From a virus, in the IMG/VR virus record IMGVR_UViG_3300034170_000089, positions 1 to 64,000 of that record: a stretch of 64,000 bases of DNA. One strand, given 5' to 3'. Of this stretch, positions 1 to 64,000 are shown piece after piece. Position 1 is the stretch's first letter; each line of letters begins with the position of its first letter. The notes under the pieces were generated by a model. It searched no databases. It saw nothing but the letters and a program-made list of their open reading frames with translations, and was not told the origin of the DNA. Position numbers and translations under genes: made by a program.

Positions 1-266
1 CCGCCACCGCCGGCATCCCGGTCAACGACCGCTTCGACCTGATGAAGTCGGGCGTGATCAACGTCGTCGTCGAGGAGGCGGTGACGAAGTACGACAAGGC
101 CTTCGTCCGCTTCGCCTCCGGCGCCGGTGGCACCCAGCTCGGCGCGTGGCGCAAGAGCGCGGACACCGCCACCGCGCGTGCGGTGAACGGGGCGTACTTC
201 CTCCGGAGCGGATCCGCTGGCGCGGTCGTCCCCCTCTACTTCAACTTCGCGGTGGCCAACGGGTAG
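1..266 (+). CDS. head cement/decoration protein, 3' part
   Basis: The frame is open from the window edge (first full codon at base 3) to the TAG ending at 266, so the N terminus is missing. The visible part is small and rich in Gly, Ala and Val, with a pattern (ND-RFD-MKSGV-NVVVEEAVT) that I recognise from phage structural cement proteins placed just before a DUF2184-type capsid gene. Such proteins bind the capsid surface as trimers and stabilise it. The position 36 bases before the capsid start supports this. The internal ATG at 42 is unlikely to be the real start because coding continues upstream. Confidence 0.7.
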   Translation, partial: ATAGIPVNDRFDLMKSGVINVVVEEAVTKYDKAFVRFASGAGGTQLGAWRKSADTATARAVNGAYFLRSGSAGAVVPLYFNFAVANG

Positions 267-302
267 CACCTTCCTCACCCAGCGCCCTCGCACAAGGAGA
301 CC

Positions 303-1235
303 GTGATGCCTTCTGGCCTGAACCTCGCTCACTTCGATGCCGCCGAGAACGTGTACATCGAGCGCAAGCTCGAGCACATCAAGTCCAAGATCATCGAGCA
401 GCCGTACCCCGAGTTTCTGGGGCGCCAGCTCATCCCGGTCTCCCACGAGGCTCCCGCCGGAGCGGAGACCATCAAGTACGACATCTACGACAAGGCCGCG
501 CTCGCTCAGCGGATCAGGTCGTACTCCGACAACCTGCCTCGCGCCGACGTGAAGGTCCGCGAGGAGCGCTCGCCGGTCCACGGGTACGGCATCGCCTACG
601 GGTATGCCAACCGCGAGCTCCGGGCGTCGCTGATGGCGAACACCAACCTCGACGCGCGGAAGGCCGCGGCGGCTCGCTTCGGTTTCGAGCTCGCCCTGGA
701 CGTGATCGCGTTCCTGGGGAACAACGAGGGCCTCCTTGGCCTGCTCTCCCTGCCGAACGCCAACGTCTACACCGTGCCGGCCGACGGAACCGGGAGCTCG
801 GCGCTCTGGACCGCCAAGACCCCCGACCAGATCATTCGCGATCTGAACGGCGTGTCGAACAAGGCGGTCGGCCTGACCAACGGAATCGAGATGCCGGACA
901 CCCTCCTGATTCCGATCGACCAGTACAACTACATCGCGTCCACCCCCCGCGCGTCCGTGAGCGACACGACCATCCTGCGCTTCTTCCTGGGCGCGAACCC
1001 GTTCATCAAGTCGGTGGTGCCCGTCTGGCGGTGCAAGGGCGCCGGCTCCGGCGGCACGGACCGGATGGTGGCCTACAAGCGCAACCCGGACAAGCTGACG
1101 CTCGAGATCCCGATGGAGTTCACCCAGCAGCCTCCGCAGCTGCGGAACCTGGCCGTCGAGATCCCGTGCGAAGGCGAGATCGGCGGCGTGATCTGCCCCT
1201 TCCCGATGTCCGTCACCTACGGCGACGGCATCTGA
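303..1235 (+). CDS. major capsid protein (DUF2184-like)
   Basis: A 310-residue protein with the usual length and composition of DUF2184-type major capsid proteins, which adopt the HK97 fold and build the icosahedral shell. An AAGGAGA ribosome site precedes the ATG. The middle of the protein (about residues 160-240) carries the family pattern of a Trp-Thr-Ala-Lys-Thr-Pro segment, a Leu-Leu-Ile-Pro strand and a phase with Asn-Pro-Phe. It lies between a cement protein and connector genes, as expected, and is followed by a strong hairpin that may end or attenuate the transcript. Confidence 0.85.
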   Translation: MMPSGLNLAHFDAAENVYIERKLEHIKSKIIEQPYPEFLGRQLIPVSHEAPAGAETIKYDIYDKAALAQRIRSYSDNLPRADVKVREERSPVHGYGIAYGYANRELRASLMANTNLDARKAAAARFGFELALDVIAFLGNNEGLLGLLSLPNANVYTVPADGTGSSALWTAKTPDQIIRDLNGVSNKAVGLTNGIEMPDTLLIPIDQYNYIASTPRASVSDTTILRFFLGANPFIKSVVPVWRCKGAGSGGTDRMVAYKRNPDKLTLEIPMEFTQQPPQLRNLAVEIPCEGEIGGVICPFPMSVTYGDGI

Positions 1236-1280
1236 CCGAGGTCGCCGGACAGTTACGACCGGCGCGAAGCTAGACAGCAC

Positions 1281-1322
1281 CAGCGAGGCCGCTCCACTCA
1301 ACTCAAGGGGGCGGCCTCGCTG
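1281..1322 (+). terminator. hairpin after the capsid gene
   Basis: Arms 1281-1292 (CAGCGAGGCCGC) and 1311-1322 (GCGGCCTCGCTG) are perfect inverted complements and extend inward by three more pairs including one G-T pair, with a loop of about 12 bases. No T-run follows, so it is either a G+C-rich terminator or an mRNA-stabilising or attenuating structure that lets capsid mRNA be more abundant than downstream mRNA. Confidence 0.6.
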
Positions 1323-1344
1323 AACAACGAAGGAGGATAAAACC

Positions 1345-1761
1345 ATGGCAGATCGTCGCGTCATCCTCGTCGAGAACACCGAGGACCGAGTTCACTGCGT
1401 CGCAGACCTGCAACTCCGCACCTCTCCCGCGATCAAGGCCACCTTCGGCGCCCCGCAGCCCCCGAACGACGCTCTTCTCCCGGGCGTGAACGAGGTCTAC
1501 GAGGACGAGTGGGTCAAGGCCGAGAAGATCCCGATCGTGAAGGGCTACATCGAGACCGGCGTGTTCAAGGTCCGGCGGCAGGCCTCCGACATCACCTCGC
1601 TCTCCCCGAAGGACGCGGTCGAGATCGTGAAGGCCACCGTCGATGAGGGTCTCCTCTCCAAGTGGTTCGAGACCGAGAAGCGGAAGCAGGTGCTCGAGGC
1701 GATCGACGCCCAGCTCGACGCGATCAAGGTCCCCGAGCAGGACAAGGCCACGTCCAAGTAG
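1345..1761 (+). CDS. hypothetical protein in the head-connector module
   Basis: 138 residues, soluble and charged, with a strong AAGGAGGA site upstream of the ATG. I do not recognise a domain. The second half is predicted helical and ends in a Lys-rich helix (roughly residues 95-135). Its position between capsid and the DUF4054-like connector suggests a head or head-completion role, but nothing in the sequence proves it. Confidence 0.75.
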   Translation: MADRRVILVENTEDRVHCVADLQLRTSPAIKATFGAPQPPNDALLPGVNEVYEDEWVKAEKIPIVKGYIETGVFKVRRQASDITSLSPKDAVEIVKATVDEGLLSKWFETEKRKQVLEAIDAQLDAIKVPEQDKATSK

Positions 1762-1779
1762 CACGCGGCCGGAGGCTCC

Positions 1780-2118
1780 ATGGCGGCGGCAGTCAGCGAC
1801 GTTCGGCGGATCGCTTCGGACTTCGATTCGCTCTCCGATAACGTCGTCCAGGGCTACTTGGACGACGCAGCGGGGGAACTGAACGAGGCGGTCTGGGGTG
1901 ACCTATTCCCCCGGGCCGTTGCGCTGCTCGCCTGCCATGAGCTCGCCGCGGCCCGCCCAGACCTCTACCGCGGCAACGCGATCCAGAGCGTGAGGGTGGG
2001 AGAGGTCTCCACCGCCTTCGCGACGCCGCCGATCTCGGGTCGGATGGCCACGTCGAGATTCGGCCTCACCTACCAGCGGCTGCTCGACCGCCTCGGTCTC
2101 ACGCCAGAGGTGGCTTGA
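1780..2118 (+). CDS. DUF4054-like head-tail connector protein
   Basis: 112 residues with the layout of DUF4054 phage proteins: an N-terminal helix with D-x-L-x-V-x2-YLDDA, a central helix (ALLACHELA) and a C-terminal segment ending in a helix that follows a short Ser/Gly-rich turn. The family forms part of the head-to-tail adaptor. Its TGA overlaps the ATG of the next gene (TGATG), giving translational coupling with the following neck protein. Confidence 0.7.
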   Translation: MAAAVSDVRRIASDFDSLSDNVVQGYLDDAAGELNEAVWGDLFPRAVALLACHELAAARPDLYRGNAIQSVRVGEVSTAFATPPISGRMATSRFGLTYQRLLDRLGLTPEVA

Positions 2119-2699
2119 TGGCCGGCCCTCCAGTCCAGGACGTCGATCACGGCTGGGAGGATCTCAAGCAGGTGCTGGAGAACCTCAAGAGCGGAGAAGC
2201 CTACGTGAAGGTCGGCATCCTCGGCGACGAGGCGGCCAAGGTCGCTCCAGAGCACCAGCACGGAGCGGCCGGAGCAGCGGCGGCCGAGCCACTCACGAAC
2301 GTGAAGCTCGCGCTGATCCATGAGTTCGGCGCGCCGGAGGCAGGCATCCCCGAGCGCTCGTTCATCCGCGTCCCCTTCGACCTGGGGCAGTCGGCCAACA
2401 CGGCGAAGCTCTCGAAGCTGGTGAAGAGCGTCTACGGCGGCAAGCTCACCATCCGGAAGGCACTGGAGGTGATGGGCTTCGCGGTGAAGTGGGACATCAA
2501 GAACTTCGTGATCCGCGGCCAGGTTACTCCACCGGACTCGGAAGCGACCATCCGGAAGAAGACCGAGAAGGGCGCGTGGAACAAGGCGTCTAAGGGAAGC
2601 CCCGTCACCCTGATCGACACGAAGGTGATGGTCAACACCGTGGACTTCGCCGTCGTTCTGTCGAGGACCAACCAGTCCAACGCGGACGGTGAAGCGTGA
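2118..2699 (+). CDS. gp10-like tail completion / virion morphogenesis protein
   Basis: 193 residues. The pattern VKVGILG, then HEFGAP, then IPERSF-IRVPF, then a G-x-VTPPDS-ATI-KK segment and LIDT-x-MVNTV is characteristic of HK97 gp10-like or tail completion proteins that sit at the neck. The ATG at 2118 overlaps the upstream stop; a TTG immediately before it is less likely. It lies between connector and neck genes, as expected. Confidence 0.7.
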   Translation: MAGPPVQDVDHGWEDLKQVLENLKSGEAYVKVGILGDEAAKVAPEHQHGAAGAAAAEPLTNVKLALIHEFGAPEAGIPERSFIRVPFDLGQSANTAKLSKLVKSVYGGKLTIRKALEVMGFAVKWDIKNFVIRGQVTPPDSEATIRKKTEKGAWNKASKGSPVTLIDTKVMVNTVDFAVVLSRTNQSNADGEA

Positions 2700-3076
2700 A
2701 CGTCTCCGTCGCGATCGGGCGGCTCGGCGCCCAGGCGTACTCGGTGACTCGGTTCGATCCCGGGTACTACCAGGATGGAAGGTTCATCCAGGGCCCCAAG
2801 ACCACCCTCACCATCCAGGCGCTGATCCAGCCGGCCGGCTCGCACGACGTGATGCGCCTGCCCGAGGGTGTGCGCGACCGGAAGACGATCGCGATCTTCA
2901 CGGCCACGCCGCTGCAGCACGCGAGGGCGAACGATGCGACCTCGGACCGGATCGCCTTCAACGGGGAGACCTTCGAGGTGTCCTCCATCGACGAGTGGGA
3001 CGACATCGGCGGCTACAACAAGGTCCTCGCGAGCAAGGTCCAGGATCTCTCGGACGGATCGCCTTCGCTGGAGTGA
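2696..3076 (+). CDS. phage head-closure/neck protein
   Basis: 126 residues beginning at GTG that overlaps the previous TGA (GTGA). Mostly beta-strand in appearance, with an RVTRF/YY-D-G-RF start and an F-V-SSIDEWDDIGGY segment near residue 95 that resembles small head-completion or stopper proteins of tailed phages. The function is assigned mainly from position between the gp10-like protein and the neck terminator protein. Confidence 0.6.
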   Translation: MNVSVAIGRLGAQAYSVTRFDPGYYQDGRFIQGPKTTLTIQALIQPAGSHDVMRLPEGVRDRKTIAIFTATPLQHARANDATSDRIAFNGETFEVSSIDEWDDIGGYNKVLASKVQDLSDGSPSLE

Positions 3077-3082
3077 GCGCCG

Positions 3083-3607
3083 ATGACCTTTTCCTGGCCG
3101 GCCGCGGAAGACGCCTTGATCGCCTGGCTCGAGGTGGCCGTTGGCGGCGGCAAGGCCATCTGGGCGGACCAGGGCGGCTCCCAGCCGCTCATGCCCTATG
3201 CGACCGCCAAGATCATGGCCACGAAGAGCATCGCCGACAGGCCGGAGCGGATTCGCTCCTTCGAGCCCACCGCGCCGGCGGGGCTCGAGGTGCAGGAGAC
3301 GATCGTCGAGCGGTCCATCGTGACGGTCACCTGCCAGGTCTTCTCGGCGGTGACCACGGGCGCCGGAACCGCGCGCGAGTACCTGCGGGAGGCGAAGAAG
3401 TCGCTCTTCCTTCCGACCCAAAGGGCAGCGCTCGCAGCGGCCGGTTTGGCCGTCGTCGATGCCGGTGATACGCAGGACTTGTCGGCGCTTCTGGAGACGA
3501 CCTGGCAGTCGAGGGCGGCAATGGACGTGCGATTCAGCATCGTGGACACCGCCTCCGAGGGTACCGGGTATATCGCAGGAGCGAACCTTTCTGGGTCCGC
3601 AACGTAG
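3083..3607 (+). CDS. phage neck terminator protein (gp12-like)
   Basis: 174 residues with the size and position of the LIC_12616/gp12-like neck terminator family, directly before the sheath gene. These proteins cap the tail tube and sheath at the neck. Features seen: an N-terminal helix, a V-W-ADQ-G-S-P--PYA strand pattern near residues 25-45, and a C-terminal strand with DVRFSI that fits the family. Confidence 0.65.
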   Translation: MTFSWPAAEDALIAWLEVAVGGGKAIWADQGGSQPLMPYATAKIMATKSIADRPERIRSFEPTAPAGLEVQETIVERSIVTVTCQVFSAVTTGAGTAREYLREAKKSLFLPTQRAALAAAGLAVVDAGDTQDLSALLETTWQSRAAMDVRFSIVDTASEGTGYIAGANLSGSAT

Positions 3608-3616
3608 GAGGACGCC

Positions 3617-5098
3617 TTGCCACTGAGTGATATCTGGACCGTCAACGTCACCACCAGCGCTCCGGGCGCTTCGGCTCCCGGCTTCGGCAAGGCGATGATC
3701 CTCGGCGCCTACGGGAAGACCTGGCCCGAGCGGACGCGCGAGTACGCCGACATCACGGCCGTCGGCCAGGACTTCCTGACCACGGATCCGGAGTACCTCG
3801 AGGCTCAGCGCCTGTTCAGCCAGACGCCTCGTCCACCCAAGGTCACAATCGGACGCGGCACGCTTCCGCCGACCCAGCGGTGGGCCATCACGCCGACTGC
3901 GGCCAATAACGCCGTCTACAGCGTCCGGGTGGGCGACAAGACCGCGTCCTTCACGTCGGACGGCTCCGCTACCGTGGCCGAGATCACCAGCGGGCTCGGT
4001 CTGGCCATCCTCGCGTTGATGCCGGCCTGGGCCACCAGCCACGCCTACGCCATAGCCGACCGGGCAGTGAACGGCGGCTTGCTCTATGAGTGCATCACGG
4101 CAGGCACCAGCGCCGGGAGCGGAGGCCCGAGCGGCACGACGGCCAACATCACGGACGGCACCGCTCACTGGAAGTACGTCGGCGCAGCGGTGACCGTTAG
4201 CGACCAGAGCACCTTCGCCCGCGTGACCGTGACCAACCCGGGCGCCTGGATCGCGCTCCAGGTCGCGGACGTGAACCTGCTCTCGATCGCCCAGGACCAC
4301 GCGAACCCGGGGCTCTCGACCGACCTCGACGCGATCAGGCTGCAGAACGACACCTGGTATGAGCTGCTCTACCCCTGGAACTCCAGCGCGTGCGTGCTCG
4401 CCAACGCGGCCTGGGTCGAGGCGGCCGGCAAGACCTATGCGGCCCAGGTCCAGGACACGGCCGTTGCGGCGACCGTGGTGGCCGGTGCCACTGACGTCGC
4501 CGCCGCGCTCAAGACGGCCGGATATCTGCGCACCCACGCCTGGTACCACCCGGCGACCGACGCCTTCCTCGACGCGGGGATCTGCGGGGTGTGCCTCCCC
4601 TTCAACCCGGGCACCGAGACCTGGAAGTTCAAGCGGCCGGCCGGCGTGCCGGTCGTCCAGCTCACCTCGACGCAGAAGGCGAACCTCGACGCCAAGAACT
4701 GCAACTACTACTACGACGCGGGCGGCGTGAGCATCACGGGCGAGGGCAAGGTCGCGTCCGGCGAGTGGATCGACGTGGTCCGCGGCCGTGACGCGGTCGC
4801 TGCGTCGCTCCAGGTGGCCCTGGTCAACGCCGTGTCGGACACGTCGATCGGCAAGCTGCCCTTCACGGCCGAGGGGCTCCAGGTACTCGAGGGGGCGGTC
4901 TTGACCGTCCTCCGCGGCTTCGAGAACCCGAAGGGCGCGGCGCTCTTCCAGACCGGCTCGTCGGTCGTCGTCACGCCGAAGATCGAGAACGTCTCCGCCG
5001 ATGACCGCAAGAACCGCGTGGTCAACGGCATCACCTGGTCCGCGAAGTTCCAGAGCGCGATTCACTCTGGGACGCTCAGCGGCACCGTCGGATACTGA
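3617..5098 (+). CDS. contractile tail sheath protein (DUF3383-like)
   Basis: 493 residues starting at TTG, chosen because a TAGGAGG site sits six bases upstream and no ATG fits. Length and position before the tube gene match DUF3383-family sheath proteins, which polymerise around the tube and contract. The C-terminal third (VVQLTSTQK--LD-KNCNYY then G--ASGEWIDVVRG) is typical of the family. A module of about 55 residues (about 133-190, A-W-A-T-S-H-A-Y to HWKYVG) looks like a carbohydrate-binding insertion and has a close copy in the baseplate J-like protein. Confidence 0.85.
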   Translation: MPLSDIWTVNVTTSAPGASAPGFGKAMILGAYGKTWPERTREYADITAVGQDFLTTDPEYLEAQRLFSQTPRPPKVTIGRGTLPPTQRWAITPTAANNAVYSVRVGDKTASFTSDGSATVAEITSGLGLAILALMPAWATSHAYAIADRAVNGGLLYECITAGTSAGSGGPSGTTANITDGTAHWKYVGAAVTVSDQSTFARVTVTNPGAWIALQVADVNLLSIAQDHANPGLSTDLDAIRLQNDTWYELLYPWNSSACVLANAAWVEAAGKTYAAQVQDTAVAATVVAGATDVAAALKTAGYLRTHAWYHPATDAFLDAGICGVCLPFNPGTETWKFKRPAGVPVVQLTSTQKANLDAKNCNYYYDAGGVSITGEGKVASGEWIDVVRGRDAVAASLQVALVNAVSDTSIGKLPFTAEGLQVLEGAVLTVLRGFENPKGAALFQTGSSVVVTPKIENVSADDRKNRVVNGITWSAKFQSAIHSGTLSGTVGY

Positions 5099-5112
5099 TC
5101 CGGAGGAACCGA

Positions 5113-5547
5113 ATGAGCGGCGTTCAGAACTTCGACCCAGGACTCATCATCACGACGATCGGGGCGTACCCGGTGACCGACGGTTACGCGCCCGGAACCT
5201 TCGTGAAGGCGGCCCGCACCAAGCCGACCTTTACCCCCCAGGTCGGCTCGCAAGGAACCGTGGCCCGCGTTCGATCGCGCGACAAGACGGGCACGATCGA
5301 GATCACGGTCATGCGGACCGCGGCGGTGAACGACTACCTGACTGCCCTGGCCGCGCGGGACGAGGACTTCGGTACCGGGATCGTTCCGATCACCATCAGG
5401 GACCTCAACGGCAAGACGAAGGTCTTCGGCGCCGAGTGCTGGCTCCAGAAACAGGCCGACGTCGAAGAGGCCAACGAGCCGAAGGAGCGCACCTGGACCT
5501 TCGACGTCGCCTCGCTCGAGATGAACGTCGGCGGGAACGCGAGCTAG
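5113..5547 (+). CDS. tail tube protein (DUF3277-like)
   Basis: 144 residues with a CGGAGGA site before the ATG. Size, position after the sheath and the sequence pattern (FDP-LI-TTIGAY-VTDGY-PGTFV, later RD--GTIEITVM and W-FDV) fit DUF3277 tube proteins, which form the inner hexameric tube of the contractile tail. Stoichiometric expression with the sheath is implied by adjacency. Confidence 0.8.
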   Translation: MSGVQNFDPGLIITTIGAYPVTDGYAPGTFVKAARTKPTFTPQVGSQGTVARVRSRDKTGTIEITVMRTAAVNDYLTALAARDEDFGTGIVPITIRDLNGKTKVFGAECWLQKQADVEEANEPKERTWTFDVASLEMNVGGNAS

Positions 5548-5550
5548 CCC

Positions 5551-6042
5551 ATGCCCATCGAGACCAAGACCGTCGAGATCGGCGAGTACACCTACCAGAT
5601 CCCCCAGCTCCCCGCGATGAGGGGACTCAAGATGCTCAACCGGCTCGGCAGGCTGTTTGGGCCGGCGCTGGCGGACCTGTTCGGGAGCGCGGACGAGGTC
5701 GAGTCGATCGCGGACCTCGACGTTCGGTTCATCGGCCCAGCAGCGCGAGACGTGTTCGAGCGGCTCACCGAAGCGGAGATGGAGTCGATCACGCGGGATC
5801 TGCTCGCCGGGACGCTCGTGACGATCGGCCCGAAGACGGCGCCGGTCATGCCGATCTTCGACGACCACTTCGCAGGGAAGTACCAGGACGTCTTCCAGTT
5901 GCTCGGCGCCGCGATCAAGGGGAACTTCGGCGGTTTTTTCGAAGGCCTCGCCGCGAGGCTTGTCGGAATAGCGGCCCAACGGTCGCATACCGCGGAGTCG
6001 AGCACCTCTCCGACGTCTGGCCAGCCTACCGTCTCCTCCTGA
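5551..6042 (+). CDS. tail assembly chaperone, unshifted product
   Basis: 163 residues. This is the short form of the tail assembly chaperone that precedes the tape measure in almost all long-tailed phages. It starts with strands (ETKTVEIGEYTYQIPQLP) and is then helical. A slippery T TTT TTC lies at 5934-5940 in codon register, and most ribosomes continue in frame past it to the stop at 6040-6042. Residues after about 140 (Ser/Thr-rich) look like low-constraint read-through tail, consistent with coding pressure moving to the other frame there. Confidence 0.8.
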   Translation: MPIETKTVEIGEYTYQIPQLPAMRGLKMLNRLGRLFGPALADLFGSADEVESIADLDVRFIGPAARDVFERLTEAEMESITRDLLAGTLVTIGPKTAPVMPIFDDHFAGKYQDVFQLLGAAIKGNFGGFFEGLAARLVGIAAQRSHTAESSTSPTSGQPTVSS

Positions 6043-6179
6043 CCGGGAAGGCAACGCTCCTGGAGCTCAACACGCTCCTGTCGATCGACGACGTAATGGA
6101 CGCGCTCGACGCAATCGACGCGCACGCGGAGGCAGAGCAGGAGCTTAGGGCGATCCTGGACGCGAAGAACAGGGGTTGA
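5551..6179 (+). CDS. tail assembly chaperone, -1 frameshift product
   Basis: If the ribosome slips one base back at T TTT TTC (5934-5940), translation continues from 5940 in the other frame to the TGA at 6177-6179, giving about 209 residues. The extension is well-formed protein (DVWPAYRLLLTGKATLLELN, then a helical acidic end), and it ends four bases before the tape measure start. This is the G/GT arrangement known from lambda and from contractile-tailed phages; the ratio of the two products matters for tail assembly. Confidence 0.75.
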
Positions 6180-6182
6180 TCG

Positions 6183-7742
6183 ATGGTGGTTCGCGAATTA
6201 TTCGCCAAGCTCGGGTTCATCGTCGACGACGCCTCGCTCGCCAAGGCGAACGGGGCGATGGGCGGCGTCAAGAAGGTACTCGGCGGCATCGCCGTAGCCT
6301 TCGCGGCCGGCGCCATCGTCAAGGGCCTCAAGCACATCGTCGACGAGACGGCCGCCGCAGCGCGCGAGTCGAGCAAGGCGGCACAGCGAGTGGGGATGAA
6401 CCGCGTCGCCTACGAGGAACTGGCGCACGCGGCCGATGAGACAGGGACCCCGATCGAGTCGATGCAGACCGGGCTCAAGTTCCTGAACCGCAGCCTCTAC
6501 GCGGCCTCCACCGGGAACCACCAGCTCTCCTACGCCTTCCAGAAGCTCGGGGTGGCGACGCGGGACGGCTCCGGGAAGCTGCGCAGCGCCGATGCCGTGC
6601 TGATGGACCTGGCCGATAGCTTCAAGGGCATGCGGCAGGACGATCCGCGGAAGATCGCCCTGTCGATGCAGCTCCTCGGCCGCTCCGGCAACGAGCTCGT
6701 CCCGATGCTCTCGAAGGGGAGCGAGGGCCTCCGGGAGCTCCGGAAGGAGGCGCACGAGCTCGGCCTGGTGTTCTCCGATGAGGACGTCGCGGCGGCCAAG
6801 GCGTACGGCCTCGCGAACCGCCAGCTCGACGCGACGCTGGAGGGGCTCAAGCGGCGCATCGGGGTGGCGCTACTGCCGCTCGCCACAAAAATGAAGCTCG
6901 CGATCCTCGACTGGGTGAAGGCGAACCGGGAGATGATCAAGCAGGGCGTGATCGCGTTCGCCACTTCTTTCGCATCGGCGCTGCGCTACCTGTGGAACGC
7001 GGCGGAGCCGGTCGTCACGCTCATTCGGTCGATCGTAGGCGGGATCATCGACTTCGTGCGCAGCAGCCAGGAGGCGAAGGTAGCCGCCGTCGTGGTCGGC
7101 GGCGCGCTCTTCGTAATGTTCAACGCCCCGCTCGCTGCCGGCCTGCTCCTGCTCGGTCTCATCGAGGAGATCTGGGGCTGGGTCACCGGGAAGCGGAAGA
7201 CCCTGCTCGAGGACGCCTTTGGGTCATGGTCGGACCTACAGGCCAAGTTCAAGGACAACCTGATCGTTCAGACGATCGAGGGCTGGCGCATCGCACTCGG
7301 CAACATCAGGGACACCATCAGGCAAATCAAGGCAGAGCTCGGGATCGGCGGCAGCAGCGGCGCGGAGAAGATGTCCGCGGACGCGGGGTCGATGCGGAAG
7401 GCCTACGAGGCCGCAGGGGCGACCGGCTTCGACACGCAATGGCAGCTCGCAAAGGATCCCCGGTTCACGGAGCTCACCCGGTCCGGAGACTTCTCCGCCA
7501 TCGCCAGAGAGTACGGATCTAGCGGACCGCGCGCGGTCTCGCCCATGCTGGTGGGTGGCAGTTCGGAGGCACCGATGCCTTCCGGAGGCTTCAACTTCTC
7601 CGGCTCCATCAACGTCCCCGTGACCGTCAACGGCAGCATGAGCAAGGCGGACGGGGACCAGCTCGCGAAGACGGTTGCGTCTCACGTGAAGGACGCGCTC
7701 TCGGCCGAGTACAGCACCGCGCACGCGGCGGTAGCCCGGTGA
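6183..7742 (+). CDS. tail tape measure protein
   Basis: 519 residues. Helical N-terminal part with glycine-rich segment (about residues 24-45), a middle region similar to phage tail tape measure families (residues 70-200, with GMN-x-x-YEELAHAADE and an LLGRSGNELVPML motif), a hydrophobic stretch at about 300-334, and a Gly/Ser-rich C terminus. It runs inside the tube and sets tail length. By length it predicts a short contractile tail of roughly 75-80 nm under the usual 1.5 angstrom per residue rule (inference). Confidence 0.85.
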   Translation: MVVRELFAKLGFIVDDASLAKANGAMGGVKKVLGGIAVAFAAGAIVKGLKHIVDETAAAARESSKAAQRVGMNRVAYEELAHAADETGTPIESMQTGLKFLNRSLYAASTGNHQLSYAFQKLGVATRDGSGKLRSADAVLMDLADSFKGMRQDDPRKIALSMQLLGRSGNELVPMLSKGSEGLRELRKEAHELGLVFSDEDVAAAKAYGLANRQLDATLEGLKRRIGVALLPLATKMKLAILDWVKANREMIKQGVIAFATSFASALRYLWNAAEPVVTLIRSIVGGIIDFVRSSQEAKVAAVVVGGALFVMFNAPLAAGLLLLGLIEEIWGWVTGKRKTLLEDAFGSWSDLQAKFKDNLIVQTIEGWRIALGNIRDTIRQIKAELGIGGSSGAEKMSADAGSMRKAYEAAGATGFDTQWQLAKDPRFTELTRSGDFSAIAREYGSSGPRAVSPMLVGGSSEAPMPSGGFNFSGSINVPVTVNGSMSKADGDQLAKTVASHVKDALSAEYSTAHAAVAR

Positions 7743-8359
7743 GCGTCGTCATCTACTACACGCTGCCGGGCGCGAGCATGGAGTCGATCACGCTCGACGT
7801 GGCGGTGGTGGAGCAGCACTCCAGCCGAGGGGAGATCACCGACTACCCCGTGGAGACGGGGAGCGACGTCTCGGACCACAAGCGCGTGATGCCGGATCGG
7901 CTTCACCTTGAAGGCGTCGTCTCGAACACTCCGCTGCCGTCCCAGGTCGGGAGCACGCTGGAGCAGTTCCAGGCAGACATGGAGAACGGCGTCTACCTCT
8001 TCCGCGGGCCGAGCGCCTACGTGGACCTGCTCGCGATCCACCGGGCCGGGATAGCGGTGACCATCACCACGGAGCTGCGAAACTACGAGCGCATGCAGCT
8101 CGAGAGCCTCGAGGTGCCGACGAGCGCCGAGGTCGGCGACAGCGTCCGCTTCACGGCCGACTTCAAGCAGATCGCGACCGTCGATTCCCAGACCGTGAAA
8201 GTGACGCGGACCTTCAAGCCGCCCAAGACGTCCAAGGGCGACCAGCCAAAGAAGAAGGCCGACGCCAGCCAAGAGGCCCCCAACTCGATGTTCCGGGCAT
8301 CGGACAAGGCCGCGCTGAACGGCGCCATCTCCAAGGCGTTCTCCGGGGGCGGATCGTGA
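7739..8359 (+). CDS. Dit-like baseplate protein
   Basis: 206 residues beginning with GTG overlapping the tape measure stop. The N-terminal half carries the pattern V-E-HS-RGEITDYPVETG-DVSDH-R-MPDRL-LEGV--NTPL, which I recognise from the Dit-like N-terminal domain of contractile phage baseplate proteins. The C-terminal tail is Lys- and Ala-rich and probably disordered. It is the first of a block of baseplate genes and probably sits at the tube-baseplate interface. Confidence 0.7.
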   Translation: MSVVIYYTLPGASMESITLDVAVVEQHSSRGEITDYPVETGSDVSDHKRVMPDRLHLEGVVSNTPLPSQVGSTLEQFQADMENGVYLFRGPSAYVDLLAIHRAGIAVTITTELRNYERMQLESLEVPTSAEVGDSVRFTADFKQIATVDSQTVKVTRTFKPPKTSKGDQPKKKADASQEAPNSMFRASDKAALNGAISKAFSGGGS

Positions 8360-8682
8360 GTATCTACGTCCTGCCGGCCGTCTCCGGCGTGAAGCACTAC
8401 GACTTCTCGACGGATCTCGAGGGGTCCGTCTACACGTTCGAGATCTACTGGAACGAGCGGGCCGAGGCGTGGTTTCTCTCGGTCTCGGACGCCAGCGGCA
8501 ACGCGATCGTGAGCGGACGGAAGGTGGTGCTCGGGGCTCCTCTCCTGGGGCGCGCCGTCCTTTCGTCGGGTCCGCCGGGCCGGCTCATCGCCGTCGATAT
8601 GTCGAAAGAGGACCGCGAGCCCGGCCTGAACGACCTCGGCGACCGGGTTCAGCTCGTATACTTCGAGTCAACGGAGCCGTGA
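8356..8682 (+). CDS. baseplate plug protein (Pam3 gp18-like)
   Basis: 108 residues, GTG start overlapping the previous stop. All-beta in appearance, with Y-FST-LEG--YTFEIYWNERAEAWFLSV near the N terminus and LVYFES at the end. This matches the small baseplate plug domain described for cyanophage Pam3 gp18 that lies between the Dit-like and hub genes. The position here is the same. Confidence 0.6.
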   Translation: MSIYVLPAVSGVKHYDFSTDLEGSVYTFEIYWNERAEAWFLSVSDASGNAIVSGRKVVLGAPLLGRAVLSSGPPGRLIAVDMSKEDREPGLNDLGDRVQLVYFESTEP

Positions 8683-8683
8683 G

Positions 8684-9514
8684 TTGGCCACCCTCTGGCA
8701 GCGCTACTGGTACGTCATCATCGGCTCCTTGAAGGTCGAGGGGCTGCGAGTCCAGTTCACCGCCAAGAAGAGCCTGCAGGCGGACCCCAACACGCTCGAC
8801 CTCAAGATCTACAACCTGTCGGAGACCACCCGGGCCAACATGCAGATGAAGGGCGTGCCGGTGGTGCTGGTCGCCGGCTACCTCGACAACGCCGAGGTGG
8901 TGTTCTCGGGCACGGCCAGGACCATCGACCACGTGCGCGAGCGCGCGGACTGGGTGACGCACATCCAGTGCGGAGACGGGGAGGCCAGCTACACCGGGGC
9001 CCAGTCGAATATCTCGATGGCGGCCGGGGCGCGGGTCATTGACGTGCTGGTCCGGCTCATCCAAGACCTGCAGATCGGCGCTGGCGATGCGGTCGCGGCC
9101 CTGCGCCGCGGAGACTTCACGCTCGCCTACCCGCGCTACCAGCAGGGCTACACGGGACAGGGGAGCACGACGCGCCTGCTTGACCAGGCGCTGCGCCCCC
9201 ACGGCATCCGGTGGTCGATCCAGGGCATGGCCCTGCAGCTCCTCCAGGGCACCCAGGCGACCAAGGAAACGGCGGTCCTGCTCTCGCCCTCCACCGGGCT
9301 CATCGGCTCCCCGGACCATGGCGCCCCTGAGACGCCCGGCAAGCCGACCTACATCAAGATCAGGTCGCTCCTCCAGCCCTCCATTCGCCCGGGTCGGATC
9401 CTGTCGCTCCAGACCAGGACGTACCGGGGCGACTATCAGGCCTGGAAGGTGGACCACGAGGGCGACAGCCACGGCAGCAGCTGGACCACATCGATCGAGG
9501 CGCTCCCGAGATGA
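8684..9514 (+). CDS. baseplate hub protein
   Basis: 276 residues starting at TTG one base after the previous stop. The opening (WYVIIGSLKVEGLRVQFTAKK then PN-LDLKIYNLSETTRA) is the pattern of phage hub proteins that form the central gp27-like ring. The C-terminal part (about residues 195-275) includes TYIKIRSLLQPSIRPGR-L and a closing strand with SW-T-IEA. It lies immediately before the spike gene, with which it should assemble. Confidence 0.65.
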   Translation: MATLWQRYWYVIIGSLKVEGLRVQFTAKKSLQADPNTLDLKIYNLSETTRANMQMKGVPVVLVAGYLDNAEVVFSGTARTIDHVRERADWVTHIQCGDGEASYTGAQSNISMAAGARVIDVLVRLIQDLQIGAGDAVAALRRGDFTLAYPRYQQGYTGQGSTTRLLDQALRPHGIRWSIQGMALQLLQGTQATKETAVLLSPSTGLIGSPDHGAPETPGKPTYIKIRSLLQPSIRPGRILSLQTRTYRGDYQAWKVDHEGDSHGSSWTTSIEALPR

Positions 9515-10134
9515 CCATCGGAACGACACCCACCCTGGCCGACGTCGCTCGAGCGGCAGCCGAGAACGCCGTCGCGGAGCTCCACGTCGCCGTCCCAGCT
9601 CGCGTCGAGCGGGTGGACCTGGCGAAGGGGATCATCGACGCGAAGCCGCTCGTGAAGGACCGTCGCTACGACAGGGATGGCCAGCCGCAGGCGATCAGCG
9701 TGGCGGTGGTGAGCAACGTGCCGCTCGTCTTCCCCGGCGCCGGCGGGTTCCGGGTGACGTTCCCGGTGGCGGTGGGGGACACGGTGCTGCTGGTCTTCTC
9801 GGAGCGTTCCCTCGACCTCTGGCTCGTCCAGGGCGGCGAGGTAGACCCGCTCGACGACCGGCGCCACCACCTCTCCGACGCGGTCGCGATCCCTGGCCTC
9901 CGGGACTTCGGGCACGCCTGGAAGGGCATCGACACGGGCTCGATCACCATCGGCAAGGACGGGTCGGCCCAGCATCCCGCCGGCCTCGGAGACCAGATCG
10001 CCTCCGCGCTGGAGACGCTCAAGACTGCCATCAACAGCCACACGCACCCGTCCAACGGTAGCGTCGCAACGACCGGCCACATTTCCGCATCGCTTCCGAC
10101 CGTCCAGAGCTCCACCGTCACGATAACGGAGTAG
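9511..10134 (+). CDS. baseplate spike protein (gp138 N-terminal type)
   Basis: 207 residues, ATG overlapping the hub stop. The N-terminal domain (about residues 28-120) has the OB-fold pattern of gp138-type spike proteins (P-RV-RVDLAKGIIDAKP and VP-VFPGAGGFRVTFPV--GD-VLLVF). Near the C terminus is SHTHP (about residues 175-179); His-x-His motifs in spike tips are known to bind a metal ion in P2 gpV-like spikes. The short beta-rich end then forms the piercing needle. Confidence 0.75.
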   Translation: MTIGTTPTLADVARAAAENAVAELHVAVPARVERVDLAKGIIDAKPLVKDRRYDRDGQPQAISVAVVSNVPLVFPGAGGFRVTFPVAVGDTVLLVFSERSLDLWLVQGGEVDPLDDRRHHLSDAVAIPGLRDFGHAWKGIDTGSITIGKDGSAQHPAGLGDQIASALETLKTAINSHTHPSNGSVATTGHISASLPTVQSSTVTITE

Positions 10135-10164
10135 GTGACACGCGCCGCACGTGGAGTGTAGCAT
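10135..10164 (+). promoter_or_regulatory. putative sigma70 promoter of the lipoprotein gene
   Basis: GTGACA at 10135-10140 and TAGCAT at 10159-10164 are separated by 18 bases and point to the lipoprotein gene at 10185. The box falls right after the stop of the spike gene, as expected for an independently transcribed accessory gene. Both hexamers are imperfect. Confidence 0.4.
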
Positions 10165-10184
10165 CCGCGCTTCGGAGGCCGTGG

Positions 10185-10814
10185 ATGCGAACCTTTCTTG
10201 TCGTTGGAGTGGTGCTGCTGGTGTCCGGCTGCTCTGGGTCGTCGAGCGGAGAGCGCGGGGCGACCGGCCCGCAGGGTTCCACGGGGCCGGCTGGGCCTAC
10301 CGGACCGCAGGGCGCCGCGGGGGTGAGCGCGGACCAGGCCGTCTTCGCTGGATCCCGGCTGGTCCTGACCCAGAAGACCACGTGGACCGGCTCCGACGGA
10401 TCGCGCTACGTCTTGTCCGGGTCCACCATGTTTCATGACCAGGCGCTCGGGATCGACTGCAATCCGGACGTGGCCGCTGACGGGACGACGCGCTGTTTGC
10501 CGACCTACGTGATTCCGTACGTCTACCCGGGCGCCTTTGTTGATGACAAGTGCACTTCACTGTTCGCCGTGCCCTCCTACCCATGCGCGCTGGGACGGTA
10601 CGTATACGAGCAGTCCGGGGCCGCCTGCACCGCGTCGGGTGCGGGCAGCTCCAGGAGGTTTTTCCAGCTCGGCAGCGAACTCCCCGCGGGAACAACGATC
10701 TACACAGCCAGCGGAGGAGTCTGCTCCGAGACCTCCTGGGCCCCCTCTGGAAAGATCTACGGAGTCGGCGCGGAGGTTCCTCCCTCCACGTTCGTGCAGT
10801 TCACGGCTCAGTGA
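10185..10814 (+). CDS. lipoprotein with collagen-like repeats
   Basis: 209 residues with a lipoprotein signal: hydrophobic segment and VSGC with Cys16 as the lipidation site. Residues 23-46 are Gly-x-y collagen-like repeats (GATGPQGSTGPAGPTGPQG). The rest is a Cys-rich domain (VFAGSRLVLTQKTTWTGSDG and further pairs of Cys) that I associate from memory with surface proteins of myxobacteria. It should be exported and anchored in a membrane. It is not expected in a virion and probably acts in the lysogen (moron), for example on the cell surface. Its end overlaps the convergent gene by 14 bases. Confidence 0.7.
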   Translation: MRTFLVVGVVLLVSGCSGSSSGERGATGPQGSTGPAGPTGPQGAAGVSADQAVFAGSRLVLTQKTTWTGSDGSRYVLSGSTMFHDQALGIDCNPDVAADGTTRCLPTYVIPYVYPGAFVDDKCTSLFAVPSYPCALGRYVYEQSGAACTASGAGSSRRFFQLGSELPAGTTIYTASGGVCSETSWAPSGKIYGVGAEVPPSTFVQFTAQ

Positions 10815-11151
10815 CCTTCTTCTTCTCCGCGCGCTCCCGCCGCTCCTTCGAGATCGCCATCAGCTCGGCGAAGAGCTGGTAGGCCTCTACCTGATGCTCC
10901 TCTGCTACTGGCGGCGACTCGCGGGCGCGGTGGAGGTCGTCTAACCAGGCGTGAAACTCGGGGGCGATCTCCTTGAGCCGCGCGACTATCTCCGCGGACC
11001 GAAGGAACCAATGCGGCGCCTTCGCCCGGAAGATGTCCTTGACGCCGATCCCGACCGGAGAAGGCGAGGCGTTCCGCGTGTCGGCGCCGCAGCGCTTGCA
11101 CCGCAGCGCGCCGTCCTGGATCTCCTGGTAGCACTTCGGGCATGTGAACAT
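10801..11151 (-). CDS. zinc-ribbon protein of unknown function
   Basis: 116 residues with an N-terminal zinc ribbon: CPKC near residue 4 and CKRC near residue 17. The remainder is helical with a Glu/Lys-rich C terminus (KERRERAEKKK). It lies in opposite orientation to the lipoprotein gene and overlaps its end. The function is unknown; zinc ribbons of this type often bind nucleic acid or protein. It is accessory to the structural module. Confidence 0.6.
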   Translation of the reverse strand: MFTCPKCYQEIQDGALRCKRCGADTRNASPSPVGIGVKDIFRAKAPHWFLRSAEIVARLKEIAPEFHAWLDDLHRARESPPVAEEHQVEAYQLFAELMAISKERRERAEKKKVTEP

Positions 11152-11274
11152 GGCCCGGCACGGTAACAGGGGCCCTCTCGCCTGGTCCAGAACCTGAACG
11201 GGCGAACCGCTCCAGATGGGGAGTGGGTCGGAGCGCGCTTGTCACGTGCAGCGAAAACGGATGTGCTGAGGGTC

Positions 11275-11691
11275 ATGAAGAAGGCGACCATCGCGGCCAT
11301 CGTCGTTGGCGGCCTCATCTGCGTAGCTGCCGTCTCCGGATCGCAGAAGGGAGGGGGCGGGGGCCGCGGCGCGGATCGTGCCACCGAACCTGAGAAGGCG
11401 CCAGTGCCTCCCAAGACCAAAGCAGAGCAGGAGTCGGACAGGAGGTCCTCCGCGGCCTACGCATGCCGGATGTTCGTCGAGAGGAGCCTTCACGATCCCG
11501 ACTCCGCTGAGTTCGACGACGAGTCGGAGTACGTGGTGTCCAAATCGCGGGGCGGCGTTTACCGGGTGGTGGTGACGCTCCGCGCGCGCAACGGGTTCAA
11601 CGCTCTGCGCCACGGCTCCGTGATCTGCAAGACCAGGCACAGCGACGCGCTGGAGGGCTGGGAGCCCGTCGAGATCCAGAACGGGGAGTAG
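11275..11691 (+). CDS. exported or membrane-anchored hypothetical protein
   Basis: 138 residues from ATG 11275, preferred over an upstream TTG (11239) because the signal-like segment MKKATIAAIVVGGLICVAAV then starts properly and GAGGG lies upstream. After a Gly/Arg linker comes a Pro/Lys/Glu-rich stretch and a domain with ACRMFVERSLHDPDSAEF (about residues 60-78), a motif I know from small periplasmic proteins of unknown function. It probably faces the periplasm. Confidence 0.65.
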   Translation: MKKATIAAIVVGGLICVAAVSGSQKGGGGGRGADRATEPEKAPVPPKTKAEQESDRRSSAAYACRMFVERSLHDPDSAEFDDESEYVVSKSRGGVYRVVVTLRARNGFNALRHGSVICKTRHSDALEGWEPVEIQNGE

Positions 11692-11765
11692 CCCCGGCAG
11701 GGCAGAAGTGAATCATCGGCACACCTGTCCGGTTCGGTGCTGTCGCGCAAACCCTTCAAGACACT

Positions 11766-11780
11766 GCCGTTTCACGGCAA
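11766..11780 (+). terminator. short hairpin between two accessory genes
   Basis: TGCCGT, TTC, ACGGCA forms a perfect six-pair stem with a three-base loop in the 127-base gap before the metalloprotease-like gene. No T-run follows. It may be a weak terminator or leader structure. Confidence 0.3.
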
Positions 11781-11818
11781 GCCTTCCCAGGCACGTGGAC
11801 TGCAAGTAAGGTGCGACC

Positions 11819-12322
11819 ATGAGGGCGACGGTCCTGTCGGTGGTGGTGGCGGTGGTGGTGGCGGCAGCCGGCTGCCAGGAACTTCTCCCGGAGCCGCCCG
11901 TCGAACTGGAAGTAGACGGCGTCACTTTCGGACGAAGCGACGCCACCCCCCCGCTTCCGACGACCATCCTGGACCCCGACCGGCTGACGCTCGTGCTCCA
12001 ACGCTCCGCGGCGCTCTGGGGCGTGCCAGTATCCAACCTCGCTGGCTTGCGGGTCGGCCTTTCCTCGCAGCCGGTCTGCCCCGACGGTACGCGTGACCTA
12101 GCGTGTTACCAGGCCGGGGTAATCTGGCTGTGGAATCCGGAGCAGGCGCCATACGACGCGTGGCAGACCGCTGCCTCTGCTTGCCCAGAGCATGCGTTAC
12201 CGCACGAGATAGGGCACTTCCTGATCGGGGACCCGACGCACTCGGACCCTCGGTTTATCGACGCGGAGCATGTACTGGACGATCTTCCCAGGTGTGAGCC
12301 CGGGCCGATGTGCACTGGCTAG
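11819..12322 (+). CDS. putative lipoprotein metalloprotease
   Basis: 167 residues. Lipoprotein signal with AAGC and Cys19. Near the C terminus is HEIGHFLIGDPTH: His129, Glu130 and His133 form the HExxH zinc site, and His141 eight residues later could be a third ligand (a variant of the metzincin spacing). Two Cys pairs suggest periplasmic disulfides. It would be exported and membrane-anchored, so a lysogen-surface role is more likely than a virion role. The substrate is unknown. It ends by overlapping the convergent fibre gene. Confidence 0.65.
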   Translation: MRATVLSVVVAVVVAAAGCQELLPEPPVELEVDGVTFGRSDATPPLPTTILDPDRLTLVLQRSAALWGVPVSNLAGLRVGLSSQPVCPDGTRDLACYQAGVIWLWNPEQAPYDAWQTAASACPEHALPHEIGHFLIGDPTHSDPRFIDAEHVLDDLPRCEPGPMCTG

Positions 12323-13197
12323 AATTCCTTGGCTACTAGCTGCATGTTGATCACCTGGGCGCTCACCGTGCCGCCGGACGCCTGAAGCTGGACTGAATAC
12401 GAATAGGTCCCAGACGCCACAGGGTCAATGACCGTGATGCTAGCCTGGGAGTCACCGTTGAGCAAGTTGATGCCACCCACGACGGTCGTACCCCGCATCA
12501 CCACAGCAAACACTACCCCAGAGAAGCACTCCATATAGGCGTTCACGGCTCCAGCGAACGGCTGGAACAGCAACAGAACAGGGCGCCCAGTTGTGGTTAT
12601 ACTTACGGTAGAGTTCGTTACGGTCGAATTCCCGGCTGCGCTTACCAAGAACGTGCCGGAAGAACCGGAGATGACCGGGGTTCGGTCCACATACCCCTTG
12701 TTCGCTCCGTCGGTGGAGGCAGAAGGCGTCGCTACGTTGTTCAGCGCGTTCCCGTGGCAGTCGATCGCGCCGGTGCTCCCGATCGAAACGCGCTGGACAC
12801 TGTTGGTGTACAGGTCGAGACCGAACTGACCCGCCCCGGACGTGCGCTTGCTGCCGACGCCCTCGCCCGAAGTGGACACGCCGAACCGAAGCGATGAAGC
12901 GATCGTCCCGGTGTTCGCGCCGCTCGCATCGACGGTCGCCTGGCCTGCGACGGAGATGTCCGTCGACGAGGTGAGTCCAGCCGCGAACGTGTGCCGAGAG
13001 GTCCAGGTCAGCGTCTGGCCGAGGAGGCCATCGAGAACGACGCAGGCGTCGTAGATGACCTTGAACAGCCAGTTGAAGTATTGAGCGGGAGGCTTCTCCG
13101 AGGCGATCCACCCCGAGTCCTTCTTCGACTCCAGCGGCTCCGTGATGCCCGCTCCGCCTCCGGTGGCCCAGCGTGGCAGCTTTGCGAGAAGTCCCAT
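12319..13197 (-). CDS. tail fibre protein
   Basis: 292 residues. The N-terminal segment (residues 20-50, GW-ASEKPPAQYFNWLFKVIYD) is the typical baseplate-attachment motif of phage tail fibres. Then follow Ser/Thr/Gly-rich beta repeats and a short C-terminal beta domain (ITVIDPVASGTYSYSVQL). It is expected to bind a host surface receptor. It is the last gene of the leftward baseplate group. Confidence 0.75.
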   Translation of the reverse strand: MGLLAKLPRWATGGGAGITEPLESKKDSGWIASEKPPAQYFNWLFKVIYDACVVLDGLLGQTLTWTSRHTFAAGLTSSTDISVAGQATVDASGANTGTIASSLRFGVSTSGEGVGSKRTSGAGQFGLDLYTNSVQRVSIGSTGAIDCHGNALNNVATPSASTDGANKGYVDRTPVISGSSGTFLVSAAGNSTVTNSTVSITTTGRPVLLLFQPFAGAVNAYMECFSGVVFAVVMRGTTVVGGINLLNGDSQASITVIDPVASGTYSYSVQLQASGGTVSAQVINMQLVAKEF

Positions 13198-13206
13198 TGT
13201 GATCTC

Positions 13207-13785
13207 CTAGAGTGCGGTCGCGAAGAGGCCGCCCGTGGATGGATTGGTCGAGTCCCCGAACCCTGCTCCGTTCGGATCGCACGCGAAGGAGGTGGCGTCG
13301 GCGGTGGTGGGGCTCACGAACACGGCGCGGACGCCGGCCGGCTTCACCTTCTGCAGGATGCTGTTTGACTCGACCGGATCGATCGCGAAGGTGGAGGCGC
13401 CCATGGTGAGGGTGAACGCGGCGGGGAATTCCTCCGACAGCGTTACCGAAGAGGTGCCGTTCACGAGCGCGGTGAAGATGTCGATGATCTCCGGGATGGT
13501 GCCGCTCGACCGGTTGATCTTCACCCGCGTCTTGATCCAGAGACGGTAGGTGTCGTCGATGCGGCCCTCTCTGGGCTGGTTGACGATCCTGCCGTACTCG
13601 TCTAGCCGCTCCCCGTGGACGTTGTCGATCGTCTCGGAGAAGACGGCCCAGAAGGCATCCTCGAGATCCTGGTAGCGGCCAGCGCACAGGCCGATGAGGG
13701 CCTTGAGGTTGTCCGCGTCCCGGTACTGGCGGACCACGTTGGAGAGGGCGATCCCCTCGTGGTCCGTGATGTGGTCGAGGGCCAT
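13207..13785 (-). CDS. baseplate wedge protein, DUF2612-like (gpI-like)
   Basis: 192 residues. Helical N terminus, then LCAGRYQDLEDAFWAVF and a segment GERLDEYGRIVNQPREGRIDD-YR-WI-TRV-INRSSGTIPEII, the pattern of DUF2612-type baseplate proteins that act like P2 gpI. The Thr/Ser-rich C terminus links to the fibre. It follows the J-like gene by two bases, as in P2-like baseplates. Confidence 0.75.
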   Translation of the reverse strand: MALDHITDHEGIALSNVVRQYRDADNLKALIGLCAGRYQDLEDAFWAVFSETIDNVHGERLDEYGRIVNQPREGRIDDTYRLWIKTRVKINRSSGTIPEIIDIFTALVNGTSSVTLSEEFPAAFTLTMGASTFAIDPVESNSILQKVKPAGVRAVFVSPTTADATSFACDPNGAGFGDSTNPSTGGLFATAL

Positions 13786-13787
13786 GG

Positions 13788-15149
13788 TTACGGCGTGTCC
13801 GAGTAGTTGGTGGCGTTGACGACGATCCGAGAGGTGTCGAGGTTCGCCTGCTGGGTGGCGGTGATGCCGACCTTGGTCTCGGTCGTGGGGCTCGCGCTGG
13901 TGTCGATGTAGAGCGAGGGCACGTCCATCACGCCACTGACAGTGATGGCGCGCTTGATCCGGAAGCTCACCACGTCCACGCCTGCGCCCTGGTTCGCCTG
14001 GCCGAAGGCGACGATCGCGGCCTTGACCTGGGCATCCCCGTCGGCCGGGTAGGTGGTCGGATCCTTCTGGAGATTGACCACGACGTAGATCGAGACCTGC
14101 GACGGCCGGCTGAACTTCACGGTGTGCGACTTCCCCTGAGCGTCAACGGACGATCCGGTGGTGGTCCCGTAGGTCTCGATGCCGGCGGGCTTGGCGTCGA
14201 ACACTGCGTCGAGGACGCTCTGATCGGTGCCTCCGGAGACCAGCACCTCAATCGACTTGGCCGGCCGGCTGAATGCGTCCGTCGAGAGGGTCGTGTTCTC
14301 GAAGACGGTGCAGGCCGTCACCCCGGAGACCTGGAGCACGGCGGCCCGGACCGCGTCGGGAGCCGATAGGCCCTGGGACGCGAGCTCCGTCAGGCGGCGC
14401 AGGCGCAGGGCGACCGGCGTCTCTCGATCGGCCCCGGCAGCGGCGTCGGCCGCGTTCGAGCACCATGACCACCCGCCGACGGGCGTCTCGATGACGGTCA
14501 GGGTGCGCGCGGGCGCGACGAGGGGACCTGTGTCGACCGCCTCGGCCGCGACGTCCGCAGCCCCGGAGCCGGCACCGAGATAGACCCAGTGCGCCCCGCC
14601 GTCGGTGATGTCGGTCGCTGTCCCCGTGGGCCCGCCGGAGCTGGCCGAGGTTCCCGCGGTGATCGCCTCGTAGACGTTCCCGCCGTTCGTCGCCCGAGCG
14701 CCGACCGAGTAGGCGTGGCTGCTCGCCCAGGCCGAGACGGTCGTGATCGTCGCGTCGGCCTTCGTCGAGAACTTCACGCCCGTCCCGGAGACGCTCGCCT
14801 GAGATCCGGCCGGAACGACGGTGCCTGCGACGCCCCCGATCGTGAGGGCCGAGAGCTGGGACTTCGTCGCGGCCTTCGGGCCGACGGTCCCGGTGATAGC
14901 GCACAGGCTCGACTGCGCGGCCCCGGTCGCCTGGTCGGGGTCTCGCGCGGAGACCACTTCCTCGGCCATATCCCAGAGGTCAGACTCGCGGGCCGCCAGG
15001 ATGCCGATGATCTGGCCCTCCGGCGTGGAGGCGTCGAGGCTCACGCCCTCGCCGAAGACGCCGCGGAACGAGGTCTGGAGCTCGGAGAGGATGACGTCCA
15101 AGGTCTTCGGGACGAAACCACTGTCAGTCAATCCGTAGTCGATCGCCAT
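13788..15149 (-). CDS. baseplate wedge protein, J-like
   Basis: 453 residues from the ATG at 15149 (a GTG at 15155 overlapping the upstream stop is an alternative). The N-terminal LDVILSELQ--FR-VFG and the following LWDMAEEV-SARDPD-ATGAAQ-SL segment are typical of baseplate J family proteins, which form wedges around the hub. A carbohydrate-binding-like module (about residues 142-200, A-W-A-S-S-H-A-Y to HWVYLG) is inserted and resembles one in the sheath. The C terminus contains the usual I-V-FGQANQGAGVDVVSFRI-RAI element. Confidence 0.8.
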   Translation of the reverse strand: MAIDYGLTDSGFVPKTLDVILSELQTSFRGVFGEGVSLDASTPEGQIIGILAARESDLWDMAEEVVSARDPDQATGAAQSSLCAITGTVGPKAATKSQLSALTIGGVAGTVVPAGSQASVSGTGVKFSTKADATITTVSAWASSHAYSVGARATNGGNVYEAITAGTSASSGGPTGTATDITDGGAHWVYLGAGSGAADVAAEAVDTGPLVAPARTLTVIETPVGGWSWCSNAADAAAGADRETPVALRLRRLTELASQGLSAPDAVRAAVLQVSGVTACTVFENTTLSTDAFSRPAKSIEVLVSGGTDQSVLDAVFDAKPAGIETYGTTTGSSVDAQGKSHTVKFSRPSQVSIYVVVNLQKDPTTYPADGDAQVKAAIVAFGQANQGAGVDVVSFRIKRAITVSGVMDVPSLYIDTSASPTTETKVGITATQQANLDTSRIVVNATNYSDTP

Positions 15150-15151
15150 GG

Positions 15152-15523
15152 TCACCCGATCTGGACGGTCCCGGAGACGGTCCCGGTCGTGCCGTTCATC
15201 GACGCCTGCGCGTCATAGGAGGCGGAGAGAGTGCGCGCGGAGGGGTCGATCGAGACGGTCAGGCTCTTGAGCGCCATCACGCCCGGGGTCTGGAGGATTC
15301 GATCTCGGAGCACCTGCCGGATTACCGACTCGCTGCGCGGCTTGCCGAGGATCTTCTCGTAGAGCGGCAGGCCCTCAGCCGGATCGAGGAACCACTCTCC
15401 GGCGGCGAGCAGCATGCGGCTCTCCAGGAGCTGGCGAACCGCCTCGAGCGGATCCGTCACCCGCTGGAGCGCGCCTCCGCTCCACACGATGTCTCCGTCC
15501 TGGACCCGCAACCCGAACGCCAT
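15152..15523 (-). CDS. gp25-like sheath initiator protein
   Basis: 123 residues from ATG 15523; a GTG nine bases upstream (15532) is less likely. The pattern GDIVW-GGALQRVTDPLEAVRQLLESRMLLAAGEWFLDP-EGLPLYEKILG is characteristic of gp25-like proteins that seed sheath assembly at the baseplate. It stands first in the leftward baseplate group, and its start is preceded by the motif GATAGGTGGG (15528-15537 on the minus strand). Confidence 0.7.
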   Translation of the reverse strand: MAFGLRVQDGDIVWSGGALQRVTDPLEAVRQLLESRMLLAAGEWFLDPAEGLPLYEKILGKPRSESVIRQVLRDRILQTPGVMALKSLTVSIDPSARTLSASYDAQASMNGTTGTVSGTVQIG

Positions 15524-15527
15524 GGGT

Positions 15528-15537
15528 CCCACCTATC
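15528..15537 (-). promoter_or_regulatory. conserved GATAGGTGGG start-site motif
   Basis: GATAGGTGGG followed by four bases and ATGGCG on the minus strand, immediately before the gp25-like gene. The same 10-mer with the same four-base spacing precedes the amidase and the portal genes; a fourth copy is 14 bases from another start. The AGGTG part can act as ribosome site. The shared bases beyond it suggest a further signal. Confidence 0.5.
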
Positions 15538-15589
15538 ACCTCGGCTCCAGCGCTCACCTGGTCTCGATTCGCGCTCCCGACGCGGCTTC

Positions 15590-15599
15590 GATAGGTGGG
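15590..15599 (+). promoter_or_regulatory. conserved GATAGGTGGG start-site motif
   Basis: GATAGGTGGG, four bases, ATGGCG directly before the amidase gene, facing the copy of the gp25-like gene across 52 bases. The shared sequence with other copies is longer than a ribosome site needs. Confidence 0.5.
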
Positions 15600-15603
15600 G
15601 CTC

Positions 15604-16137
15604 ATGGCGGCGCTCTCGATCATCCACGCGCGCAGTCCGAACCGCAGCAGCCGTCACGGCGCCGCGATCGACTGCGTCGTGCTGCACACCACCGAGGGCG
15701 CGGCGAACGGGGCCGTGGCCTGGCTCCAGGACCCGGCCAGCAAGGCCAGCGCGCACTACCTCATCGCCGCGGACGGGCGGATCTACCAGCTCGTCGACGA
15801 GTCCGAGGAGGCCTGGCACGCGGGCAACCCGGCGGTGAACCGGAGCTCGATCGGCATCGAGCTCGAGGGGAAGGCGTCCGAAGAGGCCACGTTCACGGCG
15901 CCGATGATGAGCTCCCTGCTCGGGATGCTGCGCTACCTGCTCGGCCGGTACCACATCCCCGCCGATCGGCAGCACGTGTTCGGCCACTGCGACGTGCCGG
16001 ACCCTGACCACCCGGGCCAGCTCGGCGGCCACCGCCACCACACCGATCCGGGCGCGTTCTTCCCCTGGAATCAGCTCTTTTCCGCCCTCAACCCCGCGCC
16101 GGCCGGGACCCCCGCCGGGAAGGAGACCCCAGCATGA
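15604..16137 (+). CDS. N-acetylmuramoyl-L-alanine amidase endolysin
   Basis: 177 residues from ATG 15604. Amidase_2-type fold: VVLHTT with His28 as first zinc ligand, an AHYLI-ADGRIYQLVDE segment (about residues 50-70), WHAG, and a C-terminal GHCDVP---HPGQLGGHRHHTDPG region carrying the remaining ligands. It cleaves the amide bond between MurNAc and the stem peptide. No signal sequence is visible, so it needs a holin. It begins the rightward lysis and envelope module. Confidence 0.85.
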   Translation: MAALSIIHARSPNRSSRHGAAIDCVVLHTTEGAANGAVAWLQDPASKASAHYLIAADGRIYQLVDESEEAWHAGNPAVNRSSIGIELEGKASEEATFTAPMMSSLLGMLRYLLGRYHIPADRQHVFGHCDVPDPDHPGQLGGHRHHTDPGAFFPWNQLFSALNPAPAGTPAGKETPA

Positions 16138-16700
16138 AACGTTCCGTTAAGTGGTTCGGCCTCTTGGCCTTCGTCGCCATCATCGCCCTGCCCGTTCTCG
16201 CGCTCGCGCAGGTGCCCGATCCGTCCGACTCGTCCGCGTTCCTCTCCGCGCTGCTCGGCGCGTTCAAGTCGGGCGACAAGGGCGTGCTCGCCGCGCTCGC
16301 CATCGCCGGCGTGATCTACGTCTTGCGCAAGTTCAGCTCGAAGATCCCGGGCCTGGGCGCGTTCTTCGCGACCTCCCTGGGCGGTGCCACCTTCGCCGGC
16401 ATCGTCGTCCTCCTGGGCGGCCTTGCCGCGGCGCTCTACTCGCACCAGACCATCACCGGCGCGTACCTCTGGGCTCTCCTCCTCGCGACCTGGACCGCGG
16501 CCGGCGCCTGGACCTGGGTCCGGCGCATGCTCGCGCTGCTCAGCAGGATCCCGACGGTCGGTGGGCTCTTCGGCCTGATCCTCTCCATCCTCGGCGGCGA
16601 CCCCGACTCGCAGGTACAGGCCGCGGCCGACGCGGCGAAGACCAGCGTCCCTCCGACCACGCCCGGCGCCGACGTTGCCGCCGGTCTCGATCCGAAGTAG
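16134..16700 (+). CDS. membrane protein, candidate holin
   Basis: 188 residues. An N-terminal signal-like helix (residues 8-26) is followed by three hydrophobic segments (about 45-60, 70-100 and 108-128) and a soluble, Ala/Pro-rich C terminus. Directly follows the amidase (ATGA overlap), where a holin is expected. The number of membrane segments fits several holin classes, but no family motif is visible. Confidence 0.5.
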   Translation: MKRSVKWFGLLAFVAIIALPVLALAQVPDPSDSSAFLSALLGAFKSGDKGVLAALAIAGVIYVLRKFSSKIPGLGAFFATSLGGATFAGIVVLLGGLAAALYSHQTITGAYLWALLLATWTAAGAWTWVRRMLALLSRIPTVGGLFGLILSILGGDPDSQVQAAADAAKTSVPPTTPGADVAAGLDPK

Positions 16701-16706
16701 GCCACC

Positions 16707-17162
16707 ATGCGCGCCACCCTGATTCTCGTTCTGGCTGGGCTGGGAGCGGTAGCAGCTCCCGGGGTCGGCGTCTGTGATCCGCTCCCGGCCCCGCCGCCAA
16801 ACGAATTGCACATCGTCGTCGCCCCGGGTTCGCCGATCACCACCGCGGCGGGCCCGGTCATCACGGCCAAGGCCGACGAGCTCAACTCGTCCTTCGGGGG
16901 CATCTACACGCCCCCCGCGCTCGCGCGCTGGGATCTCGAGCGGCTCAAGCGCCTGGAGGCGGAGCGCGATGCGGCCCTGAAGGTGGCCTATGACCGTCCG
17001 CCCCCGGGGCTCAAGCCGCTTGCGGTCGGGCTCGGGATCGGCGTCGCCGTGGGCGGAACGGCCGCGGCGTGGTCGGTCGACGGAAAGCCGGGCGTCAAAG
17101 CCATCGCTTCGATCGGCTCGGCCGCGCTCGGGTCGCTCATCCTCTGGCTGGCCAGCCGATAG
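16707..17162 (+). CDS. exported membrane protein in the lysis cluster
   Basis: 151 residues. Signal peptide up to about residue 23, a polar Pro/Ala-rich middle with a short charged helix (RLKRLEAERDAALKVA) and two hydrophobic segments at the end (about 103-120 and 130-148). It lies between the holin candidate and secreted proteins. It could be part of envelope disruption, but there is no decisive motif. Confidence 0.55.
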   Translation: MRATLILVLAGLGAVAAPGVGVCDPLPAPPPNELHIVVAPGSPITTAAGPVITAKADELNSSFGGIYTPPALARWDLERLKRLEAERDAALKVAYDRPPPGLKPLAVGLGIGVAVGGTAAAWSVDGKPGVKAIASIGSAALGSLILWLASR

Positions 17163-17170
17163 GAGTCACC

Positions 17171-17629
17171 ATGCGTAAAGCAGCGCTTCTCTTCGTCGCC
17201 CTCTCGCTGGTCGCATCTCGGGCGTCCGCCGCGCCGGACTGGTTCCAGAAGCGCGACTGGTCCGAGGCGCAAGCGCTCACCCGCGCCACGCCGACCACCG
17301 ACGGGACGATCGGGCTCGACCTCTCCAGCTCGATCGCCTTCATGGTCGTGCTCGACGCTCCGACCGGCCAGACGCTCTCGGGCGGCGGGGAGGTCGACCT
17401 CTACTACTACGACGCCACGCTGGCGGCCTGGTACCCGGGCCCGGCCACCGGGAACTGGACGTCGCTATCTGAGTGCGCGGGGAAGGCCCGATGCGTCCAC
17501 GGGACCTACGACGTCACGATGCCGCGGGGGAAGGTGATCGCCGTGACCAACGGTGTGACGGTCAGTTCCGGCACCCAGGTCACCATGCGGATCCTCTCCA
17601 CCACCTCCGGCCAGTCCATCTCCTACTGA
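17171..17629 (+). CDS. secreted hypothetical protein
   Basis: 152 residues from ATG 17171, chosen because a clean signal peptide (MRKAALLFVALSLVASRASA) starts there and TAGGAG lies upstream. The mature part is beta-rich, with YYYDATLAAWYPGP and a Cys pair (about residues 103-108). I recognise no domain. It has Sec-export character like its neighbours, so it is expected outside the cytoplasm. Confidence 0.6.
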   Translation: MRKAALLFVALSLVASRASAAPDWFQKRDWSEAQALTRATPTTDGTIGLDLSSSIAFMVVLDAPTGQTLSGGGEVDLYYYDATLAAWYPGPATGNWTSLSECAGKARCVHGTYDVTMPRGKVIAVTNGVTVSSGTQVTMRILSTTSGQSISY

Positions 17630-17636
17630 GGTGCGC

Positions 17637-18698
17637 ATGCGATCGGCTCTCGTTCTGCTGGCTCTTCTCCCCGCGCTGGCCCTCGGCCAGGCGGTTCCGC
17701 ATGGATCGTCGACGGGATCCTCCGGCGGGTGTCTCGATGGAGCTGCGGGCGCTGTTGGTCCGATCGGCCCCACTGGAGCAACGGGTCCGGCTGGCGCCAC
17801 CGGCGCCACGGGACAGACCGGGCCCGCGGGATCGGGCATCAACTCCGTCACCTCGATCCCGGCCACGCCGTCGTCCGGGGATGTGCCGTTCGTATATCAC
17901 CAGGGGTCAACCACTCCGGGCTGGATCGGCAACATCGGGACGCTCGGGGTGGCCACGTACCAGCTACCTTTCGTCGGCGCGGGTCGGCCGATCTTCGGGT
18001 GCGTGACTCCAGCCGGGTTCGGCACGAGCACACTCACCAACTTCGGATCGGCCGGGACCAGTTCAGTAACGGGTACCGCAGCCGGAGTATCGTTCGACCT
18101 ATCCTCCGCTCTGGGGCGCTCGCTCAAGGTTCAGTACGACAGCGCGTCGTCCAGTACCGGTCCGACTCCGGCCTCTGCCGGCGTCCGCGCGAACGCGCAT
18201 GTCACCTGGCGCGGGAACGGCAGCGGCACCGGCGGCTGGGACTGGTGGGGCGCGTGCGGAGCCCTGACCACGGTCAGCGGCCAGCGATTCTTCTGCGGCC
18301 TCAAGGAAGGTACCAGCGCGATCTCGACCACGGCCGAGCCCTCAGCGCAGATCCACACCGCCTACGTAGGGTGCGACTCGACGCAGACCACGCTGAGGGC
18401 GTGCAGCAACGACGCCAGCGCATCGGCCGCATGCACCGACCTCGGGGCCAACTTTCCGTGCGGAGGGGCCTACTACAACGTCCGGATCTGGGCCAAGCCC
18501 AGCGACACCAGCATTGGCTACCAGGTTGACCGCGTTGACTCGGCATTCACCGCGAGCGGCACGTTCGCCACCCAGCTCCCGCGGGCTACCGGATCGCTCG
18601 GCCTTTCCTATGACGTGACCGTCAACACCGGGCCCACTGCGACCAATGCGGTGAGTTCGGCCTATTTCGGCGGCCAATGCCTGGTGGCCAACCCGTGA
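17637..18698 (+). CDS. secreted collagen-like protein
   Basis: 353 residues from ATG 17637. Signal peptide MRSALVLLALLPALALG, then about 30 residues of Gly-x-y collagen-like repeats (residues 41-70), then a long Gly/Ser/Thr-rich beta domain with several Cys and Trp. Collagen-like triple helices occur in phage fibres and in surface proteins. The signal peptide argues for export. It could be a fibre assembled outside the cell or a surface factor. Confidence 0.65.
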   Translation: MRSALVLLALLPALALGQAVPHGSSTGSSGGCLDGAAGAVGPIGPTGATGPAGATGATGQTGPAGSGINSVTSIPATPSSGDVPFVYHQGSTTPGWIGNIGTLGVATYQLPFVGAGRPIFGCVTPAGFGTSTLTNFGSAGTSSVTGTAAGVSFDLSSALGRSLKVQYDSASSSTGPTPASAGVRANAHVTWRGNGSGTGGWDWWGACGALTTVSGQRFFCGLKEGTSAISTTAEPSAQIHTAYVGCDSTQTTLRACSNDASASAACTDLGANFPCGGAYYNVRIWAKPSDTSIGYQVDRVDSAFTASGTFATQLPRATGSLGLSYDVTVNTGPTATNAVSSAYFGGQCLVANP

Positions 18699-18706
18699 GA
18701 TCGGCC

Positions 18707-20098
18707 ATGCGCCGTCTTCTGCTGTGCGTCGCCGTCCTCGCCCCGCTCGCCGCGTTGGCGGACTACGTCTGCCGCGCCAAGCCGGCGGCGACCACGAAGC
18801 TGATTGTGTCGATCACCCACGACGACACCGATGACAACCAGTACACGACCGCGGCCCCAATCCTAGAAGCGCACGGGATGCGCGCCACGTTCTACGTCAA
18901 CATTGGCCGGCTGATGCCCGAGACTGCGAACCAGGGTTACATGGTTCTGTCGCAGGTCCTGGATCTGGAGAGTCGCGGGTTCGATTTGGGGATCCACGGT
19001 CTGGACCACCAGAGCGACCTGATCACGCTGATCCCGCTCGACAAGATGAAGCGCGAACTCTGCGACTCGCGGACGGAGGCGCTAATGATGGGTATGCACC
19101 CAAAGTCATTCGCGTATCCAAACGGCCTATACGACGACTACACCCGAAGCCTGGCCTACTCCTGCGGCTACAACACGGCCCGTTCCGTAGGGGCTACCGA
19201 GATCACGGCGTCTGGCCCCTACTACGAGACCATCCCGCCACTGGACACGTACGCGATCAGGGCGCCGAGTTCGTTCGAGGCCCCCGCATCCACGCTCTCT
19301 GTGCTCCAGGGTTACGTAACCCGAGCCGAGGCCGCGGCAGTGAGCGCAGGCAAGGTCGGCTGGCTCGTTATGAATTTTCACAACGTGTGCGCTGACTATA
19401 CGTTGTGCCCCGGCGGGCAGATCAACCACACGATCGATGCCGCGACGTACACGGCATTCCTCGACTGGCTCCAGCCGCGCGCGGCCTCGGGGACGATCGT
19501 GAAGACCGTCTCGGAGACGTTCGGAGGCGCGCTCAAGGCGGGCGTATCGAGCGGAACTCCGCCCCTGATCCTCGGCGACATGGAGTCCTATCTGGGTGGC
19601 GCGACCAGCGCCCCCGACTGCTGGCTCCGATACCAGAGCGGCACCAGCACTGGGACCTGGAGCAGGGTGACGGGCCTTTCCGGCATCGGCTACGCGCAAC
19701 AGGTGGTGATGTCGGCATGGAACTCGGGAGCAGCCTGGGTGCTGCGGCAGAACGACAGTTCAAGCGACTACCGGTCATGCACAACCCAGGTCACTCCCGG
19801 CCGGAGCTACACGCTCTCCTGCTCGTACAAGTCGGACGTGCCGGTACGTCTGCACCTCTACCACCGCGACGCGACCACGGGGGCCTGGCTGACGCTCTCC
19901 ACAACCGCGACGTCGCCGGCAGCGCCCACTTCTCCGTCCACCATCAGCTACACCCTGACCGCGCCCGGTTCCGGGTTCGTAGACCGGACCCTGTCGTTCG
20001 GCCTCGAGATCACCAGCGTCTGTGCGACTGGGTGCCTCAACGGCAACAGCACCGGGACCATGATCGTCGACGACTGCACGGTCGTGGACAACGGATGA
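18707..20098 (+). CDS. secreted polysaccharide deacetylase (NodB type)
   Basis: 463 residues from ATG 18707 with signal peptide (cleavage near residue 18). NodB homology domain: motif 1 THDD at 37-40, motif 2 His97-x3-His101, motif 3 F-A-Y-P-N-G at 135-140, and N-F-H225 late motif, all consistent with a metal-dependent carbohydrate esterase. The C-terminal 180 residues look like one beta-sandwich carbohydrate-binding domain (LGDMESYLGG to DDCTVVDNG). It removes acetyl groups from N-acetylated sugars in an envelope or extracellular polysaccharide. Neighbours are similarly exported. It may help cross or modify host surface polymer. Confidence 0.8.
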   Translation: MRRLLLCVAVLAPLAALADYVCRAKPAATTKLIVSITHDDTDDNQYTTAAPILEAHGMRATFYVNIGRLMPETANQGYMVLSQVLDLESRGFDLGIHGLDHQSDLITLIPLDKMKRELCDSRTEALMMGMHPKSFAYPNGLYDDYTRSLAYSCGYNTARSVGATEITASGPYYETIPPLDTYAIRAPSSFEAPASTLSVLQGYVTRAEAAAVSAGKVGWLVMNFHNVCADYTLCPGGQINHTIDAATYTAFLDWLQPRAASGTIVKTVSETFGGALKAGVSSGTPPLILGDMESYLGGATSAPDCWLRYQSGTSTGTWSRVTGLSGIGYAQQVVMSAWNSGAAWVLRQNDSSSDYRSCTTQVTPGRSYTLSCSYKSDVPVRLHLYHRDATTGAWLTLSTTATSPAAPTSPSTISYTLTAPGSGFVDRTLSFGLEITSVCATGCLNGNSTGTMIVDDCTVVDNG

Positions 20099-20105
20099 GG
20101 TGACT

Positions 20106-22799
20106 ATGCGTAGAATACTCCTCGCCCTTCTTCTTGCTGCTCCGGTCGCCCGCGCCGCGGTCCCGACCGTCCGGATCACCGGCAACCAGCTCCTCCCGGA
20201 CGGCTCGGCGCCGGCGGGGGGGACCATCACCTGCTCGCTGTCCCAGCCCGGGAGTGTGCCGGACGGGGTGATCGGTTCCTCTCAACGGGTGGCGGCCGAG
20301 GCGACCTTCACCCTGGCCAACGGCGGCGCGCTCCCGAGCACGGCCGCCCTCGTGCCCAACGACGCGATCACCCCTGGCCCGAACCTTACGACCTACGCCT
20401 GCGCGTTCCGCCTCCAGCTCCTGAACGGGCGCCAGGCCACGCCGTGGACCGAACGGTGGAGCATCTCGAGCTCGCCCAGCACCATCTCGATCGGCGCGAT
20501 CACTCGCGTGGCGCAACCAGGTACGGCGGTGTTCGTCGCGGGACCGAAGGGCGATTCGGGCGTCGTTCCGCCGGTCACCACCTCCGATTACTTCGACCCG
20601 GCCGCGGCAGTCGCGGCCATGCGGGTGACGAGCGGCACCTACTCCGGCGGCTATCTGGTGGCACCGAACGGTTATCTGAACGTGTACTTTGCGGCGCTCG
20701 GCCTCCGGAGCTTCGTCACGGATCAGCCAGCCCAGGTCCAGGCGTTCCTCGACTTGGTCCTCGACAACCTGGTGAAGGTCAACGACGGGAGCCGCGGCCA
20801 GTACACGATCTATGACGTGGATGGGATGCAGACGACGCCCGTTCTGCGCGACCCGGACAGCAACGACAGCTACGCCGCAGTCGTGAACCTGCTCGCCTAC
20901 GAGTACGCGAAGACGAACGGCAGTTGGGCGTGGTACTCGGGCCGCGCCGCGTTGCTGAAAAACATCGCCTACTACAACATTGCGACGGCGCGAAAGACCA
21001 CCGCCAACGCCCCAGGGTTCGGCATGGCCCGGACCTTCCAGACGTCGGCGTGGGGCTCCTACTACAACGTCTGCCTGACCGAGGACAATGCGGAGGTCTA
21101 CGCAGGGCTCGACGCGCTTTCCAAGGGCCTCGCGCAGATCGGCGACACGGACAGTTCGTACTACGCGGCCACTAGGGACGGCGTCGCGGCCGGGATGCAC
21201 AACGCGACGTGGGGCACCTGGGACGATACCAATCGTCAATGGCTCATCAGCGACGCGCGCGCGCCGCTCGGGACCGCGTTTTACCCGGACGCGGTCACTC
21301 AAATCTTCGCGGAGACCTACGGCGTCCCCTCGGGCAATGCCGCGACCGATCGGCAGCGATACGACTGGGCGTGGTCGAAGCTCAACGCGCTGGCGCCGGG
21401 ATGGTATCAGCACGCCAGCAACGACTTTCCGTGGTTGCAGCTCGGGTACGTGGCCGCACTGCGGGGAGCGTCGGACATGGCGGTTGGTCAACTGGCCCTG
21501 GCCCGGAATGCGTTCACCGCGGCCAAGCGGTCGATCCACGAGTGCGGCTGGTACCGCGGAATCGAGCGCATCTTGGCGGCCCGGGATGTATCGATCGCTG
21601 GGGCTCGGTCTGCGGTGGCCCTCAACGGCACCACCTCGACGCCCCTCGTCGCGACCCCTGCGGCGGCCAACGACCCCAACGCCTACGGCATGTCCGTCAC
21701 CACCTCCACCGCCTCGGTGGGCGGGAGCACCGCGGGCGGCACGGACCGCGCCTTGTCTGCCTGGAACGCATTCGCCTTCGCGCCGTCCTCATCCACGACG
21801 GGTGGAGTGTCGATCCGACTGAAAAAGGGCGCTTCAGTGGCGGACGGAGGCTCCGTCTCGGCCTACATCTACAGCGACAACGCAGGGGTGCCCGGGTCCG
21901 ACATCTCCATGATCAACACCGGACTCCCGAGCACGACCGGGCTGCCGACGATCATCGGCACGTCGGAGATCGGGGCCTCCTACGCCAACCTCCCATTCAG
22001 AATCCCCAAGGTAGGTCTAACCGTGAACGGTATCTACTGGATCGTTCTCAAGACCTCGGGGATCTCGGGGGGCTCGCTCTACATCGACTCGGCGGCGGCT
22101 GGCGGGAATTTCGCGGCCAGCGCCCCCGACTCCGGCGGCGCGCCCGGCGCATGGACCACGTCCGCCTTCACCGGATCCATGTCGGTGAGCGGCTCGACGG
22201 GCCGCGGCGTCTACTCCTACTCCCCGGACGGACACTCGGTGGAGGCTTTCTCGGACACCGGCATCCCGATCTATGGCCGCGTCCAATACGGCGGGATCGC
22301 GGTGAAGGGCGACGCAGTAGGCAGCGGGATCGGCGTCGGAGGAACCTCCTACAACGGCATCGGGTCGCGCGGATCGTCGAACCTGGGACTTGCCGGACAG
22401 TTCATCTCGCTGGGCAACTATGGCGCGCAAATCCAGGGCACCGGCGGCGCGCAGCTTGTCGCCACGAGCGCCGGAGCGCCGGCCATGCAGGGCGTGAACA
22501 CGGCCGGCGGCAACCTCTGGCAGGGGCTCGACTCGACCGCCAGCTACGCCAACACGTCGCAGATCGACAGCCACGGAAATACCTACCTGGCGGGCTCCTG
22601 GCTGGGGGCGGCGACCACGCTCGGGACGTGCGGCACGACGGACCCAGTCCACACCCTCCGGTTCGTGACGGGATCCGGGTCTACTCCAAGCAAGATCTGT
22701 TACTGCTCGTTTACTCCGACCGGCTCCGTATACGCCTGGGTCTCGCTCACGAAGAATAGCGCCGGCACCGGCATCGGCACCACCACCACCTGCCCCTGA
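20106..22799 (+). CDS. secreted glycosidase-like and fibre-like chimera
   Basis: 897 residues from ATG 20106, with GAGGTGA in the leader. Signal peptide ends near residue 18. Residues about 18-130 form a beta domain; 150-505 resemble an (alpha/alpha)6 glycoside hydrolase (YLNVYFA, then VDGMQTTPVLRDPDSNDSYAAVVNLLAYEY, then an A-E/D-x-A-E-VYAGLDALSKGL helix); about 530-700 is a jelly-roll-like beta domain; and 700-860 is a Gly/Ser repeat fibre. An exported fibre-enzyme is uncommon. It could depolymerise a surface polysaccharide. The catalytic family cannot be fixed by eye. Confidence 0.65.
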   Translation: MRRILLALLLAAPVARAAVPTVRITGNQLLPDGSAPAGGTITCSLSQPGSVPDGVIGSSQRVAAEATFTLANGGALPSTAALVPNDAITPGPNLTTYACAFRLQLLNGRQATPWTERWSISSSPSTISIGAITRVAQPGTAVFVAGPKGDSGVVPPVTTSDYFDPAAAVAAMRVTSGTYSGGYLVAPNGYLNVYFAALGLRSFVTDQPAQVQAFLDLVLDNLVKVNDGSRGQYTIYDVDGMQTTPVLRDPDSNDSYAAVVNLLAYEYAKTNGSWAWYSGRAALLKNIAYYNIATARKTTANAPGFGMARTFQTSAWGSYYNVCLTEDNAEVYAGLDALSKGLAQIGDTDSSYYAATRDGVAAGMHNATWGTWDDTNRQWLISDARAPLGTAFYPDAVTQIFAETYGVPSGNAATDRQRYDWAWSKLNALAPGWYQHASNDFPWLQLGYVAALRGASDMAVGQLALARNAFTAAKRSIHECGWYRGIERILAARDVSIAGARSAVALNGTTSTPLVATPAAANDPNAYGMSVTTSTASVGGSTAGGTDRALSAWNAFAFAPSSSTTGGVSIRLKKGASVADGGSVSAYIYSDNAGVPGSDISMINTGLPSTTGLPTIIGTSEIGASYANLPFRIPKVGLTVNGIYWIVLKTSGISGGSLYIDSAAAGGNFAASAPDSGGAPGAWTTSAFTGSMSVSGSTGRGVYSYSPDGHSVEAFSDTGIPIYGRVQYGGIAVKGDAVGSGIGVGGTSYNGIGSRGSSNLGLAGQFISLGNYGAQIQGTGGAQLVATSAGAPAMQGVNTAGGNLWQGLDSTASYANTSQIDSHGNTYLAGSWLGAATTLGTCGTTDPVHTLRFVTGSGSTPSKICYCSFTPTGSVYAWVSLTKNSAGTGIGTTTTCP

Positions 22800-22808
22800 G
22801 GAGCGACC

Positions 22809-23201
22809 ATGAGTGACCCTCTTCCCAGCGTGACGGTGGTAATCAATGGACAGCCGCCGGACGTGGCGGACGTCCTCGGCGACGTGACGCGCCTGCTGGT
22901 CGAGAACCTGAACGGCCAGGCCCTGGGCATGCTCCAGGCCGCGATCACCGACCAGGTCATGCCGGCAATCAAGAGCCAGCTCGGCGCGGCGGTCGCCACC
23001 GTGATCGCCGATTTCCAGGCCAACGGGTGGCCCGAGGTCGACCGCCGGGGCCAGCTCACCGGCAAGAAGACCACCCTCTCGGCGATCGTCACCACCTGGC
23101 TCCTGCGCACGTTCGGCGGGCCGGACGCGCTCGACCCGTACCCGTCCCCGGACAGCGCGGCCGTGGAGCCCGCACCCTCAACGACAGGAGCCGCAACGTG
23201 A
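22809..23201 (+). CDS. hypothetical protein
   Basis: 130 residues, ATG preceded by GAGGAGCG. Helical middle with amphipathic pattern (DVLGDVTRLLVENLNGQALGM-QAAITDQVMPAIKSQLG) and a Pro-rich end. No domain recognised. It sits between fibre and lysis-type genes in the rightward operon. Confidence 0.65.
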   Translation: MSDPLPSVTVVINGQPPDVADVLGDVTRLLVENLNGQALGMLQAAITDQVMPAIKSQLGAAVATVIADFQANGWPEVDRRGQLTGKKTTLSAIVTTWLLRTFGGPDALDPYPSPDSAAVEPAPSTTGAAT

Positions 23202-23587
23202 CCGCCAAGAAGCACCTCGGCCTCACCTGGATGGAGTGGTTCATGCTGGGGATCGCCGCGGTGGCGCTGACCGCGGAGATCGTCGCCTTCGTGCAGGACC
23301 CGTCGCTCACGATCTCGGACACCATCCGGCGGGACTCGCGGCGCTGGCTCTGGGAGGCGTACCTCTTCGGTCTGCTGCCCGGTCACTTCTTCGCGCCGGC
23401 CATCAACTGGCGCCGCTTCGGCTGGCAGGACCGGCCCTGGATCTTCCCCGTCCTCTGGATCCTCACGGCCGCTGCAGTGGTCGCGCGGGATGTGTTCGTG
23501 GGCGGACAGGTTAGCCAATGGTGGACGCTCTGGGTAGCGCTCGGCGCGTTCGCCGAGGGCGCGATCCTGTGGAACCAGGGAGACTGA
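23198..23587 (+). CDS. small membrane protein, holin-like candidate
   Basis: 129 residues, GTG start overlapping the previous TGA; GACAGGAG precedes it. Hydrophobic segments lie at about residues 14-33, 57-71, 85-98 and 107-123, with charged loops. It is followed by an o-spanin-like lipoprotein, so it is a second candidate holin or antiholin. Confidence 0.5.
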   Translation: MTAKKHLGLTWMEWFMLGIAAVALTAEIVAFVQDPSLTISDTIRRDSRRWLWEAYLFGLLPGHFFAPAINWRRFGWQDRPWIFPVLWILTAAAVVARDVFVGGQVSQWWTLWVALGAFAEGAILWNQGD

Positions 23588-23589
23588 CG

Positions 23590-23865
23590 GTGCGACGGGC
23601 GACCATCCTCGCGGCGCTGGGGCTCGTCTCCTGCCTGCATCGCGAGGCAGGCCCGATCGTGGTCAACACGGTCACGTTCTGCCAGGCCGCACGCCGCCGC
23701 CTACCGCCACCTCCCGATGAACCGGAGATCGCCTGGATGTCGGTGGAGTGCCCGAGCAGGTTCGGCGCCTGCCTCTCCGGAGCAGATGCCAAGAGCATGC
23801 TCGACTACATGAGGGCAGTGAACAAATGGAAACGGGCGGTCGCCCTAGCCGAGGTCCAACGATGA
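23590..23865 (+). CDS. o-spanin-like lipoprotein (Rz1 type)
   Basis: 91 residues from GTG 23590. Short hydrophobic leader and lipobox LVSC with Cys15, then a Pro-rich stretch (RRRLPPPPDEPE) and a C-terminal helix. Small lipoproteins of this shape next to a one-membrane coiled-coil gene are o-spanins, which with the i-spanin fuse outer and inner membranes at the end of lysis. Its stop overlaps the next ATG. Confidence 0.55.
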   Translation: MRRATILAALGLVSCLHREAGPIVVNTVTFCQAARRRLPPPPDEPEIAWMSVECPSRFGACLSGADAKSMLDYMRAVNKWKRAVALAEVQR

Positions 23866-24248
23866 CTCCTCCGAGGCAAGAGCCCGAGTCCCTCGCCGGC
23901 AAGGCGCTCGAAGCGCTCTCCGGCGGGAAGCGTCGGTCGGACAGTGCATGGGCGCTCGGCAAGACGATCGCCCTGCTCGGGGCGACGATGTCCACGCTCG
24001 GCACGGTGATCTACCTGATCCTGCGCGTCCTGGCCGGTCAGATGGAGGCGAACAACCGGCTCGTGGAGAAGATCGCCGACCAGTGGAGCCGTGACCAGCA
24101 GGCGAACCGAGAAGCGCAGGAGCGGCTCGGGACGCGGCTCGACGCGATGACCCTGGAGTTCCAGGGTCTGTCGGCGACGCTCCGGGCTGTGGCGTACATC
24201 TCGCGCGGCGCGGACGCGCCCCAGCGTCAAGGGAGGCATACGCCATGA
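23862..24248 (+). CDS. i-spanin-like membrane coiled-coil protein
   Basis: 128 residues, ATGA overlap with the lipoprotein gene. One membrane segment (about residues 31-56) followed by a coiled coil with heptad-like Leu/Ile spacing (about 57-112, NRLVEKIADQWSRDQQ and following). This is the expected topology of an i-spanin or similar inner-membrane lysis protein. Paired with the preceding lipoprotein it makes a plausible spanin complex. Confidence 0.5.
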   Translation: MTPPRQEPESLAGKALEALSGGKRRSDSAWALGKTIALLGATMSTLGTVIYLILRVLAGQMEANNRLVEKIADQWSRDQQANREAQERLGTRLDAMTLEFQGLSATLRAVAYISRGADAPQRQGRHTP

Positions 24249-25111
24249 TCGCAGCCCTGGCGGCTCTCGTTCTCTCGGCGACGGACCTGTGGGGCGTGCA
24301 GGAGATCCGGCCTACGATCGCGGGCGGTCGGGAGTGGTTCCTCCCCGAGACGGCGGACGCGCCCGATGCTACCTGGCGGCCCGAGAGCGCCGCGGTCCTG
24401 CGGATACCTGGGGGCTGGCACACGTGCGGCGCGACGACGAACGGGGAGACCCGGCTCAACGTGACCTCTCCGGCTGGCGCCGCATGGTGGCGCAACGTGG
24501 AGGCGACGGCGTACGCTCGACGATTCGCCCTGGAGCCGGCCAGCACCCAGCGACCCCACGTCGAGCTGGTGGTTCGGGGCGAGCGGCACTCGGCGATCCC
24601 CTTCGCGCCCAGCGCCTACAACCTCGGCGTGCCAGCTCCAGCCGGTACCGTCACGCCGCCGGGATGGCCCTGGGCCACCGAGGCGACCGTCAACCCGCAC
24701 TGCGCGGGAACCGGGTATCACGCGAATTTCTACGATGGCCAGGTGCTGTTCGAAAAGGAGCTCTCGCACTCCGAAGGCTACGGCTCCCAGCGCGGCTCCG
24801 TGAGCGTCCCAGGGCTCTCGCTCGACAACTGGAACGGTTTCAAGGCGCTCGCCTACAACTCACTCGACGGGGCTGCGGTCCACCTCGAGGCGTGGGTCGA
24901 CCTCGGCGCCACGGGGACATGGACCAAGGTCGCCAGCGTCACCGACACCACCGGATGGCCCGCGACCACGCTGGAGGGCTGCGACGCGGCGCCGTACGGT
25001 TACTCCAGGTCGATGCCGATCACGTGGGCTGGCCCGTGGGTGCTCTTCCGCGCGGACGCGATGGCGCTGGATTTCCGGTGGCTCTCGGTCCGAGAGATCG
25101 CGCCGAGGTAG
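24245..25111 (+). CDS. secreted hypothetical protein, jelly-roll-like
   Basis: 288 residues, ATGA overlap with the previous gene. A short hydrophobic N-terminus (MIAALAALVLSA) looks like a signal peptide. Mature part is beta-rich with Trp and aromatic clusters (CAGTGYHANFYDGQVLFEKELSHSEGYGSQRG, residue blocks 155-187), suggestive of a carbohydrate-binding or lyase-like jelly roll, but no catalytic motif is evident. Last gene of the rightward late region; its stop is one base from the convergent early operon's stop. Confidence 0.6.
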   Translation: MIAALAALVLSATDLWGVQEIRPTIAGGREWFLPETADAPDATWRPESAAVLRIPGGWHTCGATTNGETRLNVTSPAGAAWWRNVEATAYARRFALEPASTQRPHVELVVRGERHSAIPFAPSAYNLGVPAPAGTVTPPGWPWATEATVNPHCAGTGYHANFYDGQVLFEKELSHSEGYGSQRGSVSVPGLSLDNWNGFKALAYNSLDGAAVHLEAWVDLGATGTWTKVASVTDTTGWPATTLEGCDAAPYGYSRSMPITWAGPWVLFRADAMALDFRWLSVREIAPR

Positions 25112-25112
25112 G

Positions 25113-25643
25113 TCAGGGCAGAACCGCGGCGATCCTGCGGAGGATCTCGAGGTCCAGGGTGACGAGCGCGCGGCCGTCCTCGGCGCGGAGGGGGGCGAGT
25201 TGGATCTCCCGCAGCAGCGCGACGACGGGCGCTTCGGCTGCGCGCCGGTCACCGAGCGCCGGATAGGCCATCTCGTTGGCGCAGGCGTAGCCGAGGCGCG
25301 GGTACCAGTGGTTCAGGATGGCGTCGCGACTGGAGCGGAGCCGCTCGTTCTCACTGATCAGCTCGGAACGGTCGGCGAGGAGGGCGGGAAGGGTGTTCCT
25401 GGCTGTGGCGACGAGCTGAGCGTCTTGCTGAGAGTGAACGGTAGCAAGCTGGGTTGGCTCGGCCGAGCTGTTCTGGGCGCGCCGCAGATCGATGGCGTCC
25501 TGGCTAACGATCCGGAAGACGCTGCTGGTCCGGTTCGGCCCGAACACGAGATCTTCGCGCCTGACCCACCACGTGCTCGGGGTCGCGTCTCCGAGTCGCT
25601 GCTCCAGTTCCTTGATGGTCTTCGGGTCGATCACCAGAGTCAT
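25113..25643 (-). CDS. early protein, member of four-gene paralogue set
   Basis: 176 residues. N-terminal M-x-x-IDPKTIKEL and a C-terminal helix with TARNTLPALLADRSEL and VVALLREIQL, a pattern shared with the next three genes. Function unknown, cytoplasmic, helical. Last gene of the leftward operon. It shares a stop-to-stop junction with the late operon. Confidence 0.65.
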   Translation of the reverse strand: MTLVIDPKTIKELEQRLGDATPSTWWVRREDLVFGPNRTSSVFRIVSQDAIDLRRAQNSSAEPTQLATVHSQQDAQLVATARNTLPALLADRSELISENERLRSSRDAILNHWYPRLGYACANEMAYPALGDRRAAEAPVVALLREIQLAPLRAEDGRALVTLDLEILRRIAAVLP

Positions 25644-25981
25644 CCTTTCAGAGACGCAGCGATTCGGCAGTCCTGGGCGTGACCTCGGAAGTGGCCGCCG
25701 GCGATGTGATCTTCTCGGACCTCAGGCAGCCACGCATCCCAGGCGGCCGGATCGTGCCCGTGGCAGACATCGCACTGATCGGATAGGCCATTCCACTGGA
25801 TCTCCCGCAGAAGCGCGAGGTGCTCTTTGCGCTCGTCCAGGAGGGCGGGAACAGCGTCGCGCGCGAGCGTACGGAGATCGTGCCGCAGCAGACCCTCGCG
25901 CCCCTCGATGAACTCGCCCCGGTCCCATTGCACCAGGGCCGTCCATTTCGCGTGATCCTTCGGGTCGATCGCCATGGTCAT
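25640..25981 (-). CDS. early protein, paralogue with Cys/His metal motif
   Basis: 113 residues. MAIDPKDHAKW start (ATG at 25981 or 25975), then DLRTLARDAVPALLDERKEHLALLREIQW, followed by CDVCHGH and later HIAGGHFRGHAQDC, which could bind a metal. Shares its N-terminal half with adjacent genes. Confidence 0.65.
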   Translation of the reverse strand: MTMAIDPKDHAKWTALVQWDRGEFIEGREGLLRHDLRTLARDAVPALLDERKEHLALLREIQWNGLSDQCDVCHGHDPAAWDAWLPEVREDHIAGGHFRGHAQDCRIAASLKG

Positions 25982-26361
25982 CCCCTCAGGAACGCGGCGA
26001 GGAGGCAGCCCGAATCGTGGCTGATCCTGGCCCTATTGAGCGCGAGCGACTCACGCATGGCGGGGGTCCAGTCCTCGGAGGGCCGAATTCCTCCGCAGTT
26101 CGGGCAGGCGGACACCAGCAGCGCGCCGGGATAGCTGAGCTTCACGCTCCACTCTAGGTCCCGCAGTAGCGCGAGCATCCTGACGCGCTCGGCGAGGAGG
26201 GCGGGGATCGCCTCGCGGGCGATGGCGCAGCCGGCATTAAGAGTCGCGGCGAGGTTCTTGGCGTCCATCGGGACGCGCTGCGCCGCGAGTGCATCCATCG
26301 CTTCCAGTGTCTCCCATGCGAGCCCTCTCCACTCCTCGATCGTCTTCTGGTCGATCGGCAT
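25978..26361 (-). CDS. early protein, paralogue with zinc ribbon
   Basis: 127 residues from ATG 26361; GGAGGA lies just upstream, so an upstream ATG (26409) is not needed. MPIDQKTIEEW start, then AIAREAIPALLAERVRMLALLRDLEW, then CPNCGG and SHDSGC, a zinc-ribbon-like pair. Third member of the paralogue set. Confidence 0.65.
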   Translation of the reverse strand: MPIDQKTIEEWRGLAWETLEAMDALAAQRVPMDAKNLAATLNAGCAIAREAIPALLAERVRMLALLRDLEWSVKLSYPGALLVSACPNCGGIRPSEDWTPAMRESLALNRARISHDSGCLLAAFLRG

Positions 26362-26363
26362 CG

Positions 26364-26675
26364 TCACTTCCTCCGCGTCAAGGTGGCGCGCGCCTGGCAG
26401 GGTGCGCACCAGGTGATCGGGTCCGGGGACCGCGGGTCTTCGGGGCAGGGAGGGGCGCTGAATTCGCAGGGCCTACGCGACCAGGCCTCGACCAGCAAGC
26501 GCAGTCTCCGAAGCTCCTCGTGTACCGAGAGCATCTCTACGTGGTCAGCGAGAAGCGAGCGAAGCGCTGCGTCGTCCTCGTCGCGGCCCGGATCTCCTGC
26601 GGAGCCCCGGGTCTCCTCCTGGCGGCTCACCGGAGGAAGGATCACGTCAGGCATGCCCTTGTAGTCGATCGGCAT
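26364..26675 (-). CDS. early protein, diverged paralogue
   Basis: 103 residues from ATG 26675 with GAGGAGT upstream. MPIDYKGMPDV start similar to its neighbours, then a helical segment ALRSLLADHVEMLSVHEELRRLRLLVEAW, then CEF and CAPC (Cys pair) at the end. Fourth and most diverged of the set. Confidence 0.6.
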   Translation of the reverse strand: MPIDYKGMPDVILPPVSRQEETRGSAGDPGRDEDDAALRSLLADHVEMLSVHEELRRLRLLVEAWSRRPCEFSAPPCPEDPRSPDPITWCAPCQARATLTRRK

Positions 26676-26677
26676 CG

Positions 26678-26926
26678 TTACTCCTCGAGTCGCTTCGCGG
26701 GCGTCACGTCCACGGTCTGGATGCTCGCGGGAGGAGCCGTAAACGGAAGCGCGCACAGCTCCGCCCAGTTCGGCGCCGGGTCGGAGAGCCCGACCCCCAG
26801 GCGCTGGTTGAGGTCCCGGTACGCTATACGCTCCTGCACCGCGGCGATCTTAGCTCGGACTCGCGCCACGTCATCCCGGCAAGGGGGCGCGGATAGAACG
26901 ACGGCGGCGATCAGTGCGGTCAGCAT
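26678..26926 (-). CDS. small exported protein
   Basis: 82 residues. Short hydrophobic start (MLTALIAAVVLSAPPC), a charged helix RVRAKIAAVQERIAYRDLNQRL, and a Pro/Thr-rich end. It could be a lipoprotein-like or secreted protein; the signal is weak. Its stop lies two bases upstream of the preceding paralogue start. Confidence 0.5.
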   Translation of the reverse strand: MLTALIAAVVLSAPPCRDDVARVRAKIAAVQERIAYRDLNQRLGVGLSDPAPNWAELCALPFTAPPASIQTVDVTPAKRLEE

Positions 26927-26955
26927 GCGGTGTCTCCTCTGGTCGTTGGACAGGG

Positions 26956-27297
26956 CTACTCGGCGGATCCGACTCCTCCGTTGCCGCCGAGGGGCGGGGC
27001 GCCGGGCCGGTAGAACTGCACGATCTCGTCCTTGGTCAGCTCGGTCTCACCGTCTCCGGCCCGGTTGCACGCGAGAAGTCCGGCGAGGTCGTCGTTCATG
27101 GCGCTGCACCCGGTGGCCTCGACGCGGGCGAGCCGATCCGGGAGCTGGCGCAGGCCCTCGTCCCCGTACCGGTTCCGAATGTACTCCTGGAGTTCCTCCA
27201 GCGTCATGCCGCAGGAGACCGGCGCATCGACGATGGTGGACCACTCCAGGTAAAACGGCGTCCCTTCATGCTCCAGCTTCACGATGTAGCTCGGCAT
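26956..27297 (-). CDS. hypothetical protein
   Basis: 113 residues from ATG 27297, after GAGAGGAGAC. N-terminal strand pattern YIVKLEHEGTPFYLEWSTIVDAPVSCGMTLEEL-EYI looks like a small ferredoxin-like or DUF-type fold. C terminus is Gly/Pro-rich. No family recognised. Early leftward operon. Confidence 0.6.
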   Translation of the reverse strand: MPSYIVKLEHEGTPFYLEWSTIVDAPVSCGMTLEELQEYIRNRYGDEGLRQLPDRLARVEATGCSAMNDDLAGLLACNRAGDGETELTKDEIVQFYRPGAPPLGGNGGVGSAE

Positions 27298-27341
27298 CGT
27301 CTCTCCTCTGCGCGTCCCGGGTGAGCGGGACGGCGGGGTGG

Positions 27342-27710
27342 TCAGGGAATGATCTTCGGCGGCTTGTACGAGGCCATGGTGCTGTACTGGAGGAAGCGCA
27401 GGGTGTCGAGCGGGTCCGGCGGCGCGATCTCCATGGGTGGCGCCGCGCGGATGAGCCGCTCCAGCTCGTCCCGCGGGTCGGGTAGGTGGATCGCGTAGAC
27501 GCACGGGTCGCCGTCTCGGTCTTTCGCTGTAGGCCAGGTCACGAGGAGATCGGTTTCCTTACGTACCTCCTGCCCGGTCGGCGTCTGCCGGATCGTCGGG
27601 GTCTCGACGCGGACCTCCACACCCAGGAACGAGCGGCGCAGGGTGGCGCCCTTGGGAGCGGCCTCGATGAATGCGTCGAACAGAGCGTCTACCGGGTTGC
27701 GCGTGGCCAT
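27342..27710 (-). CDS. hypothetical protein
   Basis: 122 residues, mixed alpha/beta, ending in a Pro-rich tail (MASYKPPKIIP). Acidic-basic mix and no motif recognised. It has a normal ribosome-site distance and is in the leftward operon. Confidence 0.55.
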   Translation of the reverse strand: MATRNPVDALFDAFIEAAPKGATLRRSFLGVEVRVETPTIRQTPTGQEVRKETDLLVTWPTAKDRDGDPCVYAIHLPDPRDELERLIRAAPPMEIAPPDPLDTLRFLQYSTMASYKPPKIIP

Positions 27711-27728
27711 GGGTCTCGGTCCTCTCGG

Positions 27729-28031
27729 TCAGGGGTGGGCGGGGGACGCGTCGCCGGGGAACGCCAGCCGGCACAAGGTCCGGACGGAGAAGTGGTAGAC
27801 GCGATCCGCCTCGCGCAGCCGCTCGGACAGCGCGTCGTTGGCGAAGCGCTGGGCCGCAATGCACCGCCGGGCGCGCTTGAGGTCGCGCTCCAGATCGGCG
27901 ACACGTGCGCGGAGCCGCTCGGCCTCGTCCTTGTGGGCCTGGCGCTCCGACCGGGCCAGCGAGACCGGCGCGAGCTGGTCAGCCTCGATCGCGAGTCGTC
28001 GGCTCCCCCGGTTGTACGCGGCGACGCCCAT
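27729..28031 (-). CDS. coiled-coil hypothetical protein
   Basis: 100 residues, highly charged; residues 25-75 have a heptad pattern (ERQAHKDEAERLRARVADLERDLKRA) likely to form a coiled coil. Function unknown. Confidence 0.55.
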   Translation of the reverse strand: MGVAAYNRGSRRLAIEADQLAPVSLARSERQAHKDEAERLRARVADLERDLKRARRCIAAQRFANDALSERLREADRVYHFSVRTLCRLAFPGDASPAHP

Positions 28032-28084
28032 GGTCGTGTTCCTCGGTAGCGGGCGCCCCGTGGTGGCGGCGCCCGGGGGTGGGG

Positions 28085-28270
28085 TCAGGCGTGGCGCTCC
28101 TGCTCGAGGGCGTTCAGTCCGGCTGCCGCGCGGCCCAGCTCGAAAATGATCGGATCGAGCGTGGCGCCCAGCTCAAACGCCTTCCCGTTGATCGTCAGGA
28201 CGGCCCCTTCGGCGGTGGTGCGGACCTTCCAGGTATGCAGCCTCTCCGGCTTGGTCTCGGTGGTCGTCAT
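28085..28270 (-). CDS. small hypothetical protein
   Basis: 61 residues, beta-rich first half (TWKVRTTAEGAVLTINGKAF) followed by an alpha tail. No family recognised. Same operon and spacing as neighbours. Confidence 0.5.
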   Translation of the reverse strand: MTTTETKPERLHTWKVRTTAEGAVLTINGKAFELGATLDPIIFELGRAAAGLNALEQERHA

Positions 28271-28297
28271 CGTGGTCCCTCTCGGCGGTGCGGGTGG

Positions 28298-28648
28298 TCA
28301 GCGCTCGATCTCGGCGATCACGTCGTCGGCCGCGCGCATCGCCCGCTCAGCCTGCGCCCGCTCCTCCGCCGCCTCGTCCCGGATCTGCTCGGCCGTCTGG
28401 CTGTGCGTACCGTCCGGCTCATACCGATCCGTCACCTCGCCGCTCGCGAAGGGCATCATCTGCGCCGGCACGCCGTACTCGTCGGCAGCCTCGCACGCGG
28501 CCCCCCACGCTTCCTCCTGGGTGTCGGCGCCCTGGAGGCAGCGGATCTCGCCGTCCTCGTCGCACAGCGACACGGACCACGGCTGGTCGCCCTGGTGATC
28601 GCGCCACGCATCCACGCTGGTCGGGGTCCTCTGGGTCTGGGTCGTCAT
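28298..28648 (-). CDS. hypothetical protein
   Basis: 116 residues, acidic, with a helical C-terminal half (SQTAEQIRDEAAEERAQAERAMRAADDVIAEI). It is the first gene after a sigma70-like promoter at 28696-28724 on the minus strand, so it probably opens the operon running to 25113. Confidence 0.6.
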   Translation of the reverse strand: MTTQTQRTPTSVDAWRDHQGDQPWSVSLCDEDGEIRCLQGADTQEEAWGAACEAADEYGVPAQMMPFASGEVTDRYEPDGTHSQTAEQIRDEAAEERAQAERAMRAADDVIAEIER

Positions 28649-28695
28649 GGTCTCTCTCCGGTTTGGTGGGCGGCTCCCTGCCGTCCATGAATCAG

Positions 28696-28724
28696 ATACT
28701 AGGACAGTCCGAGTCCCGGGTCAA
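28696..28724 (-). promoter_or_regulatory. sigma70-type promoter of the leftward 28648-25113 operon
   Basis: On the minus strand TTGACC (28719-28724) and TAGTAT (28696-28701) are 17 bases apart, close to consensus. The -35 lies within a sequence (28711-28734) that also occurs upstream of the winged-helix gene. Transcription would start near 28689, 41 bases before the gene ATG at 28648. Confidence 0.65.
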
Positions 28725-28734
28725 GGGGCGTCCC
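28711..28734. repeat. operator-like direct repeat, copy 1
   Basis: GTCCCG, one base, GTCAAGGGGCGTCC is shared with the copy at 29043-29066 (21 of 24 positions identical by eye). Both copies cover the -35 hexamer of a leftward promoter, as expected for a common regulator site. Confidence 0.55.
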
Positions 28735-29021
28735 TACTCCTGATGGGTCGCATGGTGGATGAGGTAGATCCCCCGGCGCTCAGCCTCGGGCTCTACGTAG
28801 CCGCGCGCCCGGAGGACGATCAGGTACCGGTTGATCTGGCGCTTGGACACCTCCAGCTCGCGGCCGAGGTCCTCGGAGGACAGCGGCCCGCGGGAGCGCA
28901 GCAAGGACAGCACCAGTAGCCCCTGGTTGAGCGCCTGGACGCCGACCGGGGCATCGGGAGGGGGCGCGGCCGCGCGCGCGGCACGGGTGGCGCTGGGCGC
29001 CCTGGATGTGGTCTTGGTCAT
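28734..29021 (-). CDS. winged-helix DNA-binding regulator
   Basis: 95 residues. After a basic, Ala-rich N terminus, residues 30-92 form a winged-helix pattern (LLVLSLLRSRGPLSSEDLGRELEVSKRQINRYLIVLRARGYVEPEAERRGIYLI, blocks of helix-turn-helix and wing). Similar to IclR/MarR-like small regulators. The ATG coincides with the expected transcription start of its promoter, so the mRNA is probably leaderless. It likely binds the repeated sequence at its own promoter and that of the next operon (inference). Confidence 0.7.
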   Translation of the reverse strand: MTKTTSRAPSATRAARAAAPPPDAPVGVQALNQGLLVLSLLRSRGPLSSEDLGRELEVSKRQINRYLIVLRARGYVEPEAERRGIYLIHHATHQE

Positions 29022-29027
29022 GCCGGC

Positions 29028-29056
29028 ATTCTGAGTCCGGGCGCGTCCCGAGTCAA
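29028..29056 (-). promoter_or_regulatory. promoter with leaderless start of the winged-helix gene
   Basis: TTGACT (29051-29056, minus strand) and CAGAAT (29028-29033) are 17 bases apart. Seven bases downstream of the -10 is the ATG itself at 29021, so the transcript would have no leader. The region 29043-29066 matches 28711-28734 at 21 of 24 positions. Confidence 0.5.
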
Positions 29057-29066
29057 GGGGCGTCCA
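29043..29066. repeat. operator-like direct repeat, copy 2
   Basis: Matches the copy at 28711-28734 in 21 of 24 positions and likewise overlaps a -35 hexamer, that of the winged-helix gene itself. This suggests autoregulation. Confidence 0.55.
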
Positions 29067-29076
29067 TATGCGGCCG

Positions 29077-29114
29077 CGCCCCGCCAGCGCGCGCGAGAGG
29101 GAGGGGTGGGGCGG
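29077..29114 (-). terminator. G+C-rich hairpin after the integrase, possible attP region
   Basis: CGCCCC at 29077-29082 pairs with GGGGCG at 29108-29113 immediately downstream of the integrase stop. It may be a terminator for integrase mRNA. Large serine integrases usually have attP beside the gene, so the 48 bases 29067-29114 are also the first place to look for attP. No crossover dinucleotide can be identified by eye. Confidence 0.25.
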
Positions 29115-30644
29115 TCAGCCAACCACGAGGGCGATGGGAATCTGTGGACTGGCACTCGTCCCGATCCTCGGTCTCCCGCTGAGCTTCAGCAGGCCCCCGG
29201 CGGTCGCGATGCGGCCCGTGGGGTGGATCCGGATCCAGGTGCCATCCTGGCGCGGCCAGACGGCCTCGACGAGCTGGCGCCACTCCTCCCAGCTCGCCTT
29301 GGCCAGTCGGCGGCGGATGGCCTCGACGGCGGCGCGCGAGTCCTGCGCCTGGTCCCGGAGCCGCTCGGCTGACTCGATCGACCCAAGCAGGGCGCCGCGG
29401 CGCTCCTCGGCGGCAGCTCGGAGCCGGCCGATCTCCGCGGACTGCCGGCGCCACATCTCGTCCCTGACCTCCCCCTGGGACCGCATCCGGACCAGGTTCT
29501 CCTCCCGGCGGTCGAGCCGCTCCAGCTCCCGGCGGACCACCTCGAGATCGGCGCGCGCCTGGCCGGTGTCGCTCGGGGCGGCGTCGCGCAGGAGCCGCTC
29601 GGGGTCCCGGACCGCGGCGCGGAGGGCGGCGAGGAACGCGGCGTCGAGCTCGTCGACCCGGTGGTGACGGCCGGCGGCGCAGGCGGCGGGGACCCCGTGG
29701 CGCGACTTCGCCTTGGCGCAGCGGTAGTAGAGTCCGACCGACTTGGTCCCGCCGACCACCACATGCATGGTCGAGCCGCAGACGGCGCAGACGGCGATCC
29801 GGCGCAGAAGGGCGCGATGCTTGGCCGGCGGCCCGGATCGGCTCCTCCCCCGGGTCATAGCGGCGACGGCGCGGCGCTGGGTCACGTCGTCGACCACGGG
29901 CGGGCAGTCGATCGGGTGTCCGTAGGAGGTGATCCGGCCGATGGCGGCGGGCTTGCGGATCATCTGGCGCAGGCTGGACGCTTCCCAGGGGCCACCCTTG
30001 GGCGCCGTGAGCCCCTCGGCGTTGAGTTCGGCGGCGAGCCGATGCAGGGAGGTCCCGCCGATCACCTCGGCGAAGATTCGGCGGTAGACCTTCAACTCCA
30101 CCGGGTCGGTGCGCCACTCCCTGGCGGCATGGTCGTAGCGCCGGGCGTAGGGGATCGTGGTCATTGGTCGCCCCTCGGCGGAGAGGCGCTTGCGCGCCGT
30201 CACCGTCCGCTCGACGATCTTGCGACGCTCTCGGGCGCTGGCCCAGGTCTGGAGGAAGTAGTCGACCTCCCCGATCTCGGTGGCCGGGTCGACGACGTGG
30301 CCGCCCGCGTCGACGATGACCGCGTGCGCGTCGGCGACCATGCCATAGATCGCGAACCGCTCCCGGGGGTCGTCGTGACGGGTGAGTCGGTCCAGGTGGC
30401 GCACCCGGAGCTCGTCGAAGGCGCGCTCACGGGAGAGGGCGGCGAGGCGCTGGAGGTCGGGGCGCTGCGCCAGGTCGGCGGCGCCCGAGAGGCCGGTGGC
30501 GCCGTGGTCGATGCGCTCGACAATCCGGCCGGGCCTGGTCTTGGCGAGCCGGTCGAGGGCGCGGCGCTGGTCCTCGGGCGTGTCGCGCTCGGCCTGGCCG
30601 GCGGAGGACACGCGGATCAGCTCGACAAACCTCGGAATCGGCAT
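29115..30644 (-). CDS. int: large serine recombinase (phage integrase)
   Basis: 509 residues from ATG 30644. N-terminal resolvase-type catalytic domain with RVSS (nucleophile most likely Ser13), AG-AERDTPEDQR and later RDD-ERFAI, then a recombinase domain (about residues 155-260, with VYRRIFAEVIGG-SLHRLAAELNAEG and LRQMIRKPAAIGR), a zinc-ribbon domain with CAVCG and a later Cys pair (about 290-330), and a coiled coil. This unites attP with host attB without host factors. It proves a temperate lifestyle in principle. It is flanked by phage genes on both sides, so the phage is unintegrated in this sequence. Confidence 0.85.
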   Translation of the reverse strand: MPIPRFVELIRVSSAGQAERDTPEDQRRALDRLAKTRPGRIVERIDHGATGLSGAADLAQRPDLQRLAALSRERAFDELRVRHLDRLTRHDDPRERFAIYGMVADAHAVIVDAGGHVVDPATEIGEVDYFLQTWASARERRKIVERTVTARKRLSAEGRPMTTIPYARRYDHAAREWRTDPVELKVYRRIFAEVIGGTSLHRLAAELNAEGLTAPKGGPWEASSLRQMIRKPAAIGRITSYGHPIDCPPVVDDVTQRRAVAAMTRGRSRSGPPAKHRALLRRIAVCAVCGSTMHVVVGGTKSVGLYYRCAKAKSRHGVPAACAAGRHHRVDELDAAFLAALRAAVRDPERLLRDAAPSDTGQARADLEVVRRELERLDRREENLVRMRSQGEVRDEMWRRQSAEIGRLRAAAEERRGALLGSIESAERLRDQAQDSRAAVEAIRRRLAKASWEEWRQLVEAVWPRQDGTWIRIHPTGRIATAGGLLKLSGRPRIGTSASPQIPIALVVG

Positions 30645-30670
30645 GGACTGGGGCCCTCGGGGTCCGCAGT

Positions 30671-30829
30671 CTACCTCGGGGGTAGGGAGGCGAGCCACGC
30701 CCCAATCACGGCAGCCGCGGCCTGGGGGTCGGGCTCGGCCGTGGACTCGTCGACCACGGTCACCTCGTAGCCGGGCCGGCGCCGGGGTCGGCGCTCCTTC
30801 GGCGGGCGGAGCGGGGCCGGCGCGCTCAT
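30671..30829 (-). CDS. small hypothetical protein, possible excision partner
   Basis: 52 residues, ATGA overlap with the upstream gene, 26 bases before the integrase. Very basic N terminus (LRPPKERRPRRRPGYEV) then an acidic and helical end. Recombination directionality factors of serine integrases are small and often adjacent, so this is a candidate, without motif support. Confidence 0.45.
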   Translation of the reverse strand: MSAPAPLRPPKERRPRRRPGYEVTVVDESTAEPDPQAAAAVIGAWLASLPPR

Positions 30830-31026
30830 GACGCCAGCAACTTCCTCTCGAACCGGTGCTTCTTGCACGGCCCCAGCCCCGCGATCCGGTTGCACGTGCA
30901 GTCGTAGCAGGCGGCCTCTTCCGCCAGGAGCCGGGGCAGCTCCTGTCGGAACTCGGCGATCAGCTCCTCCCGCGTCGGAGGTCCGCGGCGGTACCGCGCC
31001 CCGAGGCGATCTCCGGCTGCGCTCAC
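30826..31026 (-). CDS. small zinc-finger protein
   Basis: 66 residues, GTG overlapping the stop of the next gene upstream. CYDCTC and a later C-x-x-H (about residues 44-60) could hold zinc. Helical in the centre (REELIAEFRQELPRLL). Unknown role in the early operon. Confidence 0.55.
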   Translation of the reverse strand: MSAAGDRLGARYRRGPPTREELIAEFRQELPRLLAEEAACYDCTCNRIAGLGPCKKHRFERKLLAS

Positions 31027-31220
31027 GTTCCACGTTCCTCTCTGGTCCGCTGGTAGTACGCCTTCGCGTCCGCGCCCAACTCGATCGGCTTGCACTTCGA
31101 CTCCCGACGGAACACCCGGAACGGCCGCCCGCACTCGAAACAGTCCACCAGCGCGGGAGGCTCCGGGGTCGATTGGACTCGGCCGCAGTAACAGCAGGCG
31201 ACGGAAAGTGAATCGGGCAT
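31023..31220 (-). CDS. small zinc-ribbon protein
   Basis: 65 residues from ATG 31220 (TGATG overlap with the upstream stop). CCYCG then DCFECGR form a two-Cys-pair zinc ribbon at residues 9-31. Basic C terminus. Typical of small phage proteins of unknown role. Confidence 0.6.
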   Translation of the reverse strand: MPDSLSVACCYCGRVQSTPEPPALVDCFECGRPFRVFRRESKCKPIELGADAKAYYQRTREERGT

Positions 31221-31735
31221 CACGGATCCTCTCTCGGCTGCTCTTCGACCACGGCCAGTGCGCCCGGAATCTCCGGGTGCATCACCATCACCTTGTCGAG
31301 CGCCTCCTGGGCGACCTCGGCGGCCAGCCCGGGTCGCGCCGCGCTCAGGTGCCTGATCCGGTCGAGCGCCTCAAACATCACGGTTTCACGCTCGGCCTGT
31401 CGCCTCTTCTCGTCCCGGCTGCGGCTTTCCAGCTCGTGAAACTTATTGCAGCGCGGGCAGCGGACGCGGCTCTTCTGCTCCAGCCGCACGCGCTCGGCGT
31501 GGTGCGCTAAATAGAACCGACGAATCGCCTTCCACTCTTCGTTCGTCCTCATCATCCAGGAGATCGGGTTCAGCTTGGCGTGGCACGTTTCGCACTCCAA
31601 CTCGGCGAGCTCTTCATCGACCAACACGTGGCGATGGAGGCACTCGCCCTGCGGCTTGTAGCGTCGGCGCGACACCGCCCTGATGCTGATGACGGTCGCC
31701 CCGTTCTCGTCCGGAATACCCACGCGCTCGTCCAT
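31220..31735 (-). CDS. zinc-binding hypothetical protein
   Basis: 171 residues from ATG 31735. A His-rich stretch before CETCH (about residue 50), then CPRCNKF (about 93) give two metal sites. Helical C terminus ending Glu-rich. Function unknown. Member of the early operon with several small zinc proteins. Confidence 0.6.
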   Translation of the reverse strand: MDERVGIPDENGATVISIRAVSRRRYKPQGECLHRHVLVDEELAELECETCHAKLNPISWMMRTNEEWKAIRRFYLAHHAERVRLEQKSRVRCPRCNKFHELESRSRDEKRRQAERETVMFEALDRIRHLSAARPGLAAEVAQEALDKVMVMHPEIPGALAVVEEQPREDP

Positions 31736-32139
31736 CACCCCCCCCCTTTTCGCGGCGCCGCATACGAGTCGCAGGGCCGCAGACGCATGGTCGGAAAAGC
31801 CACCGGCGGTCCAGCGGGGCGCCGCCTTCGGAGGTCATCAACCGGAAACCAGGGGCGACCAAAGTTCGATCCCCAGACCGCTCCTCGCTCGTAGGCATAC
31901 GAGTAGTCCGTCAGGCGCGAGTCGTCCCACGGCCAAGGCCAGCCATCCTCAGCGATGCAGCCGTTGCCGCGAGACCGGCCGCGTCGAACCAGGCGGCCGA
32001 CGGCACGCCGGAACTCGGCCGCCGTCGCAGCGCGACGAATGGACTCCGGGATCCGGTACGGATGGCCGTCGAACGCGATCGAGCCAATCCACTTTGCCCC
32101 GGCGCCGCGCCCCACGTAGAAGTCGGCTCTCGTTCCCAC
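31735..32139 (-). CDS. conserved phage hypothetical protein
   Basis: 134 residues starting at GTG 32139, with GAGGGGTAG before it. TRADFYVGRGAGAKWIGSIAFDGHP, then an R-AV--L segment, then EDGWPWPWDDSRLTDYSYAYERGAVW. I recognise this family as widespread in phage genomes without known function. Its stop overlaps the next gene. Confidence 0.6.
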   Translation of the reverse strand: MGTRADFYVGRGAGAKWIGSIAFDGHPYRIPESIRRAATAAEFRRAVGRLVRRGRSRGNGCIAEDGWPWPWDDSRLTDYSYAYERGAVWGSNFGRPWFPVDDLRRRRPAGPPVAFPTMRLRPCDSYAAPRKGGG

Positions 32140-32141
32140 GT

Positions 32142-32567
32142 CTACCCCTCCCCTCGCGGCACGAGGGCCAGGGCGGCGCGGGCAGCGACGATAGCGGCAG
32201 CGAGCCGCTCCTGCGCTGCCCTGTGAGCGGCCTCGGCTTCGTTGATTGGCGCCATGTCGCGGGCGCACTGTTCGTTGATGCGGTCCCGTTCTTCCTTCGG
32301 CAGCGAAGCGATGTTGACCGCGTTCCTCGGCATCCGCTTCGGCATCGCCGGCCACTTGGCGTACTCCCGGCACCGGACGCGGGCCGCCTCCTTCGCCGCT
32401 GCTCTCTCCGCATCGTGCGCGGCAAGCCACTCCGTCAGTGCCTCCTCGGGCTTCATGGTCGTCCGAATCTCCTTGGGCGCCAGCCGCTCCAGCGCCGCGA
32501 TCCGCTCCTCACTCAGTGCACTCTCTAGCGCGTCCAGCGACTTCCTCGGCTTCGTCGGCTTGGTCAC
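32142..32567 (-). CDS. hypothetical helical protein
   Basis: 141 residues, very helical and Ala/Glu/Arg-rich, with RCREYAKWPAMPKRMPRNAVN in the middle. No family recognised. Confidence 0.6.
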   Translation of the reverse strand: MTKPTKPRKSLDALESALSEERIAALERLAPKEIRTTMKPEEALTEWLAAHDAERAAAKEAARVRCREYAKWPAMPKRMPRNAVNIASLPKEERDRINEQCARDMAPINEAEAAHRAAQERLAAAIVAARAALALVPRGEG

Positions 32568-32776
32568 TGTAGGTCTCCTCGCGGCGTGGCGATGAGGTCC
32601 AGCCAGCGCCTCACGATCTGGGCGGTCTCCTGTCGGTCGCGCGAAATCTGGACCGTCTCGCCGTCCACCGGATCGAACACGAAGACCGCCAGGCGCATGC
32701 CGTGCTTCTCGATCGCCGGGCTCAACGACTCCGCGATCGTCTTTGCCACCTCGACCATTGCGGCTCGCTCGCTCAT
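32564..32776 (-). CDS. small hypothetical protein
   Basis: 70 residues from ATG 32776. VAKTIAESLSPAIEKHGMRLAVFVFDPVDGETVQISRDRQ, a short alpha/beta pattern. Ends by overlapping the next start. No family known to me. Confidence 0.6.
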   Translation of the reverse strand: MSERAAMVEVAKTIAESLSPAIEKHGMRLAVFVFDPVDGETVQISRDRQETAQIVRRWLDLIATPRGDLQ

Positions 32777-33483
32777 CCCTCTCGCTCCTCTCGGTTCACT
32801 CTGCGGAACTCGACGACCCACACCCATGGATTGTCCGTCCAGGACTCCTCGCCATTGAGGTTGACCCACAGTTCGGAGAACGCCTGGACTGGATCGACGT
32901 GCTCGCCCATCCCTTCGGCCGTCGCATCCTCCTCGGTGATCGACTGGAGCCGCTCCACCCGGACTCCGGTCACCTCCAGGTCGATCCGGTGGTCGCACTT
33001 CCTGAGGTGGATGGACGGCCTGAACTTGGCGCCCTCCTGCTCGACCTCCGCTGGCCACCGGTCGGTGCCGAGGTCGGCGGCGAAGACGACGCGGTGTCCG
33101 TTCCCCTTAGTGTAAGCCCAGGTCTCGCGCACCCAGAGTCGCGACTCATTCACCTGGAGATGCCAGAGCATCCGACCGTCCGGGTACTTCCGCAGGTAGG
33201 TGTGGCCGTCCGCGTATGGACACTTGAAGTCGAACTCTTGCGGCTTGATGCCGAGGTCTCCCTGCTCTCCGATGACGTGCACGGCGCCCTGGGGGTTCAT
33301 GCCGGCCAGGTATGTTCCGGGCTCGTACCGGCGGAAGGGCCGGATGATGCCAGGCAGGTCCGAGGTCGCCTCATGGCGAAGCTGAACGCGCAGATTCTTC
33401 ACCACCCGGCGCGTCATCGTCTTTGTGCCCGCGAGAATCGCCCTCACCATCGGCGCGGAGAACAGGATCGGTCGCTCGCTCAC
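32773..33483 (-). CDS. phage ASCH-like hypothetical protein
   Basis: 236 residues. N terminus PILFSAPMVRAILAGTKTMTRRVV is a known phage protein pattern related to the ASCH/PUA-type fold, proposed to bind RNA or nucleotides. Later DGRMLWHLQVNESRLWVRETWAY and HLRKCDHRIDLEVTGVRVERLQ-I. Close to MazG in the operon. Confidence 0.65.
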   Translation of the reverse strand: MSERPILFSAPMVRAILAGTKTMTRRVVKNLRVQLRHEATSDLPGIIRPFRRYEPGTYLAGMNPQGAVHVIGEQGDLGIKPQEFDFKCPYADGHTYLRKYPDGRMLWHLQVNESRLWVRETWAYTKGNGHRVVFAADLGTDRWPAEVEQEGAKFRPSIHLRKCDHRIDLEVTGVRVERLQSITEEDATAEGMGEHVDPVQAFSELWVNLNGEESWTDNPWVWVVEFRRVNREEREG

Positions 33484-33514
33484 GTCCCACCTCCCTCGAT
33501 CCGAGTGGACGGCA

Positions 33515-33877
33515 TCAGCATCGCTTCCCGCCGCGGCGGTAACTGCGCGTCGCGTTGTAGGCGATCTTTCGCTCGATCACGGCGTCCAGGTCGATCCCGA
33601 GGGCGCCGCACAGGTCCTCGATCCGGATCACCGCGTCGGCGAGCTCCACCGCGAGCCCCTCTGGCTTACCGTGCTTGCCCTCGTACTCCAGCTCTTCGCC
33701 GTTGCGGTGCTCTTCGAGCGCCTCCGCCAACTCGCTCACGACCAGCATCAGCTTCTCGGGGATCACCTCCTCGACGGCGGCCAGGTTGCGCACCGGCGCA
33801 TCGGGCCCCTCGAAGCCGAGCTGCGGCCACCAACCCTTCTCCTTCGCCATCTCGTGGATTCGGTTCTGACGCTTCAC
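33515..33877 (-). CDS. MazG-like nucleotide pyrophosphohydrolase
   Basis: 120 residues. EKLMLVVSELAEALEEHR and ELADAVIRIEDL give the all-alpha NTP pyrophosphohydrolase pattern with metal-binding Glu and Asp residues. Phage MazG-type enzymes can lower (p)ppGpp or clear modified nucleotides. Typical early gene. Confidence 0.7.
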   Translation of the reverse strand: MKRQNRIHEMAKEKGWWPQLGFEGPDAPVRNLAAVEEVIPEKLMLVVSELAEALEEHRNGEELEYEGKHGKPEGLAVELADAVIRIEDLCGALGIDLDAVIERKIAYNATRSYRRGGKRC

Positions 33878-34182
33878 TTGTCGTCTCCCTTCTGGTTGGA
33901 CTTCTCGTCGCTCCGAGTGGACGGCAGGGCGCGGATGCGCTTCGCCAGCCGGACCTGGTACGTCGTCGGCATCCAGTCCGCAGGCTCCTCCGAGATCGTC
34001 GCCGCCTCCTCCCGCATCTCCTCCCGCCCTCGCTGCTCTGCGGCCTGGAGGGCGGAGGCGTGGGCCTCATGCACGGACTCGCAGGCGGACTCGACGGCGT
34101 CCTCGCTACCGTTGCCCTCGCCGTAACTCCCCAGCGCCGCCGCGTACGCGCCCACTGCTTCGTCGAATCGGTCACCGGCCAT
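33874..34182 (-). CDS. hypothetical acidic protein
   Basis: 102 residues, helical, with SACESVHEAHASALQAAEQRGREEMREEAATI. Overlaps the next small gene by 11 bases at the start. No family recognised. Confidence 0.55.
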   Translation of the reverse strand: MAGDRFDEAVGAYAAALGSYGEGNGSEDAVESACESVHEAHASALQAAEQRGREEMREEAATISEEPADWMPTTYQVRLAKRIRALPSTRSDEKSNQKGDDK

Positions 34183-34342
34183 CGGTCGGGTCCTCCTTGG
34201 CGGGGGCGAATCTGGACGGGCTCCAGTCGCAGCGCTTGGACTTCGGATCGCACTGGAACAGCCACGCGCACCGAGAGTAGCTCAGGCAGTCGCCGCATTT
34301 CTTGCCGGGCGGGAGTTCCATGTCGTCCAGTTCACCGGCCAT
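34172..34342 (-). CDS. small Cys-rich protein, below usual ORF cutoffs
   Basis: 56 residues: CGDCLSYSRCAW, C, and KRCDWSPSRF give Cys at about positions 16, 19, 25, 31 and 38, and an S-P-S-R-F end that I know from small conserved phage proteins. ATG 34342 follows GGGACC. Frame, start and stop were checked codon by codon. It fits neatly in the 149-base gap between longer genes and probably binds a metal. Confidence 0.6.
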   Translation of the reverse strand: MAGELDDMELPPGKKCGDCLSYSRCAWLFQCDPKSKRCDWSPSRFAPAKEDPTDGR

Positions 34343-35183
34343 CGGTCCCACCGTCCTTCCCCGGGGCCGCGCCCTGCCCCTCCCGCGCGCTCGGGGAGGC
34401 GCGCAGGCGGCGGATCTCCGCCTCGGATGCGTCCAGCGCTCGGATTAGTTCCGGCATGGTCCAGTTGCCGCGCTCCTCGCTCAACGCTCCCGGCTCGGGG
34501 GCGGGCGGGTCGGCGGCCAGCTCGTGCAGCTTCGCGGACAGGGCCTTGAGCCTCTTCGACGAGTCACCGGTGAGCGTCGTGCCGATCGACCATGCCTCAT
34601 CGGCCAGTGATCGCAGGGCCGGCGCTCCCGGCTCCGCGGGGGAGGGCGGGGCGGGGAGGTCCCACGACGTGGCGCGCAGGTCTCGGGCCAGTACTGGGAA
34701 CTCGTACGAGCAGGCGTCGGCGTAGGCTCGCAGCGCGGGGCGCGCGTACTTGTCGTGATCCAGGTCGAGAACGAAGTACTCGCAGTGCTCGTGCTTCCCG
34801 CCGGGAGCGCTCGATCCGTCCCTGCGCATGACCTGGAACTTGTCGTAGATGCCCCTGGCCGTGTCGGGAGCTGGAGAGGAGGGCTGCGGGGGCTCGTAGT
34901 CGTCGGTCTCGATCGCTGGGGCCATGCCCGCCCGCGCCTCCTCGGCCCAGCGCCTGGCGAGCTTGGCCTGCTCGGGCCCCAGGTGCTCGGCCAGGAGATC
35001 CAGTCGATCCGCGGCGCGCTCCAGGCGCTTCTCCAGCTCCTCTCCGCGATCGATCGCGCTCACGACGATGAAGTCATGGTCGCGGTCCGGCCGGGCCGGA
35101 ATGGAGATCGAGAGGTGCCCCTGCGCCGTGGCCTCGCAGATCGCGGTGTGCGCCCTCTTCCAGACCGTCTCGGGCGCGCTCAC
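34332..35183 (-). CDS. hypothetical phage protein
   Basis: 283 residues. Middle part YDKFQVMRRDGSSAPGGKHEHCEYFVLDLDHDK-ARPAL-AYADAC (about residues 110-155) is a pattern common in phage early proteins. N-terminal half is helical with a heptad-like segment. Long Pro/Ala linkers. Function unknown. Confidence 0.6.
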   Translation of the reverse strand: MSAPETVWKRAHTAICEATAQGHLSISIPARPDRDHDFIVVSAIDRGEELEKRLERAADRLDLLAEHLGPEQAKLARRWAEEARAGMAPAIETDDYEPPQPSSPAPDTARGIYDKFQVMRRDGSSAPGGKHEHCEYFVLDLDHDKYARPALRAYADACSYEFPVLARDLRATSWDLPAPPSPAEPGAPALRSLADEAWSIGTTLTGDSSKRLKALSAKLHELAADPPAPEPGALSEERGNWTMPELIRALDASEAEIRRLRASPSAREGQGAAPGKDGGTDGR

Positions 35184-35446
35184 AGCCCGCCCCCTTCTTT
35201 GAACGGGGAGTAGAGCGCGTCGGTGTTCTCGCCCATCGCGTCCAGGAGCCGGAGCGCGATCTCTCTGGGCGTGAGCCAGATGGTCCCGCCAGCCTCCTCG
35301 GGCCGCTTCCCGTCCCGCGGGCGCTCCTCGTGGTGCTGGTAGGTGGTCCTGTCCACCATGGCGATCGTCCGGAGGCAGGAGACGAGGTTCTCCCTGGGGA
35401 GCTCCTTCGTGGCGGGCGGGGCGGCGGCGGTTTCGCTGTCGGTCAT
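35180..35446 (-). CDS. hypothetical protein
   Basis: 88 residues from ATG 35446 (GGAGACC upstream). A short alpha/beta domain with LRTIAMVDRTTYQ and IWLTPREIALRLLDAMGENTDAL. No family recognised. Confidence 0.55.
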   Translation of the reverse strand: MTDSETAAAPPATKELPRENLVSCLRTIAMVDRTTYQHHEERPRDGKRPEEAGGTIWLTPREIALRLLDAMGENTDALYSPFKEGGGL

Positions 35447-35949
35447 GGTCTCCTCAGAGCAGGCCCAATTGGCCCTTGGGTGGTGGTGGAGGTGGCGCGG
35501 TCTCCTTGCGGGAGCACTCGGGGCACAGCTCGGGGGCATAGGCGGCTCCCACGGCCTCGAGGCGTCCGGCCTCGGTGGGCCACTCCACGATCAGCGCCAG
35601 GTGCGGGCGGTAGTCCTCCGGATCGCGGCGCTTGTGCTCGCGAGCTGGCCGGCTGGACGCCCCGCAGGAGCGACAGGTGTAGGTCTGACCCGCCTTTACG
35701 GGTGGTGGCAGGGGTATTGCCAAGGCGAATCCTCACGGCGGGGAGGGTGTAGAGCGCCGGCCGGAGCTCGCGCCGGAGCCGCTCGACGCGGTCCGAGAGG
35801 CCGAGCTCGGCGGCCACCGCGTCCACGTCGTCGGCCAGGGCTTCGATCGCCGCTACCTTGGCCGCCCGCGGCGCCTTGGCGCGCATCAGGCAGGCCACGA
35901 CCTGGCGGTAGACGGCGAGGGTCCGTCGGGTAGACGCGGGGAGGGCCAT
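35443..35949 (-). CDS. hypothetical protein with overlapping downstream frame
   Basis: 168 residues if read to its stop at 35443. The first 95 residues (helical, RAKAPRAAKVAAIEALADDVDAVAAELGLSDRVERLRRELRP) look genuinely coded. After about base 35723 the other frame (the zinc protein) shows better coding pattern, and this end becomes Arg/Gly/Pro-rich. Either two genes overlap by about 280 bases, or a frameshift (natural or a sequencing artefact) splits one gene. Confidence 0.45.
   Translation of the reverse strand: MALPASTRRTLAVYRQVVACLMRAKAPRAAKVAAIEALADDVDAVAAELGLSDRVERLRRELRPALYTLPAVRIRLGNTPATTRKGGSDLHLSLLRGVQPASSRAQAPRSGGLPPAPGADRGVAHRGRTPRGRGSRLCPRAVPRVLPQGDRATSTTTQGPIGPALRRP
35454..35723 (-). 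CDS. zinc-binding protein overlapping a longer frame
   Basis: 89 residues, TTG start. YTCRSCGA near residue 15 and CPECSR near 70 form a four-Cys metal site. Pro-rich end. The codons in this frame are G+C-rich at the third position, so the frame is probably real although it lies inside the end of the next frame over. Confidence 0.5.
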   Translation of the reverse strand: MAIPLPPPVKAGQTYTCRSCGASSRPAREHKRRDPEDYRPHLALIVEWPTEAGRLEAVGAAYAPELCPECSRKETAPPPPPPKGQLGLL

Positions 35950-36566
35950 CAGCGGAGCGCCTCCGGCCGGGGAGCCTTCTGCTCAGCGGCGATCTCGGCC
36001 TCGAGGACCGGGACCAGCTGGCCGCGGACGATCTCGTTGAAGAACCGGAGCGGGGCAGCGGCGAGCTCGTGGCGGCACGCATCGGAGGCATCGCAGGCGT
36101 CACCACCGAAGAGCCGATCGAAGGTGTCGGGGCAGGAGTCCATCAGCACGTGGACGAACTCGTTCTCGTCCCGAACGTCCCCAAGCACCTCGATCTCTTC
36201 CCAGCAGGAGGCCGCCTCGCTCTTGGTCAGGCCCTCCTCCCGGCGCTGCTCGCAGATCGACCGCCGGAGATCCTTGAGGGTCCGCTCGGGGGTGAAGACC
36301 ATGCCGGCGCGGCCGGGGCCGCTCAGCCCCTGACCGTCGCTGCACACCTTGCTGATGAAGTAGTCCGCCTCGGTCATCTCGATGAGGAAGTGCTTGAAGC
36401 TGGCGCACCCGTGGTGTCGCCATCCCGAGTAGGCGTAGGTTCCGAAGTCGCTGACCGCCTGGAAGATGCCGCCGGGATCCAGGGTGATGACCGCCCACGA
36501 GAAGTGGGGGCCGCGAAACCGGTACTGCTCCACCAGACCCTTGGTGAACGTAAAGGCCTCAGCCAT
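35949..36566 (-). CDS. hypothetical protein
   Basis: 205 residues, mixed alpha/beta, with FRGPHFSWAVITLDPGGIFQAVSDFGTYAYSGWRHHGCASFKHFLI near the N terminus and CDASDACRHELAAAPLRFFNEIV near the C terminus. Cys-rich. I do not recognise the family. Its product ends by overlapping the next ORF start. Confidence 0.55.
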   Translation of the reverse strand: MAEAFTFTKGLVEQYRFRGPHFSWAVITLDPGGIFQAVSDFGTYAYSGWRHHGCASFKHFLIEMTEADYFISKVCSDGQGLSGPGRAGMVFTPERTLKDLRRSICEQRREEGLTKSEAASCWEEIEVLGDVRDENEFVHVLMDSCPDTFDRLFGGDACDASDACRHELAAAPLRFFNEIVRGQLVPVLEAEIAAEQKAPRPEALR

Positions 36567-37959
36567 GGCTGACCTCCGGCATCTCGTCCCAGGTCCGCCC
36601 GTCGAGGATCCGGCCCGCGCGCTTCTTGCCGGAGGGTGACATCATCCAGCAGCCCGGCGGCGGCTGGCCGTCCGTCTTCGGGTTCCAGGTCCCGCCGTCC
36701 TGGTCGACGATTTCGACGCCACGACGGTCGAGCACGCGGTCACGGATCGTGTCGTCGTTCGCGTAGTAGCCGCAGAGCGGCTCCCACTGGCCCCACTGCT
36801 TGAAGAAGAACGGCACCCCCGCGGCGTGGCACCGATCCCGGATCGACCGGACCCAGTCCGGGTGCATCGGCCGCGCGCCGGGGCCGCTCTCTCCGCCCGC
36901 GATGACCCAGTGGAGCTTCCCTTTATACTCGCCCTGTGGCGTGAGCCATCGGCTCATCCAGCCGGAGCCGCGACCACCAGAAGCCGGGAGCACCTGCCCG
37001 TCGTCGGTGATGACGCGGCCGATGTTGTTCCAGCAGTGAACATACCGTCCGGTCACTCCGACCGTCGCCATCTTGTCGACCATCGCCCAGCCGGAGGCGC
37101 CCACGGCACACCTGACCCTGGCTCCCGTTCGCGGCACCGCCTGCGCGCTGTGATCCCGCATCCATGCGCGTGGCCCGCGCCCCATAGCCGGCGACCAGAA
37201 GGTCTCGATCGTGCGGCGGAGCTCCGTCGGCACCCAGTCATCCCACCGGTACTCGCTCCACGACTCAGGAACGCCCGAGACGTCAGCCAGAGGCGCGTGG
37301 TCGCCCCATCCCCGCAGGTCCACCGAGCCCAGCAGCGGCTCGACGCTGAGGAACCGGACCGCGGCCGGGGTGGCGAGCAGCTCCGGGATCCGTTCGTCGG
37401 CGGCGGCCTGGTTCTCGACGCTCACCCCCAGCCAGACGTTCTTGAGCGGCCCGTGGACGGCCATGGAGAACGAGGGATCGATCCCGGTTCGCTCGAACTC
37501 GCGCCGCTGCGCCCCACCCTCTACGCAAGCCCAGAAGATGCCGCTCTCGTCTCCGAGGAGCTTCGCCATCCTGTCTGGACGTTTGGTCAATATCTGGAAG
37601 GTGTGACGTTCGGCGAGCGCCATCACCGAGAAGACCTCCATGATGAAGTCGTCGGGGACAGATGGGTGGAAAAGGTCGGCCTGGTTCCCCACGAAGATCC
37701 GCTGAGGCTCGCGCCAGCGCAGCGGGGCGTCGAGATGGTGCGGGAGCAGGTTCACCTTCCCCGTCCACCGGAGGGCGCCGCTGGACGTCTTCTCGACCAG
37801 GCCGGCCCGGTCCTCGGCGATCTTCTTGTTCGGGTTGTGAGCCATCCGCCAGACGGTCCGGACGGCGTAGCACTGTGCGCAGCCGGCTGAACATGGAGTG
37901 CAGCCAAGCAGGGGTGACCAGGTCGCGTCGGTCCACTCGATCTTGCTGTTGGTGCTCAT
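36559..37959 (-). CDS. phage Gp37/Gp68-type protein (DUF5131), radical-SAM-like
   Basis: 466 residues from ATG 37959. The N terminus IEWTDATWSPLLGCTPCSAGCAQCYA, with C-x2-C-x3-C-x2-C, is the hallmark of Gp37/Gp68 (DUF5131) proteins, which are related to radical-SAM/spore-photoproduct-lyase-like enzymes. Later RIFVGNQADLFHPSVPDDFI, TFQILTKRPDRM and VIAGGESGP are conserved family motifs. Role in phage is unknown; repair or nucleic acid modification has been suggested. Long central insertion with a second Cys. Confidence 0.75.
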   Translation of the reverse strand: MSTNSKIEWTDATWSPLLGCTPCSAGCAQCYAVRTVWRMAHNPNKKIAEDRAGLVEKTSSGALRWTGKVNLLPHHLDAPLRWREPQRIFVGNQADLFHPSVPDDFIMEVFSVMALAERHTFQILTKRPDRMAKLLGDESGIFWACVEGGAQRREFERTGIDPSFSMAVHGPLKNVWLGVSVENQAAADERIPELLATPAAVRFLSVEPLLGSVDLRGWGDHAPLADVSGVPESWSEYRWDDWVPTELRRTIETFWSPAMGRGPRAWMRDHSAQAVPRTGARVRCAVGASGWAMVDKMATVGVTGRYVHCWNNIGRVITDDGQVLPASGGRGSGWMSRWLTPQGEYKGKLHWVIAGGESGPGARPMHPDWVRSIRDRCHAAGVPFFFKQWGQWEPLCGYYANDDTIRDRVLDRRGVEIVDQDGGTWNPKTDGQPPPGCWMMSPSGKKRAGRILDGRTWDEMPEVSHG

Positions 37960-37972
37960 TTTGGGCTCGTCC

Positions 37973-38110
37973 TCATGCGTGACGTGACAACCACGCGGCG
38001 ATCTCGAGAATGGCGACGTTGACCAGCGCAAGCGCCTGCATGACCAACACCAGCACCAGCACGACCGCGCGGCACAATTCCATCGCGGCTAGACAGAGGG
38101 CCCTCCTCAC
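37973..38110 (-). CDS. small membrane protein
   Basis: 45 residues, GTG at 38110 overlapping the stop of the next upstream gene; a GAGGAGC site is upstream. One strong hydrophobic segment (AVVLVLVLVMQALALVNVAILEIAAW). Too short for standard ORF cutoffs. Could be a toxin-like, holin-like or superinfection protein; no motif to decide. Confidence 0.5.
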   Translation of the reverse strand: MRRALCLAAMELCRAVVLVLVLVMQALALVNVAILEIAAWLSRHA

Positions 38111-38295
38111 CGCCGCTCCTCGCTGCGGTCCCACGCGAAGTCGGACCGCTGCAGCTCTTCGTCCTGCGGGTGGCGCTTCATCACGTGCTCCGGCACGTGG
38201 TCGATCGGGTCGATTGGACGGCGCGCCGGCCTGAACCCGGACCGAAGGGCCGCAACCACGTTCCGCTGGGTCTTGAGGGTGCTCTCGGCGATCAT
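38107..38295 (-). CDS. small hypothetical protein
   Basis: 62 residues from ATG 38295, ATGA overlap. Basic and helical N-terminal half (STLKTQRNVVAALRSGFRPARRP) then an acidic end. No family recognised. Confidence 0.5.
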   Translation of the reverse strand: MIAESTLKTQRNVVAALRSGFRPARRPIDPIDHVPEHVMKRHPQDEELQRSDFAWDRSEERR

Positions 38296-38579
38296 CGGCC
38301 ACTCCCGGTCACGAAGTGGAGAGAGGGGAGCCGCGGCGGCGGGCGCGGAGATCCGGCCAGCTTCCCGGCAACACACGCGAAGCAGAGCCGCGGATCGTCC
38401 CCGTAGGCTCCCTTGGCAGCCCCCCAGCACCCGTCCGACGGGCGGTACATCTCCTCGCCCTGCGGCGTCACCTCTCGGCAGATCGAGCAGGGTGCGCCCC
38501 TTGAGCGGACCGGCTGGCGGATGAAAAGCAGTCCCGCGAGCAGCACCTTGCAATCGTCGATTCGTCTCGTATCACTCAT
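38292..38579 (-). CDS. zinc-binding hypothetical protein
   Basis: 95 residues. CSICREV and later CFACV (about residues 31-70) form a four-Cys site. Ends Pro/Arg-rich. It belongs to the run of small early zinc proteins. Confidence 0.55.
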   Translation of the reverse strand: MSDTRRIDDCKVLLAGLLFIRQPVRSRGAPCSICREVTPQGEEMYRPSDGCWGAAKGAYGDDPRLCFACVAGKLAGSPRPPPRLPSLHFVTGSGR

Positions 38580-39055
38580 CGTTCACTCCGGACTTGCGCA
38601 GACTTCGCTTCCTTGGACTTCGCCGTGCGGTGGCGGATCTCCCTCTCGGCCATCCGGAACCGGAGCCGGATGGCCCACCGGAGGGCGCGGGCGAGCACCT
38701 CCGGATCGGCGCGCTCGTATGCGCGGTGGCAGTAGGTGCAGATCCCCGCCACCGTCTCGGGCGACTCGTACTCGGTGCGCCGGCCGTTCCCCGAGAGGAG
38801 GTGATGCGGGTCGTCGGCCATCTGCCCGCAACCCCACTCGCACCGGCCATCGACGAGGCGCGTCTTCACAGCCTCCTTGATCGCCGCCCACCTCTCCAGC
38901 TTCTGCTCCTTCGTGAGCCGCTCCTTGCCGAGCCGCTCGCTCTTCATCTCTTTGCGCCACGCCGGCGCGGGCTTCGGCCGGAGGAGCCGCGCGATTTTGG
39001 CGCGCGTCTTCCGGGGAAGGTCCGCGAGGCGGAAGGTGTCGCGGTTGGCTGCCAT
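38576..39055 (-). CDS. HNH-like endonuclease domain protein
   Basis: 159 residues from ATG 39055. CEWGCGQ, DDPHHLLSG, then CTYCHRAYE make an HNH nuclease pattern with a structural zinc (two Cys pairs) and catalytic His residues. Basic N-terminal helices for DNA binding. Could be NinG-like or a general phage HNH nuclease acting in recombination or packaging. Confidence 0.6.
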   Translation of the reverse strand: MAANRDTFRLADLPRKTRAKIARLLRPKPAPAWRKEMKSERLGKERLTKEQKLERWAAIKEAVKTRLVDGRCEWGCGQMADDPHHLLSGNGRRTEYESPETVAGICTYCHRAYERADPEVLARALRWAIRLRFRMAEREIRHRTAKSKEAKSAQVRSER

Positions 39056-39306
39056 CACGCAACCCTCGTCCCGAGCAACTCGATCCCGCGGATGGCGCGC
39101 TGCAGGGTCGCGTCGATCGTGTCGCCGTGAAACCAGGTGATCGTCGGCCCGTCCCCGAGTCGCAGGCCGATTGCCACGGGCTCCGGCATGATCTGCCACC
39201 GGGAGATCTCGACGAACCCGGGATGCGTGAGCACTCTTCGTAGATCAAGGTGCATCCCGTACCAGGGGACCCGATCTGGACCGAGCGGAGGCTGAACCAT
39301 CTTCAC
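39055..39306 (-). CDS. hypothetical protein
   Basis: 83 residues, beta-rich, with PGFVEISRWQIMPEPVAIGLRL and WFHGDTI. No family recognised. Confidence 0.5.
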   Translation of the reverse strand: MKMVQPPLGPDRVPWYGMHLDLRRVLTHPGFVEISRWQIMPEPVAIGLRLGDGPTITWFHGDTIDATLQRAIRGIELLGTRVA

Positions 39307-39539
39307 GGCTGTTCTCCGTTAGTGACATCGGTCATCGACTCGACGCGCTTCCGGGCCTTTGCCATCGCGGCCTCTGCGCTCTGGCCGAACACCCAGACGA
39401 GCTTCTTGTCCGGCTTCGCGAGCGTCACCTCGAAGGCGGCTTCACCGGTCTTCTGGATTCCGCGGTAGCGCCGGCCGATCTGCTCGACGATCCAGGCCCG
39501 GTCCGCGGTCGCCCTCGGGGTGAGCTCGAAGTCAGGCAT
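39303..39539 (-). CDS. hypothetical protein
   Basis: 78 residues from ATG 39539, alpha/beta, with RAWIVEQIGRRYRGI and LVWVFGQSAEAAM. Overlap pattern typical of the operon. No family recognised. Confidence 0.5.
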   Translation of the reverse strand: MPDFELTPRATADRAWIVEQIGRRYRGIQKTGEAAFEVTLAKPDKKLVWVFGQSAEAAMAKARKRVESMTDVTNGEQP

Positions 39540-39873
39540 GGCCGGTCTTCTTCGCGCGCTCTGCGAGCATTGCGTCGGCAAAGAGGTAGGCCTGCGCCAC
39601 CACGGTAGACACGAGCTCGGGCAGGTCCACGGGATGGACGCAATCCGATCCCTCGATGAGCGGAGCCATCGCCATCGCGGCGAGCCGATCGCGCTGGGCC
39701 GGGTGCTCGGGGTGCTCGCCGCAAACGTCGTCGGGATCGACCTGGGGCCAGGCGTGGTCCGTGATGGTGAGCACCGCGCCAGGCGGTCTCCGGCGGCAGG
39801 CGTTGTAGAGGTGCCGGCGATTGCCAGAGGCGAGCGCGAAGAAAGGGCAGGTCTCGCAGGTCGGATCAGCCAT
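39532..39873 (-). CDS. conserved phage Cys-rich protein
   Basis: 113 residues from ATG 39873. CETCPFF at the start and DDVCGEH (about residue 55) are a conserved phage pattern that likely binds a metal or Fe-S cluster. C-terminal half helical. Role unknown. Confidence 0.55.
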   Translation of the reverse strand: MADPTCETCPFFALASGNRRHLYNACRRRPPGAVLTITDHAWPQVDPDDVCGEHPEHPAQRDRLAAMAMAPLIEGSDCVHPVDLPELVSTVVAQAYLFADAMLAERAKKTGHA

Positions 39874-40225
39874 TGGACACGTCCTCTCCGGTGAGGGTGG
39901 ACGGAACCGCCGCGACCCGCTGATCAATCTCGGCGCGGCGTTCCCGCTCGGCGACCATCGCTTCGGCGGCGTCGTAGGCGAGTCTGGCGCACAGGGCGTC
40001 GTCGACCCCCTCGTTCCTGGAGTAAACGGCCGTCAGAATACCGGGGAGCGCCATCGCGGCAAGCTGGTCGCGGCTCGGGGAGGCCTGCGCCCCAGAGAGC
40101 GCCGCATGGAGACCCTCCGCGATCCCGTGCGCGATCATCTCTCCGAGAGCGTGGGCCGTGCCGCTGCCGACCGCGTGCTCGATCTCTCGGGTGATGCAGC
40201 CGTAGACCAGGTCGAGGTCAGCCAT
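39866..40225 (-). CDS. hypothetical protein
   Basis: 119 residues. Helical, Ala-rich, with ITREIEHAVGSGTAHALGEMIAHGIAEGLHAAL and AYDAAEAMVAERERRAE. No domain recognised. It directly precedes an ATPase in the operon. Confidence 0.55.
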   Translation of the reverse strand: MADLDLVYGCITREIEHAVGSGTAHALGEMIAHGIAEGLHAALSGAQASPSRDQLAAMALPGILTAVYSRNEGVDDALCARLAYDAAEAMVAERERRAEIDQRVAAVPSTLTGEDVSNG

Positions 40226-41537
40226 TCGCCACCTCCGCGCCCTCGACCTCGCCGTCCACGATCAGGATCCCGTCGCCGGGGCCAGAAGAGACGGTCTCGA
40301 GGAACACCTGCAGGTCGAGCCGCTCGGCCTCGCCTCGCAGGAGCTCGAGCGAGTCCTCGTCGAGGAGCGACCCGTCTCGCACCAGCATCGCCCGCAGCTT
40401 CGGGTTGAGCGCCGCGCCGATCGCCACGCTGATCCGGAGCTGCTCAGCCTGCGAGGCCTGGTCGAACGGGAGCCCGTGGTAGGTCACCCCGGCGTCGCTG
40501 AACGAGAGGCCGGAGATCGGGAACTTCGCCTTGGCCAGGAGCTTGGCCTTCTCCTCGTCGATCTGCTTGATGGAGGCGTCGAGGTCGCGGGCCGTGGCCT
40601 CGGCGTCGTCGAGCGCCGAGAGGGCGTCCTGGCGGGCCTGCGCGGCGCGGACGGAGGCGTTGATGCTCTCGATCTCCCGCAGCTTCGCGGGGATCTCCTG
40701 GAGGTCAGGGTCACGGAGAGCAGCCACCTCAGTTTTGAGAGCGGCGCCCTTCTGCCCGACCTGCTCGCGAGCCTCGCGCGCCTGGACGAGCTGCGCCTGG
40801 CGGTCGGCGAGCTGGGTCTGGAGGGCGGCAATCTGTTCCTGGACGCCCTTGATAGCCGCCTCGATCCGCTCGACCTCCTCGCCGGCGCGGCGGTACTCCA
40901 CTCGCACCGCATCGAGAGCGAGCCGCTTCCGCTCGTTGGCGGTCTTCTGCTCGCTCCTCCGCTGGTGCTCCTCGGTGAGTTCGGCCGCGCTCACCTCCGC
41001 AGGGGGCGCCGCGACCTCCGGCATGGTCGCCAGACGCGCGCGGACCTGGTCCACCTGCCGGTTGGCGTCGGTCCTGGAGGCGTAGTACTTCGCCCGATTG
41101 GCGTCGAGCTGGGTGAAGTCGAGGCCGGAGAGGCGCCGGATCGTCTCGGCCTGCTCCTTCGCCGGGAGGCGGGTGAACGCGAGCGGGTCGAAGGTGAGCT
41201 TGCCGATCAGATCGTCGAGCCGCGTCTGGGCCTTGTTGTAGGGTTCCCCGTCCTTGTGCTTGAGCGTCAGGGTGGAGCGGCTCCCGCCGGCGGTCCAGCG
41301 CCGCTCGGCGACGAAGTCCTCGTCGAGCTCGACCCGGACCATCGCGCCGTCAGCGCCGCGGCGAACCGGCTCGGAGGGGCAGAGGTCCGCCCCGCCGAAC
41401 ACGGCCGCGATGGCGTCGAGGCAGGAGCTCTTCCCCGCCCCGTTCTTCCCGCGGATCGACACCACCGAGCCCTTGGGCGTGATCTCGAGGGCCTTGATCC
41501 TCTTGAAGTTGGACACTTCCAGCTTGACGATCTTCAT
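40218..41537 (-). CDS. SMC/RecN-like ATPase
   Basis: 439 residues. N-terminal NFKRIKALEITPKGSVVSIRGKNGAGKSSCLDAIAAVFGG has a Walker A at residues 30-38. A long coiled coil follows (about 180-320). C-terminal head with LSFSDAG--YHGLPFDQASQAEQLRISVAIGAAL (signature-like) and MLVRDGSLLDEDSLELLRG (Walker B/D-loop-like, with Asp but weak acid pair). This looks like a SbcC/RecN-like DNA repair or recombination ATPase of phage type. Neighbours are a recombination protein and an exonuclease. Confidence 0.65.
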   Translation of the reverse strand: MKIVKLEVSNFKRIKALEITPKGSVVSIRGKNGAGKSSCLDAIAAVFGGADLCPSEPVRRGADGAMVRVELDEDFVAERRWTAGGSRSTLTLKHKDGEPYNKAQTRLDDLIGKLTFDPLAFTRLPAKEQAETIRRLSGLDFTQLDANRAKYYASRTDANRQVDQVRARLATMPEVAAPPAEVSAAELTEEHQRRSEQKTANERKRLALDAVRVEYRRAGEEVERIEAAIKGVQEQIAALQTQLADRQAQLVQAREAREQVGQKGAALKTEVAALRDPDLQEIPAKLREIESINASVRAAQARQDALSALDDAEATARDLDASIKQIDEEKAKLLAKAKFPISGLSFSDAGVTYHGLPFDQASQAEQLRISVAIGAALNPKLRAMLVRDGSLLDEDSLELLRGEAERLDLQVFLETVSSGPGDGILIVDGEVEGAEVANG

Positions 41538-41572
41538 GACGCGCTCCTTGATTCACTGGTGGTCTTGCGTTG

Positions 41573-42754
41573 CTACTTCGCGGCGAATTCGTCGTCTTCC
41601 TTGGGCTCGTCCCCGTCGTCCGAGCCGGGCTCGCGAGCGTTCGCCGCCGCGGCCTGGGCGAGGTCGGCCGCGCGCTGCTTCGCCTCCTTCTCCAGGCGGG
41701 CGCGCTCTTCCTCCGCGCTCTCGAACTGGACGTCGTCGGCGGGGGCGGCGGGCCGCGCAGACCCAGCGGTGGGGAGCTCGGGCTGCGCGGCGGCAGGCGC
41801 TGCCTTGCGCATCGCGGCCTTCACCGCTGCGGCGCCCTTCGTGGGGGCAGGCGCTGCGCTAGCTGCCGCGGCGCGAGCGGGCGCGTCGTCGGGCGCCTTC
41901 GCGTCCATCACGTCACGCCAGTTCGCCTCACCGTCCTTGATCGCGGTGTAGATCCCGCGCAGTTCCTCGAGTTCCTTCGGCTGCGGCGCGCCGTCATGGC
42001 CGAGCCACTGCTTGAGGCTGTCCACGGTGACGCCCAGCGCGCCGAAGGCGTCGTAGAGTTTGCGGAGGGCGGCATCGGGGTCGGCCGCGGCCTCGCTGTT
42101 GCGGGTGGTGCGGACGAGCTCCATGCACTCGTCGATGAGCCAACCCGGCACCAGGCGGAGCCCGGTGGTGCGGAGCGCCTTCGACACCAGGGCGTTCTCC
42201 TGGTTCAGGATCTCGTCGTCGGTGGCCTCGACGACGAAGACCGGCTTTCCGTAGCTATTGGTGCGGGTCCGGATGGCGGACTGACCGTCCTTGAGGCTCG
42301 AACGCTCCACCCGCTTCATGATCGTCACGTCTTTGGAGTGCGTGACGTTGGTCTCCATGTCGGAGACCGTGACCCGGAGGATCCGCTTCTCCGCGTCGTC
42401 GTAGATGGCGGGGGTCTCGATCGCGAGGTTGCCCATCGCTTGCAGGCACGCTTCCGCGAACCGGATGGAGGGCCCCTCCAGCCCCTTGCCCACCGGCTTG
42501 TGGTAGATGGCCACGGCCGCGAAGCTGGGGCGCTTGCACTCTTTGAGCAGCTTCTCCCGGACCGAGTCGACGTCGCGAGGCTTCGCGAGCGCGATCTCGA
42601 ACCGGGCCGAGACGAGCGCCTTGGCCTGCGCCGCGAGGACAGCCGACGCGGTCTCCCCGGTCGTCGCCAGAGGCACGGACTGGGGCGCCTGCGCCACGAT
42701 CGCCGTGGGCCTGGGCTGGTAGGTGGTGGTGCTGCCGTTACCGTTGGTCGCCAT
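41573..42754 (-). CDS. putative recombination (annealing-type) protein
   Basis: 393 residues from ATG 42754. Central region (LLKECKRPSFAAVAIYHKPVGKGLEGPSIRFAEACLQAMGN, then KDVTIMKRVERSSLKDGQSAIRTRTNSYGKPVFVVEATDDEILNQENALVSKALRT) resembles phage single-strand annealing or RecT-neighbour proteins. Long acidic, Ala/Pro-rich C terminus. It is directly upstream of ATPase and next to YqaJ-like exonuclease, so it probably belongs to the phage recombination system; the exact family is not certain. Confidence 0.6.
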   Translation of the reverse strand: MATNGNGSTTTYQPRPTAIVAQAPQSVPLATTGETASAVLAAQAKALVSARFEIALAKPRDVDSVREKLLKECKRPSFAAVAIYHKPVGKGLEGPSIRFAEACLQAMGNLAIETPAIYDDAEKRILRVTVSDMETNVTHSKDVTIMKRVERSSLKDGQSAIRTRTNSYGKPVFVVEATDDEILNQENALVSKALRTTGLRLVPGWLIDECMELVRTTRNSEAAADPDAALRKLYDAFGALGVTVDSLKQWLGHDGAPQPKELEELRGIYTAIKDGEANWRDVMDAKAPDDAPARAAAASAAPAPTKGAAAVKAAMRKAAPAAAQPELPTAGSARPAAPADDVQFESAEEERARLEKEAKQRAADLAQAAAANAREPGSDDGDEPKEDDEFAAK

Positions 42755-42759
42755 GTGCG

Positions 42760-43785
42760 TTACTCCTTGAAAGTCGGTCGGAAACTGCGCGTTCCGGGTT
42801 TGGTGATGGTGAAGTCGCGGAGAACCTCGGCCCACAGCGCCTCCAGCTTGGCGCGCGGGATCGAGAAGCCGCCCCCCAGCGGACCCTCGTTGAGTCGGAT
42901 GATGAAGCCCTCGATCGCCCTCTCCAGGTCGACCGAGGTCCGGCCCTTGCTCGCCTTGTATGTGATGCGCCCCCAGGCCCCGGTCATGCCGGCCGCGTCG
43001 CCGATGAGGAGGGCGAGGTGGTTGCGTGCCTCCAGCTCCCGGGCCTCAGCGCGCTCACCGATCGACCGCGCGCGCCGGAGCCGCTTGGCCCAGCCGTCGG
43101 CCTCGGGCGTCGCGGCGACGAGCCCTGCACGCCTCTCGCGCTGCGAATTGAGCCAGCGGGTCCACTCCTCCGTGCCGTCCACTGGGGGTGGAATGTCTGC
43201 GGCGACGTGCTTCGCCCAGAAGGTCTCGGCCGCCTCGATGATGCCGGCGCCGATCTCGGGGTCGTAGGGGACAATGAACTTGCCCGGGTCCGCCCCGGCG
43301 AACAGGGTCGCGAGCTCGGCAACCTCCCGCGTCCCCGTGCACTCCATCTGCGCGTGGAGCTGGACGACGAAGCGGGCCGGGATCTCGTCGGTGTCGTCCG
43401 GGCCCCAATCCTCGGACTTCTTGACGCGCACGTTCTTCGCATCGACGCAGCGGCGGTCTCCGTTGAGCCAGCGCGCGTCGAGCGAGGCGGCGAGGATCGG
43501 ATGGTCGGCGCAGACCGTCAGCTCGTACGGGTCCGAGTGCTCGATCGCGACCTGGCGCTGGTCGGCGTACCACTCCAGGATCACCGGCTGGAGCCGGAGG
43601 CCGGCCTCCAGGAACGTGGACTCCCGGCCTCTCTCCAGCAGCCCCTGCTTCTCCAGGAAGACGCCCATCGGAGACCCGTAGGCGTCCGGGAGCCCCATGA
43701 TCGCGGCCAGGTCGCTGGAGGTGATGTGCTTTCGCCGCTCGTCGAGCCACAGCACGCGTCGAATCGCTTCATTGACCGCTTCCAT
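42760..43785 (-). CDS. YqaJ/lambda-exonuclease-like nuclease
   Basis: 341 residues. ITSSDLAAIMGLPD at 21-34, LEAGLRLQPVILEWY at 59-73, LAASLDARW with Asp103, and VDAKNVR with Asp115-Ala-Lys117 (Asp replaces the usual Glu of D...ExK), followed by FVVQLHAQM. This is a PD-(D/E)xK exonuclease that resects double-strand ends for homologous recombination. RBS GAGGTGAAGC precedes the ATG. Operon partner is the annealing-type protein. Confidence 0.75.
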   Translation of the reverse strand: MEAVNEAIRRVLWLDERRKHITSSDLAAIMGLPDAYGSPMGVFLEKQGLLERGRESTFLEAGLRLQPVILEWYADQRQVAIEHSDPYELTVCADHPILAASLDARWLNGDRRCVDAKNVRVKKSEDWGPDDTDEIPARFVVQLHAQMECTGTREVAELATLFAGADPGKFIVPYDPEIGAGIIEAAETFWAKHVAADIPPPVDGTEEWTRWLNSQRERRAGLVAATPEADGWAKRLRRARSIGERAEARELEARNHLALLIGDAAGMTGAWGRITYKASKGRTSVDLERAIEGFIIRLNEGPLGGGFSIPRAKLEALWAEVLRDFTITKPGTRSFRPTFKE

Positions 43786-43819
43786 GCTTCACCTCAAGAA
43801 AACGAGACGCGAAAGTCGG

Positions 43820-43873
43820 CCCGGAGCGGCGAGCGGTCGGACGAGAAGAACGAGCGTGCCCGTCCGCTCCGGG
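43820..43873 (-). terminator. long-arm inverted repeat
   Basis: CCCGGAGCGG (43820-43829) and CCGCTCCGGG (43864-43873) are perfect inverted complements with a 34-base loop, just upstream of the exonuclease gene leader. May be an mRNA structure or a terminator read from the HTH gene. No T-run. Confidence 0.35.
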
Positions 43874-43880
43874 GCTGGTT

Positions 43881-43901
43881 CTCGCCTGGGATCCAGGCGA
43901 G
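43881..43901 (-). terminator. strong hairpin downstream of a HTH gene
   Basis: CTCGCCTGG, GAT, CCAGGCGAG makes a perfect nine-pair stem with a three-base loop, five bases after the stop of the HTH gene at 43906. Very likely a terminator or transcription attenuation site between the regulator and the recombination genes. No T-run. Confidence 0.5.
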
Positions 43902-43905
43902 TCCG

Positions 43906-44109
43906 TCAACTCAGCAGATCCGTCGGCTTGACCCCGAGGCTCTTGGCGATGCTCTCCAGCGTGTCGAGCGGCGGGGAGCGTTGTTCCCTCTCGAGCATGC
44001 TGATGTAGCTGACCGAAAGACCGACCTTGGCCGCGAGAACCTCCTGGGAGAGCTTCCGGCGGAGTCGCTGCGTCTTGAGGTTGGTGGCGAAGTTGGCTGC
44101 GAGTCCCAT
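43906..44109 (-). CDS. XRE-family HTH protein
   Basis: 67 residues, nearly only the DNA-binding domain: LRRKLSQEVLAAKVGLSVSYISMLEREQRSPPLDTLESIAKSLGVKPTDLL. Helix-turn-helix around residues 20-40. Small Cro-like repressor or activator. Its target is unknown; the operator cluster at 45048-45112 is nearby. Confidence 0.75.
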   Translation of the reverse strand: MGLAANFATNLKTQRLRRKLSQEVLAAKVGLSVSYISMLEREQRSPPLDTLESIAKSLGVKPTDLLS

Positions 44110-44143
44110 GTGTTACCTCTGGGTGTTGCGGGTTGACCGCGGC

Positions 44144-44401
44144 TCAGCGCCGCGGAGTCGGCTGCTCTGCGATGAGGCCCGCTTCGGCGGCCTCGGAAAG
44201 CTCCACTGCGTCAATCAGGTTCGGGAGGGCGGGGCGCATCAGTTCGTCCACCGACAGCCACTCAAAGAGCGTCGTGCCCCCAGTCCTCGTTCGCCGGCTC
44301 GTCGTAGGGGTCCGGCTCTTCGCCCGGGTCGAGCGGACCGCCCGGCGCGTCGAGGTGGTCTTCTTGGTCTTCTCCGATGAGGTCGGGCACATGGTCACCA
44401 C
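44144..44401 (-). CDS. hypothetical protein, uncertain frame
   Basis: 85 residues if started at 44401. The second half (LFEWLSVDELMRPALPNLIDAVELSEAAEAGLIAE) looks coded; the first half is Thr/Arg-rich and may be a shadow. A GTG-started frame at 44390-44262 gives a 42-residue acidic protein (DLIGEDQEDHLDAPGGPLDPGEEP) with equally good codon usage. One of the two, or a frameshift product, is probably real. Confidence 0.35.
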   Translation of the reverse strand: MVTMCPTSSEKTKKTTSTRRAVRSTRAKSRTPTTSRRTRTGGTTLFEWLSVDELMRPALPNLIDAVELSEAAEAGLIAEQPTPRR

Positions 44402-44565
44402 AGGTGTCCCGTCGAGGCCTTACGGATGGTGACGACGACCAGGATCGCCGTGATTGTCAGGACGATGGTGCAGGCGACCCGGATCCAGCGGGGCCACGAC
44501 CAGATCTGGTCGATGACCCACCACTCGGCGCGCTTGAGCCAGCCTGCTCGGCGGTTCACGGTCAT
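44395..44565 (-). CDS. small membrane protein, below usual ORF cutoffs
   Basis: 56 residues from ATG 44565, with GGAGGG upstream. A charged, Trp-rich start (RRAGWLKRAEWWVIDQIWSW) and one strong hydrophobic segment (VACTIVLTITAILVVVTI). Verified by codon count from start to TGA. Single-pass early membrane protein of unknown role. Confidence 0.6.
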   Translation of the reverse strand: MTVNRRAGWLKRAEWWVIDQIWSWPRWIRVACTIVLTITAILVVVTIRKASTGHLW

Positions 44566-44819
44566 GCCGCCCTCCGGCCCATGATGATCCGCATACCCCG
44601 GGCGTCGTCGCCCTCCGCGTAGGCGGAGAAGACCTCCCGGAGACGGGTGACGCGGCTCAGCTCGAGCTTGAACCGCTCGTCGTCCGCGCGGAGACCCATC
44701 TCCATCTCCGCCGACATCAGCGCGATCTCCGCGTCCTTGTGGTCGCGCTCGGCGGCCCAGCGCGCCCTCCGCGCCTCCAGCTCGATCCTGCGCAGCTCTG
44801 CCAGTTGCTCGGGGGTCAT
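44562..44819 (-). CDS. hypothetical helical protein
   Basis: 85 residues from ATG 44819. Highly helical and charged (EQLAELRRIELEARRARWAAERDHKDAEIALMSAEMEMG). Ends with MRIIMGRRAA. Function unknown. Early operon. Confidence 0.55.
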   Translation of the reverse strand: MTPEQLAELRRIELEARRARWAAERDHKDAEIALMSAEMEMGLRADDERFKLELSRVTRLREVFSAYAEGDDARGMRIIMGRRAA

Positions 44820-44821
44820 GG

Positions 44822-44914
44822 TCAACTCCGCCCGCCCGTCAGAATCCGCTGCGCCTCGGCGAGATGTACCTTCGCCGCTTCCAGGTGCTTCGTTGCGCTC
44901 TCGAACCACGTCAT
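44822..44914 (-). CDS. very small helical protein
   Basis: 30 residues from ATG 44914 with AAGGAGC upstream (WFESATKHLEAAKVHLAEAQRIL). Third-position composition upstream of the ATG falls off, so longer starts look non-coding. First gene of the leftward early operon. Confidence 0.4.
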   Translation of the reverse strand: MTWFESATKHLEAAKVHLAEAQRILTGGRS

Positions 44915-45047
44915 GACGCGCTCCTTGTGCCGTGCTGCCGCTGCGGTGCTTCGTCTCGCTTCCGTCCGGCTCGACTCCTTTCCCCGGGGGGCAACTTCAC
45001 CTGGTCCCGTTGCAGGGGCGCGCCGTTCAACCGCTTGCTTCACGGTT

Positions 45048-45112
45048 CCAACGTTGGCGAAGATACCAACGTTGCCACGTTGGCGTCAAGACCAAGTTGG
45101 CGAAGACGCCAA
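45048..45112. promoter_or_regulatory. operator cluster of the leftward early promoter
   Basis: Contains CCAACGTTGG (45048-45057, perfect palindrome), TTGGCG-AAGA-TACCAA (45054-45069), a perfect 7+7 palindrome CCAACGT-TGCC-ACGTTGG (45066-45083), TTGGCG-TCAA-GACCAA (45080-45095) and perfect TTGGCG-AAGA-CGCCAA (45097-45112). The repeated half-site TTGGCG fits repressor dimers. Related sites lie at 45887-45928. Confidence 0.7.
45060..45089 (-). promoter_or_regulatory. putative leftward early promoter (PL-like)
   Basis: Minus strand TTGACG (45084-45089) and TATCTT (45060-45065) with an 18-base spacer that is exactly the perfect palindrome 45066-45083. A repressor bound there would block it. It points to 44914 and the long leftward operon. 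Confidence 0.5.
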
Positions 45113-45189
45113 TATACTGGAAACACAAAAGGAACCGAGAGTCCGGCCTAAGGGGCAGGGGTCGGGGAGCGGCCGAAGGTGTTAGGTGC

Positions 45190-45405
45190 TCAGCGTCTCC
45201 GCGAGCGAGGGCGCAGGGCCCGTAGATCCGGCCGCACCTCGGAGATCACTCCGCGGAGATGCTCCTCGCCGTCCTTCAGATCTCCGCAGTGAACCGAGAC
45301 CTCGGCCAGGTTGGCTGCATGTCTGATGCGGCCGATTACGTCCAGTAGAACCGCTTCGCGCTGCCTGGTCTTCGACCAGCCCCGCCGCGCTGCGCTTGCC
45401 GTCAT
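45190..45405 (-). CDS. small basic protein near the immunity region
   Basis: 71 residues from ATG 45405 (a longer GTG start at 45441 is possible). Basic N terminus (SAARRGWSKTRQREAVLLDVIGRI) and helical middle. No HTH motif recognised. Placed between the operator cluster and a leftward HTH gene. Confidence 0.5.
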   Translation of the reverse strand: MTASAARRGWSKTRQREAVLLDVIGRIRHAANLAEVSVHCGDLKDGEEHLRGVISEVRPDLRALRPRSRRR

Positions 45406-45516
45406 GGGTAGATCTGCATACCCCCAGTAGGAGTTAGACACAAGCAGTCAATCTGTCTTGTCGTGATCGCCCGCGCTTCCGGGTGGCGGAATCCGCCCGC
45501 TACTGTGCGGCGCGCG

Positions 45517-45867
45517 CTACAGGTTGAGGCTCGCCCGCGGCGGTCGCGGCAGGCTGCGCTCGCCGCGGAACGTGCGATCGATCTCGACGGCGTCTTCCCA
45601 TCCTAGGAACGGCCATCCCCGGGGAGCGGCGGCCTCGTCGGCGATCACACCAAGCTGCTCGATTGAAAATCGGCTCTTCCCCCGTAGGCGGGGAGAGATG
45701 AGGTCAGGGGTCAGACCTAGCGCCTCGGCGATCCGGGCCTTACGCCCGCGCTTCGCCTCCATCCAGCGCTGAACCTCATAGGCCGCGTCGAAGTAGTTGT
45801 ATCTGCCTGTTCGCGGGACCGGGATCTTCGTCGCCACTCTGATGACAAGTCTAGCAATTTTCGGCAC
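45517..45867 (-). CDS. HTH repressor-like protein
   Basis: 116 residues with GTG start at 45867; GTG 45837 is a shorter alternative. RYNYFDAAYEVQRWMEAKRGRKARIAEALGLTPDLISPRLRGKSRFSIEQLGVIADE contains a helix-turn-helix (about residues 46-66) of the phage repressor type. Divergent from the XRE gene at 45933, with operators between them. Candidate lysogeny or Cro-type regulator. Confidence 0.6.
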   Translation of the reverse strand: MPKIARLVIRVATKIPVPRTGRYNYFDAAYEVQRWMEAKRGRKARIAEALGLTPDLISPRLRGKSRFSIEQLGVIADEAAAPRGWPFLGWEDAVEIDRTFRGERSLPRPPRASLNL

Positions 45868-45886
45868 TTGAGTACGCCCCGTGTTG

Positions 45887-45928
45887 TTGGCATTGACGCC
45901 AATATAGCAATGCTGGCAAAGTCGCCAA
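45887..45928. promoter_or_regulatory. operators between divergent HTH genes
   Basis: TTGGCA-TTGA-CGCCAA (45887-45902) and CTGGCA-AAGT-CGCCAA (45913-45928) flank TATAGCAATG. They match the half-sites of the cluster at 45048-45112 about 780 bases away. They sit directly before the GTG of one HTH gene and the ATG of the other, as expected for a CI/Cro-type switch. Confidence 0.65.
45901..45928 (-). promoter_or_regulatory. leftward promoter of the HTH gene
   Basis: Minus strand TTGGCG (45923-45928) and TATATT (45901-45906), 16 bases apart. The predicted start is about 26 bases before GTG 45867. It overlaps both operators. Confidence 0.45.
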
Positions 45929-45932
45929 CAAG

Positions 45933-46262
45933 ATGACCCGCAAGAGCTCCCCCGCGATGCGACTGGTAGGGCGGGAGATCCGGTCGAGCCGGAAGGCTAG
46001 CCGGACCACCCAAGAGCAGCTCGCCACCGCCATCGAGACCGACAAAACGAGCGTTTCGCACATCGAGGCTGGACGGCAGGAGGTCAACATCTCCCGTCTC
46101 GCGAGGATCGCCCGGCGACTCCGGGTGACCGTCTCCAGCCTCGTGGCTCCTCTCGACGGGCCGCTTGGTCGGCAGGTCGTCCATGGCCCGGCATCCTGTC
46201 CCACGACCGAGGTACCGGCAAGACCCCAGGTGAATGCGCGTCGTACGTTCAGCGTGACGTGA
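45933..46262 (+). CDS. XRE-family HTH protein of the lysogeny switch
   Basis: 109 residues, ATG 45933 five bases after the operators. RTTQEQLATAIETDKTSVSHIEAGRQEVNISRLARIARRLRVTVSSLVAPL is an XRE helix-turn-helix domain (residues 24-75), followed by a Pro/Thr-rich end without a known oligomerisation domain. Divergent partner of the repressor-like gene. Starts the long rightward transcript. Confidence 0.7.
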   Translation: MTRKSSPAMRLVGREIRSSRKASRTTQEQLATAIETDKTSVSHIEAGRQEVNISRLARIARRLRVTVSSLVAPLDGPLGRQVVHGPASCPTTEVPARPQVNARRTFSVT

Positions 46263-46292
46263 ATTACACGGTGTGAATCGGTTCAACGTCAC
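46254..46292 (+). promoter_or_regulatory. imperfect inverted repeat after the XRE gene
   Basis: GTGACGT (46254-46260) pairs perfectly with ACGTCAC (46286-46292) and the pairing extends with GAA/TTC around a one-base bulge. It spans the stop of the XRE gene and may be a terminator or operator in the early rightward transcript. Confidence 0.4.
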
Positions 46293-46308
46293 AGAAAGGG
46301 AGCGAGAC

Positions 46309-46587
46309 ATGGTGGAACTGCAACGGGCAGCAGAGAGCTACACGCCGCTGGCCGCGCGCCTGGTGGCGCAGAGGCCGGGCGTCCATGGTGGCCCGCTGTT
46401 CCGGGGCCTCCTGTTCGTGGTCGCCATCTACGTCGCGGGCTACGGGGCGTGGGAGCTGATCCGGCGCAACTACCCCAGGCTCGCGCTCGTCGTGGCGACT
46501 GGCGCGGGCATCCTGATCCTCGGCGTCGCCGTGGTCGCGGTCGTCCTCCTCACCGGAGACGGGATCCGCGCTTGGAGGCGCCGATGA
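46309..46587 (+). CDS. small membrane protein, possible exclusion factor
   Basis: 92 residues from ATG 46309 (AAAGGGAGC upstream; a GTG at 46273 is less likely). Hydrophobic segments at about residues 28-46 and 58-79 make it a two-span membrane protein. First gene after the XRE regulator, a place where superinfection exclusion proteins occur. No motif to confirm. Confidence 0.5.
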   Translation: MVELQRAAESYTPLAARLVAQRPGVHGGPLFRGLLFVVAIYVAGYGAWELIRRNYPRLALVVATGAGILILGVAVVAVVLLTGDGIRAWRRR

Positions 46588-46769
46588 ACCCGCGCCTCCC
46601 CGAGGAAGACCGCTGTGCCGTCTGCGGCAAGCAGGCGCACCAGCAGGGACACCTGCTCAAGCTCTGCGACACCTGCGCTCGGGACTACCTGAACTCCCCC
46701 GAGCACACCGAGGCCGTCACCGCGAGGTCGAGGTGGGTGCAGCGGGTCCGGAAGGAGAAGCGCTCGTGA
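46584..46769 (+). CDS. small zinc-ribbon protein
   Basis: 61 residues, ATGA overlap. CAVCGKQAHQQGHLLKLCDTCARDYL gives two Cys pairs. Basic C terminus. Unknown role in the rightward early operon. Confidence 0.55.
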   Translation: MNPRLPEEDRCAVCGKQAHQQGHLLKLCDTCARDYLNSPEHTEAVTARSRWVQRVRKEKRS

Positions 46770-46948
46770 AGCACCTCCCGTCCGCAGCCGCCGCGTCGGA
46801 GGCGCTGAGCATGGCCAAGTTCTACGCGCACTCGCACCGCTTCGAGCCCGACGAGAAGCTCGCGATCGATCTCGGCCTGGAAGAGCTGGCCGACGAACTG
46901 TTCTTCCTCCGAGCGGTAGAGGCGCCTCCGGTTGGAGGGGTGCAGTGA
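46766..46948 (+). CDS. small hypothetical protein
   Basis: 60 residues, GTG overlapping the previous TGA. Helical with FYAHSHRFEPDEKLAIDLGLEELADELFFLRA. No family recognised. Confidence 0.5.
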   Translation: MKHLPSAAAASEALSMAKFYAHSHRFEPDEKLAIDLGLEELADELFFLRAVEAPPVGGVQ

Positions 46949-47208
46949 CCGGCAAGCACTCCGTCCTCTACGAGCTGCGGGCGAACGGGGTCCGCCTGGC
47001 GGAGCTCTCCGACCTCGAGATCCGCCGCATCGAGCGGACCGCGCCCGACCTCATCGTCGCGATCTGTCCATGCTGCTCGGCCAGCGCTCCCCGCGCACGC
47101 GCCGGCACCGAGTGCACCTGGTGCCGCGACCACGGCCACGAACCGCCCGCCGCAACCAAGCCGTGGCAGCCGCCCCCGGCCGACCACGCTGACGACATCG
47201 AATACTGA
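46945..47208 (+). CDS. small zinc-ribbon protein
   Basis: 87 residues, GTG start overlapping the previous stop. CPCCS and CTWCRDHGH are Cys pairs near residues 40-65. Ends acidic. Unknown role. Confidence 0.55.
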   Translation: MTGKHSVLYELRANGVRLAELSDLEIRRIERTAPDLIVAICPCCSASAPRARAGTECTWCRDHGHEPPAATKPWQPPPADHADDIEY

Positions 47209-47216
47209 GGGCACGA

Positions 47217-47687
47217 ATGAAGACGCTCTTCTTGCTGATCGTGATGATGTCCGTTCCGGCGCCGGTGTCGGCTGGAGGGCCTGCCGAGGCCTCGCCGAGC
47301 GCCGTCGACCTCGCCATCCGAGAGCTCAGGCGGTGCCACAACTCCGAGGCGACGCTGATCGTCGGCTTGGAGCAGTCCAGCGCGCAACTCAGGGAGACGA
47401 CGGCCGTCCTGCGCCGCATCAACGCTCAGGGGCGCGAGGAGATCCGCCGCCGGAAGGAGGAGGACGAGCGGCTCTACGCCGAGGACAACGTCCACGCGTG
47501 CATGGTCGCCACGGTCAGCGTCGGCATCGGCTGCGCCTCCAGCGGGATTCATCCGATCGGCTACATGATGGTCTCGGGGGACGACCACTGCGAGTTCGCC
47601 CCCGGATACCGGTCGATGTTCTGCACGTTCCGTCACGCGACGTGCCGCCCCGCCTCCGATGGCGAGGGCTGGGAGTGCGGACCGTGA
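47217..47687 (+). CDS. secreted Cys-containing protein
   Basis: 156 residues. Signal peptide MKTLFLLIVMMSVPAPVSAGG. Mature part has a helical segment with heptads (EQSSAQLRETTAVLRRINAQGREEIRRRKEEDERLY) and a Cys-rich C terminus with six Cys. Exported early proteins are unusual for phages. Could be a moron or an exclusion factor. Confidence 0.55.
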   Translation: MKTLFLLIVMMSVPAPVSAGGPAEASPSAVDLAIRELRRCHNSEATLIVGLEQSSAQLRETTAVLRRINAQGREEIRRRKEEDERLYAEDNVHACMVATVSVGIGCASSGIHPIGYMMVSGDDHCEFAPGYRSMFCTFRHATCRPASDGEGWECGP

Positions 47688-47986
47688 ACTGCGCGCTCCC
47701 AGGCTGCACCCGCTACCCAGGCGTCCTGATCCACACCGGGTCCGGCATCTACATGCACCGTGCGTGCGTCATTGAGCAGGACCGCCGCTCCGAGGCCTCC
47801 GAGGTGGCGGACTGGGCGATCGACCGGACGCGCATGGAGTCCGAGGGCGCACTGCGCCAGCAACCCCCGAAGCGTCGCCCGATGCTCACCGACGGCATGA
47901 CGGTGAAGGAGCGCGCCGTCGCGCTCGGGGTTCCCCTCGGGACGCTCTACAGGCGGCTCAGCCGCGAGAGGAGGGTGGCGGCGTGA
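47684..47986 (+). CDS. zinc-finger and HTH-like protein
   Basis: 100 residues, GTG overlapping the previous stop. N-terminal CALPGC and H-x2-C (about residues 3-27) could bind zinc. C terminus MTVKERAVALGVPLGTLYRRLSRERRVAA resembles a resolvase-type helix-turn-helix. Possible transcription or replication regulator. Confidence 0.55.
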   Translation: MNCALPGCTRYPGVLIHTGSGIYMHRACVIEQDRRSEASEVADWAIDRTRMESEGALRQQPPKRRPMLTDGMTVKERAVALGVPLGTLYRRLSRERRVAA

Positions 47987-48351
47987 GCGCTCGCGATGCC
48001 GACCCGACCCTGATGGCCGACCTGCTCGCCATCCTCTGCGCGCACCACGTCGGTGCGGCGAACGCGGCCACCGGGCGCGTGCTGCTCCAGCAGCTCCGCC
48101 AGCAGCGGCCCAGGGCGCATCTTCGCCGCGTCGGTGAGGCCGTCGCCGCCCTCATCGACCTCGGCGTGCCGATCGCCTCCAGTTCGACCGATCGCCCTGG
48201 GTACTTCATCCCGGCCAATGAGGCCGAGCGGAAGCGCGCATGCCGCGAGCTCGACGGCCGAATCGCCAAGCTCGCCCGGCGCAAGAAGGCGTTCATGCGC
48301 GCGGGCCGGCCCACCAAGCAGTTCTCGCTCAAGCTCCCGAGGTCGCGATGA
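47983..48351 (+). CDS. winged-helix-like hypothetical protein
   Basis: 122 residues. LLQQLRQQRPRAHLRRVGEAVAALIDLGVPIASSSTDRPGYFIPANEAERKRA looks like a winged-helix of phage replication or regulatory type, basic C terminus. Overlaps the methyltransferase start. Confidence 0.5.
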   Translation: MSARDADPTLMADLLAILCAHHVGAANAATGRVLLQQLRQQRPRAHLRRVGEAVAALIDLGVPIASSSTDRPGYFIPANEAERKRACRELDGRIAKLARRKKAFMRAGRPTKQFSLKLPRSR

Positions 48352-49091
48352 GCTGGGAGGTCAGGCTTGGGAGCTGCCTCGATCCGGTCTCCGGTCTCGC
48401 GTCGCTCGCGGACGGCTCGGTGGACCTGATGTGCAGCGACGCTCCATACGAGGGCGAGGCGCACACCAAGGGGCGCCGGATCAAGGTCGGGAAGGGCACG
48501 AACCGCGGCGTCCGAGAGGCGCCGCTCCCGTTCGCTGCGATGACGGAGGAGACCCGGGTTCGGTTCGCCGCGGAGTCGGTGAGGGTCTGCCAGCGCTGGT
48601 CGCTCGTCTTCGGCCAGATCGAAGCGCTCCATCTCTGGCGCGGCGCCTTCGAGGCGACCGGGCGGGCCCGGTATATCCGCACTCTTCTGCACGTTAAGTC
48701 GAACCCCCAGCCCCAACTCACGGGCGACCGGCCGGGCGTCGGCTACGAGGCGTGCTTCGCCTTCTGGTGCGGGAAGCCCGCGGATATCCGCTGGAACGGC
48801 GGCGGGCGCTGCGGGGTCTACTACGCGGTTAGCGAGTGGGGACACGGCCGCCCCGCGCCGCACCCGACCACGAAGCCGATCGACCTCATGCGCCAGATCG
48901 TGCGCGACTTCTCCGACCACGGAAACCTCGTCATCGATGGCTTCGCGGGGAGCGGCACCACGATCGTCGCGGCACGGCAGCTCGGCCGGCGCGGGATCGG
49001 GTGGGAGATCGATCCCGGCTACCACGCGAAGGCTTTGGGCCGCGTTGGGACTGCCCGCGAGCAGCTCGGACTGTGGATGGGGGCTGCATGA
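48348..49091 (+). CDS. DNA methyltransferase (N4/N6, beta-type order)
   Basis: 247 residues from ATG 48348. Catalytic motif IV is S-D-A-P-Y at 30-34 (an uncommon variant of DPPY). FAGSGTT (AdoMet-binding motif I) at 199-205 lies after it, so the motif order is that of beta-type N6-adenine/N4-cytosine methyltransferases. PHPTTKPIDLM is present. May protect phage DNA from host restriction. No cognate nuclease neighbour. Confidence 0.75.
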   Translation: MSWEVRLGSCLDPVSGLASLADGSVDLMCSDAPYEGEAHTKGRRIKVGKGTNRGVREAPLPFAAMTEETRVRFAAESVRVCQRWSLVFGQIEALHLWRGAFEATGRARYIRTLLHVKSNPQPQLTGDRPGVGYEACFAFWCGKPADIRWNGGGRCGVYYAVSEWGHGRPAPHPTTKPIDLMRQIVRDFSDHGNLVIDGFAGSGTTIVAARQLGRRGIGWEIDPGYHAKALGRVGTAREQLGLWMGAA

Positions 49092-49417
49092 TCTACGTGG
49101 ACGACCTGGTGGCCCACCCGGTGTCGGCCTACCACGATGCACAGGCGCGGCGCGTGGGCGCGAAGAACGGCGACCGCTGGTGCCACCTCTACGCCGACAC
49201 GCCGGAGGAGCTCCACGCGGCCGCGGCGCGGATCGGCATGCGCCGGAGCTGGGCTCAGACCTCGAGGACCGGGGTGGAGCACTACGACCTGACGCCGGGC
49301 CGGCGCGCTCACGCGGTGGCCGCTGGAGCGCGCGAGCTCGCCCGACACGAGGTGATGGTCCTGGTCATCCGACCCCAGCGCCAGCGACTGGCCGAGCAGA
49401 CGGGGAGGGCCTCCTGA
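49088..49417 (+). CDS. DUF4031-like protein
   Basis: 109 residues. VDDLVAHP, WCHLYADTPEELHAAAARIGMRRSWAQ, HYDLTPGRRAHAVAAGA is the DUF4031 pattern. The family occurs widely in phages and its function is unknown. Overlaps the methyltransferase stop. Confidence 0.75.
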   Translation: MIYVDDLVAHPVSAYHDAQARRVGAKNGDRWCHLYADTPEELHAAAARIGMRRSWAQTSRTGVEHYDLTPGRRAHAVAAGARELARHEVMVLVIRPQRQRLAEQTGRAS

Positions 49418-50310
49418 TGCCGGTCGGAGTCACCACCGTGCCGGTCGATCCGGCCAAGCCGAGAGGCGAGGGCTGTCCGGCTCCGAAGCCGGTCAAGCCG
49501 GAGCGCTGCGGGGCGTGCGGCGGCTACGGGCACTCGCTGAGCCGGTTCACCTACCAGTCGGAGCGGTGCCCGTTCTGCAGCGGGACCGGCAAGGTAGTGG
49601 CCGATGGCCGCGGCGCTGGTGCGCGCCCAGTTCTCGGCCCAGGCCGTGAGGAGGGCCGGGTGAAGCACTCCAGGCCCCGAAACGTGCCGCACGGCCGCGT
49701 GAGGAACCCGGTGACCGAGACCAACTCTCGGCGCGTGGTGCGCCTCGGCGGGAAGGCGCTGACCGAACCAGGCCGGCCCGCGCTGTGCTTCCTCTACGAA
49801 GACCTGGCGGAGCTGGAGGACCTCGCGCGGCCGCAACCGGTGTTCGGCCAGTACCCGGCCAGCCTGATCCCCAAGGTCCTCCCCTGGCTCAAGTGCGACC
49901 GGAGCGAGGTCCTGCACGTTTGCTCTGGCGCGCTGCCGCGGGGCGAGGGGATCCGGGTGGACATTCGGCCCGAGGCGCAGCCGGACATCCTGGCGGACGG
50001 GCGCGCTCTGCCGCTCGCTGATGGCTCGGTGGAGGCCGTGATGCTCGACCCGCCCTACACCGAGCACTACGCCAAGGACCTCTACGGCGTGGAGTACCCG
50101 CGCCCCAGCCATCTCCTGCGCGAGGCGGCGCGGGTGGTGCGGCCGTGCGGAAGGATCTGTTTCGTCCACTACATCACGCCGAATCCCCCCCCCAATTGCC
50201 GCGTAGTGAAGGTGTTCGGGCTCTCGACTGGGTTCGGGTTCCCGATGCGCGCGGTGACCATCTACGAGCGCGACCAGGACGATCTCCCGACGGCTGGGAG
50301 GGCTTCGTGA
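49417..50310 (+). CDS. zinc-ribbon fused to SAM methyltransferase
   Basis: 297 residues, ATG overlapping the DUF4031 stop (TGATG). The first 80 residues carry a DnaJ-like zinc ribbon (CGACGGYGHS, CPFCSGTGKV). From about 82 the protein is a class I methyltransferase with VLHVCSGALPRGEGIRVDIRP and DPPY at 211-214, then HLLREAARVVRPCGRICFVHYI. A GTG at 49660 could start the second half alone. Whether one or two proteins are made cannot be seen. Confidence 0.65.
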   Translation: MPVGVTTVPVDPAKPRGEGCPAPKPVKPERCGACGGYGHSLSRFTYQSERCPFCSGTGKVVADGRGAGARPVLGPGREEGRVKHSRPRNVPHGRVRNPVTETNSRRVVRLGGKALTEPGRPALCFLYEDLAELEDLARPQPVFGQYPASLIPKVLPWLKCDRSEVLHVCSGALPRGEGIRVDIRPEAQPDILADGRALPLADGSVEAVMLDPPYTEHYAKDLYGVEYPRPSHLLREAARVVRPCGRICFVHYITPNPPPNCRVVKVFGLSTGFGFPMRAVTIYERDQDDLPTAGRAS

Positions 50311-50756
50311 TGGCGCTCGCCCTGGTCCCGATCACGCTCCGGGAGGCCAACGCCTTCGTGCTCCAGCACCACCGGCACCACAAGCCCGCAAGGGGCTGCA
50401 TTCTCGTTTTGGGAGCCGCTCATGAGGGCGGGGTGTGCGGGGTGGCGATCGTGGGGCGCCCGGTGGCGCGTCGGCTGCAGGACGGCTGGACGGCCGAGGT
50501 GGTCCGCCTGGCCACCGACGGCTCTCGGAATGCCTGCTCGCTGCTCTACGGCGCCGCGTGGCGGGCGGCGCGCGCCATCGGCTACCGGCGGCTCGTGACC
50601 TACACGCTGCCCGAGGAGGGCGGTGCATCGCTGCGCGCTGCCGGCTGGCGCTGCCTGGGTGAGGCCGGCGGTGGGACCTGGAGCCGGAGGGCGCGGCCGC
50701 GCGTCGATCTCGCCCCCACCCAGACCAAGCTCCGCTGGGAAAGGACGGCAGCATGA
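50310..50756 (+). CDS. XF1762-like protein
   Basis: 148 residues. REANAFVLQHHRHHKPARGC, then GVAIVGRPVARRLQDGWTAEVVRLATDGSRNACSLLYGAAWRAARAIGYRRLVTYTL matches the XF1762 family found in phages and prophages. GNAT-like fold has been suggested for it. Function unknown. Confidence 0.75.
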   Translation: MALALVPITLREANAFVLQHHRHHKPARGCILVLGAAHEGGVCGVAIVGRPVARRLQDGWTAEVVRLATDGSRNACSLLYGAAWRAARAIGYRRLVTYTLPEEGGASLRAAGWRCLGEAGGGTWSRRARPRVDLAPTQTKLRWERTAA

Positions 50757-51046
50757 CGCGGGCGAGGACGCGGGAGCTCGAGATCCCGACGGTCGAGGAG
50801 TGGCTGGCCCAGCAGAGGGTGCTGGAGGAGCGGCGCGCGAGGCTGGCGCTGCTGGAGGAGGAACTGGAGCCCCTCCCGTGCCCCTCGGAGCTGGAGCGGA
50901 TCACCCGCGTGATTCGGCCGGAGGAGCTGAACCAGCGCCCGCGCGCGATGCTGGACCACCGCGAGGTGTCACCCCGGCCGTCCCTCGGCCTCACGTCCCT
51001 GCCGGTCGATCCCAACCGCCACAGGAAGATTGGGAGGAGCGAGTGA
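50753..51046 (+). CDS. hypothetical helical protein
   Basis: 97 residues. WLAQQRVLEERRARLALLEEELEPL is helical; Pro/Arg-rich end. No motif recognised. Overlaps the nuclease start. Confidence 0.5.
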   Translation: MTRARTRELEIPTVEEWLAQQRVLEERRARLALLEEELEPLPCPSELERITRVIRPEELNQRPRAMLDHREVSPRPSLGLTSLPVDPNRHRKIGRSE

Positions 51047-51420
51047 CCAGCGCGCAACCTGCCCCCGAGGTGGCCCGCATCTCCGCAGCGCTCCAGGCGC
51101 GCCGGTTCCGCCACACGAACGAGAAGGAACTCCAGGACGGCATCGAGTCGGTCCTGACGGAGATCGGGGCCCGGTTCGAGCGGGAGAAGCAGCTCGGCCC
51201 GAAAGACCGCGTCGACTTCTTCGTCAAGGCCGGGATCGCCCTGGAGGTGAAGATCAAGGGCTCCCTCGCCGACGTGACGCGCCAACTCCACCGCTACGCC
51301 GAGCACGACCAGGTCCAATCGATCCTGCTCGTCACAGCGAAGGCGCGACTCGGCGCGCTCCCGGAGACGCTGCGCGGCAAGCCGGTTCGGGTCGTGGCGC
51401 TTCTTGGAGGGATCTCCTAG
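51043..51420 (+). CDS. PD-(D/E)xK nuclease, VRR-NUC-like
   Basis: 125 residues, GTG start overlapping the previous gene. E29-x-E-L-Q-D-G, then Asp58 in DRVDFF and E68-V-K70 in ALEVKIKGS give the PD-(D/E)xK nuclease core, with a terminal helical half and a C-terminal strand VVALLGGI. It ends exactly where the helicase starts, so a nuclease-helicase pair is likely. Confidence 0.65.
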   Translation: MTSAQPAPEVARISAALQARRFRHTNEKELQDGIESVLTEIGARFEREKQLGPKDRVDFFVKAGIALEVKIKGSLADVTRQLHRYAEHDQVQSILLVTAKARLGALPETLRGKPVRVVALLGGIS

Positions 51421-53124
51421 ATGGCTCGTGTTTACGGGAAAGTAACGCTCAAGGGCGGCGCCTGGCGCATCGAGGCGGAGCCGCACGTCATCATCCGGAT
51501 CAAGCGTGTATTACAGCGAATCTCCAAGAGTGAATACGGCTCGGTCAGCCTGACCGACACCTCCGAGAACTGCGCCGAACTGGCGTGGTTTTTGGAACGG
51601 TACCCGATGGAGGTGGAGCAGGCCGACCACCTCTACGGCCGCGCCGAGAAGCACCGGAAGGGCGAGGAGCGCGCGCAGCTCATCATCGACGGTTCGTACA
51701 CAGCGAGGGCATTCTCCCTCGCGATCCCGCCGCGCGACTACCAATCCCAAGCCGCGGAGCTGGCGCTCCAGCGCGGGAGCCTGCTCCTCGGCGACGACCT
51801 CGGCATCGGCAAGACGTGCAGCGCCATCTGTGTGATCTCCGACCCCGCGGCGCGGCCGGCGCTGGTGGTGACCGCCACCCACCTGACCCGGCAGTGGGAG
51901 AACGAGTTGCACCGGTTCGCCCCCGGTCTGCATGTTCACGTGATCAAGAAGGGCCAGCCCTACGACCTGCTCGCGCGCCGGCGTGGGGACACAACCAGCA
52001 CGCTCCCGGGGATGAACGCCTTCCCCGACGTGCTGATCATCACCTACTCGAAGCTCTCGGGCTGGGCGGACGTGCTTCGCGGCAAGGTGCGCTCGTGCAT
52101 CTTCGATGAGGGCCAGGAGCTCCGCCACAACGACTCGGCCAAGTACAACGCCGCGGAGCACATCGCGGGTGGCGCCGCGATCAAGATAGCCCTCACCGCG
52201 ACCCCCATCTACAACTACGGCGCGGAGATTCACAACGTGTTGAACGTCATCGCCCCTGGCGCGCTGGGGACGCTGGACGAGTTCACCCGCGAGTGGTGCG
52301 GGTCCTACGGCGACTCGCGGAAGATGATCAAGGACCCGCGCGCCTTCGGTACCTACATGCGGGAGCAGGCGCTCATGCTGCGCCGCCGACGCGCCGACGT
52401 GGGCCGCGAGCTGCCCCCGGTCCAGATCATCCCGCACGTGGTCGACGCCGACGAGAAGCCGCTCGACGACATCAAGACCGCGGCGACCGAGCTCGCCAAG
52501 ATCATCCTCTCCCAGGGCGGCCAGGAGCGTGGAGCCCAGTTCCGCGCAGCCGAGGAGCTCTCCAACCGCCTGCGCCAGGCAACCGGCATCGCGAAGGCGC
52601 GCTACGTTGCCGCGTTCGTCCGGATGCTGGTCGAGCAAGACGGCCCGGTGCTCCTCTTCGGCTGGCATCGAGCCGTCTACGACATCTGGATGGACCTGCT
52701 CAAGGACTTGAACCCGGTGCTCTACACCGGCTCCGAGAGCCCCCTCCAGAAGGCCCAGGCGGCGAGCGACTTCCTCACGGGAAAGTCGAAGGCGATGATC
52801 ATGTCGCTGCGCTCCGGGCTCGGCTTGGACGGGCTCCAGAAGGTCTGCCGAAACGCCGTCTTCGGTGAGCTCGACTGGAGCCCTGGCGTCCACGAGCAGT
52901 GCGTCGGTCGCCTACTCCGAGATGACCTGCTCGGCCAGATCGCAGCCTACTACCTGTACGCGGAGACCGGCTCCGACCCGACCATCATGGATGTGCTCAA
53001 CGTGAAGAAACAACAGGTCGAGGGCATCCGCGATCCGAACGGCGACCTCGTGACCAGGCTCGAGACGGACCCGGAACGGATCCGGAAGTTGGCCTCGTCG
53101 TGGCTGGAAAGGATGGCCGCCTGA
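51421..53124 (+). CDS. SNF2-family DEAD-like helicase
   Basis: 567 residues. Walker A GDDLGIGKT (124-132), DEGQ in place of DEAH at 229-232, TATP at 259-262, and a motif VI QCVGRLLRDD near residue 500. Residues 105-260 and about 370-530 form the two helicase lobes. Such phage enzymes remodel DNA-protein complexes in replication or recombination. A nuclease gene abuts it directly. Confidence 0.75.
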   Translation: MARVYGKVTLKGGAWRIEAEPHVIIRIKRVLQRISKSEYGSVSLTDTSENCAELAWFLERYPMEVEQADHLYGRAEKHRKGEERAQLIIDGSYTARAFSLAIPPRDYQSQAAELALQRGSLLLGDDLGIGKTCSAICVISDPAARPALVVTATHLTRQWENELHRFAPGLHVHVIKKGQPYDLLARRRGDTTSTLPGMNAFPDVLIITYSKLSGWADVLRGKVRSCIFDEGQELRHNDSAKYNAAEHIAGGAAIKIALTATPIYNYGAEIHNVLNVIAPGALGTLDEFTREWCGSYGDSRKMIKDPRAFGTYMREQALMLRRRRADVGRELPPVQIIPHVVDADEKPLDDIKTAATELAKIILSQGGQERGAQFRAAEELSNRLRQATGIAKARYVAAFVRMLVEQDGPVLLFGWHRAVYDIWMDLLKDLNPVLYTGSESPLQKAQAASDFLTGKSKAMIMSLRSGLGLDGLQKVCRNAVFGELDWSPGVHEQCVGRLLRDDLLGQIAAYYLYAETGSDPTIMDVLNVKKQQVEGIRDPNGDLVTRLETDPERIRKLASSWLERMAA

Positions 53125-54224
53125 TGCCGAAGCGACTCATCGACGACTCGCTCCTGAACTCCCCCTCGATGGCGCTGCTCTCGCCGCGCGCGCAGGACGC
53201 CTTCCCGCGCTTCATCCTGCTCGCCGACGACTTCGGGTGCTTCGAGGTCCACCCCAGGACGCTCCTGGCGCGCGGCTGGCCTGACCGGATGGACGTCTCC
53301 GAGCAGGAGCTGTCCGGGTGGCTCGAGGAGTACGCCGAGAAGCACCAGCCTGGTGAGCCGCCGATGGCGCTGGTCTGGACCGAGCGCGGGCGCCGCTACT
53401 GCTTCCTCACGGGCTGGTTCGGCGGCCATGGCCAGCGCAAGCGGGTCGAGTACATGGCCAACGGGACTGAGGCCGAGCGGAAGGGGTCCAAGCGCCGCAC
53501 GCCGGCCCCTCCTGTGGACCTCCTCGCCGCCGCGATGACCGGGAACGCGCCGGGAAACCAAGTTCTCCCGGGCGGGAACACACCGGGAAGCGCAAGCGCG
53601 ACCAATTCAGAAATCATAAATGATTCTCTTCCCGGGCGGGAAATTACCGGGAACGCAACACTTCCCGCCGCGGAAATTGAAGTTTCCCGGCAAAAGCCCG
53701 CGCACGCAGTACCAGTCGCAGTCGCAGTTCCATACGCAGATCCAGTCGCAGACGCATATACCCCCCTTACCCCCCGAACGCCGGAAGCTGCGCATGCTCC
53801 TGCGGCGGCGCTGCCGGCGCAACCGGTCTCGCCGGGGGGGGAGAGACCAACCCAACTCGACGCCCGAGAGGCTCGAAGACCAGCCCGGCTCGGCGTCGGT
53901 AGCCCGGCCTGGGAGCCCTGGGAGCACTGGAGCACCAAGGCCTGGCCGAAGGTGGCCAACGGCGCTCCAGAGCCGCTCAGCGCGGCCCAGGCGCAGCGCT
54001 TGACCGAACTCTGCGGCAGGCACGGTCCCGCCGAGGTCTGCGCGCGGATGGACCGCGCCGCGGCGGACGAGTACTGGGCCGGAAAGCTCACCCTCGACAT
54101 CGTCCTCGACCGGTTCGAGCGCTTCGCCGAACGCAAGGCGGGAGCGGGTCCGCCCGCCGGCGGGAAGGTAACCGCCGCAGCTTCCAAGCACACCGAATTC
54201 ACTGGAGGAAGACGTGAACTCTAG
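53124..54224 (+). CDS. replication initiator/primosome-like protein
   Basis: 366 residues from ATG 53124 (TGATG overlap). The N-terminal 120 residues (DDSLLNSPSMALLSPRAQDAFPRFILLADDFGCFEVHPRTLLARGWPD) resemble phage replisome-organiser/winged-helix proteins. The middle is low-complexity (Pro/Ala) and overlies an iteron cluster with an AT-rich stretch. C terminus helical (AQRLTELCGRHGPAEVCARM). It precedes a DnaC-like loader, as in lambda O and P gene pairs. Probably binds the origin inside its own gene. Confidence 0.65.
   Translation: MPKRLIDDSLLNSPSMALLSPRAQDAFPRFILLADDFGCFEVHPRTLLARGWPDRMDVSEQELSGWLEEYAEKHQPGEPPMALVWTERGRRYCFLTGWFGGHGQRKRVEYMANGTEAERKGSKRRTPAPPVDLLAAAMTGNAPGNQVLPGGNTPGSASATNSEIINDSLPGREITGNATLPAAEIEVSRQKPAHAVPVAVAVPYADPVADAYTPLTPRTPEAAHAPAAALPAQPVSPGGERPTQLDAREARRPARLGVGSPAWEPWEHWSTKAWPKVANGAPEPLSAAQAQRLTELCGRHGPAEVCARMDRAAADEYWAGKLTLDIVLDRFERFAERKAGAGPPAGGKVTAAASKHTEFTGGRREL
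53538..53690. other. putative replication origin within the initiator gene
   Basis: About eight copies of CCGGGAA or TTCCCGG, in both orientations, including TTCCCGGGCGGGAA at 53629-53642 and ACCGGGAACGC at 53538-53548 and 53646-53656. They flank 53601-53630, an A+T-rich stretch (AATTCAGAAATCATAAATGATTCT in two parts) that stands out from the surrounding G+C. The layout of iterons plus unwinding region in an initiator gene is that of lambda-type origins. Confidence 0.6.
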
Positions 54225-54987
54225 CAAGCAGCCACAGCAGATCGGCGAGGTGGTCCCGGGCGTTGCGGCGCGGCTCGCCGAACACCGGCGGAGGATGGCC
54301 GAGGAGCCCGGCTACCGGGAAAGCCTCGAGGCGGACGCGAAAGCCCGAGAGGCCGAGTCGGATCGCGAGCTGGAGGCGTGGCAGCAGCGCACGCGGGAGC
54401 AGCAGACCCAGGACCGGCGCATCGCGGCCGGTATCCCGGAGCGGGTGCTGAAGCTGTTCGGAAGGATCAACAACAACGCCGCGATCGAGGCGGTCCGGGA
54501 GTTCATCGACGGCCCCGAGACGCTGCTTGTTCTCACGGGCGGAGAGGGGCCCGGGAAGACGGTGGCGGCGTGCGTGGGGCTCGACGAGTACACCTCCCGC
54601 GTTCGGCCGGCATCGCGAGGCAGACCGGAGCGGCCCTATCGCGGCTTGCTCGTGAAGGCGCTCGATCTCGTTCGCCCAGGGACGTTCGATGCCGAGTTCT
54701 GGGATGGCCTGGCTGAGTGGGACCTACTCGTCATCGATGACATCGGAACCGAGCCCCTAGATGAGAAGGGGTGGGCGCTGGCCAATATCCACGGCCTACT
54801 CGACAAGCGGTACGACGCCGACCTCAAGACCATTCTCACGGCCAATCTGACCTGGGAGCGATTCGCGGCGCGCTACTGCCAGGACGGCGGACGCCTCCAG
54901 GGCAGGCTGCGCGAGGTCGGCGCGTTCATCGAGTTGGATGGGGAGTCACTCCGGCGCCATGTCGTCCCGTCCGGAGGTGCCCGGTGA
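54214..54987 (+). CDS. DnaC-like helicase loader ATPase
   Basis: 257 residues, GTG start overlapping the initiator end by 11 bases. Walker A GGEGPGKT (109-116), Walker B LLVIDDIG with Asp175-Asp176, and a sensor region with TILTANLTWERF. N-terminal 90 residues are charged helices. DnaC-type proteins load replicative helicase at the origin. With the initiator it forms the phage replication pair. Confidence 0.8.
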   Translation: MNSSKQPQQIGEVVPGVAARLAEHRRRMAEEPGYRESLEADAKAREAESDRELEAWQQRTREQQTQDRRIAAGIPERVLKLFGRINNNAAIEAVREFIDGPETLLVLTGGEGPGKTVAACVGLDEYTSRVRPASRGRPERPYRGLLVKALDLVRPGTFDAEFWDGLAEWDLLVIDDIGTEPLDEKGWALANIHGLLDKRYDADLKTILTANLTWERFAARYCQDGGRLQGRLREVGAFIELDGESLRRHVVPSGGAR

Positions 54988-55709
54988 AAGACCGCGTCAC
55001 CTGCTACGTGGCGGGCCCGTTCCGTGGCGACGTCCAGGGCAACATCGAGCGGGCGCTGCGCGTCGCCGAGCAGCTCCGGGAGATCGGGTTTGCCCCGGTC
55101 GTCCCGCACACCCAGAGCGAGAGCTGGAACAAGCTCTACCCGCACGACAATGAGTTCTGGATGGAGCTCTGTAAAGCCTGGCAGCGGGGATGTGACACCA
55201 CCTTCCGGATGATCGGCGCGTCTCCTGGCGCAGAGCGTGAGGTGGTCTGGGCGGAGGAGGAGCACCAGCCGGTGTTCCGCTCCCTCTCCGACGCCGAGGC
55301 CTGGCTCCGCGCCTACGAGGCCTCGGTGCGCAGGTTCACGGTGTTCGGCGACCCGGTCACCTGGAAGCGCCCGCAGCAGGGTAGGAACAAGGCCACCGGG
55401 AACGTCTTCCGCTACTCCGACAAGGAGCAGGAGGCCCACAAGAACCGCGTCCGAGTCGCCGCGCGCAACGGCGGGGTCCGCCGGCAGTTTCTCTACCCCG
55501 TCGAGCTGCATCTGGCCTTCTATCGGCGCTTCAGCTCGACGGAGCCCGCGTTCGGGGACGCGGACAACCACGCGAAGCTGGTGAAGGACGCGCTCAACGG
55601 CATCGCGTACCCCGACGATCGGATGGTGGTCAGTGTGCACGTCGAGAAACACCAGGACGCGGCGCGGCCGCGCACCGAGGTCGAGATCAGGAAGGCGGTC
55701 ATCGGATGA
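54984..55709 (+). CDS. DUF4406-like domain fused to RusA resolvase
   Basis: 241 residues from GTG 54984. Residues 1-110 (VTCYVAGPFRGDVQGNIERALRVAEQLREIGFAPVVPHTQ and W-ELCKAWQRGCDTTFRM) resemble DUF4406/nucleoside deoxyribosyltransferase-like domains. Residues about 118-240 are a RusA-type Holliday junction resolvase (FGDPVTWKRPQQ, then D192-A-D-N, K, D202-A-L-N-G and D211-D212). In frame, so a single fused protein is predicted. It probably resolves recombination junctions. Confidence 0.75.
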   Translation: MKDRVTCYVAGPFRGDVQGNIERALRVAEQLREIGFAPVVPHTQSESWNKLYPHDNEFWMELCKAWQRGCDTTFRMIGASPGAEREVVWAEEEHQPVFRSLSDAEAWLRAYEASVRRFTVFGDPVTWKRPQQGRNKATGNVFRYSDKEQEAHKNRVRVAARNGGVRRQFLYPVELHLAFYRRFSSTEPAFGDADNHAKLVKDALNGIAYPDDRMVVSVHVEKHQDAARPRTEVEIRKAVIG

Positions 55710-56086
55710 AGAGCAGCCAACCGTTCGTGACGTTCGAGAGCGAGGGCGACGGGGGAGCGGCGGTGATCGCCACCCAGATCGCGAGGGCGCTGGCGCCAGA
55801 GGACGCCGACCGGAGGAAGGTGCTCGACCGACTCTGCGCCCTCGGCTACGGCGAGACGCCGCCGGACAGGATCCCCCCGGAGGTGCTCGCCGGCGCGTCG
55901 CTCTCGAAGTCGGATTCCCTCCGACGGAAGGCCGCCGCAAAGGTACGCGGCCGCGCGGTGCGTCGTCCCCCCTCCGAGCAGCATTTCGCACACCGCTGCG
56001 CCTGCGGCCGGCCGATCCGGAAGCGCCGGGACAGGGCCGATCCCAAGGAGTGCTCCGTCTGCCGAAGGGCGAAGCCAACCGCATGA
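55706..56086 (+). CDS. zinc-ribbon hypothetical protein
   Basis: 126 residues. HRCACGRPI and CSVCRRAK near the C terminus form a zinc ribbon. N-terminal part acidic/helical. Overlaps both neighbours. Unknown role near replication genes. Confidence 0.55.
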   Translation: MKSSQPFVTFESEGDGGAAVIATQIARALAPEDADRRKVLDRLCALGYGETPPDRIPPEVLAGASLSKSDSLRRKAAAKVRGRAVRRPPSEQHFAHRCACGRPIRKRRDRADPKECSVCRRAKPTA

Positions 56087-56181
56087 GGCGCCGTCTCTCC
56101 GACCTCCTGGCCCGGGAGCTGGCAACCGCTGAGCCCGGGTCAGCGTCGGAGGCGCTGTGGATGCTGGAGAGAGGAGTCTGA
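56083..56181 (+). CDS. very small protein
   Basis: 32 residues with ATGA and TGATG junctions to both neighbours (RRRLSDLLARELATAEPGSASEALWMLERGV). The overlaps, and a basic-helix composition, make it plausible. It is too short for standard gene callers. Confidence 0.4.
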   Translation: MRRRLSDLLARELATAEPGSASEALWMLERGV

Positions 56182-56750
56182 TGGTGCCGACGCTGACCGC
56201 GACACAAGCGAGAGCCGCGCTCGACCTGGCCAAGATCGCCGAGCGGTCCGGGAATCCGACCCTAGCTGTGGCGGCGGCTCAATTCCTGCGCGCCGTCCGC
56301 GCCCGGGAACTGGCCAAGGCCGAGCATCCGGATGTGCTGGAGGGGCAGCTCGCCCTCTGGGTGGCTCGGCCGGACGGGAGCTTCGAGGGGTGGCGCGGGC
56401 GGCTCAAGCCAACCGACCCGGTGCGTTGCGACCACTTCGGCTGCAGCGCTCTCCCGATCAAGACCTGCCTGGACCGACAAGGCGCGAAGTGGCCCGGGGG
56501 GAATAGGTGGGGAGATGGCTCGGTGAAGGCGAAGAAGGCCGGCATTCACCCCTACTGCTCCTCCGGCCAATGCGAGCAGGGGAAGGGCTACGCCGAGCAG
56601 GTCCAGGTCGGCTGGACGGCGAGACGGTTCAAGTTCTACCGCGACGACACGCCAGCGCAGCGCCTGGCGCGCAAGCGGTTCATCCGCACGAGGCCTGACG
56701 GCGAGGTGCCGTTCATCGACAGCACCATCGAAAAGGAACCCGAGGAGTGA
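56181..56750 (+). CDS. hypothetical protein with Cys/His motif
   Basis: 189 residues from ATG 56181, GAGAGGAG upstream. Cys/His pattern C-DHFGC and KTC (about residues 90-105), then HPYCSSGQC (about 132). Helical N terminus. Unknown. Last gene before the homing endonuclease. Confidence 0.6.
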   Translation: MVPTLTATQARAALDLAKIAERSGNPTLAVAAAQFLRAVRARELAKAEHPDVLEGQLALWVARPDGSFEGWRGRLKPTDPVRCDHFGCSALPIKTCLDRQGAKWPGGNRWGDGSVKAKKAGIHPYCSSGQCEQGKGYAEQVQVGWTARRFKFYRDDTPAQRLARKRFIRTRPDGEVPFIDSTIEKEPEE

Positions 56751-56751
56751 G

Positions 56752-57327
56752 ATGCCCCAGATCCGAACCAGAATCGTAGGCCACGGCGAGGAGGCTCCAG
56801 ACCAACTGCTGGCGGAGGAGTGGAGACCGGTCGTTGGGTTCGAGCGCGTCTACTCGGTCTCGAACCTTGGGCGGATTCGCCGGGAGGGAGGGGGCGGTGG
56901 GTCTCGGGCGGGGAGGATCTTGGTCCAATCCCGACACAACGCCGGTTACCTTTCGGTAAGCCTTTGGCAGCGCAACAAGGGGACGGGAGCCCTGGTGCAT
57001 CGGCTCGTTGCCGTGGCTTTCATCGGTCCAGTTCCGGACGGCCAAGAGGTGAACCACAAGGACGGAGACAAGCACAATAACCGGCTGGAGAACCTCGAAT
57101 ACGTCACCAGGCGCGACAACATCCTGCATGCCTGCGCAAACGGAATGATGCGGGTGCAGGGAGCTGACAACCCGATGGCCACAATCAGCGAGGAGATGGT
57201 CCGAGCCGTCCGCGAGGCGTATGCGGCCGGAGATGTAGGATACAAACGGCTCGCGAAAAGGTTCGGGTTGCCGTGGGCAAACATCAGGAACATCGTGAAG
57301 AGGAAAACATGGAAGAGCGTGGCGTAA
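56752..57327 (+). CDS. HNH homing endonuclease with NUMOD4
   Basis: 191 residues. Residues 22-70 are a NUMOD4 DNA-binding segment (EEWRPVVGFERVYSVSNLGRIRR). Then the HNH nuclease core GALVHRLVAVAFIGPVPDGQEVNHKDGDKHNNRLENLEYVT, and a C-terminal helix-turn-helix with VGYKRLAKRFGLPWANIRNIVK. The first 18 residues (RIVGHGEEAPDQLLA) are similar to the N terminus of the ParB-like protein that follows. It is likely a mobile free-standing endonuclease inserted here. Confidence 0.8.
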   Translation: MPQIRTRIVGHGEEAPDQLLAEEWRPVVGFERVYSVSNLGRIRREGGGGGSRAGRILVQSRHNAGYLSVSLWQRNKGTGALVHRLVAVAFIGPVPDGQEVNHKDGDKHNNRLENLEYVTRRDNILHACANGMMRVQGADNPMATISEEMVRAVREAYAAGDVGYKRLAKRFGLPWANIRNIVKRKTWKSVA

Positions 57328-57896
57328 CCAAAGCACTCCAGAGTCGCATCGTCGGGCATGCCGACGTGCCGCCCGATCAGTTGCTGGCGCACGAAAGCAA
57401 CTACCGGCGCCATCCCGGCCACCAACTCGATGCGCTCCGCGGCTCCCTGGCTGAGTTGGGGTGGGTCAAGTCCGTTCTGGTCAGCAAGAGGACCGGGAAA
57501 GTGCTGGACGGGCACGCAAGGTGCGAAGAGGCGATGCGTCAAGACATCCCTACCGTCCCCGTGGAGTACGTCGATCTGACCGAGGCGGAAGAGAAGCTGG
57601 CCCTGGCCGTGCTCGACCCCGTCTCCGAGATGGCCACCCGGGACGACGAGCAGCTCATGGCGCTCCTGTCCGAGGTCCACACCGACGACGAGGGGCTCCA
57701 GGCCATGTTCCGCGAGATGGCCGAGGACGCGGGATCCAACCTGCTCGACGGGAACGATCCGGCCAATGACCCCCAGGACCAGGAGACCGCGACCCTCATC
57801 GTCGACTGCGACTCGCTCGACCAGCGGGATAGGCTCTCGACTAGGCTCCAGAGTGAAGGCTTCTCTTGCCGCAAGGCCAGCCTGCCAACCGAGTGA
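57309..57896 (+). CDS. ParB-like nuclease domain protein
   Basis: 195 residues from ATG 57309 (AAGAGGAAAAC leader), overlapping the HNH gene by 19 bases. RIVGHADVPPDQLLAHESNYRRHPGHQLDALRGSLAELGWVKSVLVSKRTGKVLDGHARCEEA carries the ParB box (GHA-R at about 68-71). The end is acidic, then a strand with CDSLDQRDRL. ParB-like proteins occur next to terminase in many phages and may nick or bind DNA. Confidence 0.7.
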   Translation: MEERGVTKALQSRIVGHADVPPDQLLAHESNYRRHPGHQLDALRGSLAELGWVKSVLVSKRTGKVLDGHARCEEAMRQDIPTVPVEYVDLTEAEEKLALAVLDPVSEMATRDDEQLMALLSEVHTDDEGLQAMFREMAEDAGSNLLDGNDPANDPQDQETATLIVDCDSLDQRDRLSTRLQSEGFSCRKASLPTE

Positions 57897-57907
57897 GGTG
57901 AAAACCC

Positions 57908-58558
57908 ATGGGCGTGAACGATCAGGGTCCCGGGAAGACCCCGGCCAACAAGGCGGCCAGGGAGAAGGCGATGGTAGATGACCGACGCACCCGGGTCGCG
58001 TCGTACAAGGTGCGCGGACTCTCGCTCCGTCAAACGATCGCGAAGCTGGCCGAGGACGGGTGCGTGAACCCGAAAACCGGGGAGCCATGGTCGATCGGGA
58101 TCATCTCCAAGGACATCAACGCGCTCCAGGCGCGCTGGAAGGCCGAGGCGCTGCGGGACATCGGCGACTGGATCAAGGACGAGCTCGAGCGGATCGACTG
58201 GACGGAGCGCGAGGCGCGCGAGGCGTGGGTGAGGTCGATCGGCGAGAAGCAGAAGAGGCGGGCCGAGACGACGACGGGCGGGAAGACCGCCGGCCGCAAG
58301 GCGGTCGTGGAGACCGAGGAGCTAAACGGGGATCCTCGCTTTCTCCAGGTAACGATCGACTGCCAGAACCGCCGCGCGAAGCTGCTCGGGCTCGACGCGC
58401 CGGATCGGCATGAGCACGTCGCGAAAGTGGACGTGCAGTCGAAGTCCGACCTGAGCGGCTACACGGACGAGGAGCTTGCGCAGTTCAGGGAGTTGGCGGC
58501 TCGGGCCGCGGCCAGGGCTGCGGAGCGCGGTGGGGATGGAACTACCAACCCCGCATGA
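57908..58558 (+). CDS. terminase small subunit
   Basis: 216 residues, GAGGTGA upstream. N-terminal basic helix-turn-helix-like region (VASYKVRGLSLRQTIAKLAEDG) recognises packaging DNA, then coiled-coil helices and a Ala/Arg/Gly-rich end. It directly precedes the large subunit and overlaps its start by 23 bases. Confidence 0.75.
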   Translation: MGVNDQGPGKTPANKAAREKAMVDDRRTRVASYKVRGLSLRQTIAKLAEDGCVNPKTGEPWSIGIISKDINALQARWKAEALRDIGDWIKDELERIDWTEREAREAWVRSIGEKQKRRAETTTGGKTAGRKAVVETEELNGDPRFLQVTIDCQNRRAKLLGLDAPDRHEHVAKVDVQSKSDLSGYTDEELAQFRELAARAAARAAERGGDGTTNPA

Positions 58559-60011
58559 CATCGACGTCGAGCTCGCTCGGCGCCACCTGATCGATTTCAC
58601 GCTCTTCACCTACCCAGGGTATCGGGCCGGATGGTTTCACCGTGAGCTATGTGGGTCGTTGGAGTGGTTCTTGGGGGAGGTGCTGGCGGAGCGCTCTCCG
58701 CGGCTGATGATCTTCGCTCCGCCTCGGCACGGCAAGTCGGAGGTGGCCTCTCGCCGGTTCCCAGCCTTCGCGTTGGGCAGGAACCCCGACCTGTCCTGTA
58801 TCGCGGCCAGCTACTCGGCAGGCCTGGCTGATCTGATGAACCGCGACGTGCAGCGCATCATCGACTCCGAAAACTATCGGGAGGTGTTCCCGGAGACGAC
58901 GCTTGCAGGCCGTAACGGGAAGAGCTCAACAGGCGTCACGTACCTTCGAAAGGCGGACCTCTTCGAGGTGGTCGATCGTCGCGGGGCGTACCGGTCGGCT
59001 GGCGTGTGCGGTGGCATCACCGGCATGGGCGCGCACATCCTGCTGATCGACGACCCGATCAAGGACGACGTGGAGGCCAGCAGCCCCGTATACCGAGAGC
59101 GCGTGTGGCAGTGGTACACCAAGAGCGCATATACGCGGCTCGCCCCGGGTGGCGGGGTGATCGTCATCCAGACCCGCTGGCATGAGGACGACCTGTCTGG
59201 ACGGCTCCTGAGGGCACAGGAAGACGGCTCGGGAGACAAGTGGAAGGTCGTTCGATTCCCGGCCATCTCGGAGCAAGAGGAGAAGCACCGAAAGGCAGGA
59301 GAGGCGCTGGACCCTGCGCGCTACCCAGTTGGCCAGCTCCTCCGGATCAAAGGGACGGTCGGGACGCGGGCCTGGGAGGCGATGTACCAGCAGCGGCCAA
59401 CCGCGTCGGATGGCGGCATGTTCAAGCGGTCCTGGTGGCGGTACTGGCGCCGCTCCTGGGAGGAGTCGATCCCAGGCCTCGAAGATCGGATCGTGGTGAT
59501 CCCTGACACTTTCGACGAGGTAGCGCTCTCCTGGGACCTTTCATTCAAAGACACCAAGGCCTCCGACTTCGTTGCGGGAGGCGCGTGGGGCAGGAAGGGC
59601 GCAAGCAAATACCTGCTCGATATCGACTGGCGGAGGATGGACTTTCCGGAGACCGTGCGTGCTATCAAGGCGCAGGTCGAGAAGCACCCCGACGCGCACG
59701 CCAAGTTCGTCGAGGACAAAGCCAACGGTCCAGCCGTCATCTCGACGCTCAAGAGTGACATCTACGGCCTGATCGCCGTGAACCCAGAGGGCGGGAAAGA
59801 GGCGCGCGCCGCCGCCACGTCGCCCCAGGTCGAGGCCGGCAACGTCTTCCTGCCGCTACACGCGCCATGGCGCGACCGGTACATCGAGGAGCACGCGGGC
59901 TTCCCTCTGGGCGCGCACGACGACGCGGTGGACCAGCAGAGCCAGCTCCTTCTGCGGTGGTCCACCCGCGGCGGCGACCTCGACTTCCTCCGCGACATGG
60001 CCGAGCAGTAG
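58536..60011 (+). CDS. terminase large subunit
   Basis: 491 residues from ATG 58536. Packaging ATPase: Walker A APPRHGKSE (61-69), Walker B HILLIDD (167-173), and a nuclease domain with SWDLSFKDTKASDFVAGG (near 337), GLIAVNPEGGKEARAAAT-PQVEAGNVFLP and AHDDAVD near the C terminus, giving an RNase H-like active site. It pumps DNA into the prohead. Type and packaging strategy cannot be read off by eye. Confidence 0.85.
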   Translation: MELPTPHDIDVELARRHLIDFTLFTYPGYRAGWFHRELCGSLEWFLGEVLAERSPRLMIFAPPRHGKSEVASRRFPAFALGRNPDLSCIAASYSAGLADLMNRDVQRIIDSENYREVFPETTLAGRNGKSSTGVTYLRKADLFEVVDRRGAYRSAGVCGGITGMGAHILLIDDPIKDDVEASSPVYRERVWQWYTKSAYTRLAPGGGVIVIQTRWHEDDLSGRLLRAQEDGSGDKWKVVRFPAISEQEEKHRKAGEALDPARYPVGQLLRIKGTVGTRAWEAMYQQRPTASDGGMFKRSWWRYWRRSWEESIPGLEDRIVVIPDTFDEVALSWDLSFKDTKASDFVAGGAWGRKGASKYLLDIDWRRMDFPETVRAIKAQVEKHPDAHAKFVEDKANGPAVISTLKSDIYGLIAVNPEGGKEARAAATSPQVEAGNVFLPLHAPWRDRYIEEHAGFPLGAHDDAVDQQSQLLLRWSTRGGDLDFLRDMAEQ

Positions 60012-60017
60012 CCCCGT

Positions 60018-60027
60018 GATAGGTGGG
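60018..60027 (+). promoter_or_regulatory. conserved GATAGGTGGG start-site motif
   Basis: GATAGGTGGG, four bases, ATGGCG directly before the portal gene; identical spacing to the copies at 15528-15537 and 15590-15599. Confidence 0.5.
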
Positions 60028-60031
60028 CCGC

Positions 60032-61591
60032 ATGGCGGCTCAGCCAAGGATTCCGGGTCTCATCCCCAACTCGAAGCGGCACGACGGCTGGTCCAACCTG
60101 ATCACCGGGCTTGGGACCTCCCGGGACAAGCGCAGCGGCGCCGCCGTCACCTTCCGGAAGCTCTCCTACGTCGAGTGCGAGGAGTATTGGCGCGGCGATG
60201 CCATGGGCGCCAAGATCATCGAGGAGCCCGCGCGCGAGATGGTCCGGTGCTGGCTCGACGTCCTCATCGAGAACGACGAGGACGACGACGTCACCGAGAC
60301 CAAGAAGATCTCCGAGGCCGTCGAGAAGGAGCTGAAACGCCTCAGGGCGCGCAAGCAGACACGCGAGGCGCTCATGCGCAAGCGCGCCTACGGCGGCTCG
60401 GTCATCCTGCTCGGCGCGGACGACGGCGTCTCCGACATCTCCAAGCCGCTGCGGGAAGCCACGCTGCGATCGATCAAGTTCCTGACCGTCTTCGACGCCT
60501 TCGAGGCGTACCCGCGCACGTACTACCTCGACCCGGAAGACGACAAGTACGGGGATCCGGAGACCTACTGGATTTACCCGCAGGGAATCCCCGGCGGCCT
60601 GATGAGCGGCGTCAAGCCGACCAAGATCGCTGGCACGACGATCGTTCACGAGTCGCGCGTGCTCCGGTTCGACGGCGTCCGGGTCTCCCGCCGGCAGGCG
60701 CGCGAGAACCGCGGCTGGGGTGACTCCATCTTCGTTCGCATCCTGGAGACGCTGGAGAACTTCGGGATGTCGTTCGGCGGGGCCGCGCACCTGATGCAGG
60801 ATTTCGCCCAGGCCGTGTTCAAGATGCGCGGCTTGCGTGAGGCGCTGGCCGGCAAGCAGTCCGACTTGGTGCGGAAGCGGTTCGAGCTGATGGACGAGGC
60901 GCGCGCGGTCCTGCGGGCCGTCCTGCTCGACGCGGGAGACGGAAGCGGGGGAGCGAGCGAGGAGTTCGAGCGCAAGGCGACTCCAGTCACAGGGCTCCCC
61001 GAGATGCTCGATCGCATGAGTCAGCGGCTCGCCGCCGATGCCGACATGCCGGTCACCCGGCTGATGGGCCAGGCTCCTGGAGGGTTCTCCAAGGGTGACG
61101 AGTCGGGCGAGAACTGGTGGTACGACCGGATCGCGGGGCTCCAGAAAGAGGACCTAGAGGATCCGCTCGAGCGCCTGGTCCACCTCATTCTCATCTCGAA
61201 GGAGGGGCCGACCGACGGTGTCGAGCCGGACAACTGGTCGATCGCCTTCCGACCCCTCCGGCAGCTCACCATCTCGGAGCAGGCCGACGTCCGGGTCAAG
61301 ATGTCCCAGGCCGACAAGAACTGGGTCGATGCTGGCGTCGCGATGCCCGAGGAGATCGCCGTCTCGCGCTTCGGCGGGGACGAGTTCTCGATCGACGTCA
61401 AGATCGACAAAGAACTCAGGGCGAAGTGGGCAGAGGTCCAGCCCCTGGAGCCGCCGCGGCCGGGAGGGGAGCCGCCGCCAGAAGATCCGGCCGACGACGA
61501 GCCGGCCGACCCCAAGGATCCGAAGGCCAAGGAAGCGGCCCCGCCGGCGCCGGCCAAGACCAAGAAGGGCGCGAAGGCGAAGAAGCCGTGA
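60032..61591 (+). CDS. portal protein (DUF1073-like)
   Basis: 519 residues from ATG 60032. Opening GLIPNSKRHDGWSNLITGLGTSRDKR, then the family pattern WRGDAMGAKIIEEPAREMVRCWLDV, and ADMPVTRLMGQAPGGFSKGDESGENWWYDRI, which is strongly typical of DUF1073 portal proteins. C terminus Pro/Lys-rich. It forms the dodecameric DNA channel. This family name is sometimes confused with anti-CBASS Acb1 in databases; context here is portal. Confidence 0.85.
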   Translation: MAAQPRIPGLIPNSKRHDGWSNLITGLGTSRDKRSGAAVTFRKLSYVECEEYWRGDAMGAKIIEEPAREMVRCWLDVLIENDEDDDVTETKKISEAVEKELKRLRARKQTREALMRKRAYGGSVILLGADDGVSDISKPLREATLRSIKFLTVFDAFEAYPRTYYLDPEDDKYGDPETYWIYPQGIPGGLMSGVKPTKIAGTTIVHESRVLRFDGVRVSRRQARENRGWGDSIFVRILETLENFGMSFGGAAHLMQDFAQAVFKMRGLREALAGKQSDLVRKRFELMDEARAVLRAVLLDAGDGSGGASEEFERKATPVTGLPEMLDRMSQRLAADADMPVTRLMGQAPGGFSKGDESGENWWYDRIAGLQKEDLEDPLERLVHLILISKEGPTDGVEPDNWSIAFRPLRQLTISEQADVRVKMSQADKNWVDAGVAMPEEIAVSRFGGDEFSIDVKIDKELRAKWAEVQPLEPPRPGGEPPPEDPADDEPADPKDPKAKEAAPPAPAKTKKGAKAKKP

Positions 61592-61767
61592 AGCGCGCGG
61601 GCCGCACGTGCTCGGTGCCCGGTTGTGGCCGGCCCGTGCTCGTCCGGGTTCGGCATGAGGGCGCGATGAAGTACGTCGAGGACCATGACCTTTGCCAGCG
61701 CCACTGGCGCGACCAGCGCAACCGGGAACGGTCGGAAGAGCTCGACCAGCACGAGGCCGCGCGATGA
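61588..61767 (+). CDS. small zinc-finger protein
   Basis: 59 residues, GTG overlapping the portal stop. CSVPGCGRPV and DHDLCQRHW give a compact four-ligand metal site. Between portal and head morphogenesis genes. Role unknown. Confidence 0.55.
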   Translation: MKRAGRTCSVPGCGRPVLVRVRHEGAMKYVEDHDLCQRHWRDQRNRERSEELDQHEAAR

Positions 61768-62651
61768 ACCGACTCGCCAGGGTGGTCGCAGATATTCGCG
61801 CCCGGCGCGCGGTGATGGCCCTGGCCGGCAAGCGCCGCCGGATTCGCCGAGGCCGGATGCGCCGGCAGCTCCAGCCGGACGCGATCCGGATGGCCTACTT
61901 CCGGATGCTGGTACAGGTGCTCGCCCAGGCGCGCGCCAGGTTGGAGCTCCTCTTCCCCAGGATTCGGGACGCGGTAAACGCCGCGGCGGCGCGCAAGGAG
62001 GCGGAGAGGGGAGACGCCTGGGACGACGACTTCAACGACCAGATCGACAACGTCGCGGAGGAGTTCTTCGCCGAGTTCACCAACTCCCGGCTCCGCGAGA
62101 TCGCGGCGGACATCGGCCGGCGCACGTCCTCGTTCCAGCGCCAGCAGGTCGTTGAGCAATTCCGCGCGGCGCTCGGCATCGACATCGTCCAGGCCGAGCC
62201 GTGGCTGGAGCCGAAAATCCAGGCGTTCACGAGCGAGAATGTCGCGCTCATCAAATCGATCCCGCAGCGCTACTTCACCGGCGTGGAGAGGGACGTCGTG
62301 CAGGCGATGCGGCAGGGCCTGCGCTGGGAGGAACTCGCCAAGGACCTCGACCGCCGCTATGAGGTCGCCGAGGGCCACGCCAAGCTCGTCGCTCGCGACC
62401 AGGTCGGCAAGTTCATGGGCGAGCTCAACAAGACGCGCCAGGAGAACCTGGGCGTCAAGGAGTTCATCTGGCGGACGGCCGAAGACAATCGCGTCCGCGA
62501 GTCGCATCACCTTCTCGAAGGTCAGACGTTCTCCTGGGACGACCTCCCGGAAGTGGATGGCGAGCAGGCCGCGCCAGGGCAGCCGATTCAGTGTAGGTGC
62601 GAGGGTGAACCCGTACTAACGGAGTTCTTTGAGGCGCTGGAGGCGGACTGA
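61764..62651 (+). CDS. head morphogenesis protein (SPP1 gp7/Mu F-like)
   Basis: 295 residues from ATG 61764. Long helical body and the C-terminal motif NRVRESHHLLEGQTFSWDDLPEVDGEQAAPGQPIQCRCEGEP, characteristic of phage Mu F-like/SPP1 gp7-type minor head proteins. They bind portal and scaffold in head assembly. Confidence 0.8.
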   Translation: MNRLARVVADIRARRAVMALAGKRRRIRRGRMRRQLQPDAIRMAYFRMLVQVLAQARARLELLFPRIRDAVNAAAARKEAERGDAWDDDFNDQIDNVAEEFFAEFTNSRLREIAADIGRRTSSFQRQQVVEQFRAALGIDIVQAEPWLEPKIQAFTSENVALIKSIPQRYFTGVERDVVQAMRQGLRWEELAKDLDRRYEVAEGHAKLVARDQVGKFMGELNKTRQENLGVKEFIWRTAEDNRVRESHHLLEGQTFSWDDLPEVDGEQAAPGQPIQCRCEGEPVLTEFFEALEAD

Positions 62652-62652
62652 A

Positions 62653-62931
62653 ATGGCAACGACAGGTTCATTTGAGGCCAGAGTGATTGGATCAATCCGG
62701 ACCGCATGCGACGGGTGCGAGGCGCCCGGCAGACCGGAGGCGTGCCACGGCTGTCTGGTCCGCATCGTGGAGACGCCGTCGAGCGTTGCGGTTGCGCATG
62801 TTCGACTGTCGATCGTGGTCCAGCGGCCCGGCGAGAAGGACGAGTCGGTAGCCGTCGAGTTCAAGGACCTTCCGAACATGATGAGGGCGGTTCTTCAAGG
62901 CGTATCTGCCGCGATCGTGGAGCGGAAGTGA
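62653..62931 (+). CDS. hypothetical protein
   Basis: 92 residues from ATG 62653. CDGCEAPGRPEACHGCL is a four-Cys patch near residue 20, then a beta-rich part with SVAVAHVRLSIVVQRPGEKDESVAVEF. No family recognised. Head module. Confidence 0.6.
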   Translation: MATTGSFEARVIGSIRTACDGCEAPGRPEACHGCLVRIVETPSSVAVAHVRLSIVVQRPGEKDESVAVEFKDLPNMMRAVLQGVSAAIVERK

Positions 62932-63146
62932 CCAGGCTCGACGTACACGGCCCCACCTTCCGCGAGGGCCCGGTGATGAAGGGTGGGATCAATCTGGAGT
63001 ACCAGATCCACGAGCGGCCTCCCGACCCGCCGCCGATGAAGCCCGGGGCACTGGACGCCGCCGCGGCGAGATGCGCTGGAGCTGGCCACCCGGCGGGCCT
63101 CGCCGGCGGCGTCTGCCTCGACTGCTTGCGCGTTCGGCACGGGTGA
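62928..63146 (+). CDS. small hypothetical protein
   Basis: 72 residues, GTG overlapping the previous stop. Ends with a Cys/His-rich CAGAGHPAGLAGGVCLDC patch. Probable metal site. Unknown role. Confidence 0.5.
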   Translation: MTRLDVHGPTFREGPVMKGGINLEYQIHERPPDPPPMKPGALDAAAARCAGAGHPAGLAGGVCLDCLRVRHG

Positions 63147-63168
63147 TAGGTGGGGCCCTAGAGGCCCC
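63145..63168 (+). promoter_or_regulatory. GATAGGTGGG motif with hairpin before a start codon
   Basis: GATAGGTGGG at 63145-63154 is followed by an inverted repeat GGGGCC (63152-63157)-CTAGA-GGCCCC (63163-63168) that ends one base before the ATG at 63169. The hairpin could hide the ribosome site and regulate translation. Confidence 0.45.
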
Positions 63169-63426
63169 ATGCCGACCCAATTCAAAATCGCCGAGTCGCC
63201 CTCCGAGACGCCCGACCCGCTGATGCGCAGCGCTGTCTGGCTTCCCCTCTATGGCGTGTGCGGAGGCTGCGGCCGAACCGTAGGCCTGGCCTACGCGACC
63301 GCGCAAGCCAAGGTGATTGGGCAAGAGGAGCTGGACCGTTATGCGGCGTCCGAGGCCGCGGCCAGGACAATCATCGCGCGGGCGCAGGCTACCGAGCCCG
63401 GCCGCTGCGCGCACGCGAAAGGCTGA
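63169..63426 (+). CDS. hypothetical protein with zinc ribbon
   Basis: 85 residues. YGVCGGCGRTVGLAYA near residues 30-40 and GRCAH at the end may bind zinc. Charged helical middle (EELDRYAASEAAARTIIARAQATE). Head module, unknown function. Confidence 0.55.
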   Translation: MPTQFKIAESPSETPDPLMRSAVWLPLYGVCGGCGRTVGLAYATAQAKVIGQEELDRYAASEAAARTIIARAQATEPGRCAHAKG

Positions 63427-63428
63427 AC

Positions 63429-64000
63429 ATGCCCGAGAACGGAAAGCGCCTATCCGCCGTCCGCCGCTTCGACCTGCTCGACCATCGCCTCGACGGCGGT
63501 GCGGTCCAGCCGAACGGCTGGCTCAAGGTTGACCGCGCGTTCATCTCGCGGACCGGGGTACAGGAGTACCGCGACGCGGCCGGCAACGTCCGGCGGGAGC
63601 TGCGGCTCCCTGAGGAGGTCTTCGACGAGGCCTCGCTCCGCTCCTTCGCGATGATGCCGATGACCGATGACCATCCGAAGTGCGGGCTGCTCGACGCCGA
63701 GACCTGCCAAGAGCACCAGCGCGGCCACCTCGGCGAGACGGTCCAAAGAGAAGGGGAGCGCGTCGCCGCGCCGATCCTCATCACGGACGGTGGACTGATC
63801 AAGAAGGTGCTCGACGGGAAGCGGCAGCTTTCTTGTGGGTACACCTGTGATCTCGAGGACGCACCCGGGACCTGGAACGGACAACCCTACGACCTGATCC
63901 AGCGGAACATCCGCGGAAACCACGTCGCAGTGGTCGATCGCGCACGCGGCGGCCCGGAATTGAGCCTCCGATTGGACAGCTCCGATGCCGCTTCGATAGG
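63429..64000 (+). CDS. DUF2213-type prohead protease/head protein, 5' part
   Basis: At least 190 residues; the frame is open to the window edge. RRFDLLDHRLDGGAVQPNGWLKVDRAFISRTGVQEYRDAAGN, then FDEASLRSFAMMPMTDDHPK-GLLDAET, then QRNIRGNHVAVVDRARGGPEL is the DUF2213 family pattern, a phage head maturation protein/prohead protease-like. It should be followed by scaffold and cement genes, which fits the start of the window. Confidence 0.75.
   Translation, partial: MPENGKRLSAVRRFDLLDHRLDGGAVQPNGWLKVDRAFISRTGVQEYRDAAGNVRRELRLPEEVFDEASLRSFAMMPMTDDHPKCGLLDAETCQEHQRGHLGETVQREGERVAAPILITDGGLIKKVLDGKRQLSCGYTCDLEDAPGTWNGQPYDLIQRNIRGNHVAVVDRARGGPELSLRLDSSDAASI
63995..64000 (+). promoter_or_regulatory. 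partial GATAGG at the window edge
   Basis: The last six bases are GATAGG inside the open DUF2213 frame, preceded by TTC as in the copy at 15587-15599. It may be another copy of GATAGGTGGG cut by the edge. The next bases are needed to tell. Confidence 0.3.

Follow-up and report, generated by a model that had tools for sequence, protein, structure and literature searches.

Predicted Sec-exported fibre-type and polysaccharide-active proteins encoded among phage lysis genes, with counterparts in related phages and in Mx8 and Mx9

Introduction

In the usual view, tailed phages both make and assemble the parts of their virions in the cytoplasm. Tailspike and tail-fibre depolymerases of the Pect-lyase and SASA types combine catalytic folds with fibre-type domains, as do proteins in relatives of the phage analyzed here. 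Those checked have no signal peptide and are located in tail gene blocks, unlike the genes described below. Gordonia Orchid gp35, Arthrobacter Qui gp10 and the DolZOral124 deacetylase, from actinophages and a TM7 phage, have a CE4 domain and are encoded close to lysis or tail genes, again without the signal peptide predicted for the deacetylase of this study. The N-terminus of another Arthrobacter phage protein, Gorpy gp36, appears twin-arginine-like by eye. Some phage endolysins, such as fOg44 Lys44 and the SAR endolysins, are exported through Sec ahead of lysis (PMC6116005). The locus analyzed here differs from them in that its amidase has no signal and the predicted exports are fibre-type or polysaccharide-active proteins, not peptidoglycan hydrolases.

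The likeness is greater to Mx8 and Mx9, temperate phages (PMC10720576) of Myxococcus xanthus. As in the locus analyzed here, genes for signal-peptide proteins adjoin holin-like, coiled-coil and endolysin genes in Mx8 (p64, p66, p67, p71, p72) and Mx9 (p14, p15, p19, p20). The Mx8/Mx9 module includes a signal-peptide fibre and a GDSL/lipase-type esterase with the endolysin adjoining. The differences are that these phages have short-tailed virions and that no deacetylase was found in them. Their module genes are mostly annotated as hypothetical, signal peptides are not discussed in the papers on the Mx8 and Mx9 genomes that were searched, and a literature search returned no description of signal-peptide fibres or spikes.

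The DNA analyzed, referred to here as the window, comprises positions 1 to 64,000 (64,000 nucleotides) of the IMG/VR virus record IMGVR_UViG_3300034170_000089. Its genes are named by their start positions.

Results

The initial annotation described a run of exported proteins in the late region, with at least seven products beginning with a signal peptide. This was assessed with a home-made predictor that combines a charged n-region, a hydrophobic h-region and a cleavage matrix built from 22 E. coli signal peptides. It was applied at the start codon, with shuffled N-termini as background (99th percentile, 6.7). The block analyzed and the ordinary tail fibre upstream of it contain the following genes, with signal-peptide (SP) scores in brackets.

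12319-13197, - strand: ordinary tail fibre with a baseplate-type N-terminus, without signal peptide (PHROG 2126 tail fibre, 1.4e-9)
15604-16137, + strand: Amidase_2 endolysin without signal peptide (PF01510, 8.9e-32; PHROG endolysins)
16134-16700, + strand: holin-like lysis protein with predicted signal peptide and hydrophobic segments (SP 11.2)
16707-17162, + strand: lysis-cassette protein with predicted signal peptide, coiled-coil stretch and C-terminal transmembrane segment (SP 8.6)
17171-17629, + strand: conserved companion protein of 152 aa with predicted signal peptide (SP 10.4)
17637-18698, + strand: predicted signal peptide followed by a short collagen-like stretch, with a tail-fibre head domain at the C-terminus and 9 Cys (SP 8.1)
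18707-20098, + strand: predicted signal peptide, CE4/NodB polysaccharide deacetylase domain and C-terminal region (SP 6.9; PF01522, 2.3e-15)
20106-22799, + strand: predicted signal peptide, N-terminal domain, helical domain (about residues 163-492) and fibre-type C-terminal domain with 4 Cys (SP 11.9)
22809-23201, + strand: 130-aa protein without signal peptide
23195-23587, + strand: small membrane protein with several hydrophobic segments (translation, predictor)
23575-23865, + strand: putative outer-membrane lipoprotein spanin, Pro-rich, with lipobox LVSC (sequence)
23862-24248, + strand: transmembrane and coiled-coil protein of the inner-spanin or holin type (homologue L029:13717-14109)
24245-25111, + strand: protein of 288 aa whose N-terminus is hydrophobic but a doubtful signal peptide (predictor negative)

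Strong Sec signal peptides were predicted for six consecutive genes (16134-22799), with scores of 6.9-11.9, h-region hydropathy of 3.0-3.5, and n-, h- and c-regions present at the start codon of each. The seventh protein, 24245, did not pass. Its N-terminus has no positive n-region, only the hydrophobic run MIAALAALVLSA, and no family match was found in Pfam, PHROG and NCBIfam searches. None of the 18 virion genes of the window (303-10134 and 12319-15532) had a signal peptide, all scoring below 0. In a control with Mx8, Mu and P2, the same thresholds picked 4 of 165 annotated genes: P2 lysA, lysB and lysC, and Mx8 p66. The N-termini of 17171, 17637 and 20106 are nearly fixed, as judged from their reading frames: there is no further start codon within the first 40 codons, and 17637 and 20106 could be extended upstream by two codons only.

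The endolysin is the first gene of the late + strand block. Its open reading frame opens at GTG 15595, and the ATG at 15604 agrees with the Shine-Dalgarno-like GATAGGTGGGG. Proteins of the same architecture as 16134 occupy the same position in four related loci (L047, L053, L059, L075), with no significant BLAST homology to it. The topology of 16707 is spanin-like and it is best read as a lysis protein. It resembles L075:13404-13802 (35.8% over 53 aa, 3e-4), and Mx8 p71 and Mx9 p19 have a similar architecture. Both 16134 and 16707 carry predicted signal peptides; they are better explained as lysis proteins than as members of the exported system in which they had been placed. At the other end of the block, 23575 is 50% identical over 46 aa to L029:13563-13700, a stretch that also lies within a lipoprotein-like ORF, and Mx8 p68, with an architecture like that of 23862, weakly matches Rz-like spanin PHROGs.

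The remaining four genes, 17171, 17637, 18707 and 20106, are closely spaced with short gaps. The companion protein 17171 has a conserved cysteine pair (C102, C108) and shares 46% identity over its full length, signal peptide included, with L046:8131-8583, where the homologue is likewise followed by a signal-peptide protein. A scan of viral contigs with the 17171 alignment returned no contig beyond one already in the comparison. The signal-peptide DNA of 17637 is homologous to that of L046_595 (z 8.8), a beta-helix protein whose body is otherwise unrelated; in both, the signal peptide is followed by a short linker-like sequence with no known anchoring domain. A virion-anchoring N-terminal domain behind the signal peptide was recognised in neither 17637 nor 20106. 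The C-terminal part of 17637 is a fibre-type receptor-binding domain, with residues 184-323 matching RcCWillis_17 and residues 213-322 matching P26059A_6, both proteins without signal peptide. Its description as collagen-like is partly borne out, with 11 G-X-Y triplets at residues 35-67, but the stretch is short and its Pfam Collagen score is 15.1 bits against a cut-off of 27.2.

The identification of 18707 as a NodB-type deacetylase was confirmed by profile (PF01522, 57.1 bits against a cut-off of 23.1) and by alignment to PDB 6dq3 (8e-6). Its sequence is that of a CE4 enzyme with the predicted catalytic residues in place: the catalytic Asp and the Asp-His-His metal site are represented by D39-D40 in THDD and by H97 and H101 in HGLDH, and the later motifs FAYPNG and NFHN follow. 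The C-terminal region has weak CBM_4_9 similarity (0.09). Assignment to the HfsH holdfast deacetylase was rejected, with 30.7 bits for the NF050820 equivalog against the 400 needed.

The (alpha/alpha)6 glycosidase proposed for 20106 found no Pfam, NCBIfam or PDB sequence match; what speaks for such a fold is the helical secondary structure of an AlphaFold model with a uselessly low pLDDT (32), together with a lipoprotein-like homologue. That homologue, from Cupriavidus P-10 (35%, 7e-39 to the helical domain), is apparently an exported bacterial lipoprotein. Among 200 genomes from a single order, the one to which an Undibacterium belongs, the helical domain had one weak match. The fibre-type domain is known solely via a C-terminus common to other signal-peptide proteins: it is homologous to G001_248 (8.9e-14) and aligns with Mx8 p66, whose 4-Cys C-terminus is itself homologous to G001_248 (4e-10). 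An AlphaFold model of the beta-helix pair reached pLDDT 35, likewise too low to be of use. Viral-contig scans with 18707, 20106, 17637 and the helical-domain alignment returned no relatives. A scan of genome contigs with the window sheath, which might have pointed to the host, showed no close prophage.

In related phages, 17 of the 213 genes that lie downstream of baseplate J gave a signal-peptide hit, against 3 of 249 upstream, counts that include some overlapping or near-duplicate loci. The bodies found in this slot are a Pect-lyase_RHGA protein (9e-19, G001), a SASA acetylesterase (2.6e-7, L071), weak beta-helix proteins (G005, L046) and a fibre-like protein (L053). Spanin-like genes adjoin the module in the window and in G001. 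Cysteine content (1.43 against 0.57 per 100 residues; Fisher p 5.5e-8) supports the explanation favored below; several proteins have odd cysteine counts, and any disulphides are tentative. The trait is not universal: in several relatives of the tail module no signal-peptide hit follows J, and Mx4, another Myxococcus phage, tried as a cultured relative and rejected, lacks predicted signal peptides in the late genes despite a 40% identical terminase.

Discussion

The earlier observation of an exported-protein run largely holds on the sequence. Both the sequence and the return of the module in related phages, Mx8 and Mx9 give export of its proteins good support, and the kinds of enzyme encoded would suit a role in modifying the envelope or matrix. 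The opposition of an exported system to tail fibres was too sharp, because fibre-type domains occur in 17637, 20106 and relatives and because Mx8 p64 joins a signal peptide to an ordinary fibre N-terminus. The recurrence of the arrangement suggests that such proteins are exported by some phages rather than retained in the cytoplasm, the site of particle assembly.

We favor, with moderate confidence, the explanation that these are late fibre-type and carbohydrate-active proteins that are exported by Sec, released at lysis, and act on surface or matrix polysaccharide. The genes 17171, 17637, 18707 and 20106 would be a late operon segment within the lysis cassette whose products are Sec preproteins. 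After cleavage by signal peptidase, the proteins would fold in the periplasm, possibly with disulphides, and wait there until endolysin, holin and spanins open the cell. Once freed, they would bind and then modify or cut polysaccharide of the cell surface or matrix, both of the host and of neighbouring cells, and the progeny would benefit by leaving debris and slime and reaching new cells. The signal peptide may act as a common N-terminal module onto which bodies are swapped, as happens with the virion-anchoring N-termini of ordinary fibres. The sequence-based part of this explanation consists of the signal peptides, the short gaps, the CE4 catalytic residues, the fibre head domain, and the same slot and property in relatives and in Mx8 and Mx9.

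We consider it unlikely, if worth attention, that the proteins are exported tail fibres, folded in the periplasm and joined to the tails while the cell lyses or afterwards. The fibre head of 17637 is consistent with this, and so is Mx8 p64, in which an ordinary tail-fibre N-terminus, virion-anchoring domain included, follows a signal peptide and no start codon occurs between codons 1 and 44. After the predicted cut near STPASA|TRN, Mx8 p64 and Mx9 p14 would start at the same point as the ordinary fibres of Bradyrhizobium phage ppBjS10J-1 and Stenotrophomonas phage BUCT555. However, an ordinary fibre that lacks a signal peptide is also encoded by the window phage, G001 and G005 (12319 in the window, with homologues in L029 and L030), Mx8 p54 also has fibre-like matches, and the sequence behind the signal peptide in 17637 and L046_595 is linker-like. 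In addition, tailed phages are not known to assemble fibres anywhere but in the cytoplasm. The broader proposal, that in some tailed phages fibres or spikes are Sec preproteins assembled onto virions at or after lysis, so that the particle would be partly built in the periplasm or outside, is similarly doubtful.

Cargo for lysogenic conversion, made in lysogens and altering the surface of the host so that, for instance, superinfection is blocked or adhesion changes, is quite improbable. The enzyme types would suit surface polysaccharide, a large serine recombinase look-alike was seen by eye at 29115-30698, and Mx8 and Mx9 are temperate. Against this, the genes lie on the late strand with short gaps between the endolysin and spanin-like genes, and a search of the block for sigma-70-like promoters gave none, though the promoters of the host may differ. 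That the N-termini are uncleaved hydrophobic segments for virion assembly or membrane docking is very improbable: cleavage is a prediction and 24245 fails the predictor, but the combination of a charged n-region, a hydrophobic core and small residues ahead of the predicted cut recurs on bodies unrelated to each other and in phages of different virion types.

Signal-peptide fibres and polysaccharide enzymes that recur as a cassette among lysis genes would mean either secreted enzymes that prepare the surroundings at lysis, as we favor, or fibre assembly beyond the cytoplasm. Because Mx8 and Mx9 share the trait and can be grown on M. xanthus laboratory strains, the question is open to direct testing. 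Such genes may also pass for host secreted proteins or ordinary fibres in annotation.

Two further window genes lie upstream of the block.

10185-10814, + strand: second collagen-like protein, with lipoprotein-type signal VSGC (collagen-like tail fibre PHROGs)
11819-12322, + strand: putative lipoprotein, AAGC (predictor; weak homologue on the - strand of L046)

Together with 23575 (LVSC), 10185 (VSGC) and 11819 (AAGC) have lipobox-type N-termini that the initial annotation had overlooked.

The late region and its predicted signal peptides

The window has a GC content of about 68% and belongs to an IMG/VR virus record of 65,093 bases. It holds a contractile-tailed phage, whose genes include:

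3617, sheath
6183, tape measure
12319-13197, - strand, ordinary fibre without signal peptide
13207, - strand, gpI-like baseplate gene
13788-15155, - strand, baseplate J
15604-16137, amidase endolysin without signal peptide
58476-61591, terminase and portal

The host is likely a myxobacterium, since the Myxococcus phages Mx4, Mx8 and Mx9 carry homologues (27-46% identity) of the terminase and of a few non-structural genes. The sheath (4010-4180) and baseplate J (14577-14750) each contain an insertion of some 57 residues, 61% identical between the two, that looks like a carbohydrate-binding domain; many related phages have it in their structural proteins as well. The W-J-gpI-fibre block (12319-15532) lies on the - strand here and on the + strand in the IMG/VR phages G001 and G005 (sheath identity 61%), where it follows a homologue of 9511-10134; the baseplate block is thus inverted relative to these phages. 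A 20-nt inverted repeat (90%; 15518-15537/15590-15609) covers, in each of the two divergent genes (gpW-like and amidase), the start together with the ribosome-binding site, and is possibly a trace of the inversion.

The initial annotation assigned Sec signal peptides to at least seven products and read them as an exported module. N-termini were scored at the start codons, which are closely constrained by upstream stops or the lack of other starts, with our own predictor. Six products (16134, 16707, 17171, 17637, 18707 and 20106) scored 6.9-11.9, above the 99th percentile of shuffled N-termini (6.7), while the seventh, 24245, failed; all 18 virion genes of the window fell below zero. Applied to Mx8, Mu and P2, these thresholds selected 4 of 165 genes, including three lysis genes of P2. 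Lipoprotein-type starts missing from the annotation were found at 10185, 11819 and 23575. The first belongs to a second collagen-like protein (10185-10814) adjoining the tail genes. An isolated protein in the right-hand gene block (47217-47687) has a strong signal peptide (MKTLFLLIVMMSVPAPVSA).

The module lies between probable lysis genes

Genes 17171, 17637, 18707 and 20106, separated by gaps of 7-8 bases, sit between 16134/16707 and 23575/23862. The former pair most likely encodes lysis proteins: proteins of this architecture come after the fibre gene in four related loci (L047, L053, L059 and L075), and the one in L075 shows homology to 16707 (3e-4). The latter pair resembles spanin components and has homologues in G001.

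18707 has the features of a NodB-type (CE4) deacetylase, with residues D39, D40, H97 and H101 present, and 17637 contains 11 collagen-like triplets. The C-terminal domain of 17637 also occurs in proteins without a signal peptide from two other phages, Rhodobacter phage RcCWillis and Curvibacter phage P26059A. We take this domain to be a fibre head because of its sequence type and the matches of the whole protein to tail-fibre PHROGs. Over its helical domain, 20106 shares 35% identity with a lipoprotein-type protein of Cupriavidus, and it has its C-terminal domain in common with a 248-residue signal-peptide protein of G001 (8.9e-14). The gene for that fibre-like protein (L002:7930-8676), whose C-terminus is also found in Mx8 p66, lies outside the lysis block, among head-tail connector genes.

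Signal-peptide proteins in the same slot of related phages

In G001, G005 and the related locus L046, the same slot holds signal-peptide proteins with different bodies. Such proteins were also found in two more distant loci:

G001 slot, Pect-lyase_RHGA protein (9e-19) and 358-residue protein, both with signal peptide
G005 and L046 slot, beta-helix-like signal-peptide proteins
L071, SASA acetylesterase with signal peptide
L053, fibre-like signal-peptide protein

Across 28 baseplate J-anchored loci, some overlapping or repeated, many with zero matches and all with mechanical gene calls, signal peptides were matched in 17 of 213 genes downstream versus 3 of 249 upstream of baseplate J. A 17171 homologue (46%) directly precedes the beta-helix gene in L046. 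The opening 87 bases of 17637 and the start of this beta-helix gene are homologous (z 8.8, codon shuffles), with a higher value than for the full-length homologous pair G005/L046 (z 5.1). As the bodies of 17637 and the L046 protein differ, it is the signal peptide that forms the conserved N-terminal module. Mature signal-peptide proteins are richer in cysteine than the virion proteins from these phages (1.43 versus 0.57 per 100 residues, p 5.5e-8), in protein sets chosen by the analyst and with odd counts in several proteins.

In the Myxococcus phages, Mx8 p64 and Mx9 p14, identical in the DNA of their first 28 codons, start with MRYLPSAAGLAVGVLLGVIISVSTPASATRN followed by an ordinary N-terminal domain, which begins at residue 3-4 in proteins of Stenotrophomonas phage BUCT555 and Bradyrhizobium phage ppBjS10J-1. 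Their score of 6.0 is slightly below the threshold, so the signal-peptide call leans also on this alignment. Among PHROGs, Mx8 p64 hits tail fibres (4e-5). Mx8 p66 starts with a signal peptide, and 68 residues of its C-terminus align at 41% identity with the 248-residue G001 protein (4e-10). Mx8 p67 and Mx9 p15 look like GDSL/lipase proteins, Mx8 p71 has an architecture similar to that of 16707, and Mx8 p72 belongs to the NlpC/P60 endolysins. The trait was absent from the Mx4 late genes checked.

Proposed function

In the best supported mechanism, fibre-type and polysaccharide-active proteins would be exported late, freed at lysis, and then act on surface or matrix polysaccharide. The N-termini predict export; we infer release and function from the neighbouring genes and the enzyme classes. 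The exported fibres may instead attach to virions. In favour of this reading is Mx8 p64, which after cleavage would be equivalent to an ordinary fibre; in the window phage, G001 and G005, the presence of an ordinary fibre without a signal makes it less convincing. Lysogenic conversion and hydrophobic N-termini that stay uncleaved are less likely.

The components are of known kinds. No description of a recurring cassette of signal-peptide fibres and spikes was found in the open-licence papers searched, where the closest principle is that of exported endolysins (PMC6116005). The deacetylase of Arthrobacter phage Gorpy (L119:2296-3657) has a twin-arginine-like N-terminus (RRGLLRLG) and is a candidate for another exported phage deacetylase.
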